Part shown: positions 1-64,000 of the stretch, piece after piece
Numbering within the stretch: position 1 is the first letter of the stretch
Layout: each line of letters starts with the position of its first letter
Source of the DNA: Thermosipho africanus Ob7
GTDB taxonomy: Bacteria; Thermotogota; Thermotogae; Thermotogales; Fervidobacteriaceae
Length of the DNA stretch: 64,000 nucleotides
Reading direction: 5' to 3'
Assembly (NCBI RefSeq): GCF_003351105.1
Contig: NZ_NKRG01000001.1
Coordinates: 186,001 to 250,000, forward strand
Notes under the pieces: generated by a model
Database searches by the model: none
What the model was told of the DNA's origin: nothing
Seen by the model: only the letters and a program-made list of their open reading frames with translations
Made by a program: the position numbers and the translations under genes

Positions 1-1
1 T

Positions 2-1180
2 GTTACACTGGTTGCACAATTTACTGGAGCAAAAGACAAAAAACTTGCCCAAAAATCTGCAGGTCAAAGTCTACTAACCTCTACTTTAATTGGTGTAATT
101 TTTTCAATCTTTTCAATAATTATATCAAGGCCAATAATAATGGCTGTTGCTGGAAAAGAAAGTGCAGAAGTTGTAGATTATGCGGTAAAGTACTTTAATA
201 TAATAATGTTAGGTCTTCCTTTTGGCTTTATTTTTAATACAGTAAGTTCCATTATTAGGGGTTGGGGAGATTCAAAATTTACGATGAATCTTATGTTAAT
301 TTCAACAATAATTAATATTATTCTTGATCCGCTTCTTATTTTTGGAATAGGTATTTTTCCAAAAATGGGTGTAGTTGGAGCTGCACTTGCAACTACAATT
401 GCAAGGATTATAGCTGCCCTTATGGCTATTGAGAGTTTATTTAAAGGTAAAAGGGGATTTAAGATACATTTAAGAGATTTAACACCAGATTGGCAGTTGA
501 TCAAAAAAGTTTTTAGAATAGCACTTCCAAGTTCTTTGAGTATGAGTATTACTTCACTTGGCTTTGTTTTTATTATGAGATTTGTTTCAAGTTTTGGACC
601 GACTGTTGTAAGTGCATACGGTGTTGGAAATAGAATAATAAACTTTATTACGATGATTTCTTTTGGAATTGCAAATTCCGTTACTGCAATGGTTGGACAA
701 TTTTTGGGTGCTGGTGATGTAAAAAGCGCTGAAAAAACTTTGAAAGTAGCATTTTGGACGAATTTTACTATTGTATTTTTCCTTAGTACTCTTACCTTCT
801 TTTTTGGAGGACAGCTTACAAAGTTTTTTATAAACGAAAAAGATGTAATAGAAGTTGGTTATATATTTTTTAGGTATGTTTCTTTTTCTTTACCATTTTT
901 TACTTCTATGTCGGTGTTTGTACATGCGCTTGTAGGAGCTGGCAGAACGGATCTTTCTATGATAGTTGATATAACAAGGCTATGGGGAATTAGAGTACCT
1001 CTTGTTGCATTTTTTTCTACAAAGTTCGGTTTTACAGGATTGTTTTTTGCTATGATAATAAGTAATGTAAGTGCTCTACTTCTTGCATATCTTTTTATAA
1101 AATTTTCTAATTGGAAAAAGCCAATAACAAGAGATTTAAAAAGGGGGAATTTAGATGATATTTACGGACAAGAAGATTGA
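2..1180 (+). CDS. MATE family multidrug/Na+ efflux transporter, 5' truncated by window start
   Basis: This is the C-terminal ~390 residues of a polytopic membrane protein; the frame is open from base 2, so the true start lies outside the window. Several hydrophobic segments alternate with short loops. The order of motifs fits MATE antiporters: VTLVAQFTGAKD near the visible start, a GWGDSKF loop, and a second-half repeat with ANSVTAMVGQFLGAG that mirrors the first. MATE proteins export drugs or metabolites in exchange for Na+ or H+. The end overlaps the next gene by 26 bases, which suggests cotranscription. The substrate cannot be told. Confidence 0.85.
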   Translation, partial: VTLVAQFTGAKDKKLAQKSAGQSLLTSTLIGVIFSIFSIIISRPIIMAVAGKESAEVVDYAVKYFNIIMLGLPFGFIFNTVSSIIRGWGDSKFTMNLMLISTIINIILDPLLIFGIGIFPKMGVVGAALATTIARIIAALMAIESLFKGKRGFKIHLRDLTPDWQLIKKVFRIALPSSLSMSITSLGFVFIMRFVSSFGPTVVSAYGVGNRIINFITMISFGIANSVTAMVGQFLGAGDVKSAEKTLKVAFWTNFTIVFFLSTLTFFFGGQLTKFFINEKDVIEVGYIFFRYVSFSLPFFTSMSVFVHALVGAGRTDLSMIVDITRLWGIRVPLVAFFSTKFGFTGLFFAMIISNVSALLLAYLFIKFSNWKKPITRDLKRGNLDDIYGQED

Positions 1181-2873
1181 AAGAAAACCTAGAAAATACT
1201 TTAAAGATTTATCATCAACGGATGGTGAAAAGATACTAGAGAGTATAAAACAGTTGTTATCGGAGAATATTAATAGTGAAAGCGATCTAATATCACTTGT
1301 AGAAAAATTTACTGAATTAAGTGATATTGTCTCCGAGGAAATGGGAAGAAGATATATTAATATGACAAGGTTTGCAGACAAACCTGAATATTCAGAGATG
1401 TTTAACGATTATTTCCAGAACGTTGTTTCAAAACTAAAACCATATTCAATTGAAGTTGAAAAAAAGATATATAACTCAGAATTTTCTAAAAAGTTGCCAA
1501 ATGAATACCATCATATGTTGAAAATTATATCTAACAATATTGAACTATTTAGAGAGGAAAATATTCCACTCCAAGTTGAAGAAAGAAAACTTTCAAATAA
1601 ATATGGATCAATTTACGGCTCTATTGTGGTAGATTTTAGAGGTGAAGAAAAGACTTTGCAACAATTATTACCATATTTGAAATCTCCAGACAGAACGATA
1701 AGAGAAGAAGCTTGGAGAAAAAGATTTGAAGGTCTTTTATCAAGAAAAGAAGAATTGGATAAACTTTTTGACGAACTTAAAGAGATTAGAATAAAACAAG
1801 CAAAAAATGCTGGATTTGAAAATTACAGAGATTACATGCATAATTTGAAGGGAAGATTTGAATATTCGGTTGAAGATGTTTTGCAATTCCATGAGTCAGT
1901 TGAAAAGAAAGTCATGCCGTTTTTTGAAAAAAGGATGAAAAGAAGAGCTGAAAAGCTTGGTATTGAAAGTGTAAGGCCATGGGATACAAGCGTCGATATT
2001 GATGGAAAGGTATTAAAACCATATAACACAATCGATGAGTTTGTAAATAAAGCAATTAGAGTGTTGGGAAAAGTAAAGAGAGTTTTTGGAGAAAGGCTTG
2101 AAATGATGAAAAATTCAGACTTGTTAGACCTTGAAAATAGAAAAGGAAAGGCTCCGGGTGGATACAATTATCCATTGCCAGAGACAGGGGCACCATTTAT
2201 ATTCATGAATGCAACAGGACAAAGCAGTGATGTTAGAACGCTTCTTCATGAATCAGGACATGCAATGCATACATTTGAAACTGTTAATATTCCTATAGAG
2301 TACTATAGACCACATAGAATGGAAATTGCAGAACTTGCTTCGATGAGTATGGAACTTCTTACAATGCATCATTGGAATGAATATTATAAGGATGAAGATG
2401 ATTTTAGAAAAGCAATGATAGAAGAACTTGAAAGTGCACTACTATTTTTGCCATGGTGTATGACGGTTGATGCTTTCCAACAATGGATTTATACACATCC
2501 AGAGCACACAGCAAAAGAAAGAGAAGAATACTTTGGCAAATTGATGGATAGATTCAACAGAGGAATAGACTGGAGTGGACTTGTTTTTGAAAAGAATAAT
2601 AGATGGATGTTCCAGCTTCACATTTTTGAAGTTCCATTCTATTACATAGAATATGGTATTGCCCAACTTGGTGCGTTATCTATTTATAAAAACTACATTG
2701 AGAATCCTGAAAAGGCGATTGAAGATTATCATAACTTCCTAAAGGTTGGCTATAAGATGCCGATTGATAAAGTGTATGAGGTGGCTGGAATAAAGCTTGA
2801 TTTTTCTGAAAAGCACATTGGGGAAATTGTAGAATTTGTTGAAGAAAGGTTAAATGAGTTGGAAGGAGAGTAA
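1155..2873 (+). CDS. pepF: M3 family oligoendopeptidase (PepF-like)
   Basis: A 572-residue cytosolic zinc metallopeptidase that would cut short peptides. The zinc motif HESGHAMH (HExxH) lies near residue 370, with a conserved Glu about 25 residues later (EIAELASMSMELL), as in the M3 family. The length is usual for oligoendopeptidase F. The ATG follows an AAGGGGGAA ribosome site inside the 3' end of the MATE gene. Family assignment is firm; peptide preference is not visible. Confidence 0.92.
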   Translation: MIFTDKKIERKPRKYFKDLSSTDGEKILESIKQLLSENINSESDLISLVEKFTELSDIVSEEMGRRYINMTRFADKPEYSEMFNDYFQNVVSKLKPYSIEVEKKIYNSEFSKKLPNEYHHMLKIISNNIELFREENIPLQVEERKLSNKYGSIYGSIVVDFRGEEKTLQQLLPYLKSPDRTIREEAWRKRFEGLLSRKEELDKLFDELKEIRIKQAKNAGFENYRDYMHNLKGRFEYSVEDVLQFHESVEKKVMPFFEKRMKRRAEKLGIESVRPWDTSVDIDGKVLKPYNTIDEFVNKAIRVLGKVKRVFGERLEMMKNSDLLDLENRKGKAPGGYNYPLPETGAPFIFMNATGQSSDVRTLLHESGHAMHTFETVNIPIEYYRPHRMEIAELASMSMELLTMHHWNEYYKDEDDFRKAMIEELESALLFLPWCMTVDAFQQWIYTHPEHTAKEREEYFGKLMDRFNRGIDWSGLVFEKNNRWMFQLHIFEVPFYYIEYGIAQLGALSIYKNYIENPEKAIEDYHNFLKVGYKMPIDKVYEVAGIKLDFSEKHIGEIVEFVEERLNELEGE

Positions 2874-2875
2874 AT

Positions 2876-3178
2876 ATGTTTTTTGAGGATTTCGATGAGG
2901 AATTTGAAAGTTTAGATGAGATGGTAGAAAAATTGAGGAATGAAAATAGCTGTCCAGAATGTGTTCAATGTGGTTATTGTTGTAAGGTAACTCCTTGTTA
3001 TTATGGAAAATGGAATGAAGAAAAAAATCAATGTGAATATTTGACTGAGAGTAACAAATGTGGCATTTATGACAAAATAGTAGAAATGGAAAAGGATCAG
3101 GAAGTAAAAATGTTTGGAAGCGGTTGCTGTTTAAATTACATGAATCCAGAAAGGTTGAAAAAGTTGTCTAGTAAATGA
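2876..3178 (+). CDS. YkgJ-like cysteine-cluster protein
   Basis: A 100-residue protein with an acidic N-terminus and a dense Cys cluster (CPECVQCGYCCKVTPC, then further Cys near residues 52, 62 and 84-85). The spacing resembles the YkgJ/UPF0153 cysteine-cluster family, thought to bind zinc or an Fe-S cluster. It starts three bases after the M3 peptidase stop and probably shares its transcript. A hairpin terminator follows. Function is unknown. Confidence 0.75.
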   Translation: MFFEDFDEEFESLDEMVEKLRNENSCPECVQCGYCCKVTPCYYGKWNEEKNQCEYLTESNKCGIYDKIVEMEKDQEVKMFGSGCCLNYMNPERLKKLSSK

Positions 3179-3211
3179 GTTTTAAATATTATACAAAATT
3201 TTGATTTTTAA

Positions 3212-3245
3212 AAAGAGCTGGAGTTTATTTCCAGCTCTTTTGTAT
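3212..3245 (+). terminator. Rho-independent terminator after the Cys-cluster gene
   Basis: AAAGAGCTGG and CCAGCTCTTT form a 10-bp stem around a 9-base loop, followed by a T-rich stretch. It closes the MATE-peptidase-YkgJ unit. Confidence 0.8.
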
Positions 3246-3251
3246 TTAATT

Positions 3252-4311
3252 TTATAACCATTTTTTTCTTTTAAATATTATTATTAGGAAAATTACAATT
3301 ATTGACATAACAGCTAAAACTACTTAGTAACTCCATTTCCAATATAATTCTGGCATGTATTTAAAGTTTATTCCATAAATTCCGGAGATAAAAGTTATTG
3401 GCATAAATATTGTGGATATTACAGTTAATATTTTTATAACATGGTTAATTTTGTTATTTACAGTTGTAAGAAAAATATCTAAAGTGCTTGAAACTTGATC
3501 TCTAATGGATTCTAATTCTTCAATAATTTGAATAACATGATCGTATGTATCTCTAAAGTATAGTATAGAATCACTTAAATAATCGCTCATGTCTCTAATC
3601 AAACTATTTAAAATTTCTCTGAGGGGTCGACAATTTTTCGAAAATTAATCATATTTCTTTTTAATGTTTGAATTGATTTTATTGTTTTTTTGGATGTTTC
3701 AGATATAATATCATCTTCAAGAACTTTTATTTCTTCTTCAAGCTTGTCTAAAATTGCAAAGTAATTATCAACAATTGTATCGACAATTCTATAGAGTAAA
3801 TAATCTATTTTCTTTTTTCGAATAATTCCCTTGTTTTTCCTTATATGTTCAATAAGATTATCAAAGATGTTTGAATTTTTTCTGAAAAAGTTATTATATA
3901 ATTTCCTTTGATAACAATACTTATTTGATTTACATCAATTAAATTACCATTTTCTTCAAATTTTAAATCTTTTAATACTATGAATATATAATCTTCAAAC
4001 TCTTCCAATTCAGATCTTTGATAAATATTAAGGATATCTTCTAAAGTTAAAGAGTGTAAGTTGAAATATTTTCCTATTTTTTCAATAATTTCTTCTTTAT
4101 GAATTCCAACAACATTAATCCAAGTAATAAGTTCTTGATTATACTCATTATCATCATAGCAATTTTCGATATTTAGAATTTTGTCTTATTCAAAAAATTT
4201 CTCATTGTATTTTATGTAACTTATTTCAAAGACGTTACTTTTAGAACCTGTGTATAAAAGGGTTCCTGGGGGCATTCCAACTTTTTGCAAGTATTTTTCT
4301 CTTTTACCCAT
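3252..4311 (-). pseudogene. corA: Broken CorA magnesium/cobalt transporter gene
   Basis: Joining minus-strand frames rebuilds almost a full CorA close to the Thermotoga maritima protein I recall. It opens with MGKREKYLQKVGMPPGT and TWINVVGIH-type strands, and carries LKRNMINFRKIVDPLREIL and YFRDTYDHVIQIIEELE helices. It ends with IFMPITFISGIYGINF, then a second membrane helix and KRKKWL. Lesions seen: TAA at 4186-4188, a frame change near 3885-3895, another near 3620-3630, and TAA at 3324-3326 just before the last membrane helix. The CorA signature Gly-Met-Asn reads Gly-Ile-Asn. The number of lesions argues for true decay. Confidence 0.88.
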
Positions 4312-4395
4312 ACTTTTATCTTCATATTCATGTTCAATGTTTTAAATTTCATGATTTTAGATATTCTCATTTTAACACAGTATATTTTATATAAT

Positions 4396-4434
4396 AAAAC
4401 TCTTCTTGGCTATCAGTGCCAAGAAGAGTTTTTT
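4396..4434 (-). terminator. Terminator hairpin, probably for the secreted protein gene at 4530-5420
   Basis: AAAACTCTTCTTGGC and GCCAAGAAGAGTTTT form a perfect 15-bp stem around a 7-base loop. T-rich tracts on both sides make it potentially bidirectional. It lies just downstream of the minus-strand gene that stops at 4530. Confidence 0.8.
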
Positions 4435-4529
4435 CAATATATTTCTTTGTGAACCAATATAGTGTAAAAGAGCTAAATTACAGAAAGAGTATCAAAGAAA
4501 ATTGTTGGATATTTATATTTTCATGTTTT

Positions 4530-5420
4530 TTATTTTACAATGTCTAAAATAGAGAAGACTTTGTATCCATCTTTTTTAATTACACATAGAAAACCTTTGT
4601 TGAACAAAATTCCTAAGAAATCACTTACTTTTTCATTATCTATTACTTTAACTACTTGTTCTTTAAGATCAACGTATCCAATTGACATATCTTGATCGTT
4701 ATTTGTGAAGGATATAAATATAGATTTTGTGTATGGCTCAATGGCAAGATTTTTAATTCTTCCATGATCAAATTCTTTTAATATAATTTCCCCCATTTTT
4801 GTTAAAGGATTATAAGTTATAATACTGTTTTTGTCTGTAATAAAGTAAAGATCATAACCAAATGTTGCCAAGTTCACTATGTTGGTAGGTTTTATAGTAA
4901 ATTCGGAAGTTTTTATGCTATCAAAAGAGTCTAAAACAGTTCCGGAAGAAGAAACAGTGTAGAATTTTTTATCTACTATAAAATATTTATCTTCGTCAAT
5001 TTTCTTAATTAATGGAAATTTTCCAAGATCAATACTTATTTTATTAGTTGAGATTACATCGCCAGATTCTGAGATTTTAATTATTTTATTGTCTGAATAC
5101 AAAGTGAAAGTATTATAATCAAAGTCAATAATTTTAAAGTTTTCAAAATTAAAATCTATATTTTTTAAATAATCTTCTATGTAGATGTCTTCTGGATTAA
5201 AAGCTGAAAGTATGTTAATTTTTACTGATAATAGAGTTTTTTTAGATTCAGAGTATAAAAAGAATTGGTTTGAAGAGTTTAAAAAACTAGTAAAGATCAA
5301 ATTAGGAAAATAATTTTCTCTTGGTGTTTCTAAACTAACTTTTTCGATCTTAAAACTTTTACAAAAAATCATTGAAATAGACAAAATAGTAAGTAAGAGT
5401 ATTGTAAAAAATTTTTTCAT
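4530..5420 (-). CDS. Secreted protein of unknown function
   Basis: A 296-residue protein with an N-terminal signal sequence (MKKFF, hydrophobic stretch to about residue 19). The Cys at the end (MIFCKS) is a poor lipobox. The rest is a series of short beta-like segments such as DYNTFTLYSDNKIIKISESGDV and FGYDLYFITDKNSIITYNPLTKMGEI, resembling a beta-propeller. It is preceded by a GGAGG ribosome site and followed by a strong terminator, so it is probably a single-gene unit. I do not recognise a family. Confidence 0.65.
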   Translation of the reverse strand: MKKFFTILLLTILSISMIFCKSFKIEKVSLETPRENYFPNLIFTSFLNSSNQFFLYSESKKTLLSVKINILSAFNPEDIYIEDYLKNIDFNFENFKIIDFDYNTFTLYSDNKIIKISESGDVISTNKISIDLGKFPLIKKIDEDKYFIVDKKFYTVSSSGTVLDSFDSIKTSEFTIKPTNIVNLATFGYDLYFITDKNSIITYNPLTKMGEIILKEFDHGRIKNLAIEPYTKSIFISFTNNDQDMSIGYVDLKEQVVKVIDNEKVSDFLGILFNKGFLCVIKKDGYKVFSILDIVK

Positions 5421-5733
5421 AATCCCCCTCCTTCTTTGTTGAAGTTCAAAAAAATTCTATCAAAAAAATATATAATATAATTTACATTTATTATAATTTT
5501 ATTTTGCCTTAATCTTAAATTAACCAATATAGAGTAATTAATAAATAATACATGTGCTTTAAAAAGTTTATTGATTAATTATAGACAAAAAAGCAACAAA
5601 TAATTTTTTTTTTATTATTCAAATAACAATGTTTATTTCGTGAAAAAATTAACGAAAAGTTCAAACGGTTTTAATTTAAAAGCCTTTTCTAAATGTTATA
5701 ATAATTGTGAAAATATTCACAGGAGGTGAGATT
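5421..5733. other. AT-rich intergenic region between divergent genes
   Basis: About 310 bases without a gene. It separates the minus-strand secreted protein gene from the plus-strand alcohol dehydrogenase. A TATAAT box at 5697-5702 is a possible -10 for the dehydrogenase, with only a weak -35. AGGAGGTGAG at 5721-5730 is the ribosome site that sets the start at 5734. No further structure was recognised. Confidence 0.5.
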
Positions 5734-6948
5734 ATGTGGGAAAGCAAAATGGATATTTATAATGTTTTTGAATTAAGGTGTAAAACAACGTGTTATTTTG
5801 GTGTAGGTGCTATAAAAAAGATTTCTGATATTCTTGACAACTTAAAAGCACAAGGTATTGATAATGTGATTTTTGTCACAGATAAAATAGCATACAAAGT
5901 AACCGGCGCATGGGATGTGATTGAGCCAGAATTAAAGGCAAAGGGATTTAAATATGTAATTTACGAAGATGTTTCTCCAAATCCAACGACTGCACAGATT
6001 AATGAAGCAACAAAATTGGGATTACAAAATGGGGCTCAAGCAGTTATTGGAATTGGTGGAGGAAGTCCAATTGATACAGCAAAAAGTGTTGCTATTTTGC
6101 TTGAATATCCTGAAAAAACTGCTGAAGAGCTTTATGAAGGTTTATTTACTCCAGAAAAAGCAAAACCAATAATTGCAATAAATACAACACATGGAACAGG
6201 AACTGAAGTAGATAGATTTGCTGTTGCTTCAATTCTTGAAAAAGAGTACAAACCAGCAATTGCATACGATTGTATTTATCCACTTTATGCAATTGATGAT
6301 CCACAATTAATGGTTACACTACCAAAGGGTCAAACTGTATTTACCTCAATAGATGCAGTAAACCATGTTACTGAGGCAGCAACAACTTTGGCAGCAAGCC
6401 CATACTCAATTTTACTTGCGAAAGAAACAATAAGATTAATTGCTAGATATCTTCCTCAAGCAGTGGCACATCCAGATGATCTAACAGCAAGATATTATCT
6501 TTTATACGCATCAGCAATAGCAGGCATATCATTTGATAATGGAATGTTGCACTTTACACATGCACTTGAGCATCCATTGAGCGCTGTAAAACCTGATTTA
6601 GCACATGGACTTGGTCTTGCAATGCTTCTTCCAGCAGTTGTTAAACATATATACATTGCAAAACCAGAAGTTTTAGCTGATATATATGAACCAATTGTTC
6701 CTGGATTAAAGGGTGTTCCAGGAGAAGCGGAAAAAATTGCTGCTGGCATTGAAAAATGGTTGTTTAATTTGGGCGTAACTGAAAAATTAGAGGATATGGG
6801 CTTTACAGAAAATGATGTAGAAAAATTAACAAAACTTGCCCTTGAAACTCCTTCCCTTGGCTTGTTACTAAGCATGGCACCTATAAAAGCAGATGAAAAG
6901 ACAATTGCTTCCATATACAGAGATTCTTTAAAGCCTATTTCAAGATAA
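5734..6948 (+). CDS. Iron-containing alcohol dehydrogenase (group III)
   Basis: A 404-residue cytosolic NAD(P)H-dependent oxidoreductase that would reduce aldehydes to alcohols at the end of fermentation. Visible motifs are the nucleotide-binding GIGGGSPIDTAKSVA, NTTHGTGTEVDRF, and the metal ligands of the family: Asp and His in SIDAVNHVTEA, His in THALEHPLSAV and His in LAHGLGLAM. An in-frame GTG-type start lies 27 bases upstream, but the strong AGGAGGTGAG at 5721 selects the ATG at 5734. It is single-gene, with a terminator after it. Exact substrate is not determinable. Confidence 0.92.
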   Translation: MWESKMDIYNVFELRCKTTCYFGVGAIKKISDILDNLKAQGIDNVIFVTDKIAYKVTGAWDVIEPELKAKGFKYVIYEDVSPNPTTAQINEATKLGLQNGAQAVIGIGGGSPIDTAKSVAILLEYPEKTAEELYEGLFTPEKAKPIIAINTTHGTGTEVDRFAVASILEKEYKPAIAYDCIYPLYAIDDPQLMVTLPKGQTVFTSIDAVNHVTEAATTLAASPYSILLAKETIRLIARYLPQAVAHPDDLTARYYLLYASAIAGISFDNGMLHFTHALEHPLSAVKPDLAHGLGLAMLLPAVVKHIYIAKPEVLADIYEPIVPGLKGVPGEAEKIAAGIEKWLFNLGVTEKLEDMGFTENDVEKLTKLALETPSLGLLLSMAPIKADEKTIASIYRDSLKPISR

Positions 6949-6970
6949 TCTTTTAAGCTATTACATTTTA

Positions 6971-6997
6971 GTGCCGGTATTATCCGGCACTTTTTTA
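6971..6997 (+). terminator. Terminator after the alcohol dehydrogenase
   Basis: GTGCCGG and CCGGCAC form a 7-bp GC-rich stem with a 6-base loop, followed by six T. Confidence 0.85.
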
Positions 6998-7026
6998 TTG
7001 ACAAAATAAATAGTTTGATATAAAAT
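6998..7026 (+). promoter_or_regulatory. Promoter of the marR-ABC exporter operon
   Basis: A consensus -35 TTGACA (6998-7003) lies 17 bases before TAAAAT (7021-7026). An overlapping TATAAA at 7019-7024 is an alternative -10. The box abuts the inverted repeat at 7024-7045 and sits just before the MarR start. Confidence 0.65.
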
Positions 7027-7045
7027 AGTTTTATGTAAAACTATT
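7024..7045. promoter_or_regulatory. Palindromic operator, likely bound by the adjacent MarR regulator
   Basis: Arms AATAGTTTTA and TAAAACTATT are perfect reverse complements separated by TG. The repeat overlaps the -10 and the probable transcription start and ends just before the GGAGG ribosome site. Placement and symmetry fit autorepression by a MarR dimer; binding is inferred. Confidence 0.65.
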
Positions 7046-7056
7046 GGAGGTGGAAA

Positions 7057-7509
7057 GTGGTGGATAATTTTGAATTTTCTTCTACTTTTTTACTTTTTTC
7101 TGAGATAGAAAGATTAAAGTTTCAAATTTTAAAAAGTGAAATGGATAAATACAAGATTCATCCAGGTCAAATCCCGATATTTTTTATAGTTAGGAAAAAT
7201 CCTGGAATTTCACAAAAAGATTTGGCAAAAAAAGTTATGCTTTCAACTTCTACAGTTGCAATTATGCTTAGAAGAATGGAAAAGGCCGGTTTTGTAAAAA
7301 GAATTCAGGATGAAAGTGACAGAAGATTTTACCACATTTATTTAACTGATAAAGCATTGAAAATAGTTGATAAAATTTTTAAGAGATTGAAGGAATTTGA
7401 AAGGCAAAGCTTTGAAAATTTTACAAATGAGGAGATGGAAGTTTTGGAAAAGTTACTTAAAAAGATACTCTTGAATTTGGAGGCGATGAAGGATGAAAGG
7501 TGTTGTTAA
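7057..7509 (+). CDS. MarR family transcriptional regulator
   Basis: A 150-residue winged-helix protein. The core ISQKDLAKKVMLSTSTVAIMLRRMEKAGFVKRIQDESDRRFYHIYLTD follows the MarR order of recognition helix, then a wing with DxRxxxxxLT-like residues. Start is GTG at 7057 (or the adjacent GTG at 7060) behind GGAGGTGG. It overlaps the following ABC gene by 17 bases. It probably represses this operon through the palindrome at 7024-7045 and is released by a compound the exporter removes. Confidence 0.9.
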   Translation: MVDNFEFSSTFLLFSEIERLKFQILKSEMDKYKIHPGQIPIFFIVRKNPGISQKDLAKKVMLSTSTVAIMLRRMEKAGFVKRIQDESDRRFYHIYLTDKALKIVDKIFKRLKEFERQSFENFTNEEMEVLEKLLKKILLNLEAMKDERCC

Positions 7510-9217
7510 GTATCTTAAAAAGTATACGTTTTTGATAATTTTAGCAATTACTTTTGTCGTTATTCAGGCCATTTTAAATCTTTACTTGCCTGATTTAATG
7601 GGTGATATTGTTAACAAAGGTGTAAGTCGTGGTAATGTGGATTATATTTTAAGTGTTGGTTGGAAAATGCTTTTTGTAACTCTTTTAAATGTTGCCGCAG
7701 CAATTGTTTCAACTTATTTTGCTGCAAAGGTTGCTATGGGATTTGGAAAAGATTTAAGAAGTCATGTCTACAAAAAAGTTATGAATTTTTCACTGAACGA
7801 AGTTGATAAGTATGGAGTGGCAACACTTATTAACAGAAATACAAATGATATTACACAGATTCAAAATGTTATATTTATGATGCTTCGTATGGTTGCATTG
7901 GCTCCTGTTATGGCTATTGGTGGAACAATAATGGCTATTTCAAAGAGTCCTAAATTGACTATGGTTTTGTTGGTATCTTTGCCGATTATGTTTGTTGTTA
8001 TGTATTTTATAGTAAAGTACAGTATGCCTCTTTTTAAGTCTATGCAAAAAAAATTGGATAATTTAAACAGAGTTTTGAGAGAAAATTTAACTGGTGTTAG
8101 GGTTATAAGAGCATTTGCAAAAACAGAATATGAAAAAAAGAGATTTGAGGTTGCAAATGAAGATTTAACGAGTACAGCGTTGAAGGTAAATAGAATTTTT
8201 GCATTGGTTTTCCCACTAATTCTTTTAATAATGAATTTTACTATTATCTTTTTGATTTGGATTGGTGCAATTCAGATAGATAAAGGAACTCTTGAAGTTG
8301 GAACTATGATGGCTGTAATGCAATATATAATGCAGATTATGTTCTCATTTATAATGATTTCAGTTGTGTTTATATTCTTGCCAAGGGCCTCAGCCTCTGC
8401 TGAAAGGGTAGCCCAAGTTTTAAATGAAAAAGAAAGAATAAAAGATGTTAAATCTCCTAAGAAACTGGAAGGTATGGGAAAAGTAGAATTTAAAAATGTC
8501 ACTTTTTATTATGAAGGTGGTAAAGAACCTGCTATAGAAAATGCTAATTTTGAGATTAATCCTGGAGAGGTTGTAGGAATTATTGGTAGTTCAGGTTCAG
8601 GAAAAAGTACTTTAGTAAAGCTTTTGATGAGGTTTTATGATGTAACAAGTGGTGAAATTTTAATTGATGGTGTTAATATAAAAGAGCTTTCTCAAAAAGA
8701 TTTACGTGATATGATTTCATTTACTCCTTCAAGACCTGTTATATTTTCAGGTACTATAGAGGAAAATGTAAGGATTGGAAAAGAAGATGCAACTGAAGAA
8801 GAAATAGTTGAGGCTTTAAAGACCGCACAGGCTTGGGAATTTGTATCAAAGCTTCCTGAAGGTATTAAAACTCAAGTTTCTCAGGGTGGAACAAATCTTT
8901 CTGGAGGTCAAAAGCAAAGGCTGGCAATCGCTCGTGGAATTGTAGGGAAGAGAAAAATTTATATATTTGATGATAGTTTTTCGGCGCTTGACTTTAAAAC
9001 CGATGCAAAGCTTAGAAAAGAACTTAGAGAAAAGTTAAAAGATGCAACTAAAATAATTGTATCTTTGAGAGTAGCAACTGTTATGAATGCAGATAAAATA
9101 ATAGTGCTTGATAAAGGAAGGGTTGTTGGAATAGGAACGCACAAAAAGTTAATGAAATCATGTGAAGTGTATAGAGAAATAGTTTCTTCTCAGCTTTCAG
9201 AGGAGGAGATAGCATGA
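7493..9217 (+). CDS. Heterodimeric ABC exporter subunit with degenerate ATP site (TM287-like)
   Basis: A 574-residue half-transporter: six membrane helices in the first ~310 residues, then a nucleotide-binding domain. Walker A is GSSGSGKST and the signature is LSGGQKQR. Walker B ends IFDDSFSALD, with Asp where the catalytic Glu normally sits. The switch-loop His is replaced (SLRVATVMNAD). This asymmetry is typical of TM287 of Thermotoga maritima, whose partner carries the working site. It overlaps the next gene by four bases, and together they form the exporter. The substrate is unknown, possibly drugs. Confidence 0.92.
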   Translation: MKGVVKYLKKYTFLIILAITFVVIQAILNLYLPDLMGDIVNKGVSRGNVDYILSVGWKMLFVTLLNVAAAIVSTYFAAKVAMGFGKDLRSHVYKKVMNFSLNEVDKYGVATLINRNTNDITQIQNVIFMMLRMVALAPVMAIGGTIMAISKSPKLTMVLLVSLPIMFVVMYFIVKYSMPLFKSMQKKLDNLNRVLRENLTGVRVIRAFAKTEYEKKRFEVANEDLTSTALKVNRIFALVFPLILLIMNFTIIFLIWIGAIQIDKGTLEVGTMMAVMQYIMQIMFSFIMISVVFIFLPRASASAERVAQVLNEKERIKDVKSPKKLEGMGKVEFKNVTFYYEGGKEPAIENANFEINPGEVVGIIGSSGSGKSTLVKLLMRFYDVTSGEILIDGVNIKELSQKDLRDMISFTPSRPVIFSGTIEENVRIGKEDATEEEIVEALKTAQAWEFVSKLPEGIKTQVSQGGTNLSGGQKQRLAIARGIVGKRKIYIFDDSFSALDFKTDAKLRKELREKLKDATKIIVSLRVATVMNADKIIVLDKGRVVGIGTHKKLMKSCEVYREIVSSQLSEEEIA

Positions 9218-11067
9218 GCGAAAAAATTCAGAGACCTGCAAGAGGACATAAAGGAGGGCCAGGTGGACCAATTAGAGCAGCTGTTGAAAAACCAAAAGAT
9301 TTTAAAAAGGCGTTGAAAAGATTAATGATCTATTTAAAACCTTACATGGTGCCAATAATTATCGTTTTAGCAATGGCGATTGCTGGTACTATATTTAGTA
9401 TTATCGCGCCCAAAGTTCTTGGAAAAGCTACTACAAAGTTATTCCAAGGATACATGGCAAAAAGGATATTTCCTAAAGCAAAGATTGATCTTAATGGAAT
9501 CCTGAAAATATTAATTAACGTTGGAATATTATATGGGCTTTTTGCATTATTCATGTATATCCAGCAGTATGTGATGGCCGGAGTATCGCAAAAAGTAGTT
9601 AAAAAGCTTAGAACAGATGTTATGGAAAAACTTTCAAAGCTTCCATTAAAATTTTATGATTCAAGAACACATGGGGAGATTTTAAGTAGAGTAACAAACG
9701 ATGTTGATTTAATTAGTAACACTTTAAATCAGAGTTTAACTCAACTTATAACTTCAATTGTTACTATCGTTGGTGTAATTGTTATGATGCTTACTATAAG
9801 TCCTTTACTTACACTTGTTACAGTGGTTACTTTACCCATTAGCGTTGGATTTATAGTCTTTATTGTAAAGAAATCTCAGAAATACTTTAAAAACCAACAA
9901 GTCTATCTTGGAAATGTAAATGGTCATGTTGAAGAAATGTTTAGCGGACTTGTTGTTGTTAAAGCATACAACAAAGAAGAGGAGAGTATTAAAAAATTTG
10001 AAGAGTACAACCAAAAATTGTATGATGTTGCATGGAAGGCACAATTTGTTTCTGGTATTACTATGCCAGTTATGAGATTTGTTGGAAATTTAGGATATGT
10101 AATTGTTTCGGTTGTCGGAGGAATAATGGTAACTAAAAAGGCAATACAACTTGGTGATGTTCAAGCATTTATCCAGTATGCACAACAATTTAATCAACCA
10201 ATTTCTCAGGTTGCAAATATAATGAATATGATTCAATCTACACTTGCAGCAGCAGAAAGGGTTTTTGAAATACTGGATGAAGAAGAGGAACTACCTGATC
10301 CAGAGGATGCAATTGAACTTGAAAAAGTTGATGGAAACGTAAAATTTGAGCATGTATATTTTAGCTATAGAGAAGATAAAAAACTTATTGAAGATCTAAA
10401 TATTGACGTTAAGAGTGGACAAACTGTTGCAATAGTTGGACCTACGGGTGCAGGAAAAACAACTCTTGTAAACTTGTTGATGAGATTTTATGAAATTCAA
10501 GGTGGAAGGATCACAGTTGATGGTATTGATATTAGAAAGATAAAAAGAGATAACCTTAGAAGAACATTTGGTATGGTGCTTCAGGATACGTGGTTGTTTA
10601 ATGGAACAATAAGGGAGAATATTGCGTATGGAAAGGAAGGGGCTACTGAAGAAGAAATAATAAATGCGGCAAAACTTGCACATGCTCACCACTTTATTAT
10701 GGCGCTACCTGGTGGATATGATGCAGTTATAAATGAAGATGCAAATAATATTTCTCAAGGTGAAAAACAATTGATAACTATTGCAAGAGCTTTTATCGCA
10801 GACCCAGAAATATTGATTTTAGATGAGGCAACAAGTAATGTTGATACTTTAACTGAAAAATTAATTCAAAAAGCTATGAAAAGATTAATGCACAGTAGGA
10901 CAAATTTTGTAATTGCGCACAGACTTTCAACAATTAGAGATGCAGATATTATATTGGTAATGAATGAAGGTCAGATAATAGAAAAAGGGACACATGATGA
11001 ATTGATGAAGAAAAATGGATTCTATGCAGAACTTTACAAGAGCCAATTTTTAGGAGCATACGTTTAA
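9214..11067 (+). CDS. Heterodimeric ABC exporter subunit with catalytic Walker B (TM288-like)
   Basis: A 617-residue partner of the preceding subunit. It has a basic, Gly/Pro-rich N-terminal extension (residues 1-30), six membrane helices, Walker A GPTGAGKTT, Walker B LILDEATSNVD with the catalytic Glu, and the switch His in IAHRLSTIRDAD. Its own signature is altered to ISQGEKQL. Walker A/B of this chain facing the canonical signature of the partner would form the active ATP site. The four-base overlap implies translational coupling. A terminator follows. Confidence 0.93.
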   Translation: MSEKIQRPARGHKGGPGGPIRAAVEKPKDFKKALKRLMIYLKPYMVPIIIVLAMAIAGTIFSIIAPKVLGKATTKLFQGYMAKRIFPKAKIDLNGILKILINVGILYGLFALFMYIQQYVMAGVSQKVVKKLRTDVMEKLSKLPLKFYDSRTHGEILSRVTNDVDLISNTLNQSLTQLITSIVTIVGVIVMMLTISPLLTLVTVVTLPISVGFIVFIVKKSQKYFKNQQVYLGNVNGHVEEMFSGLVVVKAYNKEEESIKKFEEYNQKLYDVAWKAQFVSGITMPVMRFVGNLGYVIVSVVGGIMVTKKAIQLGDVQAFIQYAQQFNQPISQVANIMNMIQSTLAAAERVFEILDEEEELPDPEDAIELEKVDGNVKFEHVYFSYREDKKLIEDLNIDVKSGQTVAIVGPTGAGKTTLVNLLMRFYEIQGGRITVDGIDIRKIKRDNLRRTFGMVLQDTWLFNGTIRENIAYGKEGATEEEIINAAKLAHAHHFIMALPGGYDAVINEDANNISQGEKQLITIARAFIADPEILILDEATSNVDTLTEKLIQKAMKRLMHSRTNFVIAHRLSTIRDADIILVMNEGQIIEKGTHDELMKKNGFYAELYKSQFLGAYV

Positions 11068-11090
11068 TATTTAATTTTCTTACATTTTTA

Positions 11091-11123
11091 AGTGCCCTGA
11101 AAGAAACTTTCAGGGCATTTTTT
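11091..11123 (+). terminator. Terminator after the ABC exporter operon
   Basis: TGCCCTGAAAG and CTTTCAGGGCA form an 11-bp stem with a 3-base loop, followed by a T run. Confidence 0.88.
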
Positions 11124-11148
11124 ATTTGCTAATTTGAAGTTGGTATGT

Positions 11149-11172
11149 TATAATTATTCTAGACCGTACGGT
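11149..11172 (+). promoter_or_regulatory. Promoter -10 and palindromic CsoR operator of the copper operon
   Basis: TATAAT at 11149-11154 is followed by the perfect palindrome ACCGTACGGT at 11163-11172, at the expected transcription start. CsoR repressors often bind GC-rich palindromes in this position. The -35 is weak (TTTGCT near 11125). The operator assignment is inferred from position and symmetry. Confidence 0.5.
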
Positions 11173-11189
11173 AGTGGGGAGGGTATAGT

Positions 11190-11462
11190 ATGAAACATAA
11201 AGATGCGTTAAGAACGTTAAAAAATGCAAGAGGGCAAATTGATGCGATAATAAAGATGATTGAAGAAAACAGATATTGCATTGATATTTCAAAGCAAATT
11301 CTTGCTGCAATTTCGCTATTAAAGAAAGCAAATGTTCAAGTGTTGAATTCACATCTTGAAACTTGTGTTAAAAGTGCAGCTTTTTCAGATGATCCACAGG
11401 AAGTTGAGCAAAAAATAAAGGAATTAGAGGATGTTATATCTTATCTAAATAAAATTGTGTAA
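11190..11462 (+). CDS. csoR: CsoR-type copper-sensing repressor
   Basis: A 90-residue all-helical regulator of the CsoR/RcnR family (DUF156). The Cu(I)-binding triad is present: Cys30 (RYCIDI), His55 (NSHLETC) and Cys59. The Cys-His-Cys pattern separates copper sensors from the Ni/Co sensor RcnR. It lies first in an operon with copA and copZ. In the family, Cu(I) binding releases the protein from DNA, so this gene probably represses its own operon through the palindrome upstream. Confidence 0.92.
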   Translation: MKHKDALRTLKNARGQIDAIIKMIEENRYCIDISKQILAAISLLKKANVQVLNSHLETCVKSAAFSDDPQEVEQKIKELEDVISYLNKIV

Positions 11463-11474
11463 GGTGGTGATAAA

Positions 11475-13661
11475 ATGCCTGAAAAAAAGATAACTTTTTC
11501 AGTTACTGGTATGACTTGTGCAAATTGTGCTCGAACAGTTGAGAAGGTACTTTCAAAAGATGAAAATATAAAATTTGCATCAGTTAACTTGGCAACAAAT
11601 ACAGCATTTGTTGTCGGAGATGAAAGTATTGATCTTGAAAAAGTGAAGAAGTTGGTTGAGAGTGTAGGATATGGAGTGTCAACTGAAAAGCCACAACAAA
11701 TTGAAGAAAAAAGATTTAGACAAATAAAAAGAAGTTTGATAATGGCTTTAGCTGTTACTATTCCTATATCAATTTTGATGATAATTAATATGTTCTTTGT
11801 AAAGGTTCCGTATTTTGTGTTACTTGAAGTAATTGGTGGTGCATTTGTAACATTTGTTGCAGGGAAAAACACTATAAAAGGTGCGTGGATTGCACTTACC
11901 CACAAGCATACTAATATGGATACACTAATATTTTTTGGAGCATTAACCTCGTGGCTTACTTCAGTTTTAGCGCTTTTTGGTTTTGAACTTGCTTCTTTTG
12001 GTGCTATTGGTACAATGATAATTTCTTTCCATCTTTTAGGAAGGTTTATAGAGTCTTATCTTAGAGATAGAGCAACAAAAGAAATAAAGAAATTACTTAG
12101 TCTTCAAGCTAGAGAAGCAAGGGTTGTTATAAATGGTGAAGAATTATTTTTACCAATTGAGGCAGTAAAAGAAAATATGCTAGTTATTGTAAAACCTGGT
12201 GAGAGAATACCAGTCGATGGCATAGTTATTGAAGGTGCATCAGGTGTTGATGAGTCAGTAGTTACTGGAGAATCAATGCCAGTTGAGAAAAAAGAAAACG
12301 ATGAAGTAGTCGGAGGGGCTCTCAATTTGACTGGGATTTTAAAGATTAAAGTTACTAAGACGGGTGAAGATACTTTTCTCTCTAAAATGATCCAGTTAAT
12401 TCAGGAAGCTCAAGGTGCTAAAGTTCCTATTCAAGCACTGGCAGATAGAATAACAAATTGGTTTGTTCCTACAATTATTACTCTTGCCGTTATAAGTGGT
12501 ATTTTCTGGTATTTTGGGTTTGATAAATTTTATCCACTACTTGAAAGCGCTAGAAAAATATTTCCTTGGATATTAAGTACAAATGATCCTCTTTCATTTG
12601 CTATATTTGCATTTGTTGCAACGGTTGTAATTGCCTGCCCTTGTGCCCTTGGTCTTGCAACACCTATGGCTTTAATAACAGGAACTTCACTTGCAGCAAA
12701 AAAAGGTCTTTTGATAAGAAATGCCGAGGCAATACAGACTATGAAAGATGTAAAAGTTGTATTAATGGATAAAACTGGAACTATTACTCAAGGTAATCCC
12801 GCTGTTGTTGATACAAATTTAGATGAAGAAGTTAAAAAAATAGTTGCATCAATTGAAAAAAATTCAAATCATCCACTTGCAAAAGCGATATCAAAGATTT
12901 CAGAAAAATATTTAGAAATCAAAGATATAAAAGAAATAAGTGGAAAAGGAGTTATTGCAAAGTATGATGGAAAAGAATATTTTGTTGGAAAGCCTGAAGA
13001 TTATTCAAGGTATGAAACTCTTTTAAAAGAAGGTTATACTGTTGTTGAAGTAAGACAGGATTCAGAGATTGTTGGTTATATTGCAATAGAGGATCCAATA
13101 AGGCAGGATTCAAAAATTGCAATTGAAAATTTAAAGAGCCTGAATGTAATTCCAGTTATGGTGACAGGTGATAATGAAAAGACTGCAAAAATAGTAGCAG
13201 AAAAGGTAGGTATTGAAAAAGTTCATTCTCAAGTAAAACCAGATGAAAAACTTGAGATAGTAAGAAAATACCAAGTAGAAGGTAATAAAGTTTTAATGGT
13301 TGGAGATGGAATGAACGATGCAGCGGCTTTAAAAGGTGCAGATGTAGGAATTGCTATAGGTAGTGGGACGGATCTTGCAATAGATAATGCAGATATTATT
13401 ATAACTAAAGAGGGTATTTCAAAGATAGTTGATGCAATTTATATTTCAAACTTGACTTTTAAAGTTATAAAGCAAAATCTTTTCTGGGCATTTTTCTACA
13501 ATATTATAGCTATTCCAATGGCAATGCTTGGACTTCTTCATCCAGCAATTGCAGAAGCTGCTATGGCCTTTAGCTCTATTACAGTAATATTGAATTCTTC
13601 AAAAATTAATGAAAGAAGATATGCAAAAGTATTTTCTAGTAAGAAGTCTTGTTGCATCTAG
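11475..13661 (+). CDS. copA: P1B-type Cu(+)-exporting ATPase
   Basis: A 728-residue copper efflux pump of the cytoplasmic membrane. One N-terminal heavy-metal domain holds GMTCANCA. Membrane helices surround the CPC metal site (IACPCALGLATP). The phosphorylation motif DKTGTIT, the nucleotide-binding HP in NSNHPLAKAI, and GDGMNDAAAL follow in order. MFSSI and N-rich residues in the last helices agree with Cu(I) specificity. It is preceded by csoR and followed by two small copper-associated genes. Confidence 0.95.
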   Translation: MPEKKITFSVTGMTCANCARTVEKVLSKDENIKFASVNLATNTAFVVGDESIDLEKVKKLVESVGYGVSTEKPQQIEEKRFRQIKRSLIMALAVTIPISILMIINMFFVKVPYFVLLEVIGGAFVTFVAGKNTIKGAWIALTHKHTNMDTLIFFGALTSWLTSVLALFGFELASFGAIGTMIISFHLLGRFIESYLRDRATKEIKKLLSLQAREARVVINGEELFLPIEAVKENMLVIVKPGERIPVDGIVIEGASGVDESVVTGESMPVEKKENDEVVGGALNLTGILKIKVTKTGEDTFLSKMIQLIQEAQGAKVPIQALADRITNWFVPTIITLAVISGIFWYFGFDKFYPLLESARKIFPWILSTNDPLSFAIFAFVATVVIACPCALGLATPMALITGTSLAAKKGLLIRNAEAIQTMKDVKVVLMDKTGTITQGNPAVVDTNLDEEVKKIVASIEKNSNHPLAKAISKISEKYLEIKDIKEISGKGVIAKYDGKEYFVGKPEDYSRYETLLKEGYTVVEVRQDSEIVGYIAIEDPIRQDSKIAIENLKSLNVIPVMVTGDNEKTAKIVAEKVGIEKVHSQVKPDEKLEIVRKYQVEGNKVLMVGDGMNDAAALKGADVGIAIGSGTDLAIDNADIIITKEGISKIVDAIYISNLTFKVIKQNLFWAFFYNIIAIPMAMLGLLHPAIAEAAMAFSSITVILNSSKINERRYAKVFSSKKSCCI

Positions 13662-13673
13662 GAGGTGATTAGA

Positions 13674-13916
13674 ATGTGTTACTTATGGAACCCATTTTGG
13701 AGATTTTATCCGGGAGGAGGTTTTATTATGATGTTCTTTGGACTGATTCTTTTAGCTGTAATACTATATTTTTTATTTAAAACTTTTAAACCATCTTTTA
13801 AAGGTGAGTTTGAGGATTCAGCTTTAAAAATATTAAATGAAAAACTTGCAAAAGGTGAAATAACAGAAGAAGAGTACAAAAGAAAGAAAGAATTAATAAT
13901 GAAAGGAAGATTTTAA
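13674..13916 (+). CDS. Small SHOCT-domain membrane protein
   Basis: An 80-residue protein with one membrane helix (residues 14-32). A C-terminal SHOCT-like motif (ILNEKLAKGEITEEEYKRKK, residues 53-72) is a short helical oligomerisation domain. A GTG lies earlier in frame but falls inside GGAGGTGATT, so the ATG at 13674 is chosen. It sits between copA and copZ; a role in copper homeostasis is only suggested by position. Confidence 0.75.
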   Translation: MCYLWNPFWRFYPGGGFIMMFFGLILLAVILYFLFKTFKPSFKGEFEDSALKILNEKLAKGEITEEEYKRKKELIMKGRF

Positions 13917-13931
13917 AAAGGAGGGATTTTT

Positions 13932-14138
13932 ATGGGTAAATTTATTTTGAAAGTACCAGATATGTCTTGTAAACATTGTGTTATGAGAATAACAAAAGCA
14001 TTAGAAGAGCTAGGTGAAAAAAACTTTGAAGTTAAATTAGAAAGTAAAACTGTTGAAATTGAAACCGAAAACCTAGAAAATGTAAAAGCAAAATTATCTG
14101 AAATTGATTATCCAGTTGAAAGCGTTGAAAGTTTATAG
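13932..14138 (+). CDS. copZ: CopZ-like copper chaperone
   Basis: A 68-residue single heavy-metal-associated domain. The metal motif is MSCKHC at residues 11-16, and the predicted ferredoxin-like beta-alpha-beta pattern fills the whole protein. Such chaperones carry Cu(I) to CopA. It is last in the csoR-copA operon, with AAGGAGGG upstream of the ATG and a terminator downstream. Confidence 0.88.
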   Translation: MGKFILKVPDMSCKHCVMRITKALEELGEKNFEVKLESKTVEIETENLENVKAKLSEIDYPVESVESL

Positions 14139-14171
14139 CTATGTAAATATAAATTATTAAAAAACAAAAAG

Positions 14172-14213
14172 AATGCTCCATTCTTGTCATAGTGCAAGAA
14201 TGGAGCATTTATT
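14172..14213 (+). terminator. Terminator of the copper operon
   Basis: AATGCTCCATTCTTG and CAAGAATGGAGCATT form a 15-bp perfect stem with an 8-base loop and a T-rich tail. It also lies just past the trailing end of CRISPR array 1 (read on the minus strand). Confidence 0.85.
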
Positions 14214-14319
14214 TTTAATAGAAATTTTTAATGAAACTTTTCAGTGAGAATCAATACAGGAATTTCAATAACTAGATTTCAAAAAAAGTGAGAATAGTTT
14301 GAAAAATTTGGACTATGCA

Positions 14320-16389
14320 GTTTTCATTCCTCATAGGTAGATTCTAAACGACAAACAACTAAACGTCCAAGACACAGCACTAATTAACCGTTTTCATTCC
14401 TCATAGGTAGATTCTAAACAGATCTAAAATTGTGTTTTTGCTTTGGCTTTCTAATGTTTTCATTCCTCATAGGTAGATTCTAAACAAAAAATAACCGTCT
14501 ATAACAGCGGTACTATAAAAGTATTAGAGTTTTCATTCCTCATAGGTAGATTCTAAACATATTAAAGCAATAGTGGAAGTAACATATTCAGATGTTTTCA
14601 TTCCTCATAGGTAGATTCTAAACAAATTAGAAAAAAATACGGTAACATAATTGAAGCAATGTTTTCATTCCTCATAGGTAGATTCTAAACGGCGAGATGT
14701 TTGTGTTTATTTTGTTGTTACCAAAAACAAAGAGTTTTCATTCCTCATAGGTAGATTCTAAACTTGTTGGAACCATATGATAGCAAAATAAGCGACTATT
14801 GGACGTTTGTTTTCATTCCTCATAGGTAGATTCTAAACACGTTATATGTAGGAGAAGCAAAGATAAAATGGATAAGTTTTCATTCCTCATAGGTAGATTC
14901 TAAACAGTATAGAAGTACAAAAAGGACTCGCGGTTGATGAAACAACTGTTTTCATTCCTCATAGGTAGATTCTAAACACTTAACGAATGCGAGGTGATAC
15001 AATGGCTTTGGGCACATTAGTGTTTTCATTCCTCATAGGTAGATTCTAAACAGAGTAGAGGCATCAGACTTTTTAACCGGGCGCGCGGATTATGGTTTTC
15101 ATTCCTCATAGGTAGATTCTAAACCTTATACTGCTTTACTTATTAGAAATGGCGCGGTAGCACTTGTTTTCATTCCTCATAGGTAGATTCTAAACTTATA
15201 CAGTAAAAAAGATGAATGAAAAGCAATTATATAGTTTTCATTCCTCATAGGTAGATTCTAAACGGCATTCAGGCCGCCAAGGCTCAGGCAGCGGACTAGA
15301 TTAGGTTTTCATTCCTCATAGGTAGATTCTAAACTCTTATATGGCGAACAGATAGCATCTGCGCAAGTAACAGCGTTTTCATTCCTCATAGGTAGATTCT
15401 AAACGTTGTTGAAAAACAAGAAATTCTTTCAATTGATCAAAAGGCAGGTTTTCATTCCTCATAGGTAGATTCTAAACAAGAATTCTTAACAAATGCAGAA
15501 GCAATATTAAACGAAATTAAGTTTTCATTCCTCATAGGTAGATTCTAAACAAAACATAACAGTCAATGGCACGCTAACTGCAACAAAAGTATAGTTTTCA
15601 TTCCTCATAGGTAGATTCTAAACTATCTTAGGGGGTGCTAGTATGACGTTGTGGCCTAATGATAGTTTTCATTCCTCATAGGTAGATTCTAAACTTATAC
15701 TAGCATCACATTCAAACGGGGTTAGCCCCGGAGTTTTCATTCCTCATAGGTAGATTCTAAACAACTTCTTATCACGATTACATTACGAAAGCTGGCAAAA
15801 TCAGTGTTTTCATTCCTCATAGGTAGATTCTAAACGGAATTATAAGTGCATTTCGAAGTAACAAACTCTTCGATATGTTTTCATTCCTCATAGGTAGATT
15901 CTAAACGGCATGGATTATGACTTTTCTGAAGCTTCGCAACGACCACTGTTTTCATTCATAGGTAGATTCTAAACCAAGAGTAACCGCGAGAGTGACACCG
16001 GCTGGAGCAGTAGTTTTTCATTCCTCATAGGTAGATTCTAAACTTACAGAACTTATTAACCCCACAAAAGATTTGGGTTTTCATTCCTCATAGGTAGATT
16101 CTAAACTGCAATATCAAAATGATAACAAAGGGGTTTACGATTTTATTCACAGTTTTCATTCCTCATAGGTAGATTCTAAACTATACCTTTTGTATACACA
16201 CAGTTTAAAGATGTAAGTGCACCGTTTTCATTCCTCATAGGTAGATTCTAAACGGGAACAACCATGGAACAATTTCTATGGTTTATTATCGGTTTTCATT
16301 CCTCATAGGTAGATTCTAAACTTTACCAGGGATGATGATTGTGATGATCAGAAAGAAAAGTTTTCATTCCTCATAGGTAGATTCTAAAC
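14320..16389 (-). CRISPR. CRISPR array 1: 30 repeats, 29 spacers
   Basis: A 30-bp repeat, written on the plus strand as GTTTTCATTCCTC...GTAGATTCTAAAC, recurs 30 times with spacers of about 36-46 bases. On the minus strand it reads GTTTAGAATCTACC...GAGGAATGAAAAC. The GAAAAC-type 3' end and the leader at the right end (16390-16700) set minus-strand transcription. Two repeats differ: 15948-15974 lacks three bases (27 bp), and 16014-16043 has T for G at its first plus-strand base. Many spacers translate as uninterrupted protein on the plus strand. The repeat equals that of array 2, next to the type III-B genes. Confidence 0.98.
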
Positions 16390-16700
16390 CTATAACTATC
16401 CTCATAAATAAATATAACAAAAAAAAGTAACAAAACCTTTGAGTGGAAGTAAACGGTAAGTTAAATCTAGAATTTATGAGCTCTTATTTAACTTTATTTT
16501 CGGAAACATCTCCTAAAAATTTGTCTAATTTCAGTCTATTAACATAAATGTTACATATGCTATATTATAGATTTAGTAAAAATGGACTTTTTTGAATTTG
16601 GTTAAAAATGTGTTAAAAAATTTTCTTTCTTAGAATAACATCAAAAATTTTTTATAGTTAATTTTAAATTTCCTTTTAGTTAATTTTTTTGTTTTTCGGA
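16390..16700 (-). promoter_or_regulatory. CRISPR leader of array 1
   Basis: About 300 AT-rich bases that, reverse-complemented, match the region left of array 2 almost base for base near the array and with scattered changes up to about 16690. A conserved TATAATATA-type box near 16555-16570 (minus strand) may be the array promoter. No ORF is present. Confidence 0.85.
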
Positions 16701-16701
16701 G

Positions 16702-17453
16702 ACCCTGGCCAAAGTAAAAAATAGGTTAAATTAGAATATAAAAAAAGGGCTACACTTGTTAAAATTGTTTTTGTACTAAACATCGCCAACAAGGAGGTGT
16801 AGCCCAATAATATTCACTTCAATATTGTTTAACAACAAAAATTACTCAATAAATTTTCTAACCTTGTCTTTGATAAATCTAAATGAGTGTATCTAAGAAA
16901 ATATCTTTTTAGACAATACACTATAGATTGAAAAAATTATTAAAAAAAGTATAAAGCTCAAGAGACTTTTTAGTACACTACTAGTCATTGAAGATAAAAA
17001 AATTAGAGGAAAGAAAAAGAGACTTCATCTATTATATGAAGCAAAGGTGTTATTAGATTTTGAGATAGGAAATAATAGATAGAACATGCAGAAATTATGT
17101 TAGAAGATATAGAAGGTTAGATATTGTTAGCAGATAGGGGGTACTGGCAATGGGAGTTTATTGAAAAAATGAAAGAAAAGATGAAGCTATATATAAGACC
17201 TAGGGGAAGAAAAGGGAAAGAATTTATGGAAAGAGAAATAAATAGGTTGATATATAGTAAAAGATGGGAAATAGAGTGCTACATAGAAAGGCAAAAATAG
17301 AGGATAAAGATGAGGGGAATGAATGAAAGAAAGATAAAGGCGCAGATTACATATATGTTACTAGGATAGAAGTTAACAATATTAATAGACACACTCTTTG
17401 CTCATCCTAAGATGATTAGATTGATTGAAAATAATTTTTACATTGACCAGGGT
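16702..17453 (+). mobile_element. Decayed insertion sequence next to the array 1 leader
   Basis: Terminal inverted repeats are visible: ACCCTGGCCAAAGTAAAAA at 16702, and on the minus strand ACCCTGGTCAATGTAAAAA ending at 17453. Between them, plus-strand frames hold pieces of a DDE-type transposase (LADRGYWQWEFIEKMKEK, then RPRGRKGKEFMEREINRLIY and KRWEIECYIER) broken by several stops. At ~750 bp it is shorter than typical elements with this kind of transposase, so it is internally deleted and dead. A second, shorter copy lies at 53752-54088. I cannot name the IS family with certainty; the DRGY and Y..RW.IE..IER pattern is IS4-like. Confidence 0.75.
16747..16806 (+). repeat. Imperfect inverted repeat inside the IS remnant
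   Basis: GGGCTACACTTGTT and AACAAGGAGGTGTAGCCC can pair over 14 positions with a 4-base bulge. It lies at the 5' end of the degraded transposase and contains an AAGGAGG ribosome-site-like sequence. It could hide the transposase start site in mRNA. Confidence 0.5.
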
Positions 17454-17516
17454 GATTGCCTTTAGTAAATGTGCGTTGATTGAGTAAGTTATGGGTTTAT
17501 TTGTGATGTTTATATT

Positions 17517-17552
17517 AAAAAATGGCTTTGGTGTTTACCAAAGCCATTTTAC
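17517..17552 (-). terminator. Terminator of the FTR1 gene
   Basis: AAAATGGCTTTGG and CCAAAGCCATTTT form a 13-bp stem around a 5-base loop. It lies 20 bases after the minus-strand stop at 17571. Confidence 0.8.
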
Positions 17553-17570
17553 TTTATTTATCGATTAGTA

Positions 17571-18347
17571 TTATTTTTTTATTTCTTTTTTTCTAAAAGC
17601 AAAAAACATAGAAGGTATAAGGTAAGTCCAGTATGCAATAAATTCAATTAGTGATGGGTTTCCATTGTATCCAAAGAGTGTTTTTAAAAATCCTCCAAAT
17701 GTACCTTTTTCATTAATAAATGAATTGATATCATAGATATGCTCTATGATTATTGGGAACCAGCCTGCTTCTTGAAGTTCGTGTATACCATAAGCAATTA
17801 ATCCTGCTGCAAATAAAATTAAAAGTACATTTGTAACTGTAAAGAAAATGGAAATATTTACTTTTAGTATTCCGATATAGAGGAGATACCCAAGTACTAA
17901 AGCTACTACTATACCTAATATTGCATAAATGATGGATGCATCACCAGGTATTGCAGATAGAAAGATAACAGTTTCAAAACCTTCTCTAAGGATGTTTACA
18001 GTAACAAGTAGTATTAAAGTTATTCCAAAATTTTTATTTAATGAACTATTAAGCTTGTTTTGGATTTCTTTGTTAAAATTTTTATTTTTATGAAGCCACA
18101 ATATTAACGTAGTTATAAGAAAAGCACCAATTAAAGAAAAAATACCTTCGAATGCTTCGGCAAAGTGTTCTTCAAGTGTAGCTAATATCATACCAAATAT
18201 GATACTTGAAACAATTCCTAGTGTAATCCCTAAATAGACATGTTTTTTGTAGTTTGGAAGTTTGTTTTTGTTTAAAAATGCAAAAATAATACTGACGATA
18301 AGTACTGCTTCGAGAGCTTCTCTAAAAGTGATTATAAAACTTGCCAT
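17571..18347 (-). CDS. FTR1 family high-affinity iron permease
   Basis: A 258-residue membrane protein with about seven helices. Two REXXE motifs, the iron ligands of the family, are visible: REALE near residue 10 and REGFE near residue 118. An upstream in-frame ATG would add 26 residues, but GGAGGTGCATTT directly before the ATG at 18347 marks the start, and the upstream codons overlap the Fur box. Partner proteins (EfeO/EfeB, P19) are not adjacent. Control by iron through Fur is well supported by the promoter. Confidence 0.9.
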   Translation of the reverse strand: MASFIITFREALEAVLIVSIIFAFLNKNKLPNYKKHVYLGITLGIVSSIIFGMILATLEEHFAEAFEGIFSLIGAFLITTLILWLHKNKNFNKEIQNKLNSSLNKNFGITLILLVTVNILREGFETVIFLSAIPGDASIIYAILGIVVALVLGYLLYIGILKVNISIFFTVTNVLLILFAAGLIAYGIHELQEAGWFPIIIEHIYDINSFINEKGTFGGFLKTLFGYNGNPSLIEFIAYWTYLIPSMFFAFRKKEIKK

Positions 18348-18370
18348 AAATGCACCTCCGTTTTTTTTAT

Positions 18371-18391
18371 TGAGAATGATTATCATTTTCA
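18371..18391 (-). promoter_or_regulatory. Fur box
   Basis: Arms TGAGAATGAT and ATCATTTTCA around a central T make a 21-bp palindrome with one mismatch, very close to the classical Fur consensus (AATGATAATCATT core). It lies immediately downstream of the -10 of the FTR1 promoter, where bound Fur-Fe would block transcription. Confidence 0.87.
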
Positions 18392-18396
18392 ATAAT

Positions 18397-18425
18397 AGTA
18401 TATTATTTTTTATTAGATTTGTCAA
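18397..18425 (-). promoter_or_regulatory. Promoter of the FTR1 gene
   Basis: Read on the minus strand: TTGACA at 18425-18420, a 17-base spacer, and TATACT at 18402-18397. The Fur box follows directly. Confidence 0.83.
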
Positions 18426-18512
18426 TGCTGATTAGTTTTATCTAAGTTAATAAAACATATAACTATTATAATATTTGTGGTAAAATATTATCTGTAAGAA
18501 AGGAGGAAAAAG

Positions 18513-19682
18513 ATGGAACCAGTTGTTGTAGTAAGGTATTCAGAAATTGGACTGAAGGGTAAAAATAGAGGCTATTTTGAGAAAAAATTAATAGATAATA
18601 TTAGAAAGATTGCAAGACCACCTGAAATAAATAAAAGGTATGGAAGGATAATTATAAGACTTAAAGACATGGATTTTGATGAAATTAAAGAAAGGTTGAA
18701 GTATGTATTTGGGATCCAAAATTTTAGCTTTGCCTACGCAGTTTCTCATGATTTAAGTGAAATTAAAGAGGCTGTTTTAAAGCTTTTGAAATTAAAATTA
18801 AAGAATGAAAAAACTTTTAAAGTTCAAACAAAGAGATCATTTAAACAATTTCATATGAATTCTCAAGAACTTAGTGCGCACATTGGGGCCTTTGTTTTGG
18901 AAAATTTTAAAGAATTATCAGTGGATGTTCACAATCCAGATATAATTGTAGGTATTGAAGTTAAAGAAAAGGAAGTATTTGTTTTTGTTGGAAAAGAACA
19001 GATGTATGGTGGCTTTCCAGTTGGAAGTTCTGGAAAAGGCATTTTACTTTTAAGTGGAGGAATTGATAGCCCAGTAGCCGGTTGGTACATGATGAAAAGA
19101 GGAATTTTAATTGAAACTTTAAGCTTTTTGAGTCCGCCATTTACTAGCGAAAAGTCAAAGAATAAGATTCTAGAATTGTCGAATATTTTGTCCAAATACG
19201 TTCCAGACACTTTAAAAACTTGGATTGTCCCATTTACCCCTATTCAGCAATATATAAAAACAAATGCACCAGATAGATATTCGCTTATAATACAAAGACG
19301 TAGTATGATGAGGATAGCAAATAAACTAGCAAAAAAGATTAAAGCAAAAGCAATTATAACAGGTGAAAATGTAGGTCAGGTTGCAAGCCAAACTCTAGAA
19401 AACTTACATACTATTGAGTCGGCTTCTAATTTAACGGTTCTGAGACCTTTAATTGGTTTTGAAAAAATTGATATCGTAGAAAAAGCAAAAGAAATAGGAA
19501 GCTATGAAATTTCCATACAACCGTATCTTGATAGCTGTGTTGTTTTTGCTCCTAAAAATCCAGCAACAAAATCTTCTATAAAAGAAATAGAAGAGATAGA
19601 AAGTAAATTAACTGAGCTTTCAAATTTAGAAGAAAAAGCATTTGAAAATATTGAAAAGCATGTTATAGGGAGGAAGCTATGA
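18513..19682 (+). CDS. thiI: tRNA 4-thiouridine synthase ThiI
   Basis: A 389-residue cytosolic enzyme that adenylates and thiolates uridine 8 of tRNA, and in some bacteria helps make the thiazole of thiamine. An N-terminal ferredoxin-like/THUMP region covers residues 1-165 (opening VVVRYSEIGLKGKNR). The ATP pyrophosphatase P-loop is LLLSGGIDSPVAGW near residue 175. The rhodanese domain of the E. coli enzyme is absent, as in many thermophiles. AGGAGG lies 8 bases before the ATG. It overlaps plsC by four bases. Confidence 0.94.
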   Translation: MEPVVVVRYSEIGLKGKNRGYFEKKLIDNIRKIARPPEINKRYGRIIIRLKDMDFDEIKERLKYVFGIQNFSFAYAVSHDLSEIKEAVLKLLKLKLKNEKTFKVQTKRSFKQFHMNSQELSAHIGAFVLENFKELSVDVHNPDIIVGIEVKEKEVFVFVGKEQMYGGFPVGSSGKGILLLSGGIDSPVAGWYMMKRGILIETLSFLSPPFTSEKSKNKILELSNILSKYVPDTLKTWIVPFTPIQQYIKTNAPDRYSLIIQRRSMMRIANKLAKKIKAKAIITGENVGQVASQTLENLHTIESASNLTVLRPLIGFEKIDIVEKAKEIGSYEISIQPYLDSCVVFAPKNPATKSSIKEIEEIESKLTELSNLEEKAFENIEKHVIGRKL

Positions 19683-20440
19683 GAAAAATAGGAAGTTTCT
19701 TTTATACTTTATATTTCCTTATAGGTGCAGTAGTATATATTGTTTTTTACGGTGCGATTGTATTGTTTATTGGTTTCTTAATAGGCTTATTTAATAAAAA
19801 CTTATCAAGGAGTTTTGTAGTTGGTCAGATTGAAACTTTTGGAAGAATGGCTTTTAAACTGTTAGGAATTAAGGTACACGTGTATGGTGAAAAACCTGAG
19901 ATAGGAGAAATTTATTTGGTTGTAGCCAATCATCAAAGTGCACTTGATATACCACTCATTATAGGTTATGTGGCACCTGTTGCATTTATTGCAAAAAAAG
20001 AACTTGGAAAGGTGCCTGGCATAAATTGGTTTTTAAAATATTTAGGTAGCGTGTTAATTGAGCGCGGAAATATTAGAAAAACAGCGATGGCATTAAAAGA
20101 AGTTGTAAAAAAATTAAATGAAGGAGTTCACTTTATTTTATTTCCTGAAGGTACAAGAAGCCCTGATGGAAGTATTTTGCCTTTTAAAAATAGAAGTTTA
20201 GAGATTTCATATAAGTATAAAGTAAAAATTTTACCAGTTTCAATATGGGGTGCGCATGAGGTTTTGCCAAAGAAAAGCTTAATTATTAGAAGAAAACCGA
20301 TTTATATAAAAATCCATGAGCTAGTTGATCCAAATCAATTTGATAACGAAGAGGAATTAAGGGAGCATGTAAGGAATGTTATTATAGAAGGTGTGAAATT
20401 TTTGGAGGGGAGGAATTTAAATGAAAAAAGCAACAGTTAA
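19679..20440 (+). CDS. plsC: 1-acyl-sn-glycerol-3-phosphate acyltransferase
   Basis: A 253-residue membrane-bound acyltransferase that makes phosphatidic acid. N-terminal hydrophobic segments cover residues 8-40. The catalytic HX4D is in VANHQSALDIP, and the glycerol-phosphate binding motif is FPEGTRS. ATGA overlap with thiI and a 20-base overlap with the following nuclease gene indicate tight coupling in one operon. Confidence 0.92.
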   Translation: MRKIGSFFYTLYFLIGAVVYIVFYGAIVLFIGFLIGLFNKNLSRSFVVGQIETFGRMAFKLLGIKVHVYGEKPEIGEIYLVVANHQSALDIPLIIGYVAPVAFIAKKELGKVPGINWFLKYLGSVLIERGNIRKTAMALKEVVKKLNEGVHFILFPEGTRSPDGSILPFKNRSLEISYKYKVKILPVSIWGAHEVLPKKSLIIRRKPIYIKIHELVDPNQFDNEEELREHVRNVIIEGVKFLEGRNLNEKSNS

Positions 20441-20951
20441 AGCGGTTGTTCTTGATAAATTAAACAACGCACCTGTTGTTATTTTGGGGATAGAGGGGAC
20501 AAATAAGATATTACCTATTTGGATAGGAGCTTGTGAGGCAAGTATATTAGCATTAATGCTTGAAAACGCAGAATTTGAAAGACCACTTACACATGATTTG
20601 ATGATTAATATTATTGAAGGCCTTGAAGCAAAAGTAGAGAGAGTTTATATAAATAAAATTGAGAATAATACATTTTTTGCAAGAGTTATATTGAAAGATT
20701 TAACAATTCCTGAAGAAGAAGAGGAAGGTCATTATATAGAATTTGATGCAAGACCATCTGATGCAATAATTTTAGCTCTAAAGACATCAAGTCCTATATA
20801 TGTTTCCAACGAGCTTGTAAACACACATACAGTAAATTTTGAAGGTGAAAAATTTGATGATGAAGATGAAGAATTTAAAAAATTTGTTGAAAATTTAGAC
20901 ATTGAAGAATTTAAAAGAAGATTTAAAAAGGGTTCACAGGGGGATAATTAA
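20421..20951 (+). CDS. Bifunctional nuclease family protein (DUF151, TM0160-like)
   Basis: A 176-residue protein. Residues 1-135 match the BFN/DUF151 fold as I know it from Thermotoga TM0160 (VVLGIEG...LPIWIGACEASILAL, RPLTHDLM, ARPSDAIILALKTSSPIYV). Plant homologues were described as having RNase and DNase activity; the bacterial role is unclear. An acidic tail (residues 140-165) follows. The gene starts within the plsC end and its stop shares a base with the next start. Confidence 0.88.
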   Translation: MKKATVKAVVLDKLNNAPVVILGIEGTNKILPIWIGACEASILALMLENAEFERPLTHDLMINIIEGLEAKVERVYINKIENNTFFARVILKDLTIPEEEEEGHYIEFDARPSDAIILALKTSSPIYVSNELVNTHTVNFEGEKFDDEDEEFKKFVENLDIEEFKRRFKKGSQGDN

Positions 20952-23327
20952 TGGGATTTTTAAAGAAAATACTTGAAAAAATTTCTCCATTTTTTACGAT
21001 GTTAAAAGAAAAATTAAAATTAAATAAAGTAATTGATTTTTTAAAATCGTTTTATAAAAGAAAAGTTCTGTTTATATTAACTATTTCAATAGTTGTAATT
21101 GCTGTTGCTTTGTCTATATTGCTTTCTAGAATACTAAGCAAGAATGCAATAGAAATTAATCCAAATCAAGAAATAACCATTATAGAAAATTTACATGTTA
21201 ATATTCCAAAAGGAGCTTTTCCATATGAAAAAAAAATTCAACCTTATTCCTCTGACTAAGGATTCAAATCCTGAAATTTTCTCATCTGCTCCATTTATAG
21301 ATGTAGTTTACGATGTTAAAGCCTCTGATGGAAAAACTGATTTTTCGTATGTTCCTATGACTTTTAGATATTATTTTCCAGCAAAATATTTTTTGGGAAT
21401 TGATTATAACAATGTTGCGCTTGCCTATATTCCGGACGATGGAAGTGCATTTAGAGTTTTCCCAGGATGCTACATTGGCTATGATGAAAAAGGATATTTT
21501 GTAGAAGCTAAGTCTTTTCACAGCTCTAAGATTGGGGTTGTAGCTTTAACTCCAAAAAAACAAGAACTAGGCATTAAAGTTTTAGTAGAAAAGTTGAGCC
21601 CAGAGCCTGCAATATTAATAGTTCCTGGAACAGACAGAAACTTTAAAGGATATTTTAAATCTGATGAAACTTCAGATTTAAATTTTTGGTCTGTCGCATT
21701 TTCAAATAGAACTATAATGCTTTACAATTATCCATTGTATGAAGTGCGCTCAAAGTTATACCAAGATATGGTAACAGATTACTTTAAAAGATCCGAACTA
21801 AAAAGTTACATAGAATTTGAAGCAGAAAGACTAGCTAGTGAATTGAAGAGGTTTAAAAATTTTAAATTTGATATTGTTGCACAAGACATTGGTGGGCTGA
21901 TAGTTACTTACACACTTCTTTTACATCCAGAAATAAATAATATAAGAAGAATTGCTTTTGTATCTGTCCCTTTTAAGGGAACCAATATTTCAAACCCTGT
22001 GTATTTTGCATCACTTTTATATGGTAAAAACCCAAGTGCACTTTCAAAAGTCTATAACTTGGATGAAAATATAGTATCTTCAGTTCAAACTCATATTTTT
22101 ACGTATTTGGAAACTGTAAATACGTATTGGAATGAGATATTACCAAACTCTCAGCTACTAAAAAAATTTGAAAATTTCAAATTTCCAGATTCTGTAAAAG
22201 TAGTTTCGTTTATGGGTACAAGACCTCCACTTGGGATTGATATTACAGGAAGTGGCCTTGCAAAATTTTATCCTGAGTTGATAAAGGGGCAAGGTGATGG
22301 AATCGTCTCAACTGATTCTGCAACACTTGAGGGTGTTCAACTTGTTCAAATAGACGGTGATGCTTATACATTTTATTCAAAAAGTGAGTTTATAGAAAAG
22401 TTGAAAGAATTCTTTACTTTTGATGAAATTAAAATTCCTGAATACAAGGATGATACGTATAGAGAATATGTTTCTCAAACTGAAAAGGAGAAAGAAGTAT
22501 ATCTTTCCAAATTAATTCCTTATAGATTTTCTGGTGCAACTATTTCAGATTCAATTGTCGTAGAATCTGAAGAAAAGTTAGATTATCCTGGAAACCAAAT
22601 AGCAATTTACAAGTCTGTGGTTTATACAGGTGGACCTGATGGACTATTTGCAAACGGAACTAAATTAATGGATGGACCAATTTTAAACTTAAAAGAAACT
22701 TTTGATGGAGTTTCTTTTAGAACGGCAAACGAGATATATTTCTATAGTCCGGCAATTAAAAAGAAATATAATATTGTATACGTTTCTGATTTTCTTGCAA
22801 CAGCTGAAGGTGTATATACTGCTGTTCAAGCAGGAGAGATGATAAGCTTCTGGGATCCACGGGGTAATAAAATTGTGGACTTGAAAGGACAATATGGAAG
22901 GATTAAAGTTGATAACAACTATTTGATTTTTTATACAAACAAGCAGATTTATGTTCCAAAATTAGAACTTCTTTTAAATGTTCCTCAGCTTGAAAACAAA
23001 AGTATAGATATTTCTGATGCTATTATTTACAAAAATGAAGTATTGTCAGTTACACGTAGTTATGGATTTTTATTCTTTGACATAGGTACTACAGAAGGAA
23101 ACTACGTAGGAGAAGGTTGGATAGGAAATATCAAAATCCATCATGTTGCAAATTACTTTTTGACTATCGGTAAGAACTTTATTACCATAGTTGATATTCC
23201 TGAAAGAAGAGTGTTAAAGATAATTGAGAAACTTGATTTTGATGTAATAAATTCTGCTACAGATGGTAAATACTTATATTTAGTATCAAAAGATGGCATT
23301 TATAAATATAAAGTTAGGGAATATTAG
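20951..23327 (+). pseudogene. Membrane-anchored alpha/beta-hydrolase-like protein, frame broken at A9
   Basis: Two frames together give one ~790-residue protein. The first (20951-21259) has a membrane anchor (residues 37-58) and a NIPKGAFPYEKK segment; the second continues with NLIPLTKDSNPEIF. The break lies at nine A (21228-21236): one extra or two fewer A restores the frame. The second part has a lipase-like fold (AILIVPGTDRN; nucleophile elbow VAQDIGGL with Asp instead of Ser) and a C-terminal propeller-like half. It may be expressed by slippage, may be decaying, or the run may be misread. It sits mid-operon. Confidence 0.7.
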
Positions 23328-23339
23328 AGGAGGTATAGA

Positions 23340-23951
23340 ATGATACATCTGTTTTTGGGGCATTATGTTGCAGATCACGGTTTTACTCACAATAGCAAAT
23401 TGAGGCATTTAAAAGGTTGGAAGTTAATTGAACACCTTATATGGTCTGTTTTTGCGATACTTGCATTTACCTTTGATACATTGCTCAAAAATGCACCAGT
23501 TATTTTATTTACTTTTATTGCAATTCACCTTGTTCTTGACTATTTAAGGGTAAAGGTTAAAAAGGAGAGTTTTTATCATTTAATAGAAATTTTAGGCATA
23601 ATTTTGGCTCTTATTTTTAATTATAGTGTTTATAAATATTTTTATACTTCTTATCTTTCAAAGGAATTTGTTTTGTATCTTCTGGGAATGGCTCTTGTAA
23701 CTACAGCTTTGTCTTACTTTTTTAGAAATTTTTACCCAAAGGATGAAATGTTTGAAGATTTAGAGGGAATTTCTGAAAGACTTGCATTTTTTGTTTTCTT
23801 TTTAGCTAACAAGCCTTTCTTTGCATTTCTATCGTTGTTGTTAGGGTTTATGTATAGACTGTGGAAAGTAAAAAAATTTGATCATGTCTGGTGGATAAGT
23901 CCTGCATTTGCTGTTGTATTTTCTATGATTTGGAAGGTGATAATTTTTTAG
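23340..23951 (+). CDS. DUF3307-like integral membrane protein
   Basis: A 203-residue protein with five to six hydrophobic helices. The N-terminus (LFLGHYVADHGFTHNSKLRHLKGW) and the later IAIHLVLDYLRVK have the His/Asp placement I associate with DUF3307 membrane proteins. It has an AGGAGG ribosome site 12 bases after the hydrolase-like gene. Function is unknown. Confidence 0.6.
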   Translation: MIHLFLGHYVADHGFTHNSKLRHLKGWKLIEHLIWSVFAILAFTFDTLLKNAPVILFTFIAIHLVLDYLRVKVKKESFYHLIEILGIILALIFNYSVYKYFYTSYLSKEFVLYLLGMALVTTALSYFFRNFYPKDEMFEDLEGISERLAFFVFFLANKPFFAFLSLLLGFMYRLWKVKKFDHVWWISPAFAVVFSMIWKVIIF

Positions 23952-23963
23952 GGGGAGATGTAA

Positions 23964-26228
23964 TTGGAAAATAAAAAGAAATTACTAATTTATCTTATTT
24001 TTGTTTTTTTCACAATATTTTCGTTAATATTAATAGTTAAAATTTCAAAAAAAGATGTTCCTTTAATTGTTTTAAAATCTCCGGGTGCTAGCGAAATTTT
24101 AAAGCAAAGAAAAGTAAAATTTTCTTGGGATGTTGATTATAAAAGGCAGATTACTTTGTTTTCCCATGTCTTTCTTGGAAATAGCAAAGAATCTATGCAA
24201 GAGATTTATTCAGGTATAGATAATAACTTGGAAAAAGTACTAGAACCCGGAACTTATTATTGGAAAGTACAATCTAAGTTTGGAAATAAATTAATTGAAA
24301 GTAGTATTGCTACATTTACAATAGTTAATAATTTTCCGATTTTGGAAGATGTAAAAGCAAGTGTTGACAAAAATGTGGTAAGTTTTGAGTGGAATGCCGA
24401 AGACCCAGATAATGATCTACTAAGTTATTCTTTATTTTTGTACGATTCTTCAAACAATGTAAACAAAATAGATTTAAAAAATAATTTTTACAGGTTAAAT
24501 CTTCCAGCTGGTAAATACAGCTGGAAGATTGTTTGTTTTGATGAATTTGGTGGAGTGGCAGAATCAAAATTAAATTATTTAGAAATTAATAGTGAAGAAG
24601 AAAAGGTAGATTTTATACCAACTTTTGATATAGCAAAGAAGAAAGATGGATTTTTGATTTCATTTAAAAGATTAGAGGGCTATAAATACTTTTTACAAAT
24701 AATATCAGATAAAGAAAGAGAAATAAAATTGGATAAAGATTTTTATCTTTTTACTGATTTTAAAGAAGGGGTTAGGTATAAGGTAAGATTGAGGGTTGAA
24801 AATGATTCTGGCAAAAGGTTTTATAGCCCCTACAAGGAAATTTTTGTTGAAAGTAAAGATAATGTACCGCCAAGTTTTGAAGTTCTTTTTCCAAAGGATG
24901 GATTTAGTGGAATTTCAGACAAGCTAGTGTTTAGGTGGAATATTAAAGATGATAAAACTGAACCTTCTGTAACTTTGTACCTTGGAACAGAGAAAGATAA
25001 ATTAAAAAAGATTGTATCTAATTACAAAGCAAAAAGCTATGAGTATAAGGGTCTTTTACCAGACACTACTTATTTTTGGAAGTTGGTTGTTTCAGATGGT
25101 GTAAATAGCGTCGAAAGTACTATTTTTGAGTTTAAAACAGGTCCTTTAGTTGAAATAATTGATGTAATTGGCACAGAAAATGATGATTTTGTAAATGATG
25201 TTTTGCAAATAGATGATGATATATATATTTTAATGACCAGTGGAGAAAACGTCATATTACGCGATGTTAGTGGAAAATATAACTTAGATCTAAACATTAA
25301 AGGTGAAGGTGTCGATGTTGAAGAAAAAGATGGTGTTTTCTATATATTGGCAAATACCAAAGATGGAGATTACATCCTTTCTGCATTGAAAAATGGTATT
25401 TTTCTCTTCAAAAAGAGATATGGGGGAAAATATAAAGATATTGCTAAAAAGCTAATGTTAAGTGATGATGGTATTTACATTTTGGGTGATACATGGTCGG
25501 ATGATTTTGTAAATTTGTATGGTTGGAATGATGTTTTTATACAAAAACTTGATTATGATGGAAAAGTAATTTGGACTAGAAATTACGGTGGAAGTGAGTT
25601 TGATGAAGCAGTAAGCTTTTCAAAGACAAGTAAGGGTTATGTAATTGTTGGAAATACTATGTCAAAAGATGTAGATATACCTAAAAATAATGGTATGAAA
25701 GATATATTTGTTATGTACTTAGATAAAAATTTCAAACCGAAAGTTACAAGGGTGTTTGGTAGTGAAAATAACGATACAGTAAGTGCGTTAAATGTTACGG
25801 ATGGCTTTGTCTATATTGTTTCAAAGGTATACTTTAATAAAGATGGAGAAACAGAAGATGCAAATGTCTATTATTTACAACTCAATGAAGATGGAGTACG
25901 TTTAGAAGAAAAATTGCTTGGTGGTAGTGGTAATGATATTTGCAACGATATAAAGATTTATAAAGATAATGTCTATTTATTTGGAAGTACTAATTCAAGA
26001 GATGGTGATTTTTACACATATTATACGGCAAAAGGCTTTGGAGATTTATTTATTTCAAATTTAGGAAAATGGACAATTGTAAATGGTGGATATGAAGAAG
26101 ATGAAATAAAGTATGGATTAATTACAAAAAATGGTATAATATTTATCGGAAATACTAGTTCGCATAGCGGACTATTTGACAAGCATATAGGGAATGTGGA
26201 TGTATTTATAGGAAAAATTGAGAGGTGA
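23964..26228 (+). CDS. Membrane-anchored fibronectin type III/propeller repeat protein
   Basis: A 754-residue extracytoplasmic protein with TTG start behind GGGGGAGATG. Residues 6-26 form an anchor. Several Fn3-like modules follow, with recurring FSWD...YYWKV, VSFEWNAEDPDND and FRWNIKDD motifs (residues 30-395). The C-terminal ~350 residues hold repeats of the kind YGGSEFDEAVSF...GYVIVGNT and LGGSGNDICND...VYLFGSTNS, typical of a beta-propeller. It is probably a cell-surface (toga) protein. No catalytic motif is visible. Confidence 0.7.
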   Translation: MENKKKLLIYLIFVFFTIFSLILIVKISKKDVPLIVLKSPGASEILKQRKVKFSWDVDYKRQITLFSHVFLGNSKESMQEIYSGIDNNLEKVLEPGTYYWKVQSKFGNKLIESSIATFTIVNNFPILEDVKASVDKNVVSFEWNAEDPDNDLLSYSLFLYDSSNNVNKIDLKNNFYRLNLPAGKYSWKIVCFDEFGGVAESKLNYLEINSEEEKVDFIPTFDIAKKKDGFLISFKRLEGYKYFLQIISDKEREIKLDKDFYLFTDFKEGVRYKVRLRVENDSGKRFYSPYKEIFVESKDNVPPSFEVLFPKDGFSGISDKLVFRWNIKDDKTEPSVTLYLGTEKDKLKKIVSNYKAKSYEYKGLLPDTTYFWKLVVSDGVNSVESTIFEFKTGPLVEIIDVIGTENDDFVNDVLQIDDDIYILMTSGENVILRDVSGKYNLDLNIKGEGVDVEEKDGVFYILANTKDGDYILSALKNGIFLFKKRYGGKYKDIAKKLMLSDDGIYILGDTWSDDFVNLYGWNDVFIQKLDYDGKVIWTRNYGGSEFDEAVSFSKTSKGYVIVGNTMSKDVDIPKNNGMKDIFVMYLDKNFKPKVTRVFGSENNDTVSALNVTDGFVYIVSKVYFNKDGETEDANVYYLQLNEDGVRLEEKLLGGSGNDICNDIKIYKDNVYLFGSTNSRDGDFYTYYTAKGFGDLFISNLGKWTIVNGGYEEDEIKYGLITKNGIIFIGNTSSHSGLFDKHIGNVDVFIGKIER

Positions 26229-26234
26229 AAACAC

Positions 26235-27962
26235 TTGATCAAAGACTTTGTAAAGAAAAGATTTTGGTTTTACCTTGCTGGAGTATTTACACTCATTGTT
26301 GTTGATACACTTCAACTTATTGTTCCAAAGTTTATTTCCCGTGCAGTTGACAGTCTAAATGTTGAAACTCCCGATGTTAATGTTGCAAAAATTATGGCGC
26401 TTGGAATTGTCGGGATTGCAATTGGTATGTTTATTACTAGATTTTTCTGGAGATTTTTTATAATTGGAAGTGCCAGAAAGTTTACATATGAGGCAAGAAA
26501 AATTTTGTACGACAAAATTCTTTCACTTGATATGTCGTTTTTTGATAAACATAGAAGTGGAGACTTAATGGCACATTTTACAAATGATATGAACAATATT
26601 GAAAGAATGATGGGGCCTGGAATAGTGATGATGGTCGATGCATCATTTATGTCTGTAATTACGATCTTTTTTATGGCAACTAGCGTTGGATGGAAATTAA
26701 CGCTTATAGCTTTAATACCACTTCCGCTTATAGTACTTATTTCCCTTGTTTTTGGAAAATTTATTTACAAGCGTTCAAAAAAAGTTCAGGATACATTTTC
26801 TGATTTAAGTGGTTTTACTGAAGAATCAATAGATGGTGTAAGAATTTTAAAAACGTTTTCTATTTTGCCAAAGTTTGAAGAAATATTTCAAGTTAAGGCA
26901 AAGGATAACTTTAAAGCAACACTTTCTCTAATAAAAGTTTGGGGAATTATGTGGCCGCTAATACATTTTATTAGTTCTATGGCTTACTTTATAACTATCG
27001 CATATGGTGGTCCAATGGTTATAAACCAAAAAATTACATTAGGAGAATTTTTTGCATTCAATAACTATATTGGTATGATAGTCTGGCCTTTGACAGCAAT
27101 TGGTTGGGTTATCAATATAATTCAAAATGGTAGGGCATCGTATAACAGAGTATTGAATATTTTAAATACACAATCAAAGGTTGTCGAACCTGAAAATCAA
27201 GATATAAAAATAGAAAGTATTGACAACATTGAAATTAAAGATCTAAATTTTGCATATCCAGAATCCGATAGATTAGTTTTGAAAAACGTAAACATGAAAA
27301 TTTCAAAAGGTCAATTGGTTGGAATCGTTGGAACAGTAGGAAGTGGAAAGTCTACAATAGTAAAGATAATAAGTAAACTCTATCCTGTTCAAAGAGGTCA
27401 CGTATTTGTAAATGGTTATGATATCAACGATATTCCATCAAAAATTGTTAGAACGAAAATATCCTATGTTCCACAAGAAACGTTTTTGTTTTCAACAAGT
27501 TTAAAGAATAATATTGCATTTGGAATGGAAGATTTTGATGAATGGCAGGTAAAAGAATATGCAATGCTTTCTGCAGTTCATAGTGATATAGAGAGATTTC
27601 CAAAAAGTTATGACACGGTTGTTGGTGAAAGAGGTGTTACACTTTCGGGAGGACAAAAACAAAGAGTTACGATTGCAAGAGCTTTAATTAGAAATAGTGA
27701 TGTATATATATTTGATGATTGTTTGTCAGCAGTAGATCCTGAAACTGAAGAAAAAATTATTAAAACTTTGAGAGAAAGTATGAAAAATAAAACCATGGTT
27801 ATTATTACCCATAGGTTGAAAGTTTTGACTAATGCAGATATGATTTATGTTTTTGATAACGGAGAAATAATTGAAAGTGGAAAACATGATGAACTAATAA
27901 ACTTAAATGGGCTTTATGCAAAAATGTATAGAAAACAATTAATTGAGGAGGAACTTAGTTAA
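26235..27962 (+). CDS. ABC transporter half-molecule (MdlA/YheI-like)
   Basis: A 575-residue membrane-ATPase fusion with a TTG start six bases after the upstream stop. Membrane helices cover residues 1-310. Walker A is GTVGSGKST, signature LSGGQKQR, and switch His IITHRLKVL. Walker B ends IFDDCLSAVD, with Asp in place of the catalytic Glu, as in MdlA/YheI-type chains that normally work as a heterodimer. No partner gene is next to it, so it may pair with a chain coded elsewhere. Confidence 0.87.
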   Translation: MIKDFVKKRFWFYLAGVFTLIVVDTLQLIVPKFISRAVDSLNVETPDVNVAKIMALGIVGIAIGMFITRFFWRFFIIGSARKFTYEARKILYDKILSLDMSFFDKHRSGDLMAHFTNDMNNIERMMGPGIVMMVDASFMSVITIFFMATSVGWKLTLIALIPLPLIVLISLVFGKFIYKRSKKVQDTFSDLSGFTEESIDGVRILKTFSILPKFEEIFQVKAKDNFKATLSLIKVWGIMWPLIHFISSMAYFITIAYGGPMVINQKITLGEFFAFNNYIGMIVWPLTAIGWVINIIQNGRASYNRVLNILNTQSKVVEPENQDIKIESIDNIEIKDLNFAYPESDRLVLKNVNMKISKGQLVGIVGTVGSGKSTIVKIISKLYPVQRGHVFVNGYDINDIPSKIVRTKISYVPQETFLFSTSLKNNIAFGMEDFDEWQVKEYAMLSAVHSDIERFPKSYDTVVGERGVTLSGGQKQRVTIARALIRNSDVYIFDDCLSAVDPETEEKIIKTLRESMKNKTMVIITHRLKVLTNADMIYVFDNGEIIESGKHDELINLNGLYAKMYRKQLIEEELS

Positions 27963-27989
27963 TTTTAAACCCTAAAAGGAGGTGTTTGT

Positions 27990-29543
27990 ATGAGAAATTT
28001 GAAGTTTTTAGTTATTTTGATGGTAGTTTTAGCATTAAGTGTATTTGCAGTTAAAATAAGCATTTTCCATGTAAACGATACACATGGTCATGCATGGACT
28101 TTCAGTGAATATCATAACCCAGATATTGGTGGATTTGCAGTTATAGCATCCATAATTGATGAAGAGCGTGCTAAGAATCCAAACGTGTTATTCTTGCATG
28201 CAGGTGATATTAACACAGGTGTTCCGGAATCAGATTTGTTAAATGCATTGCCGGACATTTTCGCACTCAACAGGATGAAGTTAGATGCTATGGCAGTTGG
28301 AAATCACGAATTTGATAAACCTCGCGATGTTTTAAAGTATCAAATGAGCATTGCAAAGTTCCCATTTTTATCAGCAAATATATATAAAGATGGAAAACCA
28401 TTCTTTACACCATATATAATCAAAAATGTTGGTGGAATTAAAGTAGCAATTTTTGGTTTAACAACTGAAGAGACAAGCATTCTTGAACCGCTATACAGCC
28501 AAGATTTAGAATTTAGAAATGCCATAGAGGTTGCAAAAGAACTTGTTCCTATGTTAAGAGAAAAAGCAGATGTAGTTGTCGCATTAACACACCTTGGAAT
28601 GGGACAAGAATATGAAGGAAACTATACAACATCTGAAGAACTTGCACAAAATGTTGATGGCATTGATGTAATTATTGATGGACATAGCCATACAAAGCTT
28701 GAAGAAGCTAAAGTTATTAATAATACAATTGTTGTTCAAGCATGGGAATGGGGAAAAATTGTTGGAAAACTTGATTTAGATGTTGAAAATGGAAAAATAA
28801 AAGAATGGAATTGGACTCCAATTCCAGTAAATCTAAAAGTGTATAAAGGTAAAGATGAAAATGGAAATTCTATCTATGAATACGTTGGAAAACCATATGA
28901 GCCAGCAATGTATGTAAAAGTTCCACTTGATTACTTTGCAAAACTTGGTTCAAAGAAACTTGATACAGTAATTGGTGAAACAAAAGTATTGCTTGACGGT
29001 GAAAGAGCACATGTAAGATCAGGAGATACAAATCTAGGCCACCTTATAACTGATGCAATGCTCTGGAAAACAGGAGCAGATATTGCCTTCCAAAATGGTG
29101 GCGGAATTAGAGCATCTATTGAACCTGGAAAAATTACAATTAGAAATATTTTAACAGTTCTTCCATTCGGAAACACAGTATACGTTATGAAGATGAAAGG
29201 ATCAGACGTTATGAAGGTATTAGAATACGCAGCAAATATACCAGAAGGAAAAGGTGCATTTTTGCATGTTGCAGGTCTTACATTTGAAAGCAAAAATGGA
29301 AAGGTAACAAAAGTAATGGTTAATGGAAAACCATTAGAAATGGACAAGGTATATAAAGTTGTAACAAATAATTATATGGCTGGTGGTGGAGACGGCTACT
29401 CAATGCTTAAAGAAGCAAAAGCAACAGGATATGACACAGGCTTTGTACTAGCTGACGTTGTAGTAGAATACATTCAAAAAGGATTAGGTGGCAAAATTGA
29501 TAGCTATGATGACACACCAAGATATATTAGAATAAATGAATAA
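27990..29543 (+). CDS. 5'-nucleotidase / 2',3'-cyclic phosphodiesterase family (UshA-like)
   Basis: A 517-residue exported phosphohydrolase that would strip phosphate from nucleotides outside the membrane. A signal peptide covers residues 1-20. The metallophosphatase motifs are in order: FHVNDTHGH, HAGDINTG, VGNHEFD, and DGHSHTKL. The C-terminal 5'-nucleotidase domain (GDTNLGHLITDAML, NGGGIRASI, NNYMAGGGDGY) binds the nucleoside. AAAGGAGGTG precedes the ATG, and a strong terminator closes the operon that began near thiI. Confidence 0.93.
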   Translation: MRNLKFLVILMVVLALSVFAVKISIFHVNDTHGHAWTFSEYHNPDIGGFAVIASIIDEERAKNPNVLFLHAGDINTGVPESDLLNALPDIFALNRMKLDAMAVGNHEFDKPRDVLKYQMSIAKFPFLSANIYKDGKPFFTPYIIKNVGGIKVAIFGLTTEETSILEPLYSQDLEFRNAIEVAKELVPMLREKADVVVALTHLGMGQEYEGNYTTSEELAQNVDGIDVIIDGHSHTKLEEAKVINNTIVVQAWEWGKIVGKLDLDVENGKIKEWNWTPIPVNLKVYKGKDENGNSIYEYVGKPYEPAMYVKVPLDYFAKLGSKKLDTVIGETKVLLDGERAHVRSGDTNLGHLITDAMLWKTGADIAFQNGGGIRASIEPGKITIRNILTVLPFGNTVYVMKMKGSDVMKVLEYAANIPEGKGAFLHVAGLTFESKNGKVTKVMVNGKPLEMDKVYKVVTNNYMAGGGDGYSMLKEAKATGYDTGFVLADVVVEYIQKGLGGKIDSYDDTPRYIRINE

Positions 29544-29558
29544 GATAATAAAAAAGAT

Positions 29559-29590
29559 AAAAGCCCGGTCAAAAAGACCGGGCTTTTTTC
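29559..29590 (+). terminator. Terminator after the 5'-nucleotidase
   Basis: AAGCCCGGTC and GACCGGGCTT form a 10-bp stem with five A in the loop, followed by T6. Confidence 0.92.
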
Positions 29591-29605
29591 ATATTATAAA
29601 TTCAG

Positions 29606-29869
29606 TTATTCTCTTGGAAAGACAATAAATTTAAGAGCAGTTCTTGATTCATTTTCAATATTAACATCGGTAAATGCAGGAACGCAGACAAGATCAATTC
29701 CACTTGGTGCCAAATAACCTCTTGCAATTGCAATAGCCTTAACTGCTTGATTTACAGCACCTGCACCAATTGCTTGAACTTCAGCCTTCCCTTTTTCCCT
29801 AATTACACCTGCGAGAGCACCTGCAACTTTGTTTGGGTTTGAACCTGATGCAACTTTAAGGACTTCCAT
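29606..29869 (-). CDS. spoVS: SpoVS-type nucleic-acid-binding protein
   Basis: An 87-residue Alba-like protein (VLKVASGSNPNKVAGALAG, AIGAGAVNQAVKAIAIARGYL, FTDVNIENESRTALKF) covering the whole SpoVS family length. In Bacillus it affects spore development; Thermotogales do not form spores, so the role here must differ. Start ATG is behind GGAGGT. It lies directly downstream of the tRNA cluster on the same strand. Confidence 0.95.
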   Translation of the reverse strand: MEVLKVASGSNPNKVAGALAGVIREKGKAEVQAIGAGAVNQAVKAIAIARGYLAPSGIDLVCVPAFTDVNIENESRTALKFIVFPRE

Positions 29870-29937
29870 ACTAATACCTCCTTTACAATGTTGTTAAGTA
29901 AAATTTTGCTAAGTCTGTGTAGTGGGACTGTCCCTTA

Positions 29938-30014
29938 TGGCGCGCCTGGCAGGATTTGAACCCGCAACCATCGGATCCGAAGTCCGACGCTCTATCCAGT
30001 TGAGCTACAGGCGC
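29938..30014 (-). tRNA. tRNA-Arg (anticodon TCG)
   Basis: The minus strand folds to a full cloverleaf. The acceptor stem GCGCCTG pairs with CAGGCGC; the anticodon stem TCGGA/TCCGA holds loop CTTCGGA, giving TCG. The T arm is GGTTCAAAT and the CCA end is encoded. It is last of five in the cluster. Confidence 0.95.
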
Positions 30015-30030
30015 GTTATACAATAAAAAA

Positions 30031-30107
30031 TGGGGTGGCTAGCGGGATTTGAACCCGCGACCACCTGATCCACAGTCAGGCGCTCTACCAGCTGAGCTAT
30101 AGCCACC
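30031..30107 (-). tRNA. tRNA-His (anticodon GTG)
   Basis: Minus strand cloverleaf with anticodon loop CTGTGGA (GTG). An encoded extra 5' G (position -1) faces C73, the histidine identity element. The CCA end is encoded. Confidence 0.95.
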
Positions 30108-30130
30108 ATCAATAGTTATATATTAAATTT

Positions 30131-30207
30131 TGGCGCGCCCGGCGGGAGTCGAACCCACAACCCCCGGATTAGAAGTCCGGTGCTCTATCCTATTGAGCTA
30201 CGGGCGC
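30131..30207 (-). tRNA. tRNA-Arg (anticodon TCT)
   Basis: Minus strand cloverleaf. Acceptor GCGCCCG/CGGGCGC, anticodon loop CTTCTAA (TCT), T loop GGTTCGACT, CCA encoded. It reads AGA codons, which are abundant in this genome. Confidence 0.95.
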
Positions 30208-30219
30208 GCAAATTCATTT

Positions 30220-30295
<76 letters not shown>

Positions 30296-30298
30296 ATA

Positions 30299-30375
30299 TG
30301 GTCGGGGCGACTGGACTCGAACCAGCGGCCTCCTGTTCCCAAGACAGGCGCGCTAGCCAACTGCGCTACGCCCCG
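30299..30375 (-). tRNA. tRNA-Pro (anticodon TGG)
   Basis: Minus strand cloverleaf. Acceptor CGGGGCG/CGCCCCG, anticodon loop CTTGGGA (TGG), CCA encoded. It is the first tRNA transcribed from the promoter at 30396-30424. Confidence 0.95.
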
Positions 30376-30395
30376 AATTTCAGAGACCGATATTG

Positions 30396-30424
30396 ATTAT
30401 AGCATAACTAATAACCTATGTCAA
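30396..30424 (-). promoter_or_regulatory. Promoter of the tRNA cluster
   Basis: On the minus strand TTGACA (30424-30419), a 17-base spacer, and TATAAT (30401-30396): both boxes are perfect consensus. It lies 20 bases before tRNA-Pro and probably drives all five tRNAs, perhaps also spoVS. Confidence 0.9.
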
Positions 30425-30465
30425 TATACTATAAATGTAAATTTTTTTAGATTTTTGTTTTAATA

Positions 30466-31548
30466 TTATAGCACACCACTTATTGCTTTGACAGGGCATC
30501 TGCTTTCGCATAATCCGCATCCAAAGCATTTATTAGGATCAACGTGAACCTTAGTATCAATTGTAATTGCAAAGTAAGGGCATACCTTTTCACAAATTTT
30601 ACACAATGTACATTTCTCATGGTCAACAATTGGATTGTTGGCAATATATTTTACGTTCGGAATATCTAATTTTGTTTTTCTGATTTCCTCTACGCTATTA
30701 AATCCATATTTTTCAAGCTTTCTAGGTAAATCTTTTATAATTCTCTCATATATATCTTTTCCATAAATCAACGCTGAAGATAAAAGTTGCACAGCGTCTG
30801 CGCCAGCAAGTAAAAATTCAATAACATCATCAGCTGATTTTATTCCACCAACACCTATGATAGTAATATCTGGGAAAGCGTCTCTAAGCATTTTAACTAT
30901 TGCAAGTGCTAACGGTTTTATAGCCGGACCTGAAAGCCAAACCTGACCTTTTTCATTACCAATTAAAACTTTTCTGTTTTTAATGTCAATTTTCATTGTT
31001 GGACCAAGTGAATTGATAGCAACAATACCGTTTGCCCCATTTCCTATTGCAACTTTTGTAAATTCTACTGGATCTGGAATATGTGGGCTTATTTTCATAA
31101 AGATTGGTTTTTTTGTGTTTTTTCTAATAGTTTTAACTATTTCAGCTATTGTATTGTAATCTTTTCCTACATAATGTGTTGAAATTTCAAATGCATCTGC
31201 AAATGGATCTAATTGTGGTATTAATTTTTCCATATCTTCTTTTGAGTAGCCTGCACTAACAATTAGGGGTTTTTTTAGATTTTTTTTAAGTTTTGGAAGT
31301 ATTTCATCAATCCACTTTTCAGGAGGTAATTCCGACCAAAGTTCAGCATTCATTGCAAAGTTGTTTTCACCATATATGCATGGCCTTGGTACTTGAGCAG
31401 CTTTTGTTGATATAGTTTTTGTAACAATTGCTCCAACTCCCATAGAATCAATAAACATTAACTTTTCATAGTCACCAACTAATGGGCCAGAAGCTGGCAT
31501 AACTGGGTTATCAATTTTTATCCCAGATATATTAGTTGATAAATCCAT
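30466..31548 (-). CDS. Dihydroorotate/dihydropyrimidine dehydrogenase-like flavoprotein with C-terminal ferredoxin domain
   Basis: A 360-residue FMN barrel of the DHOD/PreA type (NPVMPASGPLV at the start; GVGGIKSADDVIEFLLAGADAVQLLSSALIYG as the FMN phosphate site). A C-terminal 2[4Fe-4S] ferredoxin domain follows (CTLCKICEKVCP and CFGCGLCESRCP). The usual active-site stretch N-x-S-Cys/Ser-P reads EISTHYVGKD here, so the general base differs. It ends a cluster with dihydropyrimidinase- and SsnA-like genes, which favours nucleobase metabolism over pyrimidine synthesis. The direction of catalysis is unknown. Confidence 0.82.
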   Translation of the reverse strand: MDLSTNISGIKIDNPVMPASGPLVGDYEKLMFIDSMGVGAIVTKTISTKAAQVPRPCIYGENNFAMNAELWSELPPEKWIDEILPKLKKNLKKPLIVSAGYSKEDMEKLIPQLDPFADAFEISTHYVGKDYNTIAEIVKTIRKNTKKPIFMKISPHIPDPVEFTKVAIGNGANGIVAINSLGPTMKIDIKNRKVLIGNEKGQVWLSGPAIKPLALAIVKMLRDAFPDITIIGVGGIKSADDVIEFLLAGADAVQLLSSALIYGKDIYERIIKDLPRKLEKYGFNSVEEIRKTKLDIPNVKYIANNPIVDHEKCTLCKICEKVCPYFAITIDTKVHVDPNKCFGCGLCESRCPVKAISGVL

Positions 31549-31567
31549 CCAATTTCCCCCCCTTGGT

Positions 31568-32851
31568 TTATTTGTTTAACTTTTTCCAAAGATATTCAGC
31601 AACTTTTCTTGCTTGTTTGTATATTTCATTTACTTGCAAATTTGTCTCATAATTTTGCATTAAAATTTTTCCGTTGACTATAACATGAGAAGGTCTAAAA
31701 TTATCAAATAATCCATATATCACATGTCCAAAAGCATTTTCACTATTTAAAGGAGTTGGAGGAGTATATGGAACAATAATTAGATCTGCTGCATATCCAG
31801 GTTTAATTTTTCCTAATTTTACGTTTAAATGTTTGCTTGCAATTTCATAAGTATTTGATATTATGCTTTTTAAGTCGTCAAATGAAAAAGAAAGTGGTGA
31901 ATTTCCTTTTAACTTCATTGAAAAATAGAGGTTTAAGAGTTCTCTTGCAAAATTAAACCCTAGACCATCATTTCCTGCTATAACCTTAACATTGTGTTTT
32001 TTCATTAACTTGTAATTTGGCAGTCCAACAGCGTTGTTCATGTTTGATGTAACATTTAAGGCAACAAAACAGTTATTCTTTGAGATCAATTCAAGCTCTT
32101 CTTCTGAAGTATGAACACAATGGGCAAGTATTGAATTTTCCCTTAACAATCCAAATTTTTCTAATCGAGGAATTACACGAAGCCCATATTTTGAAAGGGA
32201 ATCTTCTACATCGTCTATGCTTTCAGCAGTGTGAATGTGGATTGGGCCTTTGTAAAGTTTAGAAACTTTTTCGAGAGTATTATCAGATAAACTTAGTGAA
32301 GCATGAAGTCCAAATAATCCAACATGCATTTCAGAACGCGTCTTTAAAAACTCTAAATTTTCTTCAATGCATTCATCTACATTAAACCTATCACTAGTTT
32401 CAAAGCAAAAGATTCCTCTTAATCCAACTTCATCACAAAGAGCCTTTTTTAATGTATTTAAACTACCTTTTATTTGGAGTCCGCTTGCATGATGATCAAT
32501 TACTGTTGTTACACCGTTTTTGATGAATTCAATTCCTGCAACAAGAGCACTGTAATAGTTTTCCTCTTTTGCAAGTTGTGAATCAAGTTTCCACCAAAGT
32601 TGAGTAAGTATATCTTTGAAATTTAATGGATTAAATGGCAAATTTAATCCCCTTGCAAAGGTTGAATAAATGTGGGTATGACCTATTACAAAACCGGGTA
32701 AAACAAAGTTTCCTTTTGCATCAATTGTTTGTGGTGCACCTTTAAAATTTTCCATAGAACCAATATCTATTATTTTTTTATCAAAAATTATATAGTAATT
32801 TTCATGAAAATTTTCATAGTCAAAAATTTTAGCATTTATTATTGCTTTCAT
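31568..32851 (-). CDS. ssnA: SsnA-like amidohydrolase/aminohydrolase
   Basis: A 427-residue metal-dependent hydrolase of the guanine deaminase/chlorohydrolase type. Metal ligands are visible: GHTHIYSTFARG, IHIHTAES, HCVHTSEEE and GNDGLG. The stretch LTQLWWKLDSQL...GVTTVIDHHASG is characteristic of SsnA. An earlier in-frame start overlaps the previous gene, but GGAGGTAGATTT precedes the ATG at 32851. Neighbours match the yge/ssnA set linked to anaerobic purine breakdown in E. coli and gut bacteria. The exact substrate is inferred only. Confidence 0.85.
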   Translation of the reverse strand: MKAIINAKIFDYENFHENYYIIFDKKIIDIGSMENFKGAPQTIDAKGNFVLPGFVIGHTHIYSTFARGLNLPFNPLNFKDILTQLWWKLDSQLAKEENYYSALVAGIEFIKNGVTTVIDHHASGLQIKGSLNTLKKALCDEVGLRGIFCFETSDRFNVDECIEENLEFLKTRSEMHVGLFGLHASLSLSDNTLEKVSKLYKGPIHIHTAESIDDVEDSLSKYGLRVIPRLEKFGLLRENSILAHCVHTSEEELELISKNNCFVALNVTSNMNNAVGLPNYKLMKKHNVKVIAGNDGLGFNFARELLNLYFSMKLKGNSPLSFSFDDLKSIISNTYEIASKHLNVKLGKIKPGYAADLIIVPYTPPTPLNSENAFGHVIYGLFDNFRPSHVIVNGKILMQNYETNLQVNEIYKQARKVAEYLWKKLNK

Positions 32852-32855
32852 AAAT

Positions 32856-34151
32856 CTACCTCCTGATAAAGTTGCCTTTAACTTTATTGACCAATTTATC
32901 TTGATCAATTGTTACAACACCGTTTTTAATTACTTTTTCAACCTTTCCTCTAATTTGAGTTCCTAAGTAAAGATCGTAATCTGCTTTTGTATGCGACATG
33001 CTTATTTTTCCATTATACTTTGGATTAAATATCACTATATCAGCATCTGCACCGGGAAGTAAAGTTCCTTTTTTGGGATAAAGTCCGAAAAATTTTGCAG
33101 GATTTATGGTAAATTTGTCTATTATTTTCTCACCGAATAAAGAGTACATTAGAACAAAAGAATGTTCTATTCCGCCGATTCCCATTGGAAGGTTTCCGGT
33201 TTTTCTTTTACGCTTTTCTTTGCTGTTAAATGAACAGTGATCAGTACCAATTGAGAAAATATTATCTATGTTATTTTTTAACTTCTCTTTCTCTTTTTTG
33301 TTTCTCAAAGGTGGAGTCATAGTGTAAAGATAACCTTTTTTAGATTCATATACGCCATCATCAAAGTAAAAGTAATGGGGACAGCTTTCAAAGAAAATAT
33401 TTTTGTTTAAAATGTCATTAAACCTATTTTTAACTTCTTCTATTGAACTTCCGCAAGTTGTATGGACAATGTATGCAGTTGCTTTAATTTGATTTAAGAA
33501 TTCAGCAATTTTAATTATCTCAGAGATTTCAGAGATTTCAGGTCTTGCTTTAGAATGAAAATTTATAGGTACATTTTCAATAATCATATCTTCGTTTTCT
33601 GCATGAATTAAAATTGGGATGTTATAGTTTTTTGAAATTTTGAACAATTCAAACATCCTTCTGTCATTAGTTCTTCTATTACTTGAAGAATAAGCAGTAA
33701 AGATTTTTATAGATGTTGTTCCTAGTTCTTTTATTTTACTTATTAATGTATTTATGTTCCCTTCAAAATTTCCTAAAGTTGCATGAAATGAATAATCAAC
33801 AAGGGACTTTTTTGCAACGGATAAACGAGTTTTAAAAGCATTTTCTAATTCTTCGATGTTTGATATTGGATCTAAAAAATCAATAATAGTTGTAACACCA
33901 CCAAATAATGCAGATATACTTCCGCTTTCAAAGTCATCAACGGAAGTATATTTTCCAAGGTTTAGTTCAAAGTGAACATGTGGGTCAATAAAGCCGGGAA
34001 GAACAACCTTCCCGGCTGCATTAATTTCTTCTTTGCTTTTTTGAAAGGTTGTTGATATATCAACTATTTTCCCTGATTTTATAAATAAATTTGCGTTAAT
34101 ATATTGCCCATCAAGGTATAGTTTTCCGTTTATTATACCCAAATCAAACAT
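32856..34151 (-). CDS. Dihydropyrimidinase/hydantoinase-like cyclic amidohydrolase
   Basis: A 431-residue binuclear metal amidohydrolase. HVHFE in FIDPHVHFELNLG gives two His ligands. The Lys in IKIFTAY is the likely carbamylated bridge, and HAENEDM, HTTCGSS and GTDHCSFN supply the remaining ligands. It resembles hyuA/ygeZ products that open dihydropyrimidine or hydantoin rings. It sits three bases after the carbamoyltransferase gene and just before ssnA. Confidence 0.85.
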   Translation of the reverse strand: MFDLGIINGKLYLDGQYINANLFIKSGKIVDISTTFQKSKEEINAAGKVVLPGFIDPHVHFELNLGKYTSVDDFESGSISALFGGVTTIIDFLDPISNIEELENAFKTRLSVAKKSLVDYSFHATLGNFEGNINTLISKIKELGTTSIKIFTAYSSSNRRTNDRRMFELFKISKNYNIPILIHAENEDMIIENVPINFHSKARPEISEISEIIKIAEFLNQIKATAYIVHTTCGSSIEEVKNRFNDILNKNIFFESCPHYFYFDDGVYESKKGYLYTMTPPLRNKKEKEKLKNNIDNIFSIGTDHCSFNSKEKRKRKTGNLPMGIGGIEHSFVLMYSLFGEKIIDKFTINPAKFFGLYPKKGTLLPGADADIVIFNPKYNGKISMSHTKADYDLYLGTQIRGKVEKVIKNGVVTIDQDKLVNKVKGNFIRR

Positions 34152-34153
34152 TG

Positions 34154-35143
34154 CTAAAATCTTCCTCCCATGAGTAAAGTCATTACCGCTTTTGCTGTAT
34201 GGAGCCTATTTTCTGCTTCATCGTAAACAACGGAATGTGGGCCGTCTATAACACTATCAACAACTTCCTTTCCTCTGTCTGCTGGAAGAGCATGCATGTA
34301 GATTGAATGTTTTTTGGTAAGTTTCATTAATTCTTCAGTACATATCCAATTTTTATGTTTTGCTTGCTCTGCTCTTATTTCATCAGGATTATCTGATACA
34401 AAGAATCCTCCCCAGTTTTTAGGAATAACAATATCAGCATCAACAAAGGCATCTTCCATTTTATGAGATATTTCTAATTTTCCACCATACATTTCCGCAT
34501 TTTTCTTTGCCTGTTCAACAATGTCAGGCATGAGATCGAATCCTTCGGGATAAGCCAAAGTTACATCCATACCAAACCTAGTAAATAACAATATTTGAGA
34601 TTGAGGGACGGATAAAGGTTTTAAATGGCTTTCAGCATATGCCCAACTAATACCTACTTTTAATCCTCTTAAATTTTTGCCAAACCTTTCTTGAATTGTC
34701 ATAAGGTCAGCCATTACCTGGAAAGGATGGTAAACATCATCCTGTAAATTCATGACTGGAGCTTTTGAATGTTTTGCTATTTCATTTAAATATTTGTTTC
34801 CTTCACCAAATTTACAGTATCTAATTCCTATTCCATCACCGAATCTTGAAAGAATTATTCCAGTATCTTTTGCAACTTCACCATGGGCAATTTGCATTTT
34901 ATCTGGTGTTAAGAAAATTCCAGTACCACCTAATTGAGCAATACCAGCTTGCATACTATTTCTTGTTCTTGTGCTTTCATCAAAGAATATTAAAAACAAT
35001 GTTTTGTACAAAAGGTATGGAGTTGGTTCTCCATGGCTGAACTTAATTTTTAGATCTCTTGCAAGATCTAGCATGAGTTCAATTTCTTCATTTGTAAAAT
35101 CTTGTGTGGTTATAAAATGCCTTCCTCTAAAAAATGTGGACAT
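34154..35143 (-). CDS. ygeW: Knotted carbamoyltransferase, YgeW-like
   Basis: A 329-residue member of the aspartate/ornithine transcarbamoylase fold. The carbamoyl-phosphate motif is STRTRNS near residue 56; a second site motif is HPFQVMADLMTIQE; HALPADRG lies near the C-terminus. The insert FLTPDKMQIAHGEVAKDTGIIL is typical of YgeW-type rather than anabolic OTC. No arginine or pyrimidine synthesis genes are near. With hyuA, ssnA and ygeY neighbours, it fits a degradative role releasing carbamoyl phosphate for ATP. The amino substrate is unknown. Confidence 0.85.
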   Translation of the reverse strand: MSTFFRGRHFITTQDFTNEEIELMLDLARDLKIKFSHGEPTPYLLYKTLFLIFFDESTRTRNSMQAGIAQLGGTGIFLTPDKMQIAHGEVAKDTGIILSRFGDGIGIRYCKFGEGNKYLNEIAKHSKAPVMNLQDDVYHPFQVMADLMTIQERFGKNLRGLKVGISWAYAESHLKPLSVPQSQILLFTRFGMDVTLAYPEGFDLMPDIVEQAKKNAEMYGGKLEISHKMEDAFVDADIVIPKNWGGFFVSDNPDEIRAEQAKHKNWICTEELMKLTKKHSIYMHALPADRGKEVVDSVIDGPHSVVYDEAENRLHTAKAVMTLLMGGRF

Positions 35144-35144
35144 C

Positions 35145-36356
35145 TTAACCCCTCCTTGTTTTTAAAAGTTCAACAATTGTCTTTGGAAAAGTTGCATAGA
35201 ATGCAGCAGCTTTTACAAGATGTTCTATTTCTACTTTTTCATTTGGTGCATGTGCAAACCTTTCTTCTCCAGGACCAAAACCAACAGTTGGTATTTCATA
35301 TACTCCGGCTGTTACAGTACCATTTGTTGAAAATGTCCATTTATCTATGAAAGGTTCTTTTCCAAAAACATCGATGTAATTCTTTTTTGCTGCTTGCACT
35401 ATGAAACTATCTTCTGGGAAAGTCCAAACAGGGAAGTATTTTTCGGTTGGAAAAATTTCACCTGTATAGGATGGCTTTTTGTATTCAAGTTCAATAATTT
35501 CAGCATCTTTTATACCGGCTCTTTTAAATACATCTTTTATTTCTGCAAAGACTGTTTCTTTTGTTTCACCTTCAGTTATTCTTCTATCAATTTGTATTTC
35601 GCACTCGTCTGGAACAGCGTTATGAGAAGGGGATTTAAAGAAAATTTGAGAAACAACAATTGTGCCTTTTCCAAGGAAAGAATCGCTTTTTAAACGGTCA
35701 TTTAATTTTTCAATTTCATTTATTATTTTTGCCATTTTATAAATAGCATTGACACCTCTTTCAGGTGCGCTTGCATGGGCCGACAGTCCTGTAGTTCTAA
35801 TTCTAAATTCGATTCTTCCTCTATGACCTCTGTATATATTTAACGATGTAGGTTCAGTAATTACAACAAAATCAGGTTTTAGATGTTCTTTTTCTACAAT
35901 ATATCTCCAGCAAAGTCCATCGCAATCTTCTTCCATTACTGTACCGGTTATGTAAAGTGTAAAATCATCAAAAAGTCCCAGTTCTTTTAAAATTTTTGCA
36001 CCATACACCATAGAGCACATTCCGGCTTTTTGATCGGAAGCCCCTCGGCCATACACCCATTTTTCATCAAAATCTCCGCTGAAAGGGTCTTTTTCCCAGA
36101 GTTTTTCATTTCCTACGTCTACGGTATCAATGTGTGCATCCATTGCAATTTTGTATTTTCCATTTCCAATCTTTCCAATAATGTTTCCTAATCCATCAAT
36201 TTTAATTTCATCAAAACCTACTTTTTCCATTTCCTCTTTTATTACATGAACAACTTCTTTTTCTTGTCCAGAATAGCTTTTTGCTTTTATGAGTTTGCTC
36301 ATGAACTTAACGATTTCATTTTTGTATTTATAAGCAAGCTCTAATGCTTTATTCAT
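35145..36356 (-). CDS. ygeY: M20 family metallohydrolase, YgeY-like
   Basis: A 403-residue dinuclear zinc hydrolase of the ArgE/DapE/M20 family. Visible ligands and acids: MDAHIDTVDVG, VYGRGASDQKAGM, VMEEDCDGL and a late GFGPGEERFAHAPNE. GGGAGGTG before the ATG at 36356 sets the start; the ATG at 36371 lies within that signal. Neighbour genes match the yge cluster, so it may cleave an amide or carbamoyl intermediate of nucleobase breakdown. It is first in the minus-strand operon. Confidence 0.85.
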   Translation of the reverse strand: MNKALELAYKYKNEIVKFMSKLIKAKSYSGQEKEVVHVIKEEMEKVGFDEIKIDGLGNIIGKIGNGKYKIAMDAHIDTVDVGNEKLWEKDPFSGDFDEKWVYGRGASDQKAGMCSMVYGAKILKELGLFDDFTLYITGTVMEEDCDGLCWRYIVEKEHLKPDFVVITEPTSLNIYRGHRGRIEFRIRTTGLSAHASAPERGVNAIYKMAKIINEIEKLNDRLKSDSFLGKGTIVVSQIFFKSPSHNAVPDECEIQIDRRITEGETKETVFAEIKDVFKRAGIKDAEIIELEYKKPSYTGEIFPTEKYFPVWTFPEDSFIVQAAKKNYIDVFGKEPFIDKWTFSTNGTVTAGVYEIPTVGFGPGEERFAHAPNEKVEIEHLVKAAAFYATFPKTIVELLKTRRG

Positions 36357-36502
36357 CAAAACACCTCCCATATCTTTTGTTTGTATTATAGTTTGAATTA
36401 AAGCTATAAAAAATATATGAAAAACAGAAAAAATGGAAAGAAAATTGTATTTTTAAAGGATATTTGTGAAAAACAAATATACTAGAAAGATAAAAAGTTT
36501 TG

Positions 36503-36530
36503 TTGACAAAAAAAAATAATGTGCTAAATT
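36503..36530 (+). promoter_or_regulatory. Promoter of tRNA-Ala
   Basis: TTGACA (36503-36508), 16 bases, TAAATT (36525-36530), 12 bases before the tRNA. An A9 run occupies part of the spacer. Confidence 0.65.
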
Positions 36531-36542
36531 ATTAGTTGTGAT

Positions 36543-36618
36543 GGGGCCGTAGCTCAGTTGGGAGAGCGCTACCTTCGCACGGTAGAGGCCGTGGGTTCAA
36601 ATCCCATCGGCTCCACCA
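36543..36618 (+). tRNA. tRNA-Ala (anticodon CGC)
   Basis: A full cloverleaf on the plus strand. Acceptor GGGGCCG/CGGCTCC, D arm GCTCAGTTGGGAGAGC, anticodon stem CTACC/GGTAG with loop TTCGCAC, T arm GGGTTCAAATCCC. A CCA end is encoded. Confidence 0.93.
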
Positions 36619-36624
36619 AAAAAA

Positions 36625-36660
36625 TAAACCTCCACGCTAATTGCGTGGAGGTTTTGTTTT
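36625..36660. terminator. Bidirectional terminator between tRNA-Ala and serA
   Basis: AACCTCCACGC and GCGTGGAGGTT form an 11-bp stem around TAATT. T-rich flanks on both strands serve tRNA-Ala and the convergent serA. Confidence 0.87.
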
Positions 36661-36673
36661 ATACTTTTTGAGA

Positions 36674-37585
36674 TTACAACTTTTTAACTTCTTCAAGGAT
36701 CTTATCAACTATTATTTGTCCAACTCTCAATTGTGCTTCAACTGTTGAAGCTCCAATGTGGGGTGTTGCAACAACATTTGGAAGTTCAAGAAGTTTTTTT
36801 CTTAGTTCATCTGTTGGAGGTTCAACTTCAAATACATCAAGACCAGCTGCATAGACTTTTCCAGAGATAAGAGCGTTGTAAAGTGCTTCTTCATCAACTA
36901 CTCCGCCGCGTGCGGCATTGATTAATATGACTCCATCTTTCATCTTTTCAAATGCATCTTTTGATACTAGATGCTTTGTTTCATTTGTTAGAGGAACGTG
37001 AATTGTAATAAAATCTGATTCTTTGAATATTGTGTCAAGATCAACTATTTCAACATTCATATCTGTTTCTTTAACAAAAGGATCATATGCAAGTACTCTC
37101 ATGTCAAAAGCAAGTAATCTTTTTGCAACTTCTCTTCCAATGTTTCCAAAGCCAATAATTCCAACTGTTCTTTTATAGAGTTCGTGACCTTTTAGTTGTT
37201 TTTTTGTCCACTCACCATTTTTTAGATCAATCGTTCCTTTTGCAATATGCCTTGCACAGGAAATCATTAACCCAATTGCAAGTTCTGCAACAGAAATTCC
37301 ATTTGCTCCGGGAGTGTTTATAACCTTAATACCTTTTTCTTTTGCCTTTTCAACATCAACGTTGTCAAGTCCAGTTCCTGCCCTTGCAATTATTTTTAAA
37401 TTTTTTCCAGCTTCAATGATGTCAGCAGTTACTTTTGTTGCACTTCTTACAACTAATACGTCTATATTTGGAATTTCCTTTATTAGCTCTTCTTTTTCAA
37501 GGTGCTCTGAAGTTACGTTGTATCCAGAGTTCTTGAGCCTTTCCATGGCACTCTTGTCAAGAGGATCATTTACATGTATTCTCAT
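36674..37585 (-). CDS. serA: D-3-phosphoglycerate dehydrogenase (short form)
   Basis: A 303-residue NAD-dependent 2-hydroxyacid dehydrogenase that oxidises 3-phosphoglycerate, the first step of serine synthesis. The Rossmann motif is GIIGFGNIGREVAKRL. The catalytic Arg (INAARGGVVDEEAL), Glu and His (ATPHIGASTVEAQ) are present. The ACT regulatory domain of longer SerA proteins is missing, as in Thermotoga. Its start overlaps the stop of the aminotransferase gene (TAATG), so the two are translated together. Confidence 0.9.
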   Translation of the reverse strand: MRIHVNDPLDKSAMERLKNSGYNVTSEHLEKEELIKEIPNIDVLVVRSATKVTADIIEAGKNLKIIARAGTGLDNVDVEKAKEKGIKVINTPGANGISVAELAIGLMISCARHIAKGTIDLKNGEWTKKQLKGHELYKRTVGIIGFGNIGREVAKRLLAFDMRVLAYDPFVKETDMNVEIVDLDTIFKESDFITIHVPLTNETKHLVSKDAFEKMKDGVILINAARGGVVDEEALYNALISGKVYAAGLDVFEVEPPTDELRKKLLELPNVVATPHIGASTVEAQLRVGQIIVDKILEEVKKL

Positions 37586-38727
37586 TATTTGTTTACCTCC
37601 TTGAAGAGAACCTCTTGAGCTGCCTTGACTCCTGTACCAAATTCTACTTTGTATCCAAGTTCATTCAAAACAAACTCAAGTGCAGAGATACCAACAATTG
37701 TGTCAAAAATGCTCAAATATCCGAGCGTTGAAATTCTAAAGATTTTACCTTTTACGTGTTCTTGCCCACCTGCAATTGTTACACCATATTTATCTCTCAT
37801 TATTTTTGTTAATTTATTTCCATCTACACCTTCAGGAACTTTGACTGCAGTAGCAACGTTTCCTGGGCGTTTGGAGAAGAGTTCTAACCCCATAGCTTTT
37901 ACTGCAGCTCTTGTTGCGTCTGCAAGTATTCTGTGTCTTTCCCAAACATTTTCGATTCCTTCTTCTTTAACCATTTGAATTGCTTTTCTTAACATGTATA
38001 TTAAGTTAACACCTGGAGTCCATGGATTGTCTGGATATTTTTTTGCGTATGCTTTGAGGTTAAAGTAGTAATTAGAATTTTTGCAATTTTCTACTAATTT
38101 CCATGCCTTATCATTTAATGCAATAAATGCAAGGCCTGGAGGGAGCATAACGCCTTTTTGAGAACCACTTACAACAACGTCTACTCCCCATTCGTCCATC
38201 TTTAATGGTTCTGCAAGAAGTGCACTAACAGCATCAGTTACGAGAACTACATCTGTATCTCTTGTAACTTTTGCGATACCTTCAAGATCAATAACTGTAC
38301 CAGTTGATGTTTCACTATATGTTGTAAATACAGCTTTTGCATCTGGATGTTTTTCAATAGCTTCTTTAATTTGTTCTGGTGTAACAGCTTCTCCCCATTC
38401 TAATTTAATGGATACAACGTTTACATTAAATCTTTCTGCAATTTCTCTCCATCTTTCTCCAAATTTACCTGCTTCGACAATAATTGCTTTATCTCCAGGG
38501 TTTAAAAGGTTTGTTACAGCAGCTTCTAAAGCACCGGTTCCAGAAGAAAGGAGTGTGTAAACTCTATGTTCTGTTTGAAAGAGATATTTTAACTCATTCA
38601 AAGTTTCTTCTAATATTTTTACAAATTGTGGAGTTCTGTGGTGAATGGTTTCACGAGCGCCTTCTAGTAAAATCTCAGATGGGACTGGAGTTGGCCCAGG
38701 AGCCAAAAGATAATTCTTTTTGATCAT
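37585..38727 (-). CDS. AGXT-type aminotransferase (serine/phosphoserine or alanine-glyoxylate)
   Basis: A 380-residue class V PLP enzyme. The opening [10 protein letters not shown] and [10 protein letters not shown], the SGTGALEAA substrate loop and the Lys of [13 protein letters not shown] (Schiff base) are visible. The family transfers amino groups among serine, alanine, glyoxylate and pyruvate. Coupling to serA suggests it takes the place of phosphoserine aminotransferase in serine synthesis; this is inferred from context. Confidence 0.88.
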
Positions 38728-38929
38728 TTGATAACACCTCCTAGTTTTTTTGTAGTTGCCACTTACAATTTTAAATTAAATAAATGAATTGTAAATGGAG
38801 TTTATTGTTAGTATTTTTCAATAAACTAGAGAAAATTGCTAATTTTGAAGGAAAACTTGCTTATTTAGAGTTTTACTATTTTGTATTTCTATTGTACACT
38901 TATTATAGAATTATTTCAATTGTTAAAAA

Positions 38930-38945
38930 ATGCAAAATTTTGCAT
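38930..38945. promoter_or_regulatory. Perfect 16-bp palindrome upstream of the fermentation operon
   Basis: ATGCAAAATTTTGCAT is self-complementary. A related TTGCATGCAA overlaps its right side, and ATTGCAA follows. It lies in the divergent gap between the serine genes and the aminotransferase, 54 bases before the latter's start. It could be an operator; the regulator is not in the window. Confidence 0.4.
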
Positions 38946-38998
38946 GCAAAAAATTGCAAACAATGAGAGATAAGATACATATATTTGGAGGTGAAATT

Positions 38999-40234
38999 AT
39001 GGATTATAGTTCAAAGTATTCGAAATTAGGCAACAGCCTTCGATCCTCCTTGATAAGAGAACTCTTAAAGTACGCAAGTGTTGAAGGAGCTATTTCCTTT
39101 GGAGGTGGAGTTCCAGACCCAGAAACCTTTCCAAGACATGAACTTTCCAAAATTGCATCCGAAGTTATAGAAAATGAATATGGCTACGTGCTTCAATATA
39201 GTACAACCGAAGGTGATCCAGAACTTGCAAAGCAAATGTTGAGATTGTTGGAAAAATTATTTGGAATTAGTGGACTTGATGAATCAAATATTATGTTTAC
39301 AACTGGTTCACAGCAGGCACTTGAGCTTGCTGGAAAGGTATTTTTAGATGAAGAAAGCATAGCTATTGTTGAAAATCCATTTTATCTTGGAGCTGCAAGT
39401 GCATTTAGAATGAGATTTGCAAATTTTGTTTCGGTACCTATTGAAGATGATGGAATGAATGTAGATGTTTTAGAAAAGAAATTAAAAGAACTCGATGAGA
39501 AAGGGCAAATAAAGAAAGTAAAGTTTATTTATGTAATTCCAAACTTCCACAACCCCGCTGGTGCAACACTTTCATTGGAAAAGAGAAAGAGAATAATAGA
39601 ACTTGCTGAAAAATATGACTTGTTAATATTAGAAGACGATCCATATGGATTGCTCAGATTTGAGGGAGAGCATCTTCCATCATTATTTAAACTTGCAGGA
39701 AAAGAAAGAGTTATTCTTCTTAATACTTTTAGTAAGATACTTGCTCCTGGGCTTAGAATAGGTGCAGTTATTGGTGAAAAAGAGCTAGTTAGAAAATTTG
39801 TTCTTGCAAAACAAGGTACAGATTTGTGTAGCCCAGCTTTAACACAAAGAATTGCAGCAAGATACCTTGAAAGATACGATTTGATTGAACAAATTACACC
39901 AACACTAAAGCTTTATAAATCAAAGAGAGATACAATGATGAAGGCATTTGAAGAAAACTTTTCAGAGATTAATGGTATTAAATGGATTTATCCATCAGGT
40001 GGTTTGTTTACTTGGGTTACCTTGCCTGAAGGTTTTGATACTCTTGAAATGTTTGAAATTGCAAAGAAAAGATTAGTATTTTATATCCCTGGTCAAGCAT
40101 TTACTCCAGATGACAGCGTTTCAAGTTCAATGAGGCTTTCATTCTGTTTACCACCGCATGAAAAGATAATAGAGGGTGTTAAAAGATTAAAAGATGTAAT
40201 TGTTGAGTATGGAAAGAGTAAGGGGTTGATATAG
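38999..40234 (+). CDS. PLP-dependent aminotransferase of the 2-aminoadipate/branched-chain (LysN-like) type
   Basis: A 411-residue fold-type I aminotransferase. Motifs are FGGGVPDPETFP near the start, TTGSQQALEL, PNFHNPAGATLS, the pyridine-N Asp in LEDDPYGLLRFEG, and the Schiff-base Lys in LNTFSKILAPGLRIG. An upstream in-frame ATG (38930) falls in the palindrome; TTGGAGGTG sets the ATG at 38999. As first gene before butyrate kinase, phosphotransbutyrylase and VOR, it probably makes branched-chain 2-oxoacids for fermentation. Confidence 0.88.
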   Translation: MDYSSKYSKLGNSLRSSLIRELLKYASVEGAISFGGGVPDPETFPRHELSKIASEVIENEYGYVLQYSTTEGDPELAKQMLRLLEKLFGISGLDESNIMFTTGSQQALELAGKVFLDEESIAIVENPFYLGAASAFRMRFANFVSVPIEDDGMNVDVLEKKLKELDEKGQIKKVKFIYVIPNFHNPAGATLSLEKRKRIIELAEKYDLLILEDDPYGLLRFEGEHLPSLFKLAGKERVILLNTFSKILAPGLRIGAVIGEKELVRKFVLAKQGTDLCSPALTQRIAARYLERYDLIEQITPTLKLYKSKRDTMMKAFEENFSEINGIKWIYPSGGLFTWVTLPEGFDTLEMFEIAKKRLVFYIPGQAFTPDDSVSSSMRLSFCLPPHEKIIEGVKRLKDVIVEYGKSKGLI

Positions 40235-41288
40235 TGTTGATTTTAGTTATTAACCCTGGCTCTACAAGTACGAAGGTAGCAATTTTTGAAGATGATGTAA
40301 AAAAAGTTCAGGAGACTTTGAGACATGATGTAGAAGAACTTGAGAGGTTCAATGATCTGATGGAACAAGAAGATTTTAGAAAAGAAGCAATTTTAAAATT
40401 TGTGGAATCTAATGGCTACAAATTAGAAGATTTTGATGCAATAGCATGTAGAGGCGGAATTTTACCACCACTTGAAAGTGGAACATACATAGTAAATGAA
40501 GAAATGGTTGATTATTTAAAAAATAAAACCAGGGTAAAACATGCATCTAATCTTGCAGCTGTAATTGGATACTCGTTATCTGGTGGAAAGATTCCTGTTT
40601 ATATAACTGACCCAGTTTCAGTTGATGAAATGATTGATGAAGCTAGACTGTCTGGGATTCCTGAGATAGAAAGACTTAGTCTTGCACATGCGTTGAATAT
40701 AAAGGCAGTAGCAAGAGAAGTTGCGAATCAACTAGGAAAAAGATATGAAGAATTAAATATGGTTGTAGCTCATCTTGGTGGAGGAATATCCGTAACAGCT
40801 CATGAAAAGGGTAGAATGATAGATGTAAATAATGCAAATGATGAAGGTCCATTTAGTCCAGAAAGAACAGGAGAACTTCCAGTTGGTGATGTGGCAAAAT
40901 TATGCTTTTCAGGAAAATATACAAAAGAAGAGTTAAAAAAGATGTTTATAGGAAAGGGTGGAGTTGTAGCTTATCTGGGAACAAATGATGTAAAAAAGGT
41001 CATGGAAGAAGGGACTGAAGAAGAAAAATTCATTATAGATGCAATGGTATACCAAATTGCAAAAGAAATCGGTGGAATGTGTGCAGTTTTAAAAGGAAAA
41101 GTTGATGCAATTGTCATAACAGGTGGAATTGCAAATAATGTAGAAGTTGTGGAAAAGATAAAATCTTATGTATTTAAATTTGCTCCTGTCTTTTCTGTAC
41201 CCGGAGAATTTGAAATGGAAGCTTTAGCAAAGGGAGCTTTAAGAGTTTTAAAAGGTGAGGAAGAGGCAAAGATATGGGGTGAGAAAAA

Positions 41289-41292
<4 letters not shown>
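40234..41292 (+). CDS. buk: Butyrate kinase (first copy)
   Basis: A 352-residue acetokinase-family enzyme. It makes ATP from butyryl- or isobutyryl-phosphate. Visible: [12 protein letters not shown] phosphate loop, VVAHLGGGISVTAHEKG, GPFSPERTGELP and ITGGIANN. GTG start shares a base with the preceding stop. It is followed by ptb with an ATGA overlap and by a second kinase copy. Confidence 0.93.
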
Positions 41293-43921
<2,629 letters not shown>

Positions 43922-43934
43922 GGAGGTTGTGAAA

Positions 43935-44156
43935 ATGCCTAAGGTAAAAGGATATATTGAAATCGATCAGGAAAGATGTAAAGGTTGCGGATTATGTATT
44001 AATGCTTGTCCAATGAAAGTTATAGAATTTTCTGATTCTTTCAATTCAAAAGGTTATCATCCTGCCGAACCAAAACATTTAGAAAAATGTATCGCTTGTG
44101 GATTTTGTTATAGAATGTGCCCTGATGTTTGTATAACAGTATATAGGGAAGAGTGA
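43935..44156 (+). CDS. vorD: 2-oxoacid:ferredoxin oxidoreductase delta (2[4Fe-4S] ferredoxin) subunit
   Basis: A 73-residue ferredoxin with two clusters (CKGCGLCINACP and CIACGFCYRMCP). It passes electrons from the TPP subunits to ferredoxin. AGGAGG at 43921 is 8 bases before the ATG at 43935; an in-frame GTG two codons earlier is too close. It is first of the four VOR genes. Confidence 0.92.
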   Translation: MPKVKGYIEIDQERCKGCGLCINACPMKVIEFSDSFNSKGYHPAEPKHLEKCIACGFCYRMCPDVCITVYREE

Positions 44157-44169
44157 GGAGGGAAAAAGT

Positions 44170-45228
44170 ATGGCAAAAGTAATGGTTAAAGGAACGGAAG
44201 CAATTGGCGAAGCCGCTATAAGAGCAGGTTGTAGACATTTCTTTGGATATCCTATAACTCCTCAGAGTGAGCTTCCAGAATATATGTCAAAGAGATTGCC
44301 AGAAGTTGGAGGAGTTTTTTTACAAACTGAAAGTGAAGTTGCAACTGTTAATATGTTATACGGTGCAGCATGTACTGGTAAAAGGGTTATGACATCTACT
44401 TCATCCCCAGGTTTCAGTTTGATGATGGAAGGCGTTTCCTATATGGCATGTGCAAAACTTCCAGCAGTATTTGTAAATGTTGTACGTGGTGGACCTGGAC
44501 TTGGTGATATTCAACCAGCACAAGGGGATTATTGGCAAGCAACAAAAGGTGGTGGACATGGAGATTATAGATTAATTGTACTTGCACCATCAACTGTTCA
44601 GGAAGCAGTTGACCTTACAGTTCTAGCATTCGACTTGTCTGACAAATATAGAACACCTGCTCTTATTCTTGCAGATGGTATGTTGGGACAGATGATGGAA
44701 CCAGTTGAATTCCCAGAATTTAGAGATCTTTCTACTTTACCTGATCATAGTGATTGGGCATTAACAGGTGCAAAGGGAAGAGAGCCTCATATAGTTACTT
44801 CATTTGATATAGATCCTTACAATCTTGAGAAAATGAACTTGGAATTAGTTGAAATATACAAAGAAATTGAAAAGAATGAAGTGAGATGGGAAGAGTATAG
44901 AACTGAAGATGCAGACATTGTAATAACAGCATTTGGAACCGTAGCAAGAATTGCAAAGAGTGTTGTTGACATGGCAAGGGAAGATGGACTAAAAGTAGGT
45001 TTATTTAGACCAATTACAGTATGGCCATATCCATATGAGCCACTTGAAAAACTAGCAGATAAGGTAGAAATGTTCTTTGACGTAGAAATGAATATGGGAC
45101 AAATGCTTGAGGATGTAAAACTAGCTGTAAAAGGTAAAAAGCCAATTAAGTTCTATTCAAGAATGGGTGGAGTAGTTCCAACACCTAATGAGATTTACGA
45201 TGCATTGAAAAAGGAAATTGGGAGGTGA
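44170..45228 (+). CDS. vorB: 2-oxoacid (3-methyl-2-oxobutanoate):ferredoxin oxidoreductase alpha subunit
   Basis: A 352-residue subunit. The N-terminal half has [27 protein letters not shown] and [15 protein letters not shown]; the C-terminal half is the transketolase-C-like domain. With the beta (TPP), gamma and delta subunits it oxidises branched-chain 2-oxoacids to acyl-CoA, CO2 and reduced ferredoxin. Substrate class is inferred from the neighbours buk and ptb. Confidence 0.92.
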
Positions 45229-45233
45229 GTTTA

Positions 45234-45986
45234 ATGAGAAAAGTTTTATATAAAATGCCTGAATCATTAACTGGAAAGGAATTTACATATTGTCCTGGAT
45301 GTCATCATGGAATTATTCATAGATTAATAGCAGAAGTTATCGATGAACTTGGAATTAGGGAAAAAACATTGGTTGTATCTCCAATAGGTTGTTCTGTTTT
45401 TGCGTACCAATTTTTTAACATGGATGGAACAATAGCACCACACGGTAGAGCTCCGGCAGTTGCTACAGGTATGAAAAGAGCAAGACCAGATTTATATGTA
45501 TTTACATATCAAGGTGACGGAGACTTGGCAGCAATTGGTACAGCAGAGATTATGCATGCTGCAAATAGAGGAGAAAAGATTACTACAATTTTTGTTAATA
45601 ACGCAATTTATGGAATGACTGGTGGTCAAATGGCTCCAACAACGCTTTTAGGTATGAAGTCAACAACAACACCATATGGAAGAAAAGCAGAAAATGATGG
45701 TTATCCAATGCATATGTGCGAATTCTTAAAAGAAGCAAGGGGAGTAGCATATCTTGCAAGAACAAAGGTAAATACACCTCAAGACGTAGAAAAAACTAAA
45801 AAGGCAATCAAAAAAGCATTTTTAGCACAGGTAAAGGGAATAGGATTTGGAATGGTTGAAGTATTATCAACATGCCCAACAAACTGGGGAATTGATCCTG
45901 TATCTGCAAATAAATGGCTTGAAGAAAACATGATTCCTGAATATCCATTGGGTGTATTTGTGGATAAGGTTGGTGATGAGAAATGA
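45234..45986 (+). CDS. vorA: 2-oxoacid:ferredoxin oxidoreductase beta (TPP-binding) subunit
   Basis: A 250-residue thiamine-diphosphate subunit. [11 protein letters not shown] near the start, the TPP/Mg motif [19 protein letters not shown] and [16 protein letters not shown] are visible. The GTG at 45225 falls inside GGAGGTGAG, so the ATG at 45234 is chosen. It overlaps the gamma subunit gene by four bases. Confidence 0.93.
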
Positions 45987-46522
45987 GGTTTGTATTTGCA
46001 GGATTTGGTGGTCAAGGTGTAATGCTTATGGGTCAAATCCTTGCTTATGCAGGAATGATTGAGGGAAAGAGTGTAACTTGGATGCCATCATACGGTCCAG
46101 AAATGCGCGGTGGAACTGCAAATTGTACCGTTGTAGTTGAAGACAAAGAAGTTGCATCACCAGTGGTAGATAAAGCAGAAGTTGTAGTAGCTATGAATAT
46201 TCCTTCAATGCTTAAATTTCAAAGCTTTGTAACTGATGGAGGATACTTGTTCTTAAACGAGTCGGTTATAGACAGAGAACCTGAAAGAAAAGATGGAATA
46301 AATATTTACAAAATAAATTGTAATGAAATAGCAGATGAACTTGGAAATTTAAAAGTAGCAAACATGGTAATGCTTGGAGCAGTAATTGGGGCTACAAATA
46401 TAGTTTCAAAAGAAAGTGTAATAAAAGCACTTGAGCAAAAATTAACTGGGAAAAAAGCAGACCTTATAGATATTAATATTAAAGCTATTGAAAGAGGAAT
46501 GCAGGAAGCTAGCAAGCAGTAG
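45983..46522 (+). CDS. vorC: 2-oxoacid:ferredoxin oxidoreductase gamma subunit
   Basis: A 179-residue subunit with the typical opening [20 protein letters not shown] and [16 protein letters not shown]. It completes the four-subunit enzyme and ends the operon that starts with the aminotransferase. A terminator follows 25 bases later. Confidence 0.93.
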
Positions 46523-46547
46523 GCGGATGAGATAAAGCCCTCATTAT

Positions 46548-46573
46548 GGGACCCTTCGGGTCCCGTCTTTTTA
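46548..46573 (+). terminator. Terminator of the VOR/butyrate kinase operon
   Basis: GGGACCC and GGGTCCC pair around TTC, followed by a T-rich CGTCTTTTT tail. Confidence 0.85.
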
Positions 46574-46609
46574 ATTAAGATAAAACAAGTTGAAAATGGG
46601 AAAAAAGTT

Positions 46610-46637
46610 TTGAAAAAATTAAAAATTCGTGTATAAT
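46610..46637 (+). promoter_or_regulatory. Promoter of the yicC-remA-gmk-rpoZ operon
   Basis: TTGAAA (46610-46615), a 16-base spacer, TATAAT (46632-46637), 20 bases before the TTG start of yicC. Confidence 0.7.
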
Positions 46638-46657
46638 TGTTAATAGGAGTGATTAAT

Positions 46658-47533
46658 TTGCTAAAAAGTATGACTGGCTATGCCAAAGTGGAAAAGTTTT
46701 CAGAAAAATTTAGAGTAAGTTGTGAAGTAAAAAGTCTCAATTCAAAGGGATTAGATATTAATGTATCCCTTCCTTACTATTTATCTTCAAAAGAAATTGA
46801 AATTACTAAGATAATTTCAAGTTTTTTGACCCGTGGAAAGGTTAATTTAAGAATAAATGTTAAGTTTTTAACACCGGTAAATCTTTCGATTGATTATGTT
46901 ATGGCAAAATCGTACTATGATACATTAGAAGGTGTAAGAGAAAGTCTTGGAATACAAAATTCGATAGTTTTGGGTGATTTATTGAATTTTAGAGAAATTT
47001 TTCGTGGAGATATAGAAGATGAAGTGGTTGAAGAATTGTGGAATTTTACAAAAGAAGTTTTATCATCGTCTTTAGAGATGTTAGTTGAGGAAAGAAAAAA
47101 GGAAGGTCAAAAGATATGTAAAGATATAGAAAATATGGTGAATAAAATAGAAGAGATTACATTAAATATAGAAAAAGTAGCGAGTGATATGAAAGAGGAA
47201 ATTGCAAAGAAATTGAGAGAAAGTGTTGAAGAAATTTTACCTGAGAATGTTGAGATGGATACGAACCAATTTGAAACAGCGGTAGCTTTGATAGCAGATA
47301 AAGCAGATATAAGGGAAGAAATAGAAAGATTAAAAAGTCATATAGATAGGATGAAAGAACTTTTATTAAAAGATGAACCCGTTGGAATGTTATTTAATTT
47401 TCTAACACAAGAAGTTCACAGAGAATTTAATACGATACTTTCAAAAAGCAGAATGCTTGAAATTAGCAATTTAGCCCTTGAGGGCAAATATATTAATTCA
47501 CAATTGAAAGAGCAAATTCAAAACGTTGAATAA
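46658..47533 (+). CDS. yicC: YicC family endoribonuclease-like protein
   Basis: A 291-residue protein beginning [11 protein letters not shown], the hallmark of YicC, and ending with the conserved [22 protein letters not shown] and [10 protein letters not shown]. coli YicC is reported to cleave RNA. TTG at 46658 behind AGGAGT is chosen because the family starts directly before KSMTGYG. It is followed by remA, gmk and rpoZ, a conserved order in Firmicutes and Thermotogae. Confidence 0.92.
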
Positions 47534-47550
47534 TTTGGGAGGTGTATTTT

Positions 47551-47835
47551 ATGTTTGGTTTAATTAATATTGGTTTTGGAAATGTAATTGCAGGTGACAG
47601 GATTGTAGCAATTGTTAATCCTGAAAGTGCACCACTTAAAAGACTAAAAGAAGATGCAAAGGAAGAAGGAAAGCTTATAGATGCAACATACGGGAGAAAA
47701 ACAAGAGCTATCCTAATTTCCGATAGTAACCATATAATTTTAAGTGCAATTCAGCCAGAAACTATTGCCCAAAGGTTTATGCAATCATTCTTTGAAATAG
47801 AAGAACAACTTGACAAAATTAGAAGAAAGGGATAA
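47551..47835 (+). CDS. remA: RemA/DUF370 family regulator
   Basis: A 94-residue protein ([62 protein letters not shown]). In Bacillus RemA is a DNA-binding regulator of matrix genes. Position between yicC and gmk is the usual one. GGGAGGTG places the ATG at 47551, three codons after an in-frame GTG. Confidence 0.92.
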
Positions 47836-47836
47836 T

Positions 47837-48469
47837 ATGAAGGGGACTTTATTTGTAGTTAGTGGACCATCAGGAGTTGGAAAAACAAGTATTATTAGTG
47901 CCCTTATGAATAAACTAGAGAATATAGTTTTTTCTGTTTCATGTACTACACGCCCACCACGTCCAGGAGAAGTTGATGGTGTAGATTATTTTTTTGTGAG
48001 TAGAGATAAGTTTATTGAAATGAGAGAAAAAGGCGAATTTTTAGAATGGGCGGAAGTGCATGGAAATTTGTATGGAACGCCAAAAAGATTTGTACTTGAA
48101 AATATTGAAAAAGGTAATAGAATAATATTGGATATAGATGTACAAGGAGCATTGCAGGTAAAGAGAAATTTTGATGATGCAGTATTTATCTTTGTTGCAC
48201 CACCAAGTTATGAAGTTTTGAAGGAGAGGCTTTTAAAAAGAGGAACTGAAAATAGCCAGTCGATGTTAAAAAGGCTTGAAAATGCAAAGTGGGAAATGTC
48301 AAAGATTGTTGAATTTGATTATTTAATAGTAAATAGTGATCTTGAAAAGTCTATACTTGCAATGAAATCTATAGTTATTGCAGAATCGTACAGAACAAGG
48401 AGAATTTTAGACGAAGAATTGATAAAACGGCTTTTTAAAGGGGTGAGTGAAAGTGAGACCGGTAATTAA
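47837..48469 (+). CDS. gmk: Guanylate kinase
   Basis: A 210-residue enzyme that converts GMP to GDP with ATP. P-loop GPSGVGKTS is at residues 10-18. The GMP-binding [32 protein letters not shown] and DIDVQGA follow. An upstream in-frame ATG lies within remA; AAGAAAGGG precedes the ATG at 47837. Confidence 0.95.
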
Positions 48470-48680
48470 CTACGATGAACTACTAAAGAAGATTCCCTAC
48501 AAATTTGCTATTCCAATTGCAGCGGCAAAACGTGCAGAAAATTTAAAGGAATTTGCAAAACCTTATGTTGAAACTTGGGATAACAACTATGTAAGTATTG
48601 CGCTAAAGGAATTGAGTGAAGGTTATATAAGGATTAAGAACGAAGAAATTTTGAAAGTTTTAATTCCAAATGTAAAGTAA
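48453..48680 (+). CDS. rpoZ: RNA polymerase omega subunit
   Basis: About 75 residues, starting GTG at 48453 (or 48447) behind [38 protein letters not shown] is the conserved N-terminal core that holds the beta' C-terminus. It directly follows gmk, the normal location, and is followed by a strong hairpin. Confidence 0.88.
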
Positions 48681-48682
48681 AA

Positions 48683-48720
48683 AAAAACATGACCCTGAAT
48701 TTTTCAGGGTCATGTTTTTT
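48683..48720. terminator. Bidirectional terminator between rpoZ and the M42 peptidase genes
   Basis: AAAAACATGACCCTGAA and TTCAGGGTCATGTTTTT pair over 17 bp with a 3-base loop. Long A and T flanks serve both convergent units. Confidence 0.9.
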
Positions 48721-48735
48721 AGTTGCTATTAGGCT

Positions 48736-49743
48736 TTATTTTACTACTGGAGCACTTTCGAGAAATTTTTTAACTAGTAAAACACTGTTTTTATAATCAT
48801 CAAGGCTTATTACTATTATAGGGCTGTGAATGTATCTTGAAGGAATTGAAATTACTGCAGCAGGAACACCGTATGTACTTCTTGCATATCTTGCAGCATT
48901 TGTTCCACCGGCGGTTCTTCTTTTATACTGGAACGGAATGTTATTTTTCTTTGCAGTATCAACAAGTGCATCGAATAAGTCTTTATCGATGACATAGCCT
49001 GAATGTAAGAATGTCAAAGCTGGACCATCACCAATATGAGTTGCCCATTGAGATTTATCTAATTCAGGATTATCACCAGCTGTTGTTGTTTCAAGTGCAA
49101 TTGCAAAATCTGGTTTTATTTGTTCGCTAACAACTGCTGCACCACGAAGACCTGTTTCTTCTTGAACGCTAAATACAAAATAGAGGTCATAGTCACTTTT
49201 TACATTACTTTCAATTAAATCTATTAAAATGCTACAGCCGCCTCTATCGTCAAATGCTTTACCAGTTGCAAAGTTGCCAATTTCTTTATATTTTGTTGTA
49301 AATGCAACGTAATCACCTATTTTAACCTTTTTTTCTGCTTCAGCCTTTGAAGAAAATCCTGCATCTATTTTTAATTGTGAAAATTCAGGAGCTTTATACG
49401 GATCATCTTGCAAGTGAATTGCTTTAAAGCCAATAACCCCTATTATTTCGTCGTTAATAATGACTTTTTTGCCGATTACTACCCTTGGATCTACACCTCC
49501 AACTGGCATGAAAGAAAGTGATCCGTCTTCTTCAATATTTGTAATCATGAAGCCAACTTCGTCCATGTGTGCATCCAAAACAACTTTTGCCTTACCATTT
49601 CCTTTCTTGAAGGCAATTAAATTTCCCATTCTATCTACCCAAAATTTATCAACTTTATCTTTTATCTTTTCTATGATAAAGTCTCTTACTTTTTTTTCAT
49701 TTCCTGAGACTCCATTTATTTCAGAAAGTTCTTTTAAATACAT
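48736..49743 (-). CDS. M42 family aminopeptidase
   Basis: A 335-residue dinuclear metallopeptidase that forms large tetrahedral particles in related thermophiles. Metal ligands and acids are visible: LDAHMDEVGFM, KAFDDRGGCS, SVQEETGLRGA, ALETTTAGD and a late PSRYIHSPI. It is the second of two tandem M42 genes, one base from the upstream one. Thermotoga carries a similar tandem set. Confidence 0.93.
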   Translation of the reverse strand: MYLKELSEINGVSGNEKKVRDFIIEKIKDKVDKFWVDRMGNLIAFKKGNGKAKVVLDAHMDEVGFMITNIEEDGSLSFMPVGGVDPRVVIGKKVIINDEIIGVIGFKAIHLQDDPYKAPEFSQLKIDAGFSSKAEAEKKVKIGDYVAFTTKYKEIGNFATGKAFDDRGGCSILIDLIESNVKSDYDLYFVFSVQEETGLRGAAVVSEQIKPDFAIALETTTAGDNPELDKSQWATHIGDGPALTFLHSGYVIDKDLFDALVDTAKKNNIPFQYKRRTAGGTNAARYARSTYGVPAAVISIPSRYIHSPIIVISLDDYKNSVLLVKKFLESAPVVK

Positions 49744-50761
49744 TTATTGCACCTCCAATTCTGAAATGGTGAATGCCATAAGCTTTGCTGTATTTTCAAC
49801 GTCATTTACATGGACCTTTTCATATGGTGTGTGCATGTACTTTAATGGAATTGATATCAATTGAGTTTTTATCCCTGTCTTTACAAGTTGGACTGCGTCT
49901 GTATCAGTACCACTTCTTCTTGGAATAGGCTCGTATTGTATCTTTATGTTATATTGACTTGATACATTTTGTACCTTTTCGTTAAATTCTTTATCTACGA
50001 CAGGTCCAACAGCTACAACTGGCCCCTTATTGATTTCTATTTTTCTAAATCCAGGGATTGTTTCATCTCCATGTGTAACGTCTATAACAAATGCATAGTC
50101 AAGGTCTGCAAAATATGCTGCTGTAGGAGCGCCTGGACCAACTATTTCTTCTTGAGTGGAAAAAATAAAGTAAACATCAAATTGATGTTTTATTTTTTTA
50201 AGCATTTCAGCAGTTTTAATTAGTGAAACACAACTTGCTCTATTGTCAAGTGCAGGTGCGTATACTAAGTTGTTTTTTTCAAATCCTTCAATTTCATCTA
50301 ACATTACAATATCTCCAACTTGAATTTCTTTCCAATTTTCGTTCATACTTATATCAAGGAACAAATAATTAAAAGTTGGTATTTTTTTTTCTATCTTCTG
50401 CTTTTTGAAGGTGTGGTGCTAAAAATCCAAAAACTCCGTAGAATTCTCTATTTTTTGAATATATTTTTGCCCTTTGACCAATTACGGTTTTAGGATCCCA
50501 TCCACCTATACCAGCAACATATGCAAAACCATCATCGGTTATTTTTGAAATTACAAAACCAAGTTGGTCAACGTGTGCAAGTAGTCCAATTTTACCTTTA
50601 CCTTCCCCTTTTTTTACACAAACTAAACTTCCAACTTTTGTATAATGGTATTCATCTACTAAGTCTTTCATAATATTTTCAATTTCTTTTGTTACTTTGT
50701 GTTCATATCCCGATGGTCCATGAATTGATGATAGCTTTAGTAACAAATCTTTAGTGTTCAC
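49744..50761 (-). pseudogene. M42 family aminopeptidase, frame broken at A9
   Basis: The N-terminal piece (50369-50761) has GPSGYEHKVTKEI and LLAHVDQLGFVI. The C-terminal piece (to 49744) has LDNRASCVSLI, STQEEIVGPGAP, VIDVTHGDE and PLKYMHTPYEKV. Together they hold every catalytic element of an intact ~335-residue M42 peptidase. The break is at nine A of the minus strand (50382-50390): removing one A (or adding two) gives LQKAEDRKKIPTFNYLFLD. All other residues are preserved, so slippage or a base-calling error is more likely than old decay. Confidence 0.85.
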
Positions 50762-50860
50762 TGTATCCCTCCTTCTTATTTTCTAACAAGATTTTATCAC
50801 AATTTTAAAGAATATGGTATATACTAATATAGGTAAAAACTTAAGAAAAGGGGGAGAGAT

Positions 50861-51811
50861 ATGCGGTATCCGAAGATAATCGAATTTGAACTAACGACTG
50901 CTTGTAATTATTCATGTAAACACTGCTATTGTAATGCAGGGAAAAAGTCTACTAATGAGCTTTCTTTTGATGAGGTGAAAAAGGTATTACATGATTTAAA
51001 AGATGCAAATGTTGAAATTGTTGATCTAATTGGTGGGGAGCCTTTAATAAGGCAAGATATTGTTGATATCATTTCTTATGCTGCAAGTATTGGACTCGAT
51101 GTTATGTTAAATACTAATGCATCACTTGCAAGCAAAGAAATTGTCAAAAGGATTAAGGAAGTTTATCCACAGTTAAAGGTAGGAATTTCATTTGATGGAC
51201 ATACACCAGAAATTCACGATTTTGTTAGAGGACCTGGTGCATTTGAAAAAACATATAGAGGATTTCTTAATTTTCTTGAAGAAGGGTTTGATGTTACGGT
51301 ATTGCATGTTGTAAATAAGGTAAATTATGAGCATTTTGAAGAGATGGTTAAATTTGCAATAGAACATAATGTTTCACTTTATGTAGATAGATTTGTCCCT
51401 GTAGGCAGAGGAGAACTTTATAAAGATCTTCTTTTGCCAACTAAAAAAGAAGTTGAGCATGTTAGAAAAGTAATTAAAAAGTATGAAAATAAATTAACGT
51501 TTTATGTTGAAGAGAATATTTCTGGAGGGTTGTGCACTGCAGGTAGAGAGCATGCATCTGTTTTAGTAGATGGAACGGTTGTTCCTTGTGGTCATTTTAG
51601 ATATGATAAAGAATACTATATGGGAAATTTGAAGGAAAAGCCATTTAAGCAAATTTGGGAAAGTTATAACCCGGATATATTAATTTCAAATTGTAAGGGT
51701 TGTCCTCATTTTAGCAATTGCTTTGGTGGATGTAGAGCATTTGCAAAGAAATTAGGTTTGGATTATGACCCAATATTTTGCGAGGTGCATGTAGATGATA
51801 AAGAAGGATAA
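50861..51811 (+). CDS. Radical SAM/SPASM domain protein
   Basis: A 316-residue enzyme. The SAM cluster CxxxCxxC is at residues 15-22 (TTACNYSCKHCYC), followed by GGEPL. A SPASM region near the C-terminus supplies additional Cys (CTAGREHASVLVDGTVVPCGHF and CKGCPHFSNCFGGC). Such proteins modify peptides or cofactors. No precursor peptide was found beside it; the next gene, an MFS transporter, overlaps it by 17 bases. Substrate unknown. Confidence 0.85.
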   Translation: MRYPKIIEFELTTACNYSCKHCYCNAGKKSTNELSFDEVKKVLHDLKDANVEIVDLIGGEPLIRQDIVDIISYAASIGLDVMLNTNASLASKEIVKRIKEVYPQLKVGISFDGHTPEIHDFVRGPGAFEKTYRGFLNFLEEGFDVTVLHVVNKVNYEHFEEMVKFAIEHNVSLYVDRFVPVGRGELYKDLLLPTKKEVEHVRKVIKKYENKLTFYVEENISGGLCTAGREHASVLVDGTVVPCGHFRYDKEYYMGNLKEKPFKQIWESYNPDILISNCKGCPHFSNCFGGCRAFAKKLGLDYDPIFCEVHVDDKEG

Positions 51812-52997
51812 ACAATTTAGAAAATTTCAAATGTATGGCTTTCTGAAAAATTTGCGTTTTTTTGAGCCGTTTTTGATTTTATTCTTCCTTTCTTCTGGTC
51901 TTAGCTATCTTCAAATTGGAATTCTTTACTCAATTAAAAGCATTGCTACTAACATTTTAGAAATACCAACTGGTGTAATTGCAGATTTGTATGGGCGAAA
52001 AAAATCTATGCTTTTTTCTATGATATCCTATATTATCTCCTTTTTGATTTTTTATTTTTCAAGATCGTTTTATTTGTACATACTTGCAATGATATTTTTT
52101 TCTTTTGGAGAAGCTTTTAGAACCGGTACACACAAGGCAATGATTTTTCAGTATTTAAAAATTAATGGTATGGAAAATTTAAAGGTTCAATATTATGGAG
52201 CGACAAGAGCGGCCTCGCAGCTTGGCTCAGCACTTAATTCATTGATTGCTGCATCTATAGTTTTTGTAAGCGGAAACTATAGAACTGTATTTTTTATTGC
52301 AATTCTTCCATATATATTAAATTTAATTAATCTTGCAACTTATCCTAATGAACTTGATAAAGCTGAAGTAAAAAAGACAAAAAAACAAACTTTAAAAGAC
52401 TTTATAGATGCTGTTGCAAGCTGGAGGGTTTTAAAAATACTTTTAAATACATCAAGCTATTCTGCTATTTTTAAAAGTTTAAAAGATTATTTGCAACCTA
52501 TTTTGGAATCATTTGCATTGTCAATTCCAATATTTGTGTGGTTAGATGATAAAAAGAGATCTTCCATTGTGATTGGTATTGTGTACTTTTTTCTTTACCT
52601 TTTAACTTCATATGCATCTAAAAATTCATGGAAGATTGGAAAGAAAAGTTCCTCATTTGCTTTAAATTTGACATTATTTGTAGGTGCATTATCGGTAATT
52701 TTTGCAGGAGTAAGCTATATTTTTAATTTCTATATAGTTTCTATTTTGATCTTCATTGTTTTGTACATACTTGAGAATTTAAGACGTCCAATTGCAGTTT
52801 CATATGTAGGAGACAATGTTGAATCTGATGCTCTTGCCTCAGTTTTGTCAGTTGAATCACAAGCTACAACATTACTGACGGCAGTTTTCTCGATAGTTTT
52901 GGGTTTTTTTGCAGATAAATTAGGAGTTGGACAAGCAGTATCAATTTTAGGAATAATTCTACTTTTGATGAGTTTGTTTTTTAAGATAAAAGATTGA
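51795..52997 (+). CDS. MFS transporter
   Basis: A 400-residue protein with about 12 hydrophobic helices. The loop GVIADLYGRKKSM between helices 2 and 3 is the MFS signature, and FFADKLGVGQAVS lies in the matching second-half position. Its start lies within the radical SAM gene, so the two are coupled; it might export the product of that enzyme. Direction and substrate are not visible. Confidence 0.85.
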   Translation: MIKKDKQFRKFQMYGFLKNLRFFEPFLILFFLSSGLSYLQIGILYSIKSIATNILEIPTGVIADLYGRKKSMLFSMISYIISFLIFYFSRSFYLYILAMIFFSFGEAFRTGTHKAMIFQYLKINGMENLKVQYYGATRAASQLGSALNSLIAASIVFVSGNYRTVFFIAILPYILNLINLATYPNELDKAEVKKTKKQTLKDFIDAVASWRVLKILLNTSSYSAIFKSLKDYLQPILESFALSIPIFVWLDDKKRSSIVIGIVYFFLYLLTSYASKNSWKIGKKSSSFALNLTLFVGALSVIFAGVSYIFNFYIVSILIFIVLYILENLRRPIAVSYVGDNVESDALASVLSVESQATTLLTAVFSIVLGFFADKLGVGQAVSILGIILLLMSLFFKIKD

Positions 52998-53059
52998 ATT
53001 TGTGTTTTTTTCTATTTGGTGTATAATGGAATTGTATTAAATTTTGTGAGGTGATATCC

Positions 53060-53479
53060 ATGGGTATTAAAAGTGGAGACAAAGTTAAAGTCCATTATGT
53101 GGGAAAATTTGAGGATGGAGAAGTTTTTGACAGTTCAGTTGGAAAAGAGCCATTAGAATTTGTAGTTGGTATGAACCAAGTTATTCCAGGCTTTGAAGAG
53201 GGTTTGATGGGTATGGAAGTTGGAGAAAAAAGGACAATCAATGTTCCGTTTGAAAAGGCATATGGGCCTTATAGAGAAGATCTTGTTTTTCCAGTTGAAA
53301 AGTCAAAGCTTCCAGAAGATGTTGCGGTGGATCATTTGTTGGAAGTTCATCAACCAGATGGTAGTAGCTTTATTGTTAGAGTAAGTGATATAAAAAATGA
53401 CATGGCTTATTTAGATGCAAATCATCCACTTGCAGGGAAAAACTTGATATTTGAAGTAGAGATAGTTTCTATTGGTTAA
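53060..53479 (+). CDS. SlyD-like FKBP peptidyl-prolyl isomerase
   Basis: A 139-residue protein. KVKVHYVGKFEDGEVFDSS, VIPGFEEGLMGMEVGEKRTI and the inserted flap (residues 70-120) followed by NHPLAGKNLIFEVEI are the order seen in SlyD. It catalyses proline isomerisation and aids folding. The His-rich metal tail of E. coli SlyD is absent. GAGGTGAT sets the ATG at 53060. Confidence 0.93.
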   Translation: MGIKSGDKVKVHYVGKFEDGEVFDSSVGKEPLEFVVGMNQVIPGFEEGLMGMEVGEKRTINVPFEKAYGPYREDLVFPVEKSKLPEDVAVDHLLEVHQPDGSSFIVRVSDIKNDMAYLDANHPLAGKNLIFEVEIVSIG

Positions 53480-53518
53480 TGATTTCTTTTTATTAAAATA
53501 ACAAAGTATTTTATCGAT

Positions 53519-53556
53519 GTACCCCATCCAGAGTGAAGAGGATGGGGTATTTTTAA
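53519..53556 (+). terminator. Terminator after the FKBP gene
   Basis: TACCCCATCC and GGATGGGGTA pair over 10 bp around an 11-base loop, followed by T5. Confidence 0.8.
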
Positions 53557-53559
53557 ATT

Positions 53560-53751
53560 CAATTAGATGATTATTTTTTAAGAAATATGAATTTACCTTG
53601 AATGGCTTGAAAATTATGTAATAACAATTCATTTGATAATATTAATGTTTTTAATTTGTGTTTTAAAGTTAGCCATTAAAACCAAATTATATTTTTTATT
53701 TGTTTTTTAAAAAAATTACTACCAAAGTTTTTGTTCTGCTAATTAAATTGA
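53560..53751. other. AT-rich intergenic spacer
   Basis: About 190 bases between the FKBP terminator and the IS remnant. Very AT-rich, no ORF with a ribosome site and no repeat recognised. Confidence 0.5.
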
Positions 53752-54088
53752 ATCTTGCCAAAGTAAAAATAAGTTAAATTAGGATATAAAAAGAAAATAA
53801 AGGATACTAGTAGTGGGATTTATTGAAAATCAAAGAAAAGATAAATGTGTATTTAAAATCTAGAAGGTAAGAATTGTATGAGAAGAAAAATAAATAGATT
53901 AATATATAGAAAAATGTTGATAAAAGAACGGTATATAGAAAAGTTAAAACAGAAGATTAATAAGAAGGTAATAAAATAACAGATGACATATATATTACTA
54001 GGATAGCAGTTAGCAGAATAGAAGCACTTACAACTTATCATAAAATGATAGGATTAATCGATAGATAATTTTTTATATTGACTCGGGT
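53752..54088 (+). mobile_element. Shorter decayed copy of the same IS next to the array 2 leader
   Basis: The left end (CTTGCCAAAGTAAAAATAAG) and right end (TTTTATATTGACTCGGGT) match the ends of the copy at 16702-17453. Between them are the same transposase remnants (GATTTATTGAAAATCAAAG; AGAAAAATAAATAGATTAATATA), but more is deleted, leaving 337 bp. It cannot code for a transposase. Confidence 0.72.
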
Positions 54089-54109
54089 GTATTCACTTTT
54101 GTAGTTGTT

Positions 54110-54425
54110 TGAAAATAAGATAAAAAAATTAACTAAAAAGAAATTTAAATTTAACTATAAAAAAGTGTTGAAGTAATTCTATGAAAGAAAATCTTTTTAA
54201 CATACTTTTAACCAGATTCAAAAAAAGCTTATTTTTACTTTTTCTATAATATAATAGATGTAACATTTATGTTAACGGACTAAAATTAGACAAATTTCAA
54301 GGGGATGTTTTCGAAGATAAAATTAAATAAAAGCTCATAAATTCTAGATTTAACTTACCGTTTACTTCCGCTCAAAGGTTTTGTTACTTTTTCTTGTTAT
54401 ATTTATTTATGAGAATAGTTATAGG
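54110..54425 (+). promoter_or_regulatory. CRISPR leader of array 2
   Basis: About 300 AT-rich bases; the 100 bases next to the first repeat are nearly identical to the array 1 leader (shared CTCATAAATTCTAGATTT and GTTATATTTATTTATGAG). A CTATAATATAATAG box near 54244-54258 is a likely -10 for precursor crRNA. It directs spacer uptake at the left end of array 2. Confidence 0.88.
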
Positions 54426-55594
54426 GTTTAGAATCTACCTATGAGGAATGAAAACACGTTCGGTATTGGTTCAACATTTATTTCGTCAATTGTTGCGTTT
54501 AGAATCTACCTATGAGGAATGAAAACAGGACCTTTCCAGAATTTTTTATTTGCTTCGTGTAAAAGAAAAAAGTTTAGAATCTACCTATGAGGAATGAAAA
54601 CGGTCAATCACAAGTTCTTCTTTTTGAAGTTCTGCTGTAACGCGCTGTTTAGAATCTACCTATGAGGAATGAAAACGGTTTTATTTTCTTGTATTGCACG
54701 TTTCCTTCCAGCGTTTAGAATCTACCTATGAGGAATGAAAACACACCTGAAAGCGCGGCACTGAAAAAAAACCGTGCTTTCTTTTGTTGTTTAGAATCTA
54801 CCTATGAGGAATGAAAACTGTTCCAGAGATCTACTTTTTCTTTGTAAAGTTGTTTTGTAGCCAGTTTAGAATCTACCTATGAGGAATGAAAACTTTAATC
54901 TGATAATTTTTTATTTTGTTATGTATCTTTAGTTTAGAATCTACCTATGAGGAATGAAAACTTTATATACATAAGGACACATAAGATAGGTATTAATACG
55001 AGTTTAGAATCTACCTATGAGGAATGAAAACGTTGCGATAAATAACCTTCCCATCAGGGGTTGTGGAAAGGTTTAGAATCTACCTATGAGGAATGAAAAC
55101 ATATTTTTTAGCAAGTTCTTTTGCTTTGTTGTTTGATATTTTAGGTTTAGAATCTACCTATGAGGAATGAAAACTAATAATCGTACCATCGCGTTTGCTA
55201 GTACTGTTGTTGCGTTTAGAATCTACCTATGAGGAATGAAAACATATAAATTCTTTTTCTATTCCTTCCAATCTAAATTTCGTTTAGAATCTACCTATGA
55301 GGAATGAAAACGAGTATATTCGCTGCTTTTCCAAGCTCACGCAATTTTTCTTGTTTAGAATCTACCTATGAGGAATGAAAACTTGTATTGGGCAACAATT
55401 ACAACATCATCCGGTTGTAAATCCAAGTTTAGAATCTACCTATGAGGAATGAAAACATTTCAAATATGTCGTCGGTGTCTAAATCAATAATTTTTTCCGT
55501 TTAGAATCTACCTATGAGGAATGAAAACTATGATCCGTGTACAACAATGCATATTGAAAATAATGTTTAGAATCTACCTATGAGGAATGAAAAC
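54426..55594 (+). CRISPR. CRISPR array 2: 17 repeats, 16 spacers
   Basis: A 30-bp repeat reading GTTTAGAATCTACC...GAGGAATGAAAAC on the plus strand, all 17 copies apparently identical, with spacers of roughly 35-46 bases. The leader is on the left and a hairpin terminator lies beyond the right end. It is about 600 bases upstream of cas2-cas1-cas2. Several spacers translate as open protein on the minus strand, so the crRNAs would be antisense to those messages. Confidence 0.98.
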
Positions 55595-55710
55595 TGTATT
55601 ATTTATTTAAAAAATATAGTTTTATATTTAGAACTTATTTGAAAAAATATAAGAAGATTATTAATAAATCATGATTTAACAAATTGATATGGATAAATTA
55701 TATTTTTTAA

Positions 55711-55741
55711 ATTGGAGCAATTAATTGCTCCAATTTTTTAT
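55711..55741 (+). terminator. Terminator downstream of CRISPR array 2
   Basis: ATTGGAGCAATTAATTGCTCCAAT is a long perfect palindrome split around its centre, followed by T6. It would end the precursor crRNA. The 115 bases between array and hairpin hold nothing else recognisable. Confidence 0.8.
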
Positions 55742-55804
55742 GTCAGATTTTAAAGGTTTAAATCGTATTATAAGTGTAAAGCAAATTTTAAAGGAGGGAT
55801 TTTT

Positions 55805-56182
55805 GTGAGAAAATTTTTTATAGTTCTTTTAATAAGTATTTTTATTATAATCTCTTTTGGTGAGCAAAACTTTTTAACAACACCATCACAAGTGGAATCT
55901 TTAGCTAGAGTTCATGCAAATGAAGATGTTAATAAATTTTGGCCATTTTTAGGTGGTTTTGTATTTGGTATTATTGCTCCAATATACAATTACGTAGTTG
56001 AGCCTGAAGTTCCTGCCGAAAGATTAGTGAAACTAAGAAGTATTATTAAAAGCGAAGATGATTATTTGATAGATATTTATGTAAGGACGTATAAAGATGA
56101 GATAAAAAAGATAAAAGTTGGTATGTCTTTTGCCGGTTGGGGTTCTTTTATCGCACTTTTAGCAATTTCTATATCGACTTAA
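55805..56182 (+). CDS. Small exported/membrane protein of unknown function between array and cas genes
   Basis: A 125-residue protein (GTG start, AAAGGAGGG 7 bases before). A signal peptide or anchor spans residues 1-19. A hydrophobic segment (FLGGFVFGIIAPIYNYVV, residues 48-65) and a C-terminal one (AGWGSFIALLAISI, residues 109-123) are present. It has its own terminator at 56184, so it is separate from the cas operon. I do not recognise a family; a link to CRISPR is positional only. Confidence 0.6.
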   Translation: MRKFFIVLLISIFIIISFGEQNFLTTPSQVESLARVHANEDVNKFWPFLGGFVFGIIAPIYNYVVEPEVPAERLVKLRSIIKSEDDYLIDIYVRTYKDEIKKIKVGMSFAGWGSFIALLAISIST

Positions 56183-56206
56183 AGCCTGGGTCTTCCAGGC
56201 CTTTTT
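56183..56206 (+). terminator. Terminator before the cas genes
   Basis: GCCTGG and CCAGGC pair around a 5-base loop, followed by CTTTTT; the stop codon of the upstream gene abuts it. Confidence 0.75.
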
Positions 56207-56228
56207 AAAGTTTTAAGAGGTGATTTTT

Positions 56229-56492
56229 TTGTATTTGATAATGATTTACGATGTAAATAAAAAGAGAGTTGGAAAAGTTTTAAAAGTAGCAAGAAAGTAT
56301 TTAAAATGGGTTCAAAATTCAGTGTTAGAAGGTAAAATAACTAAGAGTAATTTTGAAACGTTAAGGAATCAAATTTTAAGTATAATAGATGAAGATGAAG
56401 ACACTATTTATTGGTATATATTAGAACCGGAGTTTGTACCATATAGAAAAATTTATGGGAACAAAAAAATTAATGTAACAAATATAATTTAA
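56229..56492 (+). CDS. cas2: Cas2 (first copy)
   Basis: About 87 residues from a TTG start at 56229 behind AAGAGGTGA. The opening LIMIYDVNKKRVGKVLKVARKYLKWVQNSVLEG is the Cas2 beta-1/alpha-1 core with the conserved Asp. Cas2 dimers bridge two Cas1 dimers during spacer capture. It lies 14 bases before cas1, and a second cas2 follows cas1. Confidence 0.92.
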   Translation: MYLIMIYDVNKKRVGKVLKVARKYLKWVQNSVLEGKITKSNFETLRNQILSIIDEDEDTIYWYILEPEFVPYRKIYGNKKINVTNII

Positions 56493-56506
56493 TGGAGGTT
56501 TAAAAA

Positions 56507-57490
56507 ATGGAAACCTTATATATTTTTACTGATGGGGAACTAAAAAGAAAAAACCACGCGTTATACTTTGTTCCAAAAAGCAAAGATTCAAATCCATTTT
56601 TTGTTCCATTAAAAAATATTTCTTCAATTATGATTTTTTCAGAGGTAAGTTTTAATAAAAAATTTTTGGGTTTGTTAGCGAAAGAAGGTATACCTACCTT
56701 TTTTTATGGTTATTATGGGGATTTTATTGGTTCTTTTTATCCACCAGAGAACAATAAAACTGGAGAGATGATAGTTTTGCAGTTTCAATATTATTATGAT
56801 TTAAGTAAAAGGCTTGAAATTGCAAAAGAAATATTAGAATCTGCAGTTTTGAATATGCTTTGGGTGCTGAATGGATATAAAGAAGTTACTAATGAAGAGT
56901 TAAATTATATAGTAAAGATTAAGGATAGTTTGAAAAAGCAAAATAATATACCAGCCTTAATGGCCATAGAAGGAAATATTAGAAAGGCTTATTATAAAGC
57001 TTTAGGGAAAATTGTAAAGCGTAAAGGATTTGATTTTGACGAAAGACTAAAAAGACCTCCAAAAGATGAAATAAATGCACTTATAAGCTTTGGAAATATA
57101 ATACTTTATAATACAGTTTTAGCCGAGATATATAAAACTTCTTTAGAGCCAAGAATAAGTTTTTTGCATGAAACAAATAAGCGTAAATTTTCTTTACAAC
57201 TTGATATTGCAGAGATTTTTAAACCAATAATTGTGGATAAAGCAATTTTGAAATTAGTGAATAAAAAAGAAATTAAAAAAGAAGACTTTAATTTTAACAA
57301 CAATGGGGTATTTTTATATGAAGATGCAAAGAAAAAATTTATAAATGAAATTGAGGAGAGATTAAATAAGAAAGTTACAATTTATGAAAATCAAAATGTA
57401 ACTTTTAAAACAGTAATAAGGCATGAATGTTATAAATTGATCAGACATTTAAAAGGAGTTGAAAAATTTAAGGGATTTGTGATGGGGTGA
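56507..57490 (+). CDS. cas1: Cas1 integrase
   Basis: A 327-residue integrase that inserts spacers at the leader end. The N-terminal beta domain starts METLYIFTDGELKRKNHALYF. Catalytic residues are Glu155 (AIEGNIRKAYY), His221 (SFLHETNKRKF) and Glu236 (LDIAEIFKP), all present, so the enzyme looks active. AATGGAGG precedes the ATG, and it overlaps the second cas2 frame. Confidence 0.95.
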   Translation: METLYIFTDGELKRKNHALYFVPKSKDSNPFFVPLKNISSIMIFSEVSFNKKFLGLLAKEGIPTFFYGYYGDFIGSFYPPENNKTGEMIVLQFQYYYDLSKRLEIAKEILESAVLNMLWVLNGYKEVTNEELNYIVKIKDSLKKQNNIPALMAIEGNIRKAYYKALGKIVKRKGFDFDERLKRPPKDEINALISFGNIILYNTVLAEIYKTSLEPRISFLHETNKRKFSLQLDIAEIFKPIIVDKAILKLVNKKEIKKEDFNFNNNGVFLYEDAKKKFINEIEERLNKKVTIYENQNVTFKTVIRHECYKLIRHLKGVEKFKGFVMG

Positions 57491-57495
57491 TTTAT

Positions 57496-57765
57496 TTGAA
57501 GTATCTTTTGCTTGTTTATGATGTAAATGAAAAAAGAGTGAACAAAATACATAGAATTTTAAAAAAATACCTTGTTTGGCAGCAAAATTCAACTTTTGAA
57601 GGGTATTTATCTCAATCAAATATTAAAAAATTGTTCTATGAAGTTAAAAATAAAATTAATGAAGAAGAGGATAGTGTTGTAGTCTATTTTTTTAATTCAA
57701 ATAAGGTTTTTAGAAAAGTTATTGATGGAAAGGATAAGTGTATATTTAATAATAAGTTTATCTAA
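57496..57765 (+). CDS. cas2: Cas2 (second copy)
   Basis: About 89 residues from a TTG at 57496, behind GGGGTGA at the cas1 end. LLLVYDVNEKRVNKIHRILKKYLVWQQNSTFEGYLS matches Cas2 and clearly resembles the first copy (same YDVN..RV...KYL.W.QNS.EG pattern), but it has diverged. Two cas2 genes flanking one cas1 is uncommon. Which copy works with Cas1 cannot be told. Confidence 0.9.
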   Translation: MKYLLLVYDVNEKRVNKIHRILKKYLVWQQNSTFEGYLSQSNIKKLFYEVKNKINEEEDSVVVYFFNSNKVFRKVIDGKDKCIFNNKFI

Positions 57766-57779
57766 AAACAAAAATATGT

Positions 57780-57785
57780 TATAAT
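57780..57785 (+). promoter_or_regulatory. Possible -10 box of the signalling operon
   Basis: TATAAT 39 bases before the TTG at 57819, in the 53-base gap after the second cas2. The -35 is weak (TTTATC near 57757). It would let the MazF-like/sigma/Lon genes be transcribed separately from cas1-cas2. Confidence 0.4.
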
Positions 57786-57818
57786 AAATGTAAATGGAGG
57801 TGGAAGGAGGAAAAATAA

Positions 57819-58232
57819 TTGAAACAATTGATTGATGCAATTTTTCAGAAAGAACTGGGGGATTTTAAATCTTTGATAGGTTATGTATATAGATTAAAAG
57901 AAATTTCAAAAATTTTGGGTTTTGATACATTGTATAAATCAAGAAGTACAGAAAGAGAAAGAAGGCCAGCTATTGTTGAGGACAATGGAAAAAATAGTTT
58001 AAAAATTTTGTTTTTATCAACTAAAAGTTATTCAAGAATAAAAGTAGATATAAATAAGTTTTGTGTAATCAGTGAAGATTTTGAATGTGCTGAATTGGTA
58101 TTAAAATCATCATATGCATTCAATTACCATAAAAAATTAGTGTTTAAGCTTCCAAGAAAAGTTATTGAGGAAAGTTTTGTAAAATGTGGTTTATGTAGAA
58201 AAAATATAAAAAATTTTATTGAGGTGATATAA
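57819..58232 (+). CDS. Small MazF/PemK-like protein with a CxxC motif
   Basis: A 137-residue protein with TTG start behind GGAAGGAGG. Residues 40-105 (RERRPAIVEDNG, then ILFLSTKSYSRIKVDI) resemble the RPxxVV strand and following strands of MazF/PemK toxins. The end holds FVKCGLCRKNI (CxxC). It is the first gene of the sigma/Lon unit and starts just two bases before that of the next gene ends its spacer. It could be a second target or partner of the protease, or a toxin. The MazF resemblance is my reading, not a search result. Confidence 0.45.
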   Translation: MKQLIDAIFQKELGDFKSLIGYVYRLKEISKILGFDTLYKSRSTERERRPAIVEDNGKNSLKILFLSTKSYSRIKVDINKFCVISEDFECAELVLKSSYAFNYHKKLVFKLPRKVIEESFVKCGLCRKNIKNFIEVI

Positions 58233-58234
58233 AG

Positions 58235-58910
58235 GTGAAAGAGATTATATTAAAGTACTTGAATAATAAGTTTGAAGAAGAAGAGGAAAATAAATTGTAT
58301 CTTTTAATAAAAAAAAATTGTAACTATAATAATTGGCACTCATTCTAATTATAAAGATACATTGATTGATATATATGGAACTTATGATTCGGCTGTTAAT
58401 GAAATTATAAACGAAATATTTATAAAAATAAAAAATAAAAAAGAGATTTTGATGTCAATAATAAACAATATTGAAAACATTGAAAGTTATATTTCAAGGA
58501 TGATTTTAAATCATATTATCGACATTGTAAAGAGCTATAAATCTAAACTTTCTTTGAATAAAGAAGATGATGACGGGAACGAAAAGATAGATGTGATAAA
58601 TATTGCTGAATTTGATGATTTAAAATCTGAAATTATTGCAGAGTATTTTGTTGAAGAGTTAAAATCTTTAGATAATATGCAACTTTGTTATTATTTTTAC
58701 AAGGTTCTCTACAATGAAGAAATATTCTATAGTGAAAAATCAAAGGATGCAAAGTATAAAATGGTTCAAAGATTAAAAGAAAAACTGAGGAATTTAGTAG
58801 AAGATTTTGGAATAGATCAAAAAGAATTTGCAATAGCAGTGAAAATCTATATGTCAGAAATTTGTGATAAGATTCGTCATAATAATAGAGAAGAAAAAAA
58901 TAAAAAGTAG
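58235..58910 (+). pseudogene. ECF-type sigma factor (CalpS-like), frame broken at A9
   Basis: The first frame (GTG 58235 behind GAGGTGA) runs to TAA at 58346; the second is open to 58910. A run of nine A (58309-58317) joins them: losing one A gives LYLLIKKIVTIIIGTHSNY and a ~225-residue protein. The join has region 2-like helices (DSAVNEIINEIFIKIKN, ENIESYISRMILNHIIDIVKSY) and a region 4-like C-terminal half (KMVQRLKEKLRNLVEDFGI). Order beside a MazF-like protein and a Lon-SAVED protease fits CalpS. Slippage expression, a base error, or true inactivation are all possible. Confidence 0.7.
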
Positions 58911-58919
58911 GAGGTTACT

Positions 58920-59684
58920 ATGAGCTTTTTAAAGAAAGAATTTGAATTGTATAAAAATTTATTTGGAAAATATAAATTAAATATTGAATCCCTAAAGATA
59001 GTGCCTGAAGGAAAAGCCTTGGAGGCAGGAGATGTTTTTGTAATCTATGGTGATATTTTAGTGTATGGAGTTGTTATTGAAAAAAATGGGGATTTAGCTG
59101 AATGCGTTTTGCTTTCTCAAGATGTTTTTTTAAGTAGCTCAAAAGCTTTAAAAATAAAAATAAATCATTTAGTTGATTATGTTTACGTGACACACGTAAA
59201 TTTTTATATTGAAGATAATTTTGCAAAAAATTATTGTCAAGTCATTATAAATGTAAAAGAAGATATCAACAAAATTGCTGAAAATGTTGAAGAATTAGAA
59301 GAACAAATCTATACAGGTCCAAGAAAAGAATATTTTGATCTATTGATCGACCAAATATCTTTATTGTACGATATTTTCTTTGAGAAGATTTTTGATGAGA
59401 CCAAAGAAGAAGACAAAATAATAGAAATAAATATTCCATACGCTAGTGAATTTGCGTTAGTTGCAGGGACAAATAGTTTAAGAGGGGAAAATTTTGTTGG
59501 TATTGTTGAAAACAATACCCTAAAAGTTTATTTGCAAGATAACGCTATTGGTAAAAAAGGAAAGTTGATTTTTAAAAACCAGGTTATCTATGAAGGAGAA
59601 CTGCCAAATGCCTTTGTGTCAAATAATATAAAAGTATCAGTTGAAGATTTAAAAAAATTTTTAGTTATTGAGGTGATTGATTGA
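58920..59684 (+). CDS. CalpT-like sigma-sequestering protein (MazF-like fold), candidate protease target
   Basis: A 254-residue protein, ATG behind AGGAGG. Residues 28-110 (LEAGDVFVIYGDILVYGVVIEKNG, VFLSSSKALKIKINHLVDYVYV) look like the SH3-type barrel of MazF. A helical linker (NKIAENVEELEEQI, residues 115-165) and a beta-rich C-terminal domain (residues 175-254) follow. In CRISPR-Lon systems the MazF homologue CalpT binds the sigma factor and is cut by the Lon protease; size and position between sigma and Lon genes fit. Sequence resemblance alone is weak; context carries the call. Confidence 0.55.
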   Translation: MSFLKKEFELYKNLFGKYKLNIESLKIVPEGKALEAGDVFVIYGDILVYGVVIEKNGDLAECVLLSQDVFLSSSKALKIKINHLVDYVYVTHVNFYIEDNFAKNYCQVIINVKEDINKIAENVEELEEQIYTGPRKEYFDLLIDQISLLYDIFFEKIFDETKEEDKIIEINIPYASEFALVAGTNSLRGENFVGIVENNTLKVYLQDNAIGKKGKLIFKNQVIYEGELPNAFVSNNIKVSVEDLKKFLVIEVID

Positions 59685-61123
59685 TGTTTTCAAGGCTGTT
59701 GAGTTCAAATTCTTCTGATTTTTTAAAAATCTTGGAGCGTGACGACATTACAGTAAAGGAAGCAATTGAGTCTTTTATAAATGCGGAAGACTTTGATAAT
59801 GAATTTCTTGTTTTTTATGAGATAGTAAAAAAAATTAAAGAAAAAAAGATTGTTGATTTAAATCAAGAATTATTAAAAAAATTCTTTAATGGAGAAGAAG
59901 AAATAATATTTGATATTTACAAAAACGATTTTGTTGAAGTTTTTTTCCCTACAGTAAACAAACTTGGAAACGGAAAAATTGCCAGAGCAATTATTTTTGA
60001 ATCAAAAAAAAGTTTTACAAATAATCCAGACTTGAAAAGTTCACTTGAGAAAATTGAAAGTCTTGTTGGTAAAAAACTTATTGTAATATTTGACAGTGAA
60101 TTTAAGGGTAATTCTTTTGAGCTTGCTGTAGCTATTGGTTCATTATGTAAAAAAATTCCTAAAAATATAGCATTTACTGGAGAAATTGATGAAAAAGGGA
60201 ATATCAAGAGAAATATTGAATATTTAGATTTAAAAATGAAAATTTGTAGTGAAAATAATTTAAAACTAATAAGTGCTTTTGATGTGGATAATGTATTTGA
60301 ACTTAAGGAATTTTTTGAAGCAAAGAAAATACATATACCAATACTAATTTCGTTAATGGCAAAAGATAAAGAATATATTAGAACTTCATATGAAGAATTA
60401 AAAGAGGCAGTTAACGAAAAATTTGAAATAAAATACAGTGATATTTTTGAAAAAATTTACGATGTAAATAAAGTTTTTGTCAAAGATAGCTTGAATGATG
60501 ATTGGGGACAAGTTTTAAAAGAAGTAAATAGCTTGCTTTACAAAATTATATCAAATAGAGGTATCCCCCATATTGCAATAATGGGGCCTGCATCATTTTC
60601 TATGGCTTTAGGTATAGCTTTAGGTGTTCAAAATCCGTTAGTTGTTTATCACAAAGCAGGAATTGAATATAAGCCTGTTATTGATCTGACTGACAATGTT
60701 AGAAAGGTAAAGAACATAGTAAATGATTATAAATTTGTAAAGTATTCAGTGGAAAATGAAAATGGTAAAAATTGTGCATTTATATTGTATTTTGCTTCTC
60801 ACAATCCATATGATGCAGTTAAAAACTTTTTAAGCAAAAATAATATTGATTCAAAATTGGTATTAATTGAACCAAATTTTGGAAAAGGGAATTTACCCGC
60901 AGAAGATTGGAGTGAAATTGTTTCAGAAATAATGTCTATTACTCAGAACATACAATTTAAACATTCTTGTGAAAACGTCTTTTTCTTTATGAGTTGTCCG
61001 GTTCCATTAGCTTTTGGAGTAGGGCTTTCATTTGGAGATTTTGCAAAGGGTTCAATATTCCACTTTGATAAAAATACGGGTGATTATATTGAGGTATTTA
61101 AAATAGAAAAAATTAGGGGGTAA
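59684..61123 (+). CDS. Lon protease-SAVED fusion (CalpL-like), cyclic-oligoadenylate-activated protease
   Basis: About 479 residues. The middle (95-225) is a Lon proteolytic domain: Ser144 in KGNSFELAVAIG, TGEIDEKGNI at 165-174, and Lys184 in YLDLKMK, giving the Ser-Lys dyad about 40 residues apart. The last ~230 residues are a SAVED domain with two related halves (HIAIMGPASFSMALGIALG near 296; VFFFMSCPVPLAFGVGLSFG near 432). SAVED binds cyclic oligonucleotides made by Cas10. No AAA+ domain is present. ATG at 59684 is preferred over the adjacent TTG because AGGTGA lies 8 bases before. Confidence 0.82.
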   Translation: MFSRLLSSNSSDFLKILERDDITVKEAIESFINAEDFDNEFLVFYEIVKKIKEKKIVDLNQELLKKFFNGEEEIIFDIYKNDFVEVFFPTVNKLGNGKIARAIIFESKKSFTNNPDLKSSLEKIESLVGKKLIVIFDSEFKGNSFELAVAIGSLCKKIPKNIAFTGEIDEKGNIKRNIEYLDLKMKICSENNLKLISAFDVDNVFELKEFFEAKKIHIPILISLMAKDKEYIRTSYEELKEAVNEKFEIKYSDIFEKIYDVNKVFVKDSLNDDWGQVLKEVNSLLYKIISNRGIPHIAIMGPASFSMALGIALGVQNPLVVYHKAGIEYKPVIDLTDNVRKVKNIVNDYKFVKYSVENENGKNCAFILYFASHNPYDAVKNFLSKNNIDSKLVLIEPNFGKGNLPAEDWSEIVSEIMSITQNIQFKHSCENVFFFMSCPVPLAFGVGLSFGDFAKGSIFHFDKNTGDYIEVFKIEKIRG

Positions 61124-61127
61124 TTTT

Positions 61128-62561
61128 ATGAAGTTATTTTTTTCCACCTTTGGAAAGATTAGTAATTATAAAGAAGTTGAATATTCTATTGATTACAACG
61201 AAAACACATTTGTAAGTCCGTTTTTACCAGATTTAATGTACAAAGCTTTTGGGGTTGATACTACAGAGCTTTTTTTACTAGATACTTTGGTAGAAAAAAA
61301 TGATTTATAAAAAGAAGATTTTAAATACGAAGACATTATTACTAGTCTGGAAAATAAGTATTCTGATTATTTTAAAAGTAAAGATTATAAAGGAAATTTA
61401 AATTTACATATTATTCCTGGTGTTGGAAGTTATAAAGAATTTAGATTTGTTGGAAACATGAATGATACATATTATATGACGTTAATTCAGCTTTTGAATA
61501 TTTTTTCAAGACCAGAAGTAATTAATTCTGAAGAAATTGAAGTGATATTTGATATTAGTTTTGGTATTAATTATCAATCTAATGTTTTATATAGAACGTT
61601 AATGGATATTTTACCAATATTGGCGTATTTCAAAAAGGTACGTTTTAAACTTACAAATGCAGAGCCTGTAATTAACACTTCAGCAGAGGGAAAAAATAAA
61701 ATTAATGTTTATGTTGTTGAAGAAAAAGTATTTGAACAGTCTATATCTTATAAAAAAGATTTTGCTAAAAAAACTATTAATGTTTTTAGAGGTTTGTCTG
61801 TTAATGAAAGAAAAGAAGTTGGGAAAAATTATATTGGAGAATTTGAAAAAAGATTAAGAAATGAAAAAAATATGGGTTTGAATGATATTTTTTTAAATTT
61901 AGAATTATATTTAAAGTCTATTTATTACGGTCTTCCTCTTTTATATTTATATACAATGAATAGAGTTGATTTTAAATATGTAGTTGATAAATCATTAGAA
62001 GTGTATAATTCATCAATTGAAATTAGAGATAGTGATGAAAAATTAAAAATGGTACTTAGGAAGTTAGAATTTTCAGAAGGTATAAAATATTTGGTGCTTG
62101 GCAGTATATTTAAGATTTACTTTGAAAATATTTATGGAACAAAATACTGTACTGAAATACCATATGATGAACTAAAGAAATTGTCAAATTTTATATGGAA
62201 AATTGATGAGTTTAAAAATCAAATTTCATTGGTTCTTGAAAAAGAGATTAAAGAGATTGAAAGTTTGTTTGATTATATAGAAGAAGGAGAAGAAATACTT
62301 TTTGATTTAGAGATTCTCAAATCAAGGAAAAATGAAAGTATAGAAGGCGAAGAAAAGGTTGAAAATACAAAAAAAGAACTAGAACCTGAAAATGATGAAT
62401 TAAAAAAACAAAATAGTAAAGAAAATTTCTCAAGAGAAGAAAGAAACTTTGTTGCTCATGGTAGTTTATCTAAAAACACTTTTTATTTGAAAAAGTATAA
62501 TTCAATGGTTTGCATAAGGTTAAATGAAGAAAAAATATGTGAATTAGGAAAAGCAATATAG
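61128..62561 (+). pseudogene. csx1: Csx1 (CARF-HEPN) ribonuclease with an in-frame TAA
   Basis: One frame runs from ATG 61128 to 62561 but has TAA at 61308-61310 (codon 61); reading through gives ~477 residues. The CARF half has LHIIPGVGSY and the Csx1-type IFDISFGINYQSNVLYRTL. The HEPN half ends with the RNase motif RNFVAHG (62442-62462; RX4H). Csx1 degrades RNA when bound to cyclic oligoadenylate. The rest is free of stops, so the change is recent, strain-specific, or an error. Restart at the ATG 61458 would lose the first CARF strands. Confidence 0.82.
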
Positions 62562-62571
62562 GGGGAGTTTA

Positions 62572-63294
62572 ATGAGAATTTATTTAGATTTAGATTTTGA
62601 AAAGTTAGAGCTTCCAATTCATTATAATCATATATTACAGTCTATCATTATAAACATGATAGATTCTAGCGGATATAGAAAATTTATACACGATGAAGGG
62701 TATGTTTTGGGAAAAAGAAAATTCAAATTATATACTTTTTCAAGATTGCTTGGGAAATTTCAAATATTTGGTAATAAAATAGCTTTTTTCAATGGTGCAA
62801 GGCTTATTATATCTTCGTTAGATGATGCTATGGTCGAATATATTATAAATTATATTTTGAAGAAAGGATATATAAATGTATTAGGTGAAAAAATATATGT
62901 TAAAGCTGCTGTTTTAAAGTCCTTTCCTTCTGCAAATTATCTTAGAGTTTCAACAAAATCTCCCGTGGTAGTTTATTCAACTTTGTTTAATTATGAAAAT
63001 AAAAAAGAAACAATTTTTTATGAACCGGATTCAAGTAAATTTTTATCTCTTGTATATGAAAACATTTTAAAAAAATACACTGCTTTTTATGGAAGCATAT
63101 CTAAAAATAATATTGAAATAAAACATGTAGGTAAAAATCCAAAAAGAGTAAAGGTAGTTTATAAGAATACGGTAATTTTTGGTTGGCTTACTGCATTTGA
63201 TATATATGGAGATTTTGAGTTACTAAAGGTTGCTTATGACGCTGGAATAGGAATGAAAAATTCAATGGGATTTGGATGTGTGGAGTTAATTTAG
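62572..63294 (+). CDS. cas6: Cas6 crRNA-processing endoribonuclease
   Basis: A 240-residue RAMP protein. The first half has IHYNHILQSIIINMID with a His near residue 17-20; the C-terminal Gly-rich loop GIGMKNSMGFGCVELI ends the protein as in Cas6. It cuts precursor crRNA within the repeat and leaves an 8-base 5' tag. GGGGGAG precedes the ATG, and it sits between csx1 and cmr1. With one array type and two arrays it probably serves both. Confidence 0.92.
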   Translation: MRIYLDLDFEKLELPIHYNHILQSIIINMIDSSGYRKFIHDEGYVLGKRKFKLYTFSRLLGKFQIFGNKIAFFNGARLIISSLDDAMVEYIINYILKKGYINVLGEKIYVKAAVLKSFPSANYLRVSTKSPVVVYSTLFNYENKKETIFYEPDSSKFLSLVYENILKKYTAFYGSISKNNIEIKHVGKNPKRVKVVYKNTVIFGWLTAFDIYGDFELLKVAYDAGIGMKNSMGFGCVELI

Positions 63295-63317
63295 GATTTT
63301 AAAGGGAGAGTGATTTT

Positions 63318-64000
63318 ATGAAAGGTTTGGAAACTTTAAAATTTAATATTGAATTTATTTCTCCATTGATAAATCGCAGAGGAAAATATAAAGATTCGAT
63401 TCTTCTGCCACAAACTGTACGTGGAGTAATGAGATATTACTTTAGGGCAACAGCTGCAAGAGTTTTTGGAAATAATTATAAAAAGATCAAAGAATTGGAA
63501 GATATTATATTTGGTTCTATTAATAACAAGTCTTTTTTTGATGTAACAGTTACTTTGCAAAAAGAAAGGAAAATAAAATTATCTGAGTTAAAGGCTTTGA
63601 GATATCCATTATATGGTGTTATTTTTACTAAAAAAAATGAAATAAAATTCAATGAAAAAATAAGTTTATTAGATTCTAGGAGTGAGTTTTTGGTAAATTT
63701 TATATTTTTTAAATCATTTTTCAAAAGAAAAATAAAAGATTGTAATAAAGTAGATGAATATTTTCATAAATTTAAGGAGTTTATCAAGGATTTATTTGTC
63801 TTAATTTCATTGGTTGGAGGATTTGGAGCAAAGGTAAAGAAAGGATTTGGACAATTTGTTATAAGAAACATAGAAAGAGATATTAAATTAGAGGACATAG
63901 GTACAATATTAAAGAATTTAGAGGAAAAGATAAAATATTTGGATAAAATTTTTATAAAAGAAAACGAGAAAAATAAGGAAAGTATTACGAATAATAGTAG
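63318..64000 (+). CDS. cmr1: Cmr1-like RAMP subunit of a type III-B complex, truncated by window end
   Basis: 227 visible residues, ATG at 63318 behind GGGAGAG; the gene runs off the end. FNIEFISPLINRRGKYK, then LPQTVRGVMRYYFRATAARVFG and the Gly-rich GGFGAKVKKGFGQFVI near residue 175 are Cmr1 features. Cmr1 sits at the 3' end of the crRNA in the type III-B complex. Further cmr genes (cas10/cmr2, cmr3-6) must lie beyond 64000. Confidence 0.87.
   Translation, partial: MKGLETLKFNIEFISPLINRRGKYKDSILLPQTVRGVMRYYFRATAARVFGNNYKKIKELEDIIFGSINNKSFFDVTVTLQKERKIKLSELKALRYPLYGVIFTKKNEIKFNEKISLLDSRSEFLVNFIFFKSFFKRKIKDCNKVDEYFHKFKEFIKDLFVLISLVGGFGAKVKKGFGQFVIRNIERDIKLEDIGTILKNLEEKIKYLDKIFIKENEKNKESITNNS

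Follow-up and report, generated by a model that had tools for sequence, protein, structure and literature searches.

A CalpL-CalpT-CalpS locus of Thermosipho africanus with a conserved upstream gene and a candidate promoter element near cas1

The window analyzed here is a 64,000-nucleotide stretch of the Thermosipho africanus Ob7 genome (contig NZ_NKRG01000001.1, positions 186,001 to 250,000). Near its end lie a CRISPR array, cas1 with two flanking genes whose products we take to be Cas2, and the Calp genes (Table 1). Gene order, coordinates and motifs of the 57819-61123 region were as given in a preliminary description made from the sequence, which had also placed the genes correctly in a type III-B setting, with csx1, cas6 and cmr1 following calpL, and in a Thermotogales host. 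The order gene 1-calpS-calpT-calpL-csx1 is identical in seven genomes, the window genome included, which excludes a chance arrangement. Beyond the window, an ORF of 827 residues was assigned as Cas10-like by motif only, with GGDD at residue 586. An Rfam search of 53000-64000 returned no match.

Table 1 Features of the CRISPR-Calp region, in window coordinates.
Feature	Position	Strand	Remarks
CRISPR array	54426..55594	+	17 exact copies of a 30-nt repeat
Terminator-like hairpin, 12 pairs	55709..55736	+	between CRISPR array and candidate promoter at 55741
Candidate CalpS promoter TGTCAGA-N16-CGTAT	55741..55768	+	
Putative membrane protein, 125 aa (judged by eye)	55805..56182	+	first gene after the 55741 candidate promoter
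Terminator-like hairpin	56184..56200	+	between membrane gene and cas2a
cas2-like gene a (cas2a)	56220..56492	+	similar to cas2-like gene b
cas1	56507..57490	+	Cas_Cas1 6.4e-86
cas2-like gene b	57487..57765	+	
Extended -10 TGTTATAAT	57777..57785	+	housekeeping-type promoter of Calp genes
Gene 1, 137 aa	57819..58232	+	putative fourth Calp component; fold predicted as MazF-like
calpS, ECF-type sigma factor	58235..58910	+	frame broken at A9 run 58309-58317
TGTCAGA-N16-CGT in calpS 3' end	58852..58879	+	second candidate promoter for CalpS, ~40 bp upstream of calpT
calpT	58920..59684	+	MazF-like residues 29-130, T10-like 181-254, invariant Ala182
calpL	59681..61123	+	Lon-like (Ser145/Lys185) plus SAVED
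csx1 (CARF-HEPN)	61128..62561	+	interrupted by in-frame TAA at 61308-61310
cas6	62572..63294	+	
cmr1	63318..64000	+	runs off window end

The three genes upstream of csx1 encode CalpS, CalpT and CalpL of an already known system. The calpL product matched the PADLOC profiles SAVED4--SAVED_LON (1.7e-193) and CRISPR-Lon (2.5e-173), the Pfam family SAVED (4.6e-14), and the PDB structures of CalpL (7qda, 6.7e-43; 8b0r, 6.8e-43); together with the invariance of the Ser and Lys among 12 aligned sequences, these matches bear out the earlier reading of a Lon Ser-Lys protease fused to SAVED. The calpT product matched PADLOC CRISPR-T (5.8e-66). In structure comparisons its C-terminal part resembles 8b0u_C (Z 9.1) and its N-terminal part, from about residue 29, resembles MazF and CcdB structures (Z 8.3 to 7.1), in agreement with its earlier naming as a MazF-like CalpT; the invariant Ala lies at the expected cleavage region. 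For calpS, the segment 58362-58910 matched the PADLOC profile 'HTH' (9e-8) over positions 47-209 of 213, and because the match begins at profile position 47, the N-terminus sits in another frame. The sigma70-ECF profile matched calpS at E <= 1e-3 in 8 of 12 genomes, always under the curated cut-off, with no match at that threshold in G000, G024, G028 and G029, and Pfam Sigma70_r2 matched the G004 protein at 6.1e-4, likewise under the family cut-off. The HTH match and the sub-cut-off matches uphold the proposed ECF-sigma identity, and the CalpL-CalpT-CalpS identity of the unit is supported. At E 1e-5, no plasmid or phage matched CalpL; of two scans of genome contigs, the first found nothing and the second, with alignment, recovered three loci already in the compared set.

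Gene 1 is a real gene and part of a conserved gene1-calpS-calpT module: among the 103 genomes compared, all Thermotogota, it was found in 12, and in 12/12 it lies directly upstream of calpS-calpT. The preliminary description did not report this module as conserved. Its extra MazF-like first gene holds up as a conserved gene, while a MazF character is suggested by the predicted fold and not by family profiles. Searches of Pfam, PADLOC and NCBIfam gave nothing convincing, and PemK/MazF (PF02452) matched none of seven members. In the VIA comparison of the predicted model (pLDDT 84), however, the best 43 rows were all MazF, CcdB, CptIN or similar toxins (Z 6.3-4.1), unrelated rows beginning at Z 3.1, and in an alignment Arg49 and the Ser or Thr at position 67, each kept in 11/11 copies, are in register with the RP and TSK of true MazF; they correspond to the catalytic residues Arg25 and Thr48 given in the consulted part of PMC7354611. 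Gene 1 might therefore be an active MazF-type RNase that is restrained by CalpT or CalpS and released with the sigma factor, as its constant place before calpS would also suit. We regard this as possible but doubtful, since Foldseek gave no match with E <= 0.001, hhalign against MazF was weak (probability 1%, E 0.054), the family profile is silent, and Cys82 and Cys126, invariant in 11/11 copies, suggest a different, perhaps metal-binding, role. Compared with MazF/PemK toxins, gene 1 keeps both catalytic residues and may share the fold, to judge from its model, and differs in profile match, conserved cysteines and sigma-factor neighbor. A common origin of gene 1 with CalpT or CalpS is not claimed, as hhalign gave weak results only. 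One scan of viral contigs, based on one peptide pattern, returned no relative.

The break in calpS comes from one extra A, the run being A9 in the window genome and A8 in the sister species G024. The run length was compared with G024 only; the gene is in a single frame in all six other Thermosipho-group genomes, G024 among them, so a conserved, programmed frameshift was rejected, and the frameshifted sigma factor does not stand as a trait of a new version of the system. The same single-base 8-to-9 slip occurs in two other window genes (50382-50390 and 21228-21236). Since the sister calpS is intact and the slip recurs, the break reads as a sequence error or a local lesion, not as a design feature. 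The csx1 stop codon arose by two substitutions, and the sister csx1 is open; this nonsense codon was absent from the preliminary description. Both breaks raise the prospect that the effector branch is decaying in the window genome, leaving CalpL without an output. Runs of A9 can be corrected by transcriptional slippage, however, the recurrent slip points to sequence error, and the frames of CalpL, CalpT and gene 1 are open, so that we consider decay rather doubtful. A survey took the 47 sister ORFs with a match across 90% of their length, a cut below which calpS falls. For 4 of these, no single window ORF gave full cover: the two other slips, csx1, and 34752-35327, which lacks an indel and is perhaps spurious as an ORF. 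In reverse, the sister sequence failed to cover 5/53 window ORFs, of which two fell at the borders of retrieved stretches; breaks are thus not confined to the window.

The element TGTCAGA-N15/16-CGT was first noticed on visual inspection of five genomes, ahead of cas1 or cas2a, and then tested over 51 cas1 places (two pairs of fragments merged) and 68 element sites. It lies within 1 kb upstream of 10/11 Calp-linked cas1 genes, defined as those within 16 kb of CalpL, and of 0/40 others (Fisher 8.6e-10); with the five discovery genomes removed, the counts are 5/6 and 0/40 (4.4e-6). Letters were permuted with the spacing kept, giving 3780 versions: the true motif scored 10/11, shifted copies of it 7, 6 and 5, and no other version more than 1. 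In a scan of spacings 8 to 30 at the Calp-linked cas1 genes, 16 scored 9, 15 scored 1 and the rest 0. The linked cas1 of G004, which has CalpS, is without the element. The compared genomes are related, the G014 and G016 loci being near-identical and G000 and G024 97% identical in CalpL. As a likely output of the locus, the element was absent from the preliminary description.

Genome-wide, 20/29 element sites in the 12 CalpS genomes are intergenic (outside any ORF of 100 codons or more) versus 4/39 in 33 others (p 5.9e-7), where G009, G019 and G022 were counted as 'other' though they carry Calp parts. A co-directional ORF of at least 80 codons starts within 250 bp of 19/20 of these sites in CalpS genomes and of 2/4 elsewhere; the sites without any ORF within 250 bp downstream are the single intergenic sites of G009 and G038 and one site of G025, a CalpS genome. 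As controls, the reversed pattern gave 7 sites in the 12 CalpS genomes and 24 in the 33 others, and spacings of 17-18, counted at any position, gave 12 and 30. A one-mismatch extension of the regulon was dropped: in G000 and G024 it gave 35 sites versus 27 for the reversed pattern, with no clear excess. Within calpS, the 3' site uses TCA for Ser and CGT for Arg in 12/12 genomes, although CGT makes up 2.6-15% of local Arg codons, and the full element is exact in 9/12. The element also stands ahead of the small membrane-protein gene, of genes for RNase H-like and lipoprotein-like products, and of calpT-calpL. Members of the membrane-protein family have it at unlinked loci in both G023 and G030. 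In G023, the RNase H homologue of highest similarity showed no such element upstream, the one behind an element being only 29% identical. The window, G024 and G028 have the element ahead of the membrane gene, after which come a terminator-like hairpin and then cas2a-cas1, so that transcription of cas1 from it would require read-through.

From these distributions we infer that CalpS probably reads the element and controls a small regulon centered on spacer acquisition; the assignment to CalpS is by co-occurrence, in genomes that hold other sigma factors as well. On binding phage RNA, Cmr would prompt Cas10 to make cyclic tetra-adenylate, which CalpL would bind through SAVED and then cut the anti-sigma factor CalpT in its linker, freeing CalpS; cA4 activation, CalpT cleavage and CalpS release are published for the Sulfurihydrogenibium proteins (consulted part of PMC11417357). 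Free CalpS would start transcription at TGTCAGA-N16-CGT promoters of cas1/cas2, of the membrane gene, of RNase H-like genes and, in some species, of lipoprotein-like genes, and also of calpT-calpL, closing a feedback loop. Gene 1, with its predicted MazF-like fold, would join the module as a fourth member, and the Calp genes' own housekeeping-type promoter would keep the switch always armed. Adaptation would then be the main output. The literature passages searched, a set apart from the original Nature and the 2024 Molecular Cell SAVED-Lon papers, held no statement on CalpS-controlled genes.

That the Calp system is an ordinary one, its element read by a general Thermotogales ECF sigma factor and its tie to CalpS coincidental or ancestral, seems improbable. 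Each of 18 genomes has 3 to 9 sigma70-ECF matches (SigA and fragments included), and G012 has one intergenic element yet no CalpL or CalpT match; the concentration of intergenic sites in CalpS genomes, the sigma70-ECF factors of G017, G020, G026 and G027, which have no intergenic element, and the further cas1 genes of the same CalpS genomes, which lack it, speak against a general reader. It is likewise unlikely that CalpT cleavage sets off a two-armed alarm, freeing CalpS for cas1/cas2 and the membrane and RNase H helpers while unleashing a gene 1 RNase, so that memory would be laid down while growth is held. The preferred reading, control of the element by CalpS, yields a short, testable set of promoters centered on spacer acquisition. 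If it is true, RNA-sensing type III systems in bacteria would switch on memory formation during infection, and the Calp pathway would gain gene 1 as its fourth component.

Three published systems, each taken from the consulted parts of its paper, were compared with the window. CalpL-CalpT-CalpS of Sulfurihydrogenibium sp. YO3AOP1 (PMC11417357) is alike in its Lon-SAVED protease, T10-bearing anti-sigma substrate, neighboring ECF-type sigma factor and type III CRISPR locus; on the window side are the extra gene 1 before calpS and the predicted element and regulon. In type III-E CASP/Craspase (Cas7-11, Csx29, Csx30, CASP-sigma, Csx31; PMC10028731), a CRISPR-triggered protease likewise cuts a sigma inhibitor, and that locus, too, has a further conserved protein. 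That protease is a TPR-CHAT protein bound to the effector, with Csx30 as the inhibitor, in contrast to the cA4-activated Lon-SAVED protease of the window, whose locus has cmr1 and is thus not a TPR-CHAT/Cas7-11 system; the CASP-sigma motif at cas1 is a convergent precedent (PMC10028731). The archaeal CARF-HTH factor Csa3a of Sulfolobales is a transcription factor that binds cA4 and is thought to act on adaptation genes, but has neither protease nor sigma factor (PMC8699464). When Csa3a was overexpressed, S. islandicus took up more spacers, whereas S. solfataricus did not (PMC8699464). Regulation by CalpS would follow the same logic as that proposed for CASP-sigma and Csa3.

The window (G000:C1:186001-250000; genome of 1.93 Mb in 23 contigs) carries a CRISPR array followed by genes for a putative membrane protein (125 codons), a cas2-like protein, Cas1, a second cas2-like protein and a 137-codon product, gene 1. 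Next come the broken sigma factor gene calpS, calpT, calpL, csx1, cas6 and cmr1. The ORFs beyond the window include a Cas10-like one, 827 codons long and containing GGDD. The same operon is present in G028 and G029 (both Thermosipho sp.); G019, more distant, is a Fervidobacterium sp. Seven Thermosipho-group genomes share the order gene 1, calpS, calpT, calpL, csx1, with a cas2-like gene upstream on the same strand in five (4 kb off in the sister species, G024); the linked cas1 block of G025 is ~13 kb from this group, and in G029 the contig starts just ahead of it. In G004 and G013-G016, CalpL is encoded ~10 to 13 kb away, and gene 1 remains immediately ahead of calpS and calpT; its ORF as listed overlaps that of calpS.

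Coordinates of features in the window and in other genomes or numbered sequence stretches (L)
Feature	Location	Coordinates	Strand	Remark
CRISPR array	window	54426-55594		17 repeats
Element before membrane-protein gene	window	55741		
Gene 1	window	57819-58232		
calpS	window	58235-58910		
calpT	window	58920-59684		
calpL	window	59681-61123		
A9 tract in calpS	window	58309-58317		A8 in G024
T9 tract, second broken gene	window	50382-50390		8-to-9 slip
A9 tract, third broken gene	window	21228-21236		8-to-9 slip
TAA in csx1	window	61308-61310		in frame
Sigma-70 match	G000:C2	102589-103224		TAA inside frame
Short sigma-like ORF	G000, L106	132-515	-	
PemK/MazF gene	G000, contig 3, L062	1483-2037	-	
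Gene 1 with frame change	G025, L026	6960-7405		
Intergenic element	G012, L114	~1987	-	TGTCAGA-N15-CGT
CalpL in two ORFs	G009, L035	8398-9935		
SAVED-only ORF	G022, L036	10874-11668		adjoins CalpL
T10-only ORF	L053	8868-9197	+	CalpT profile
T10-only ORF	L055	4911-5213	-	CalpT profile
T10-only ORFs	G013, G016			CalpT profile

The Calp pathway itself is known. CalpL is activated by cA4, cleavage of CalpT yields T23 and T10 and presumably frees CalpS, and the SAVED domain of CalpL also destroys cA4, as described in PMC11417357 and PMC12751052. A published count puts CalpL in 17 of 1113 type III loci (PMC11229360), and the MazF-likeness of CalpT is already in print (PMC9704534). The Lon-SAVED assignment of CalpL in the preliminary description is beyond doubt, Ser145 and Lys185 being invariant in 12 aligned sequences, and CalpT gives a PADLOC CRISPR-T match. 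In the predicted CalpT model (pLDDT 85), residues ~29-130 resemble the folds of MazF and CcdB (Z 8.3 to 7.1), and residues 181-254 superpose on the T10 fragment of the CalpL/T10 complex (8b0u_C, Z 9.1). Ala182 likely marks the cleavage region, because it is invariant (12/12) and lies where the T10 chain of the solved structure begins on the model. The sigma identity of calpS also stands, as a divergent member: PADLOC reports "HTH", there are weak matches to sigma70-ECF, Sigma70_r2 and the type III-E sigma, and for 8 of 12 genomes a family search picked it at E <= 1e-3, all under the curated cut-off. G013-G016 have separate short ORFs whose match to the CalpT profile is confined to its C-terminal T10 portion; these could be CalpL docking-site decoys. 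The SAVED-only ORF of G022 recalls the viral SAVED ring nuclease described in PMC12751052, and the two pieces of the split CalpL of G009 both contain FTGGLEEDLA at the join.

Reading the regions upstream of cas1 and cas2a, we found TGTCAGA followed 15 or 16 bases on by CGT in common to G013, G014, G015, G023 and G030, a layout in two blocks, as in promoters of ECF sigma factors. Across 45 genomes of the order, the element lies <=1 kb upstream of 10/11 cas1 genes within 16 kb of CalpL (all except that of G004) and of 0/40 other cas1 places (Fisher, 8.6e-10; because the genomes are related, this and all other p-values for the element overstate independence). Without the five discovery genomes, the counts are 5/6 and 0/40 (4.4e-6). 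Among 3780 permuted motifs at that spacing, scores above 1 come only from the real motif (10/11) and its shifted forms (7, 6 and 5); across spacings of 8 to 30, the cas1 score is 9 at 16, 1 at 15 and 0 at the rest. The 45 genomes hold 68 exact sites, 29 in the 12 genomes with gene 1-calpS-calpT (CalpS genomes) and 39 in the 33 others, of which 20/29 and 4/39, respectively, are intergenic (p 5.9e-7). Counting all positions, there are 7 and 24 sites for the reversed pattern, and 12 and 30 for a wrong spacing of 17-18. The nine non-intergenic sites in CalpS genomes comprise five in the calpS 3' end just before calpT and four other coding sites. At this 3' site 12/12 genomes encode Ser by TCA and Arg by CGT, although CGT accounts for 2.6-15% of the Arg codons nearby; 9/12 have the complete element without a mismatch, and it is degraded in G013, G014 and G016. 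The intergenic sites outside CalpS genomes are in G009, G012, G019 and G038; that of G012, identical to a G015 site, is in a genome with no CalpL or CalpT match, perhaps reflecting recent loss.

These distributions suggest that CalpS would read TGTCAGA-N16-CGT. The main rival reader is another ECF sigma factor, several of which exist in the genomes; yet G017, G020, G026 and G027 also hold other ECF sigma factors and have no intergenic element. The regulon predicted for CalpS would be small and centred on spacer acquisition. The element stands directly before cas1 in G013-G016, before cas2a-cas1 in G023, G025 and G030, and before the membrane gene preceding cas2a-cas1 in the window, G024 and G028. 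In the last three a terminator-like hairpin separates the membrane gene from cas2a, so for the window genome the surest candidate target is the membrane gene, and cas1 would depend on read-through. The 55741 copy of the element starts right after a 12-pair terminator-like hairpin, which could end the CRISPR array transcript. Elsewhere in G023 and G030, at unlinked loci, membrane-gene homologues 41-46% identical to that of the window (BLASTP) stand alone behind the element. Other candidate targets are an RNase H-like gene in G000 and G024, a CARF gene in G023 (Cas_APE2256, 9.1e-32), and genes in G015 and G016 that look lipoprotein-like by eye and have no Pfam family. In G023 a more distant RNase H-like gene (29% identical) is the third of a small operon behind the element; no element was seen upstream of its closer RNase H homologue. 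The RNase H-like gene of G000 has a short sigma-like ORF ~1.5 kb away, and a similar match is near that of G024.

Through its site in the calpS 3' end, calpT-calpL is also a candidate target, which may provide feedback on the Calp system. The module looks constitutively expressed, because a housekeeping-type extended -10 (TGnTATAAT) occurs <=160 bp upstream of gene 1 in 11/12 genomes (none within 160 bp in G004); the whole plus strand of the window has only four such strings. Type III-E follows the same plan: the ChIP-derived motif of its sigma factor is at cas1, and Csx31, to which no role is yet assigned, is a conserved partner (PMC10028731); Csa3a of Sulfolobales is a further parallel (PMC8699464). 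As far as our literature searches show, which excluded key subscription papers, gene 1 as a fourth member of the system and the regulon prediction are new.

The calpS frameshift had been taken as part of a seemingly undescribed version of the system, a view we abandon since calpS is open in G024 (CalpL 97% identical) and the same one-base homopolymer slip breaks two more window genes. We read the break as a sequence error or local lesion, the two shared slips suggesting an error in the assembly. In csx1, two substitutions relative to the sister create a TAA, which leaves an N-terminal piece of 60 codons and, further on, an in-frame ORF. A TAA also lies within the frame of another sigma-70 match in this genome, again pointing to breaks in the assembly.

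Gene 1 is found in 12/103 Thermotogota genomes, all with CalpL and CalpT, and is missing from G009 and G022 (both with CalpT) and from G019 (60% complete). In G025 a frame change leaves its N-terminus no longer open; calpS, calpT and calpL are open there. Library scans gave no convincing match, and plain Foldseek with the model (pLDDT 84) gave nothing at E <= 0.001. A second look at the Foldseek candidates placed MazF/CcdB/CptIN-type toxins best: they fill the top 43 rows at Z 6.3 to 4.1, and unrelated ones start at Z 3.1. Arg49 and Ser/Thr67 are retained in 11/11 aligned copies (the G016 copy, near-identical to that of G014, was left out) and fall, with a weak score, in register with the RP and TSK of a true MazF from G028; Cys82 and Cys126 are invariant. 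In MazF the equivalent positions to Arg49 and Ser/Thr67, Arg25 and Thr48, are catalytic, with Ser in place of Thr in one homologue, according to PMC7354611 (see also PMC8634880). From its model, we call gene 1 putatively MazF-folded and not a MazF family member. The genome of the window also has a distinct PemK/MazF gene, separate from gene 1.

Follow-up and report, generated by a model that had tools for sequence, protein, structure and literature searches.

The Calp system has been described as tripartite (PMC11417357). cA4 activates the protease CalpL, CalpL cuts the anti-sigma factor CalpT, and the sigma factor CalpS is freed (PMC11417357, PMC12751052). CalpT is a MazF-like protein that serves for binding rather than for cutting (PMC9704534, PMC11417357). 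We analysed a window of 64,000 nucleotides from Thermosipho africanus Ob7. Its type III CRISPR locus contains the same Lon-SAVED protease, CalpT and CalpS as the Calp loci of Sulfurihydrogenibium and Ca. Cloacimonas acidaminovorans. Unlike the system as published, the unit in the window is headed by a fourth gene, here called X137, and the Ca. Cloacimonas genome (G242) lacks it. A preliminary description of this DNA had regarded the gene as an addition to the described CRISPR-Lon operon, and it indeed falls outside the CalpL/CalpT/CalpS description (PMC11417357). Overall, X137 is a real, previously uncharacterised fourth Calp gene that probably encodes a MazF-like protein.

The type III locus runs in the order array, cas2-like, cas1, cas2, X137, calpS, calpT, calpL, csx1 and cas6 (Table 1), the array lying at about 54427-55595 with at least 17 repeats of 30 nt each. 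The cas2-like genes at 56220-56492 and 57487-57765 flank cas1, and the same cas2-cas1-cas2 layout was seen in G024, G030, G028 and G023. X137 is the first gene of the unit X137-calpS-calpT-calpL and follows cas2 after a gap of 54 bp. The 254-residue neighbour, earlier taken to be CalpT-like, proved to be CalpT: its family profile (A2) matched the CalpT10 chain 8b0u_D in the PDB with E=7.3e-6, and relatives matched CRISPR-T of PADLOC. Relatives of the window CalpL matched CalpL of PADLOC and of PDB structures. The frame of calpS is broken in the window, where the A tract at 58309-58317 is one letter too long (nine A against eight in the sister genome G024). In csx1, an in-frame TAA (61308-61310) lies where the window reads TTATAAAAA and G024 reads TTATTAATA. 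X137 itself is frameshifted in two other genomes, G025 and G197. These lesions could reflect decay, phase-variable tracts or assembly errors; for the calpS tract, phase variation and assembly error are both possible.

Table 1. Coordinates of X137, its signals and its neighbours in the window, and of stand-alone CalpT10-like domains at other loci.
Feature	Position (strand)	Description	Basis or remark
X137 gene	57819..58232 (+)	137 aa, TTG start	probably MazF/PemK-like, bearing a four-cysteine site; fourth gene of the Calp unit
Extended -10 promoter element TATGTTATAATA	57775..57786 (+)	ahead of the X137 unit	consensus match only
X137 ribosome-binding site GGAGG	57807..57811 (+)	7 nt upstream of TTG	read in sequence; conserved in G024
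calpS	58236..58910 (+)	ECF-like sigma factor gene	frameshifted; intact G024 copy 224 aa
calpT	58920..59684 (+)	anti-sigma factor, 254 aa	profile and PADLOC matches
calpL	59681..61123 (+)	Lon-SAVED protease, 480 aa	SAVED 1.5e-32, ChlI/Lon-like region
csx1 (CARF-HEPN)	61128..62561 (+)	next cas-operon gene	outside the Calp unit proper
Stand-alone CalpT10-like domain	L045:14911-15213 (-)
Stand-alone CalpT10-like domain	L047:8868-9197 (+)
Stand-alone CalpT10-like domain	L049:7057-7386 (+)
Stand-alone CalpT10-like domain	L043: about 8039-8236 (+)

X137 was confirmed as a real gene with its own predicted promoter, which stands at the head of the operon. The extended -10 element TGTTATAAT (57777-57785) lies 5' of the X137 GGAGG, and TATGTTATAATA has one exact occurrence in the whole window against 0.04 expected. 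An element of the TGTTATAAT type occupies the equivalent place upstream of X137 in the Thermosipho-like genomes G024, G029, G030, G028 and G023. The G024 copy of the protein shares 91% amino-acid identity with the window copy at a dN/dS of 0.20, which identifies X137 as a protein under purifying selection. Between cas2 and X137, the G024 locus has a pair of large ORFs (530 and 661 aa; L037:13241-16853), probably a mobile element, and the X137 promoter has been spared.

X137 is conserved, and its position is invariable. A profile search found relatives in 12 of 103 Thermotogota genomes, each directly 5' of calpS. In a second phylum, where the Calp loci were reached through their CalpL, 6 of 25 genomes carry a relative, one frameshifted and five intact (profile E 3e-6 to 4e-10), all of the intact ones directly before calpS. 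Altogether, 18 genomes possess X137, and in all 18 the sigma gene follows it directly. For the genomes covered, this answers affirmatively an earlier question, whether the homologues always precede this gene. The spacing is at most 7 bp or the genes overlap, and this fits the need of translational coupling. All 12 Thermotogota with X137 fall among the 15 of 103 with calpT (hypergeometric 3e-13, with phylogeny ignored). With the two-phylum profile, about 490 genomes (390 broadly sampled, 103 Thermotogota and 25 of the second phylum, partly overlapping sets) gave no credible relative outside Calp loci. Searches of phage, viral-contig and plasmid collections likewise gave none. A plasmid alignment of 45 residues (E=0.3) was disregarded, and matches in G092 and G093 were rejected, since they lie inside an SNF2-type helicase. 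A scan of genome contigs with CalpL gave only two named loci, both from Thermosipho MAGs.

This distribution bears on one reading of the MazF-like features, namely an ordinary type II toxin that resides at the Calp locus by chance and is unrelated to Calp function. Such a resident is strongly disfavoured and very improbable. No antitoxin-like gene adjoins X137, which is the first gene of the unit in its relatives as well, and its position is fixed in two phyla. It was never found outside Calp loci in the genomes searched, whereas PF02452 toxins are present at varied places in 60 of 198 sampled genomes. Upstream there is no antitoxin-like gene; CalpS and CalpT are the only cotranscribed candidates to restrain X137.

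Which partner X137 goes with can be read from loci in which the unit is split. The g1, g4 and g5 genomes keep the full order X137-calpS-calpT-calpL. In G004 and four g2 genomes (G013-G016), X137-calpS-calpT and calpL-cas1 stand at opposite ends of the cas operon, 9-11 kb apart. Since the trio stays intact at this distance from calpL, X137 belongs with the sigma/anti-sigma pair. The preliminary description had tied the gene to the Lon-SAVED protease, and this needs correction: X137 tracks calpS-calpT more than the protease. Homologues away from Lon-SAVED loci would have weighed against its reading; none was found outside Calp loci, although in these five genomes the protease gene is itself distant. 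The four g2 (Fervidobacterium-like) genomes also have a stand-alone CalpT10-like domain (Table 1), antisense between cas6 and cas2, in addition to full-length CalpT; as CalpT10 binds CalpL in PDB 8b0u, this domain might act on CalpL as a decoy or a tuner.

X137 is absent from eight Cloacimonadota Calp loci in which calpS-calpT-calpL is present, and the Thermotogota Calp loci of G009 and G022 likewise have calpS-calpT-calpL without it. Among the loci lacking X137 is that of Ca. Cloacimonas acidaminovorans (G242), whose CalpL is identical to PDB 9eyi. Therefore, X137 is a lineage-specific fourth member rather than a core part, and regulation by CalpT and CalpS can do without it. At the G022 locus (L054, 16661-18981) a second SAVED-containing ORF (264 aa) directly follows calpL and may encode a SAVED ring nuclease in free form. 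Two Cloacimonadota loci (L114:6460-8199 and L184:4344-6083) have a 579-aa primary-sigma (RpoD-like) gene directly upstream of calpS.

We then turn to what the protein may be. The motifs named in the preliminary description are present, with RRPAIVEDNG at residues 48-57, STK at 67-69 and CGLC at 123-126. No curated MazF/PemK model passed its cut-off with X137. PF02452 was matched by 1 of 16 members (E=0.063) and NCBIfam by 0 of 16; since the family cut-off of PF02452 was tested and not reached, X137 is not filed as a MazF toxin. Pfam searches gave no accepted match, and a PDB sequence search with the family alignment (A5) gave none. Matches to Curtovirus V2, zf-BED, LNS2 and similar families (E 0.003-0.08) were judged to be chance, and an initial match to phosphoribosyl-AMP cyclohydrolase disappeared once a profile was used.

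Profile-profile comparison points to MazF. X137 aligned by hhalign to a PemK profile built from 23 sequences scored 21.1, and all of 200 column shuffles scored lower (maximum 15.2), with a modest E-value of 0.003-0.007. Of 17 profiles compared with PemK, that of X137 was the closest; the remaining 15 locus families, calpS and calpT were no nearer to PemK. Against CalpT the score was 24.4, above all 200 shuffles (maximum 21.8), direct profile homology between the two being weak and limited to about 20 residues. The CalpS control fell inside the shuffle null. In the PemK alignment the RP strand of X137 lies on that of MazF and S67 on the catalytic Thr, and the full path adds the first and a later strand. 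Like MazF/PemK (PF02452), X137 has the RP strand, a next strand that ends in S/T and the same order of predicted strands and helices. Unlike them, it scores below the cut-offs, has an extra helical region between beta1 and beta2 and a four-cysteine site, and is without an antitoxin gene.

The catalytic pair of MazF is Arg25/Thr48 (Bacillus numbering), and its loss abolishes activity; one M. tuberculosis MazF has Ser instead of the catalytic Thr (PMC7354611). In the weak alignment these positions are occupied by Arg49 and Ser/Thr67, each conserved in 16 of 16 X137 members. CalpT retains the Ser/Thr and has Tyr, Phe or another residue, never Arg (21 of 21), at the Arg position. If the alignment holds, the catalytic Arg and Ser/Thr would thus be retained in all X137 members, with CalpT having lost the Arg. 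R49, P50, F65, F109 and C126 are invariant in the 16 members, and R46 and C82 nearly so.

AlphaFold, given a three-row alignment, modelled the window protein at pLDDT 42, and a PDB fold search with this model returned noise. For the relative L057, a model with pLDDT 74.9 and pTM 0.72 was obtained, with the order beta-helix-beta-beta-beta-beta-helix-beta-helix; it was the one of five models above pLDDT 70. Its best Foldseek match among viral proteins was a PemK/MazF toxin (probability 0.72, E 0.11, TM 0.45 by target), and the viral matches also list a PemK-like protein and an 'endoribonuclease'. A Foldseek search of the PDB yielded nothing at E<=0.001, and the best 50 matches listed did not include a MazF. 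Computation supports a fold of the MazF kind in which the catalytic Arg and Ser/Thr are retained; we consider the fold quite likely, and stop there because just one of the five L057 models was good. The earlier suggestion that the unit holds two MazF-fold proteins gains from the PemK profile and the viral match, without a curated or PDB match to accompany them, and the structure prediction proposed along with it was informative for the relative rather than for the 137-residue product itself.

The PDB result, together with a cluster of cysteines, would also suit a new fold with no relation to MazF and an unrelated role in the Calp complex, for example metal or redox sensing. This we regard as quite improbable, given a PemK signal above all shuffles, the best of 17 profiles and the top viral match. 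At least four cysteines occur in 16 of 16 members, in two arrangements: 12 have CxnC...CGxC, and in the remaining four members the four cysteines are shifted. The CxxC motif of the preliminary description is accordingly real in the window protein, but not universal. The cysteines suggest a metal site; we know of no four-cysteine metal site in MazF toxins. The zinc anti-sigma (ZAS) motif HxxxCxxC occurs in 0 of 16 members. Such a site and the adjoining sigma gene, with no accepted MazF match, have led us to weigh a zinc protein that binds nucleic acid or RNA polymerase and would steer CalpS to its promoters, the RP...FLSTK likeness then being one of barrel architecture alone. We think this unlikely: no helix-turn-helix or zinc-finger family match carries weight (zf-BED at 0.018-0.044 is below cut-off), and MazF/PemK is the best profile as well as the best viral-structure match.

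Because X137 is co-translated, has no antitoxin of its own and always lies beside calpS-calpT, the simplest reading is that it is one more subunit of the CalpS-CalpT complex. We tentatively propose that X137 joins Calp as its fourth subunit and stays bound to CalpS-CalpT as long as CalpL has not cut CalpT. X137 would be a small MazF/PemK-like barrel whose four cysteines bind a metal; coupled translation would produce it along with CalpS, and it would be kept silent in a complex with CalpS-CalpT. After Cas10 makes cA4, CalpL would cut CalpT; CalpS would be free to change transcription, and X137 would be released as a second output, in the simplest case one that binds or cuts RNA. Against a subunit role stand the frameshifted copies in G025 and G197 and the ten Calp loci without the gene.

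Those losses with calpS intact, in G009 and G022 and through the two frameshifts, would be easier to understand if X137 were auxiliary. The MazF-like fold may be catalytically dead, as in CalpT, and X137 could then be a scaffold with no RNA activity, serving CalpS-CalpT as a co-inhibitor, as a chaperone or in assembly, which would tighten sequestration of the sigma factor or protect CalpS before CalpT binds. The strict coupling to the calpS start and the fact that X137 never occurs without calpT agree with this, and CalpT itself is MazF-like and binds rather than cuts (PMC9704534, PMC11417357). Nevertheless, both residues of the MazF pair, Arg and Ser/Thr, are present in every member, something that a pure scaffold could do without, and we hold the scaffold to be a serious yet doubtful possibility. 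Further in the opposite direction, cutting of CalpT might set X137 free as an active MazF-like RNase along with the sigma factor, and the dead-MazF CalpT would have evolved to restrain a live partner; we consider this two-output form rather unlikely.

With regard to known families, the PADLOC model C3a162 (PDLC01080, 'unknown function') matched 4 of 16 X137 members. With most of the model covered, its best match was the second-phylum member L125 (5.6e-6), and L123, from the same phylum, followed at 0.0086; the window X137 was not matched. This suggests that the family has already been catalogued near type III loci, in a model that gives neither a function nor a link to Calp. The novelty claimed in the preliminary description stands as far as the Calp description is concerned, but the family has been met before, C3a162 being a weak match to its distant members.

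In the current account, Calp has a single protease with a single pair of anti-sigma and sigma factors. X137, co-translated and retained in two phyla, is a direct candidate for a missing output or a missing regulator. Since this conserved gene of heat-loving bacteria resembles, distantly, an RNA-cutting toxin, the response of Calp to viruses may include a further output. The subunit that we tentatively favour also has a testable parallel. At type III-E loci, Csx30 (the anti-sigma factor), RpoE and the conserved Csx31 have been reported as one complex (PMC10028731, PMC11106740). Like X137, Csx31 of the type III-E Craspase loci is conserved and accompanies, as a third partner, an ECF sigma factor and an anti-sigma factor that a protease cleaves (PMC10028731, PMC11106740). 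The type III-E system differs from Calp in its protease, TPR-CHAT, and its anti-sigma factor, Csx30, and X137 and Csx31 are likened by role alone. If the parallel is true, two unrelated CRISPR proteases share a layout of sigma factor, anti-sigma factor and third protein.
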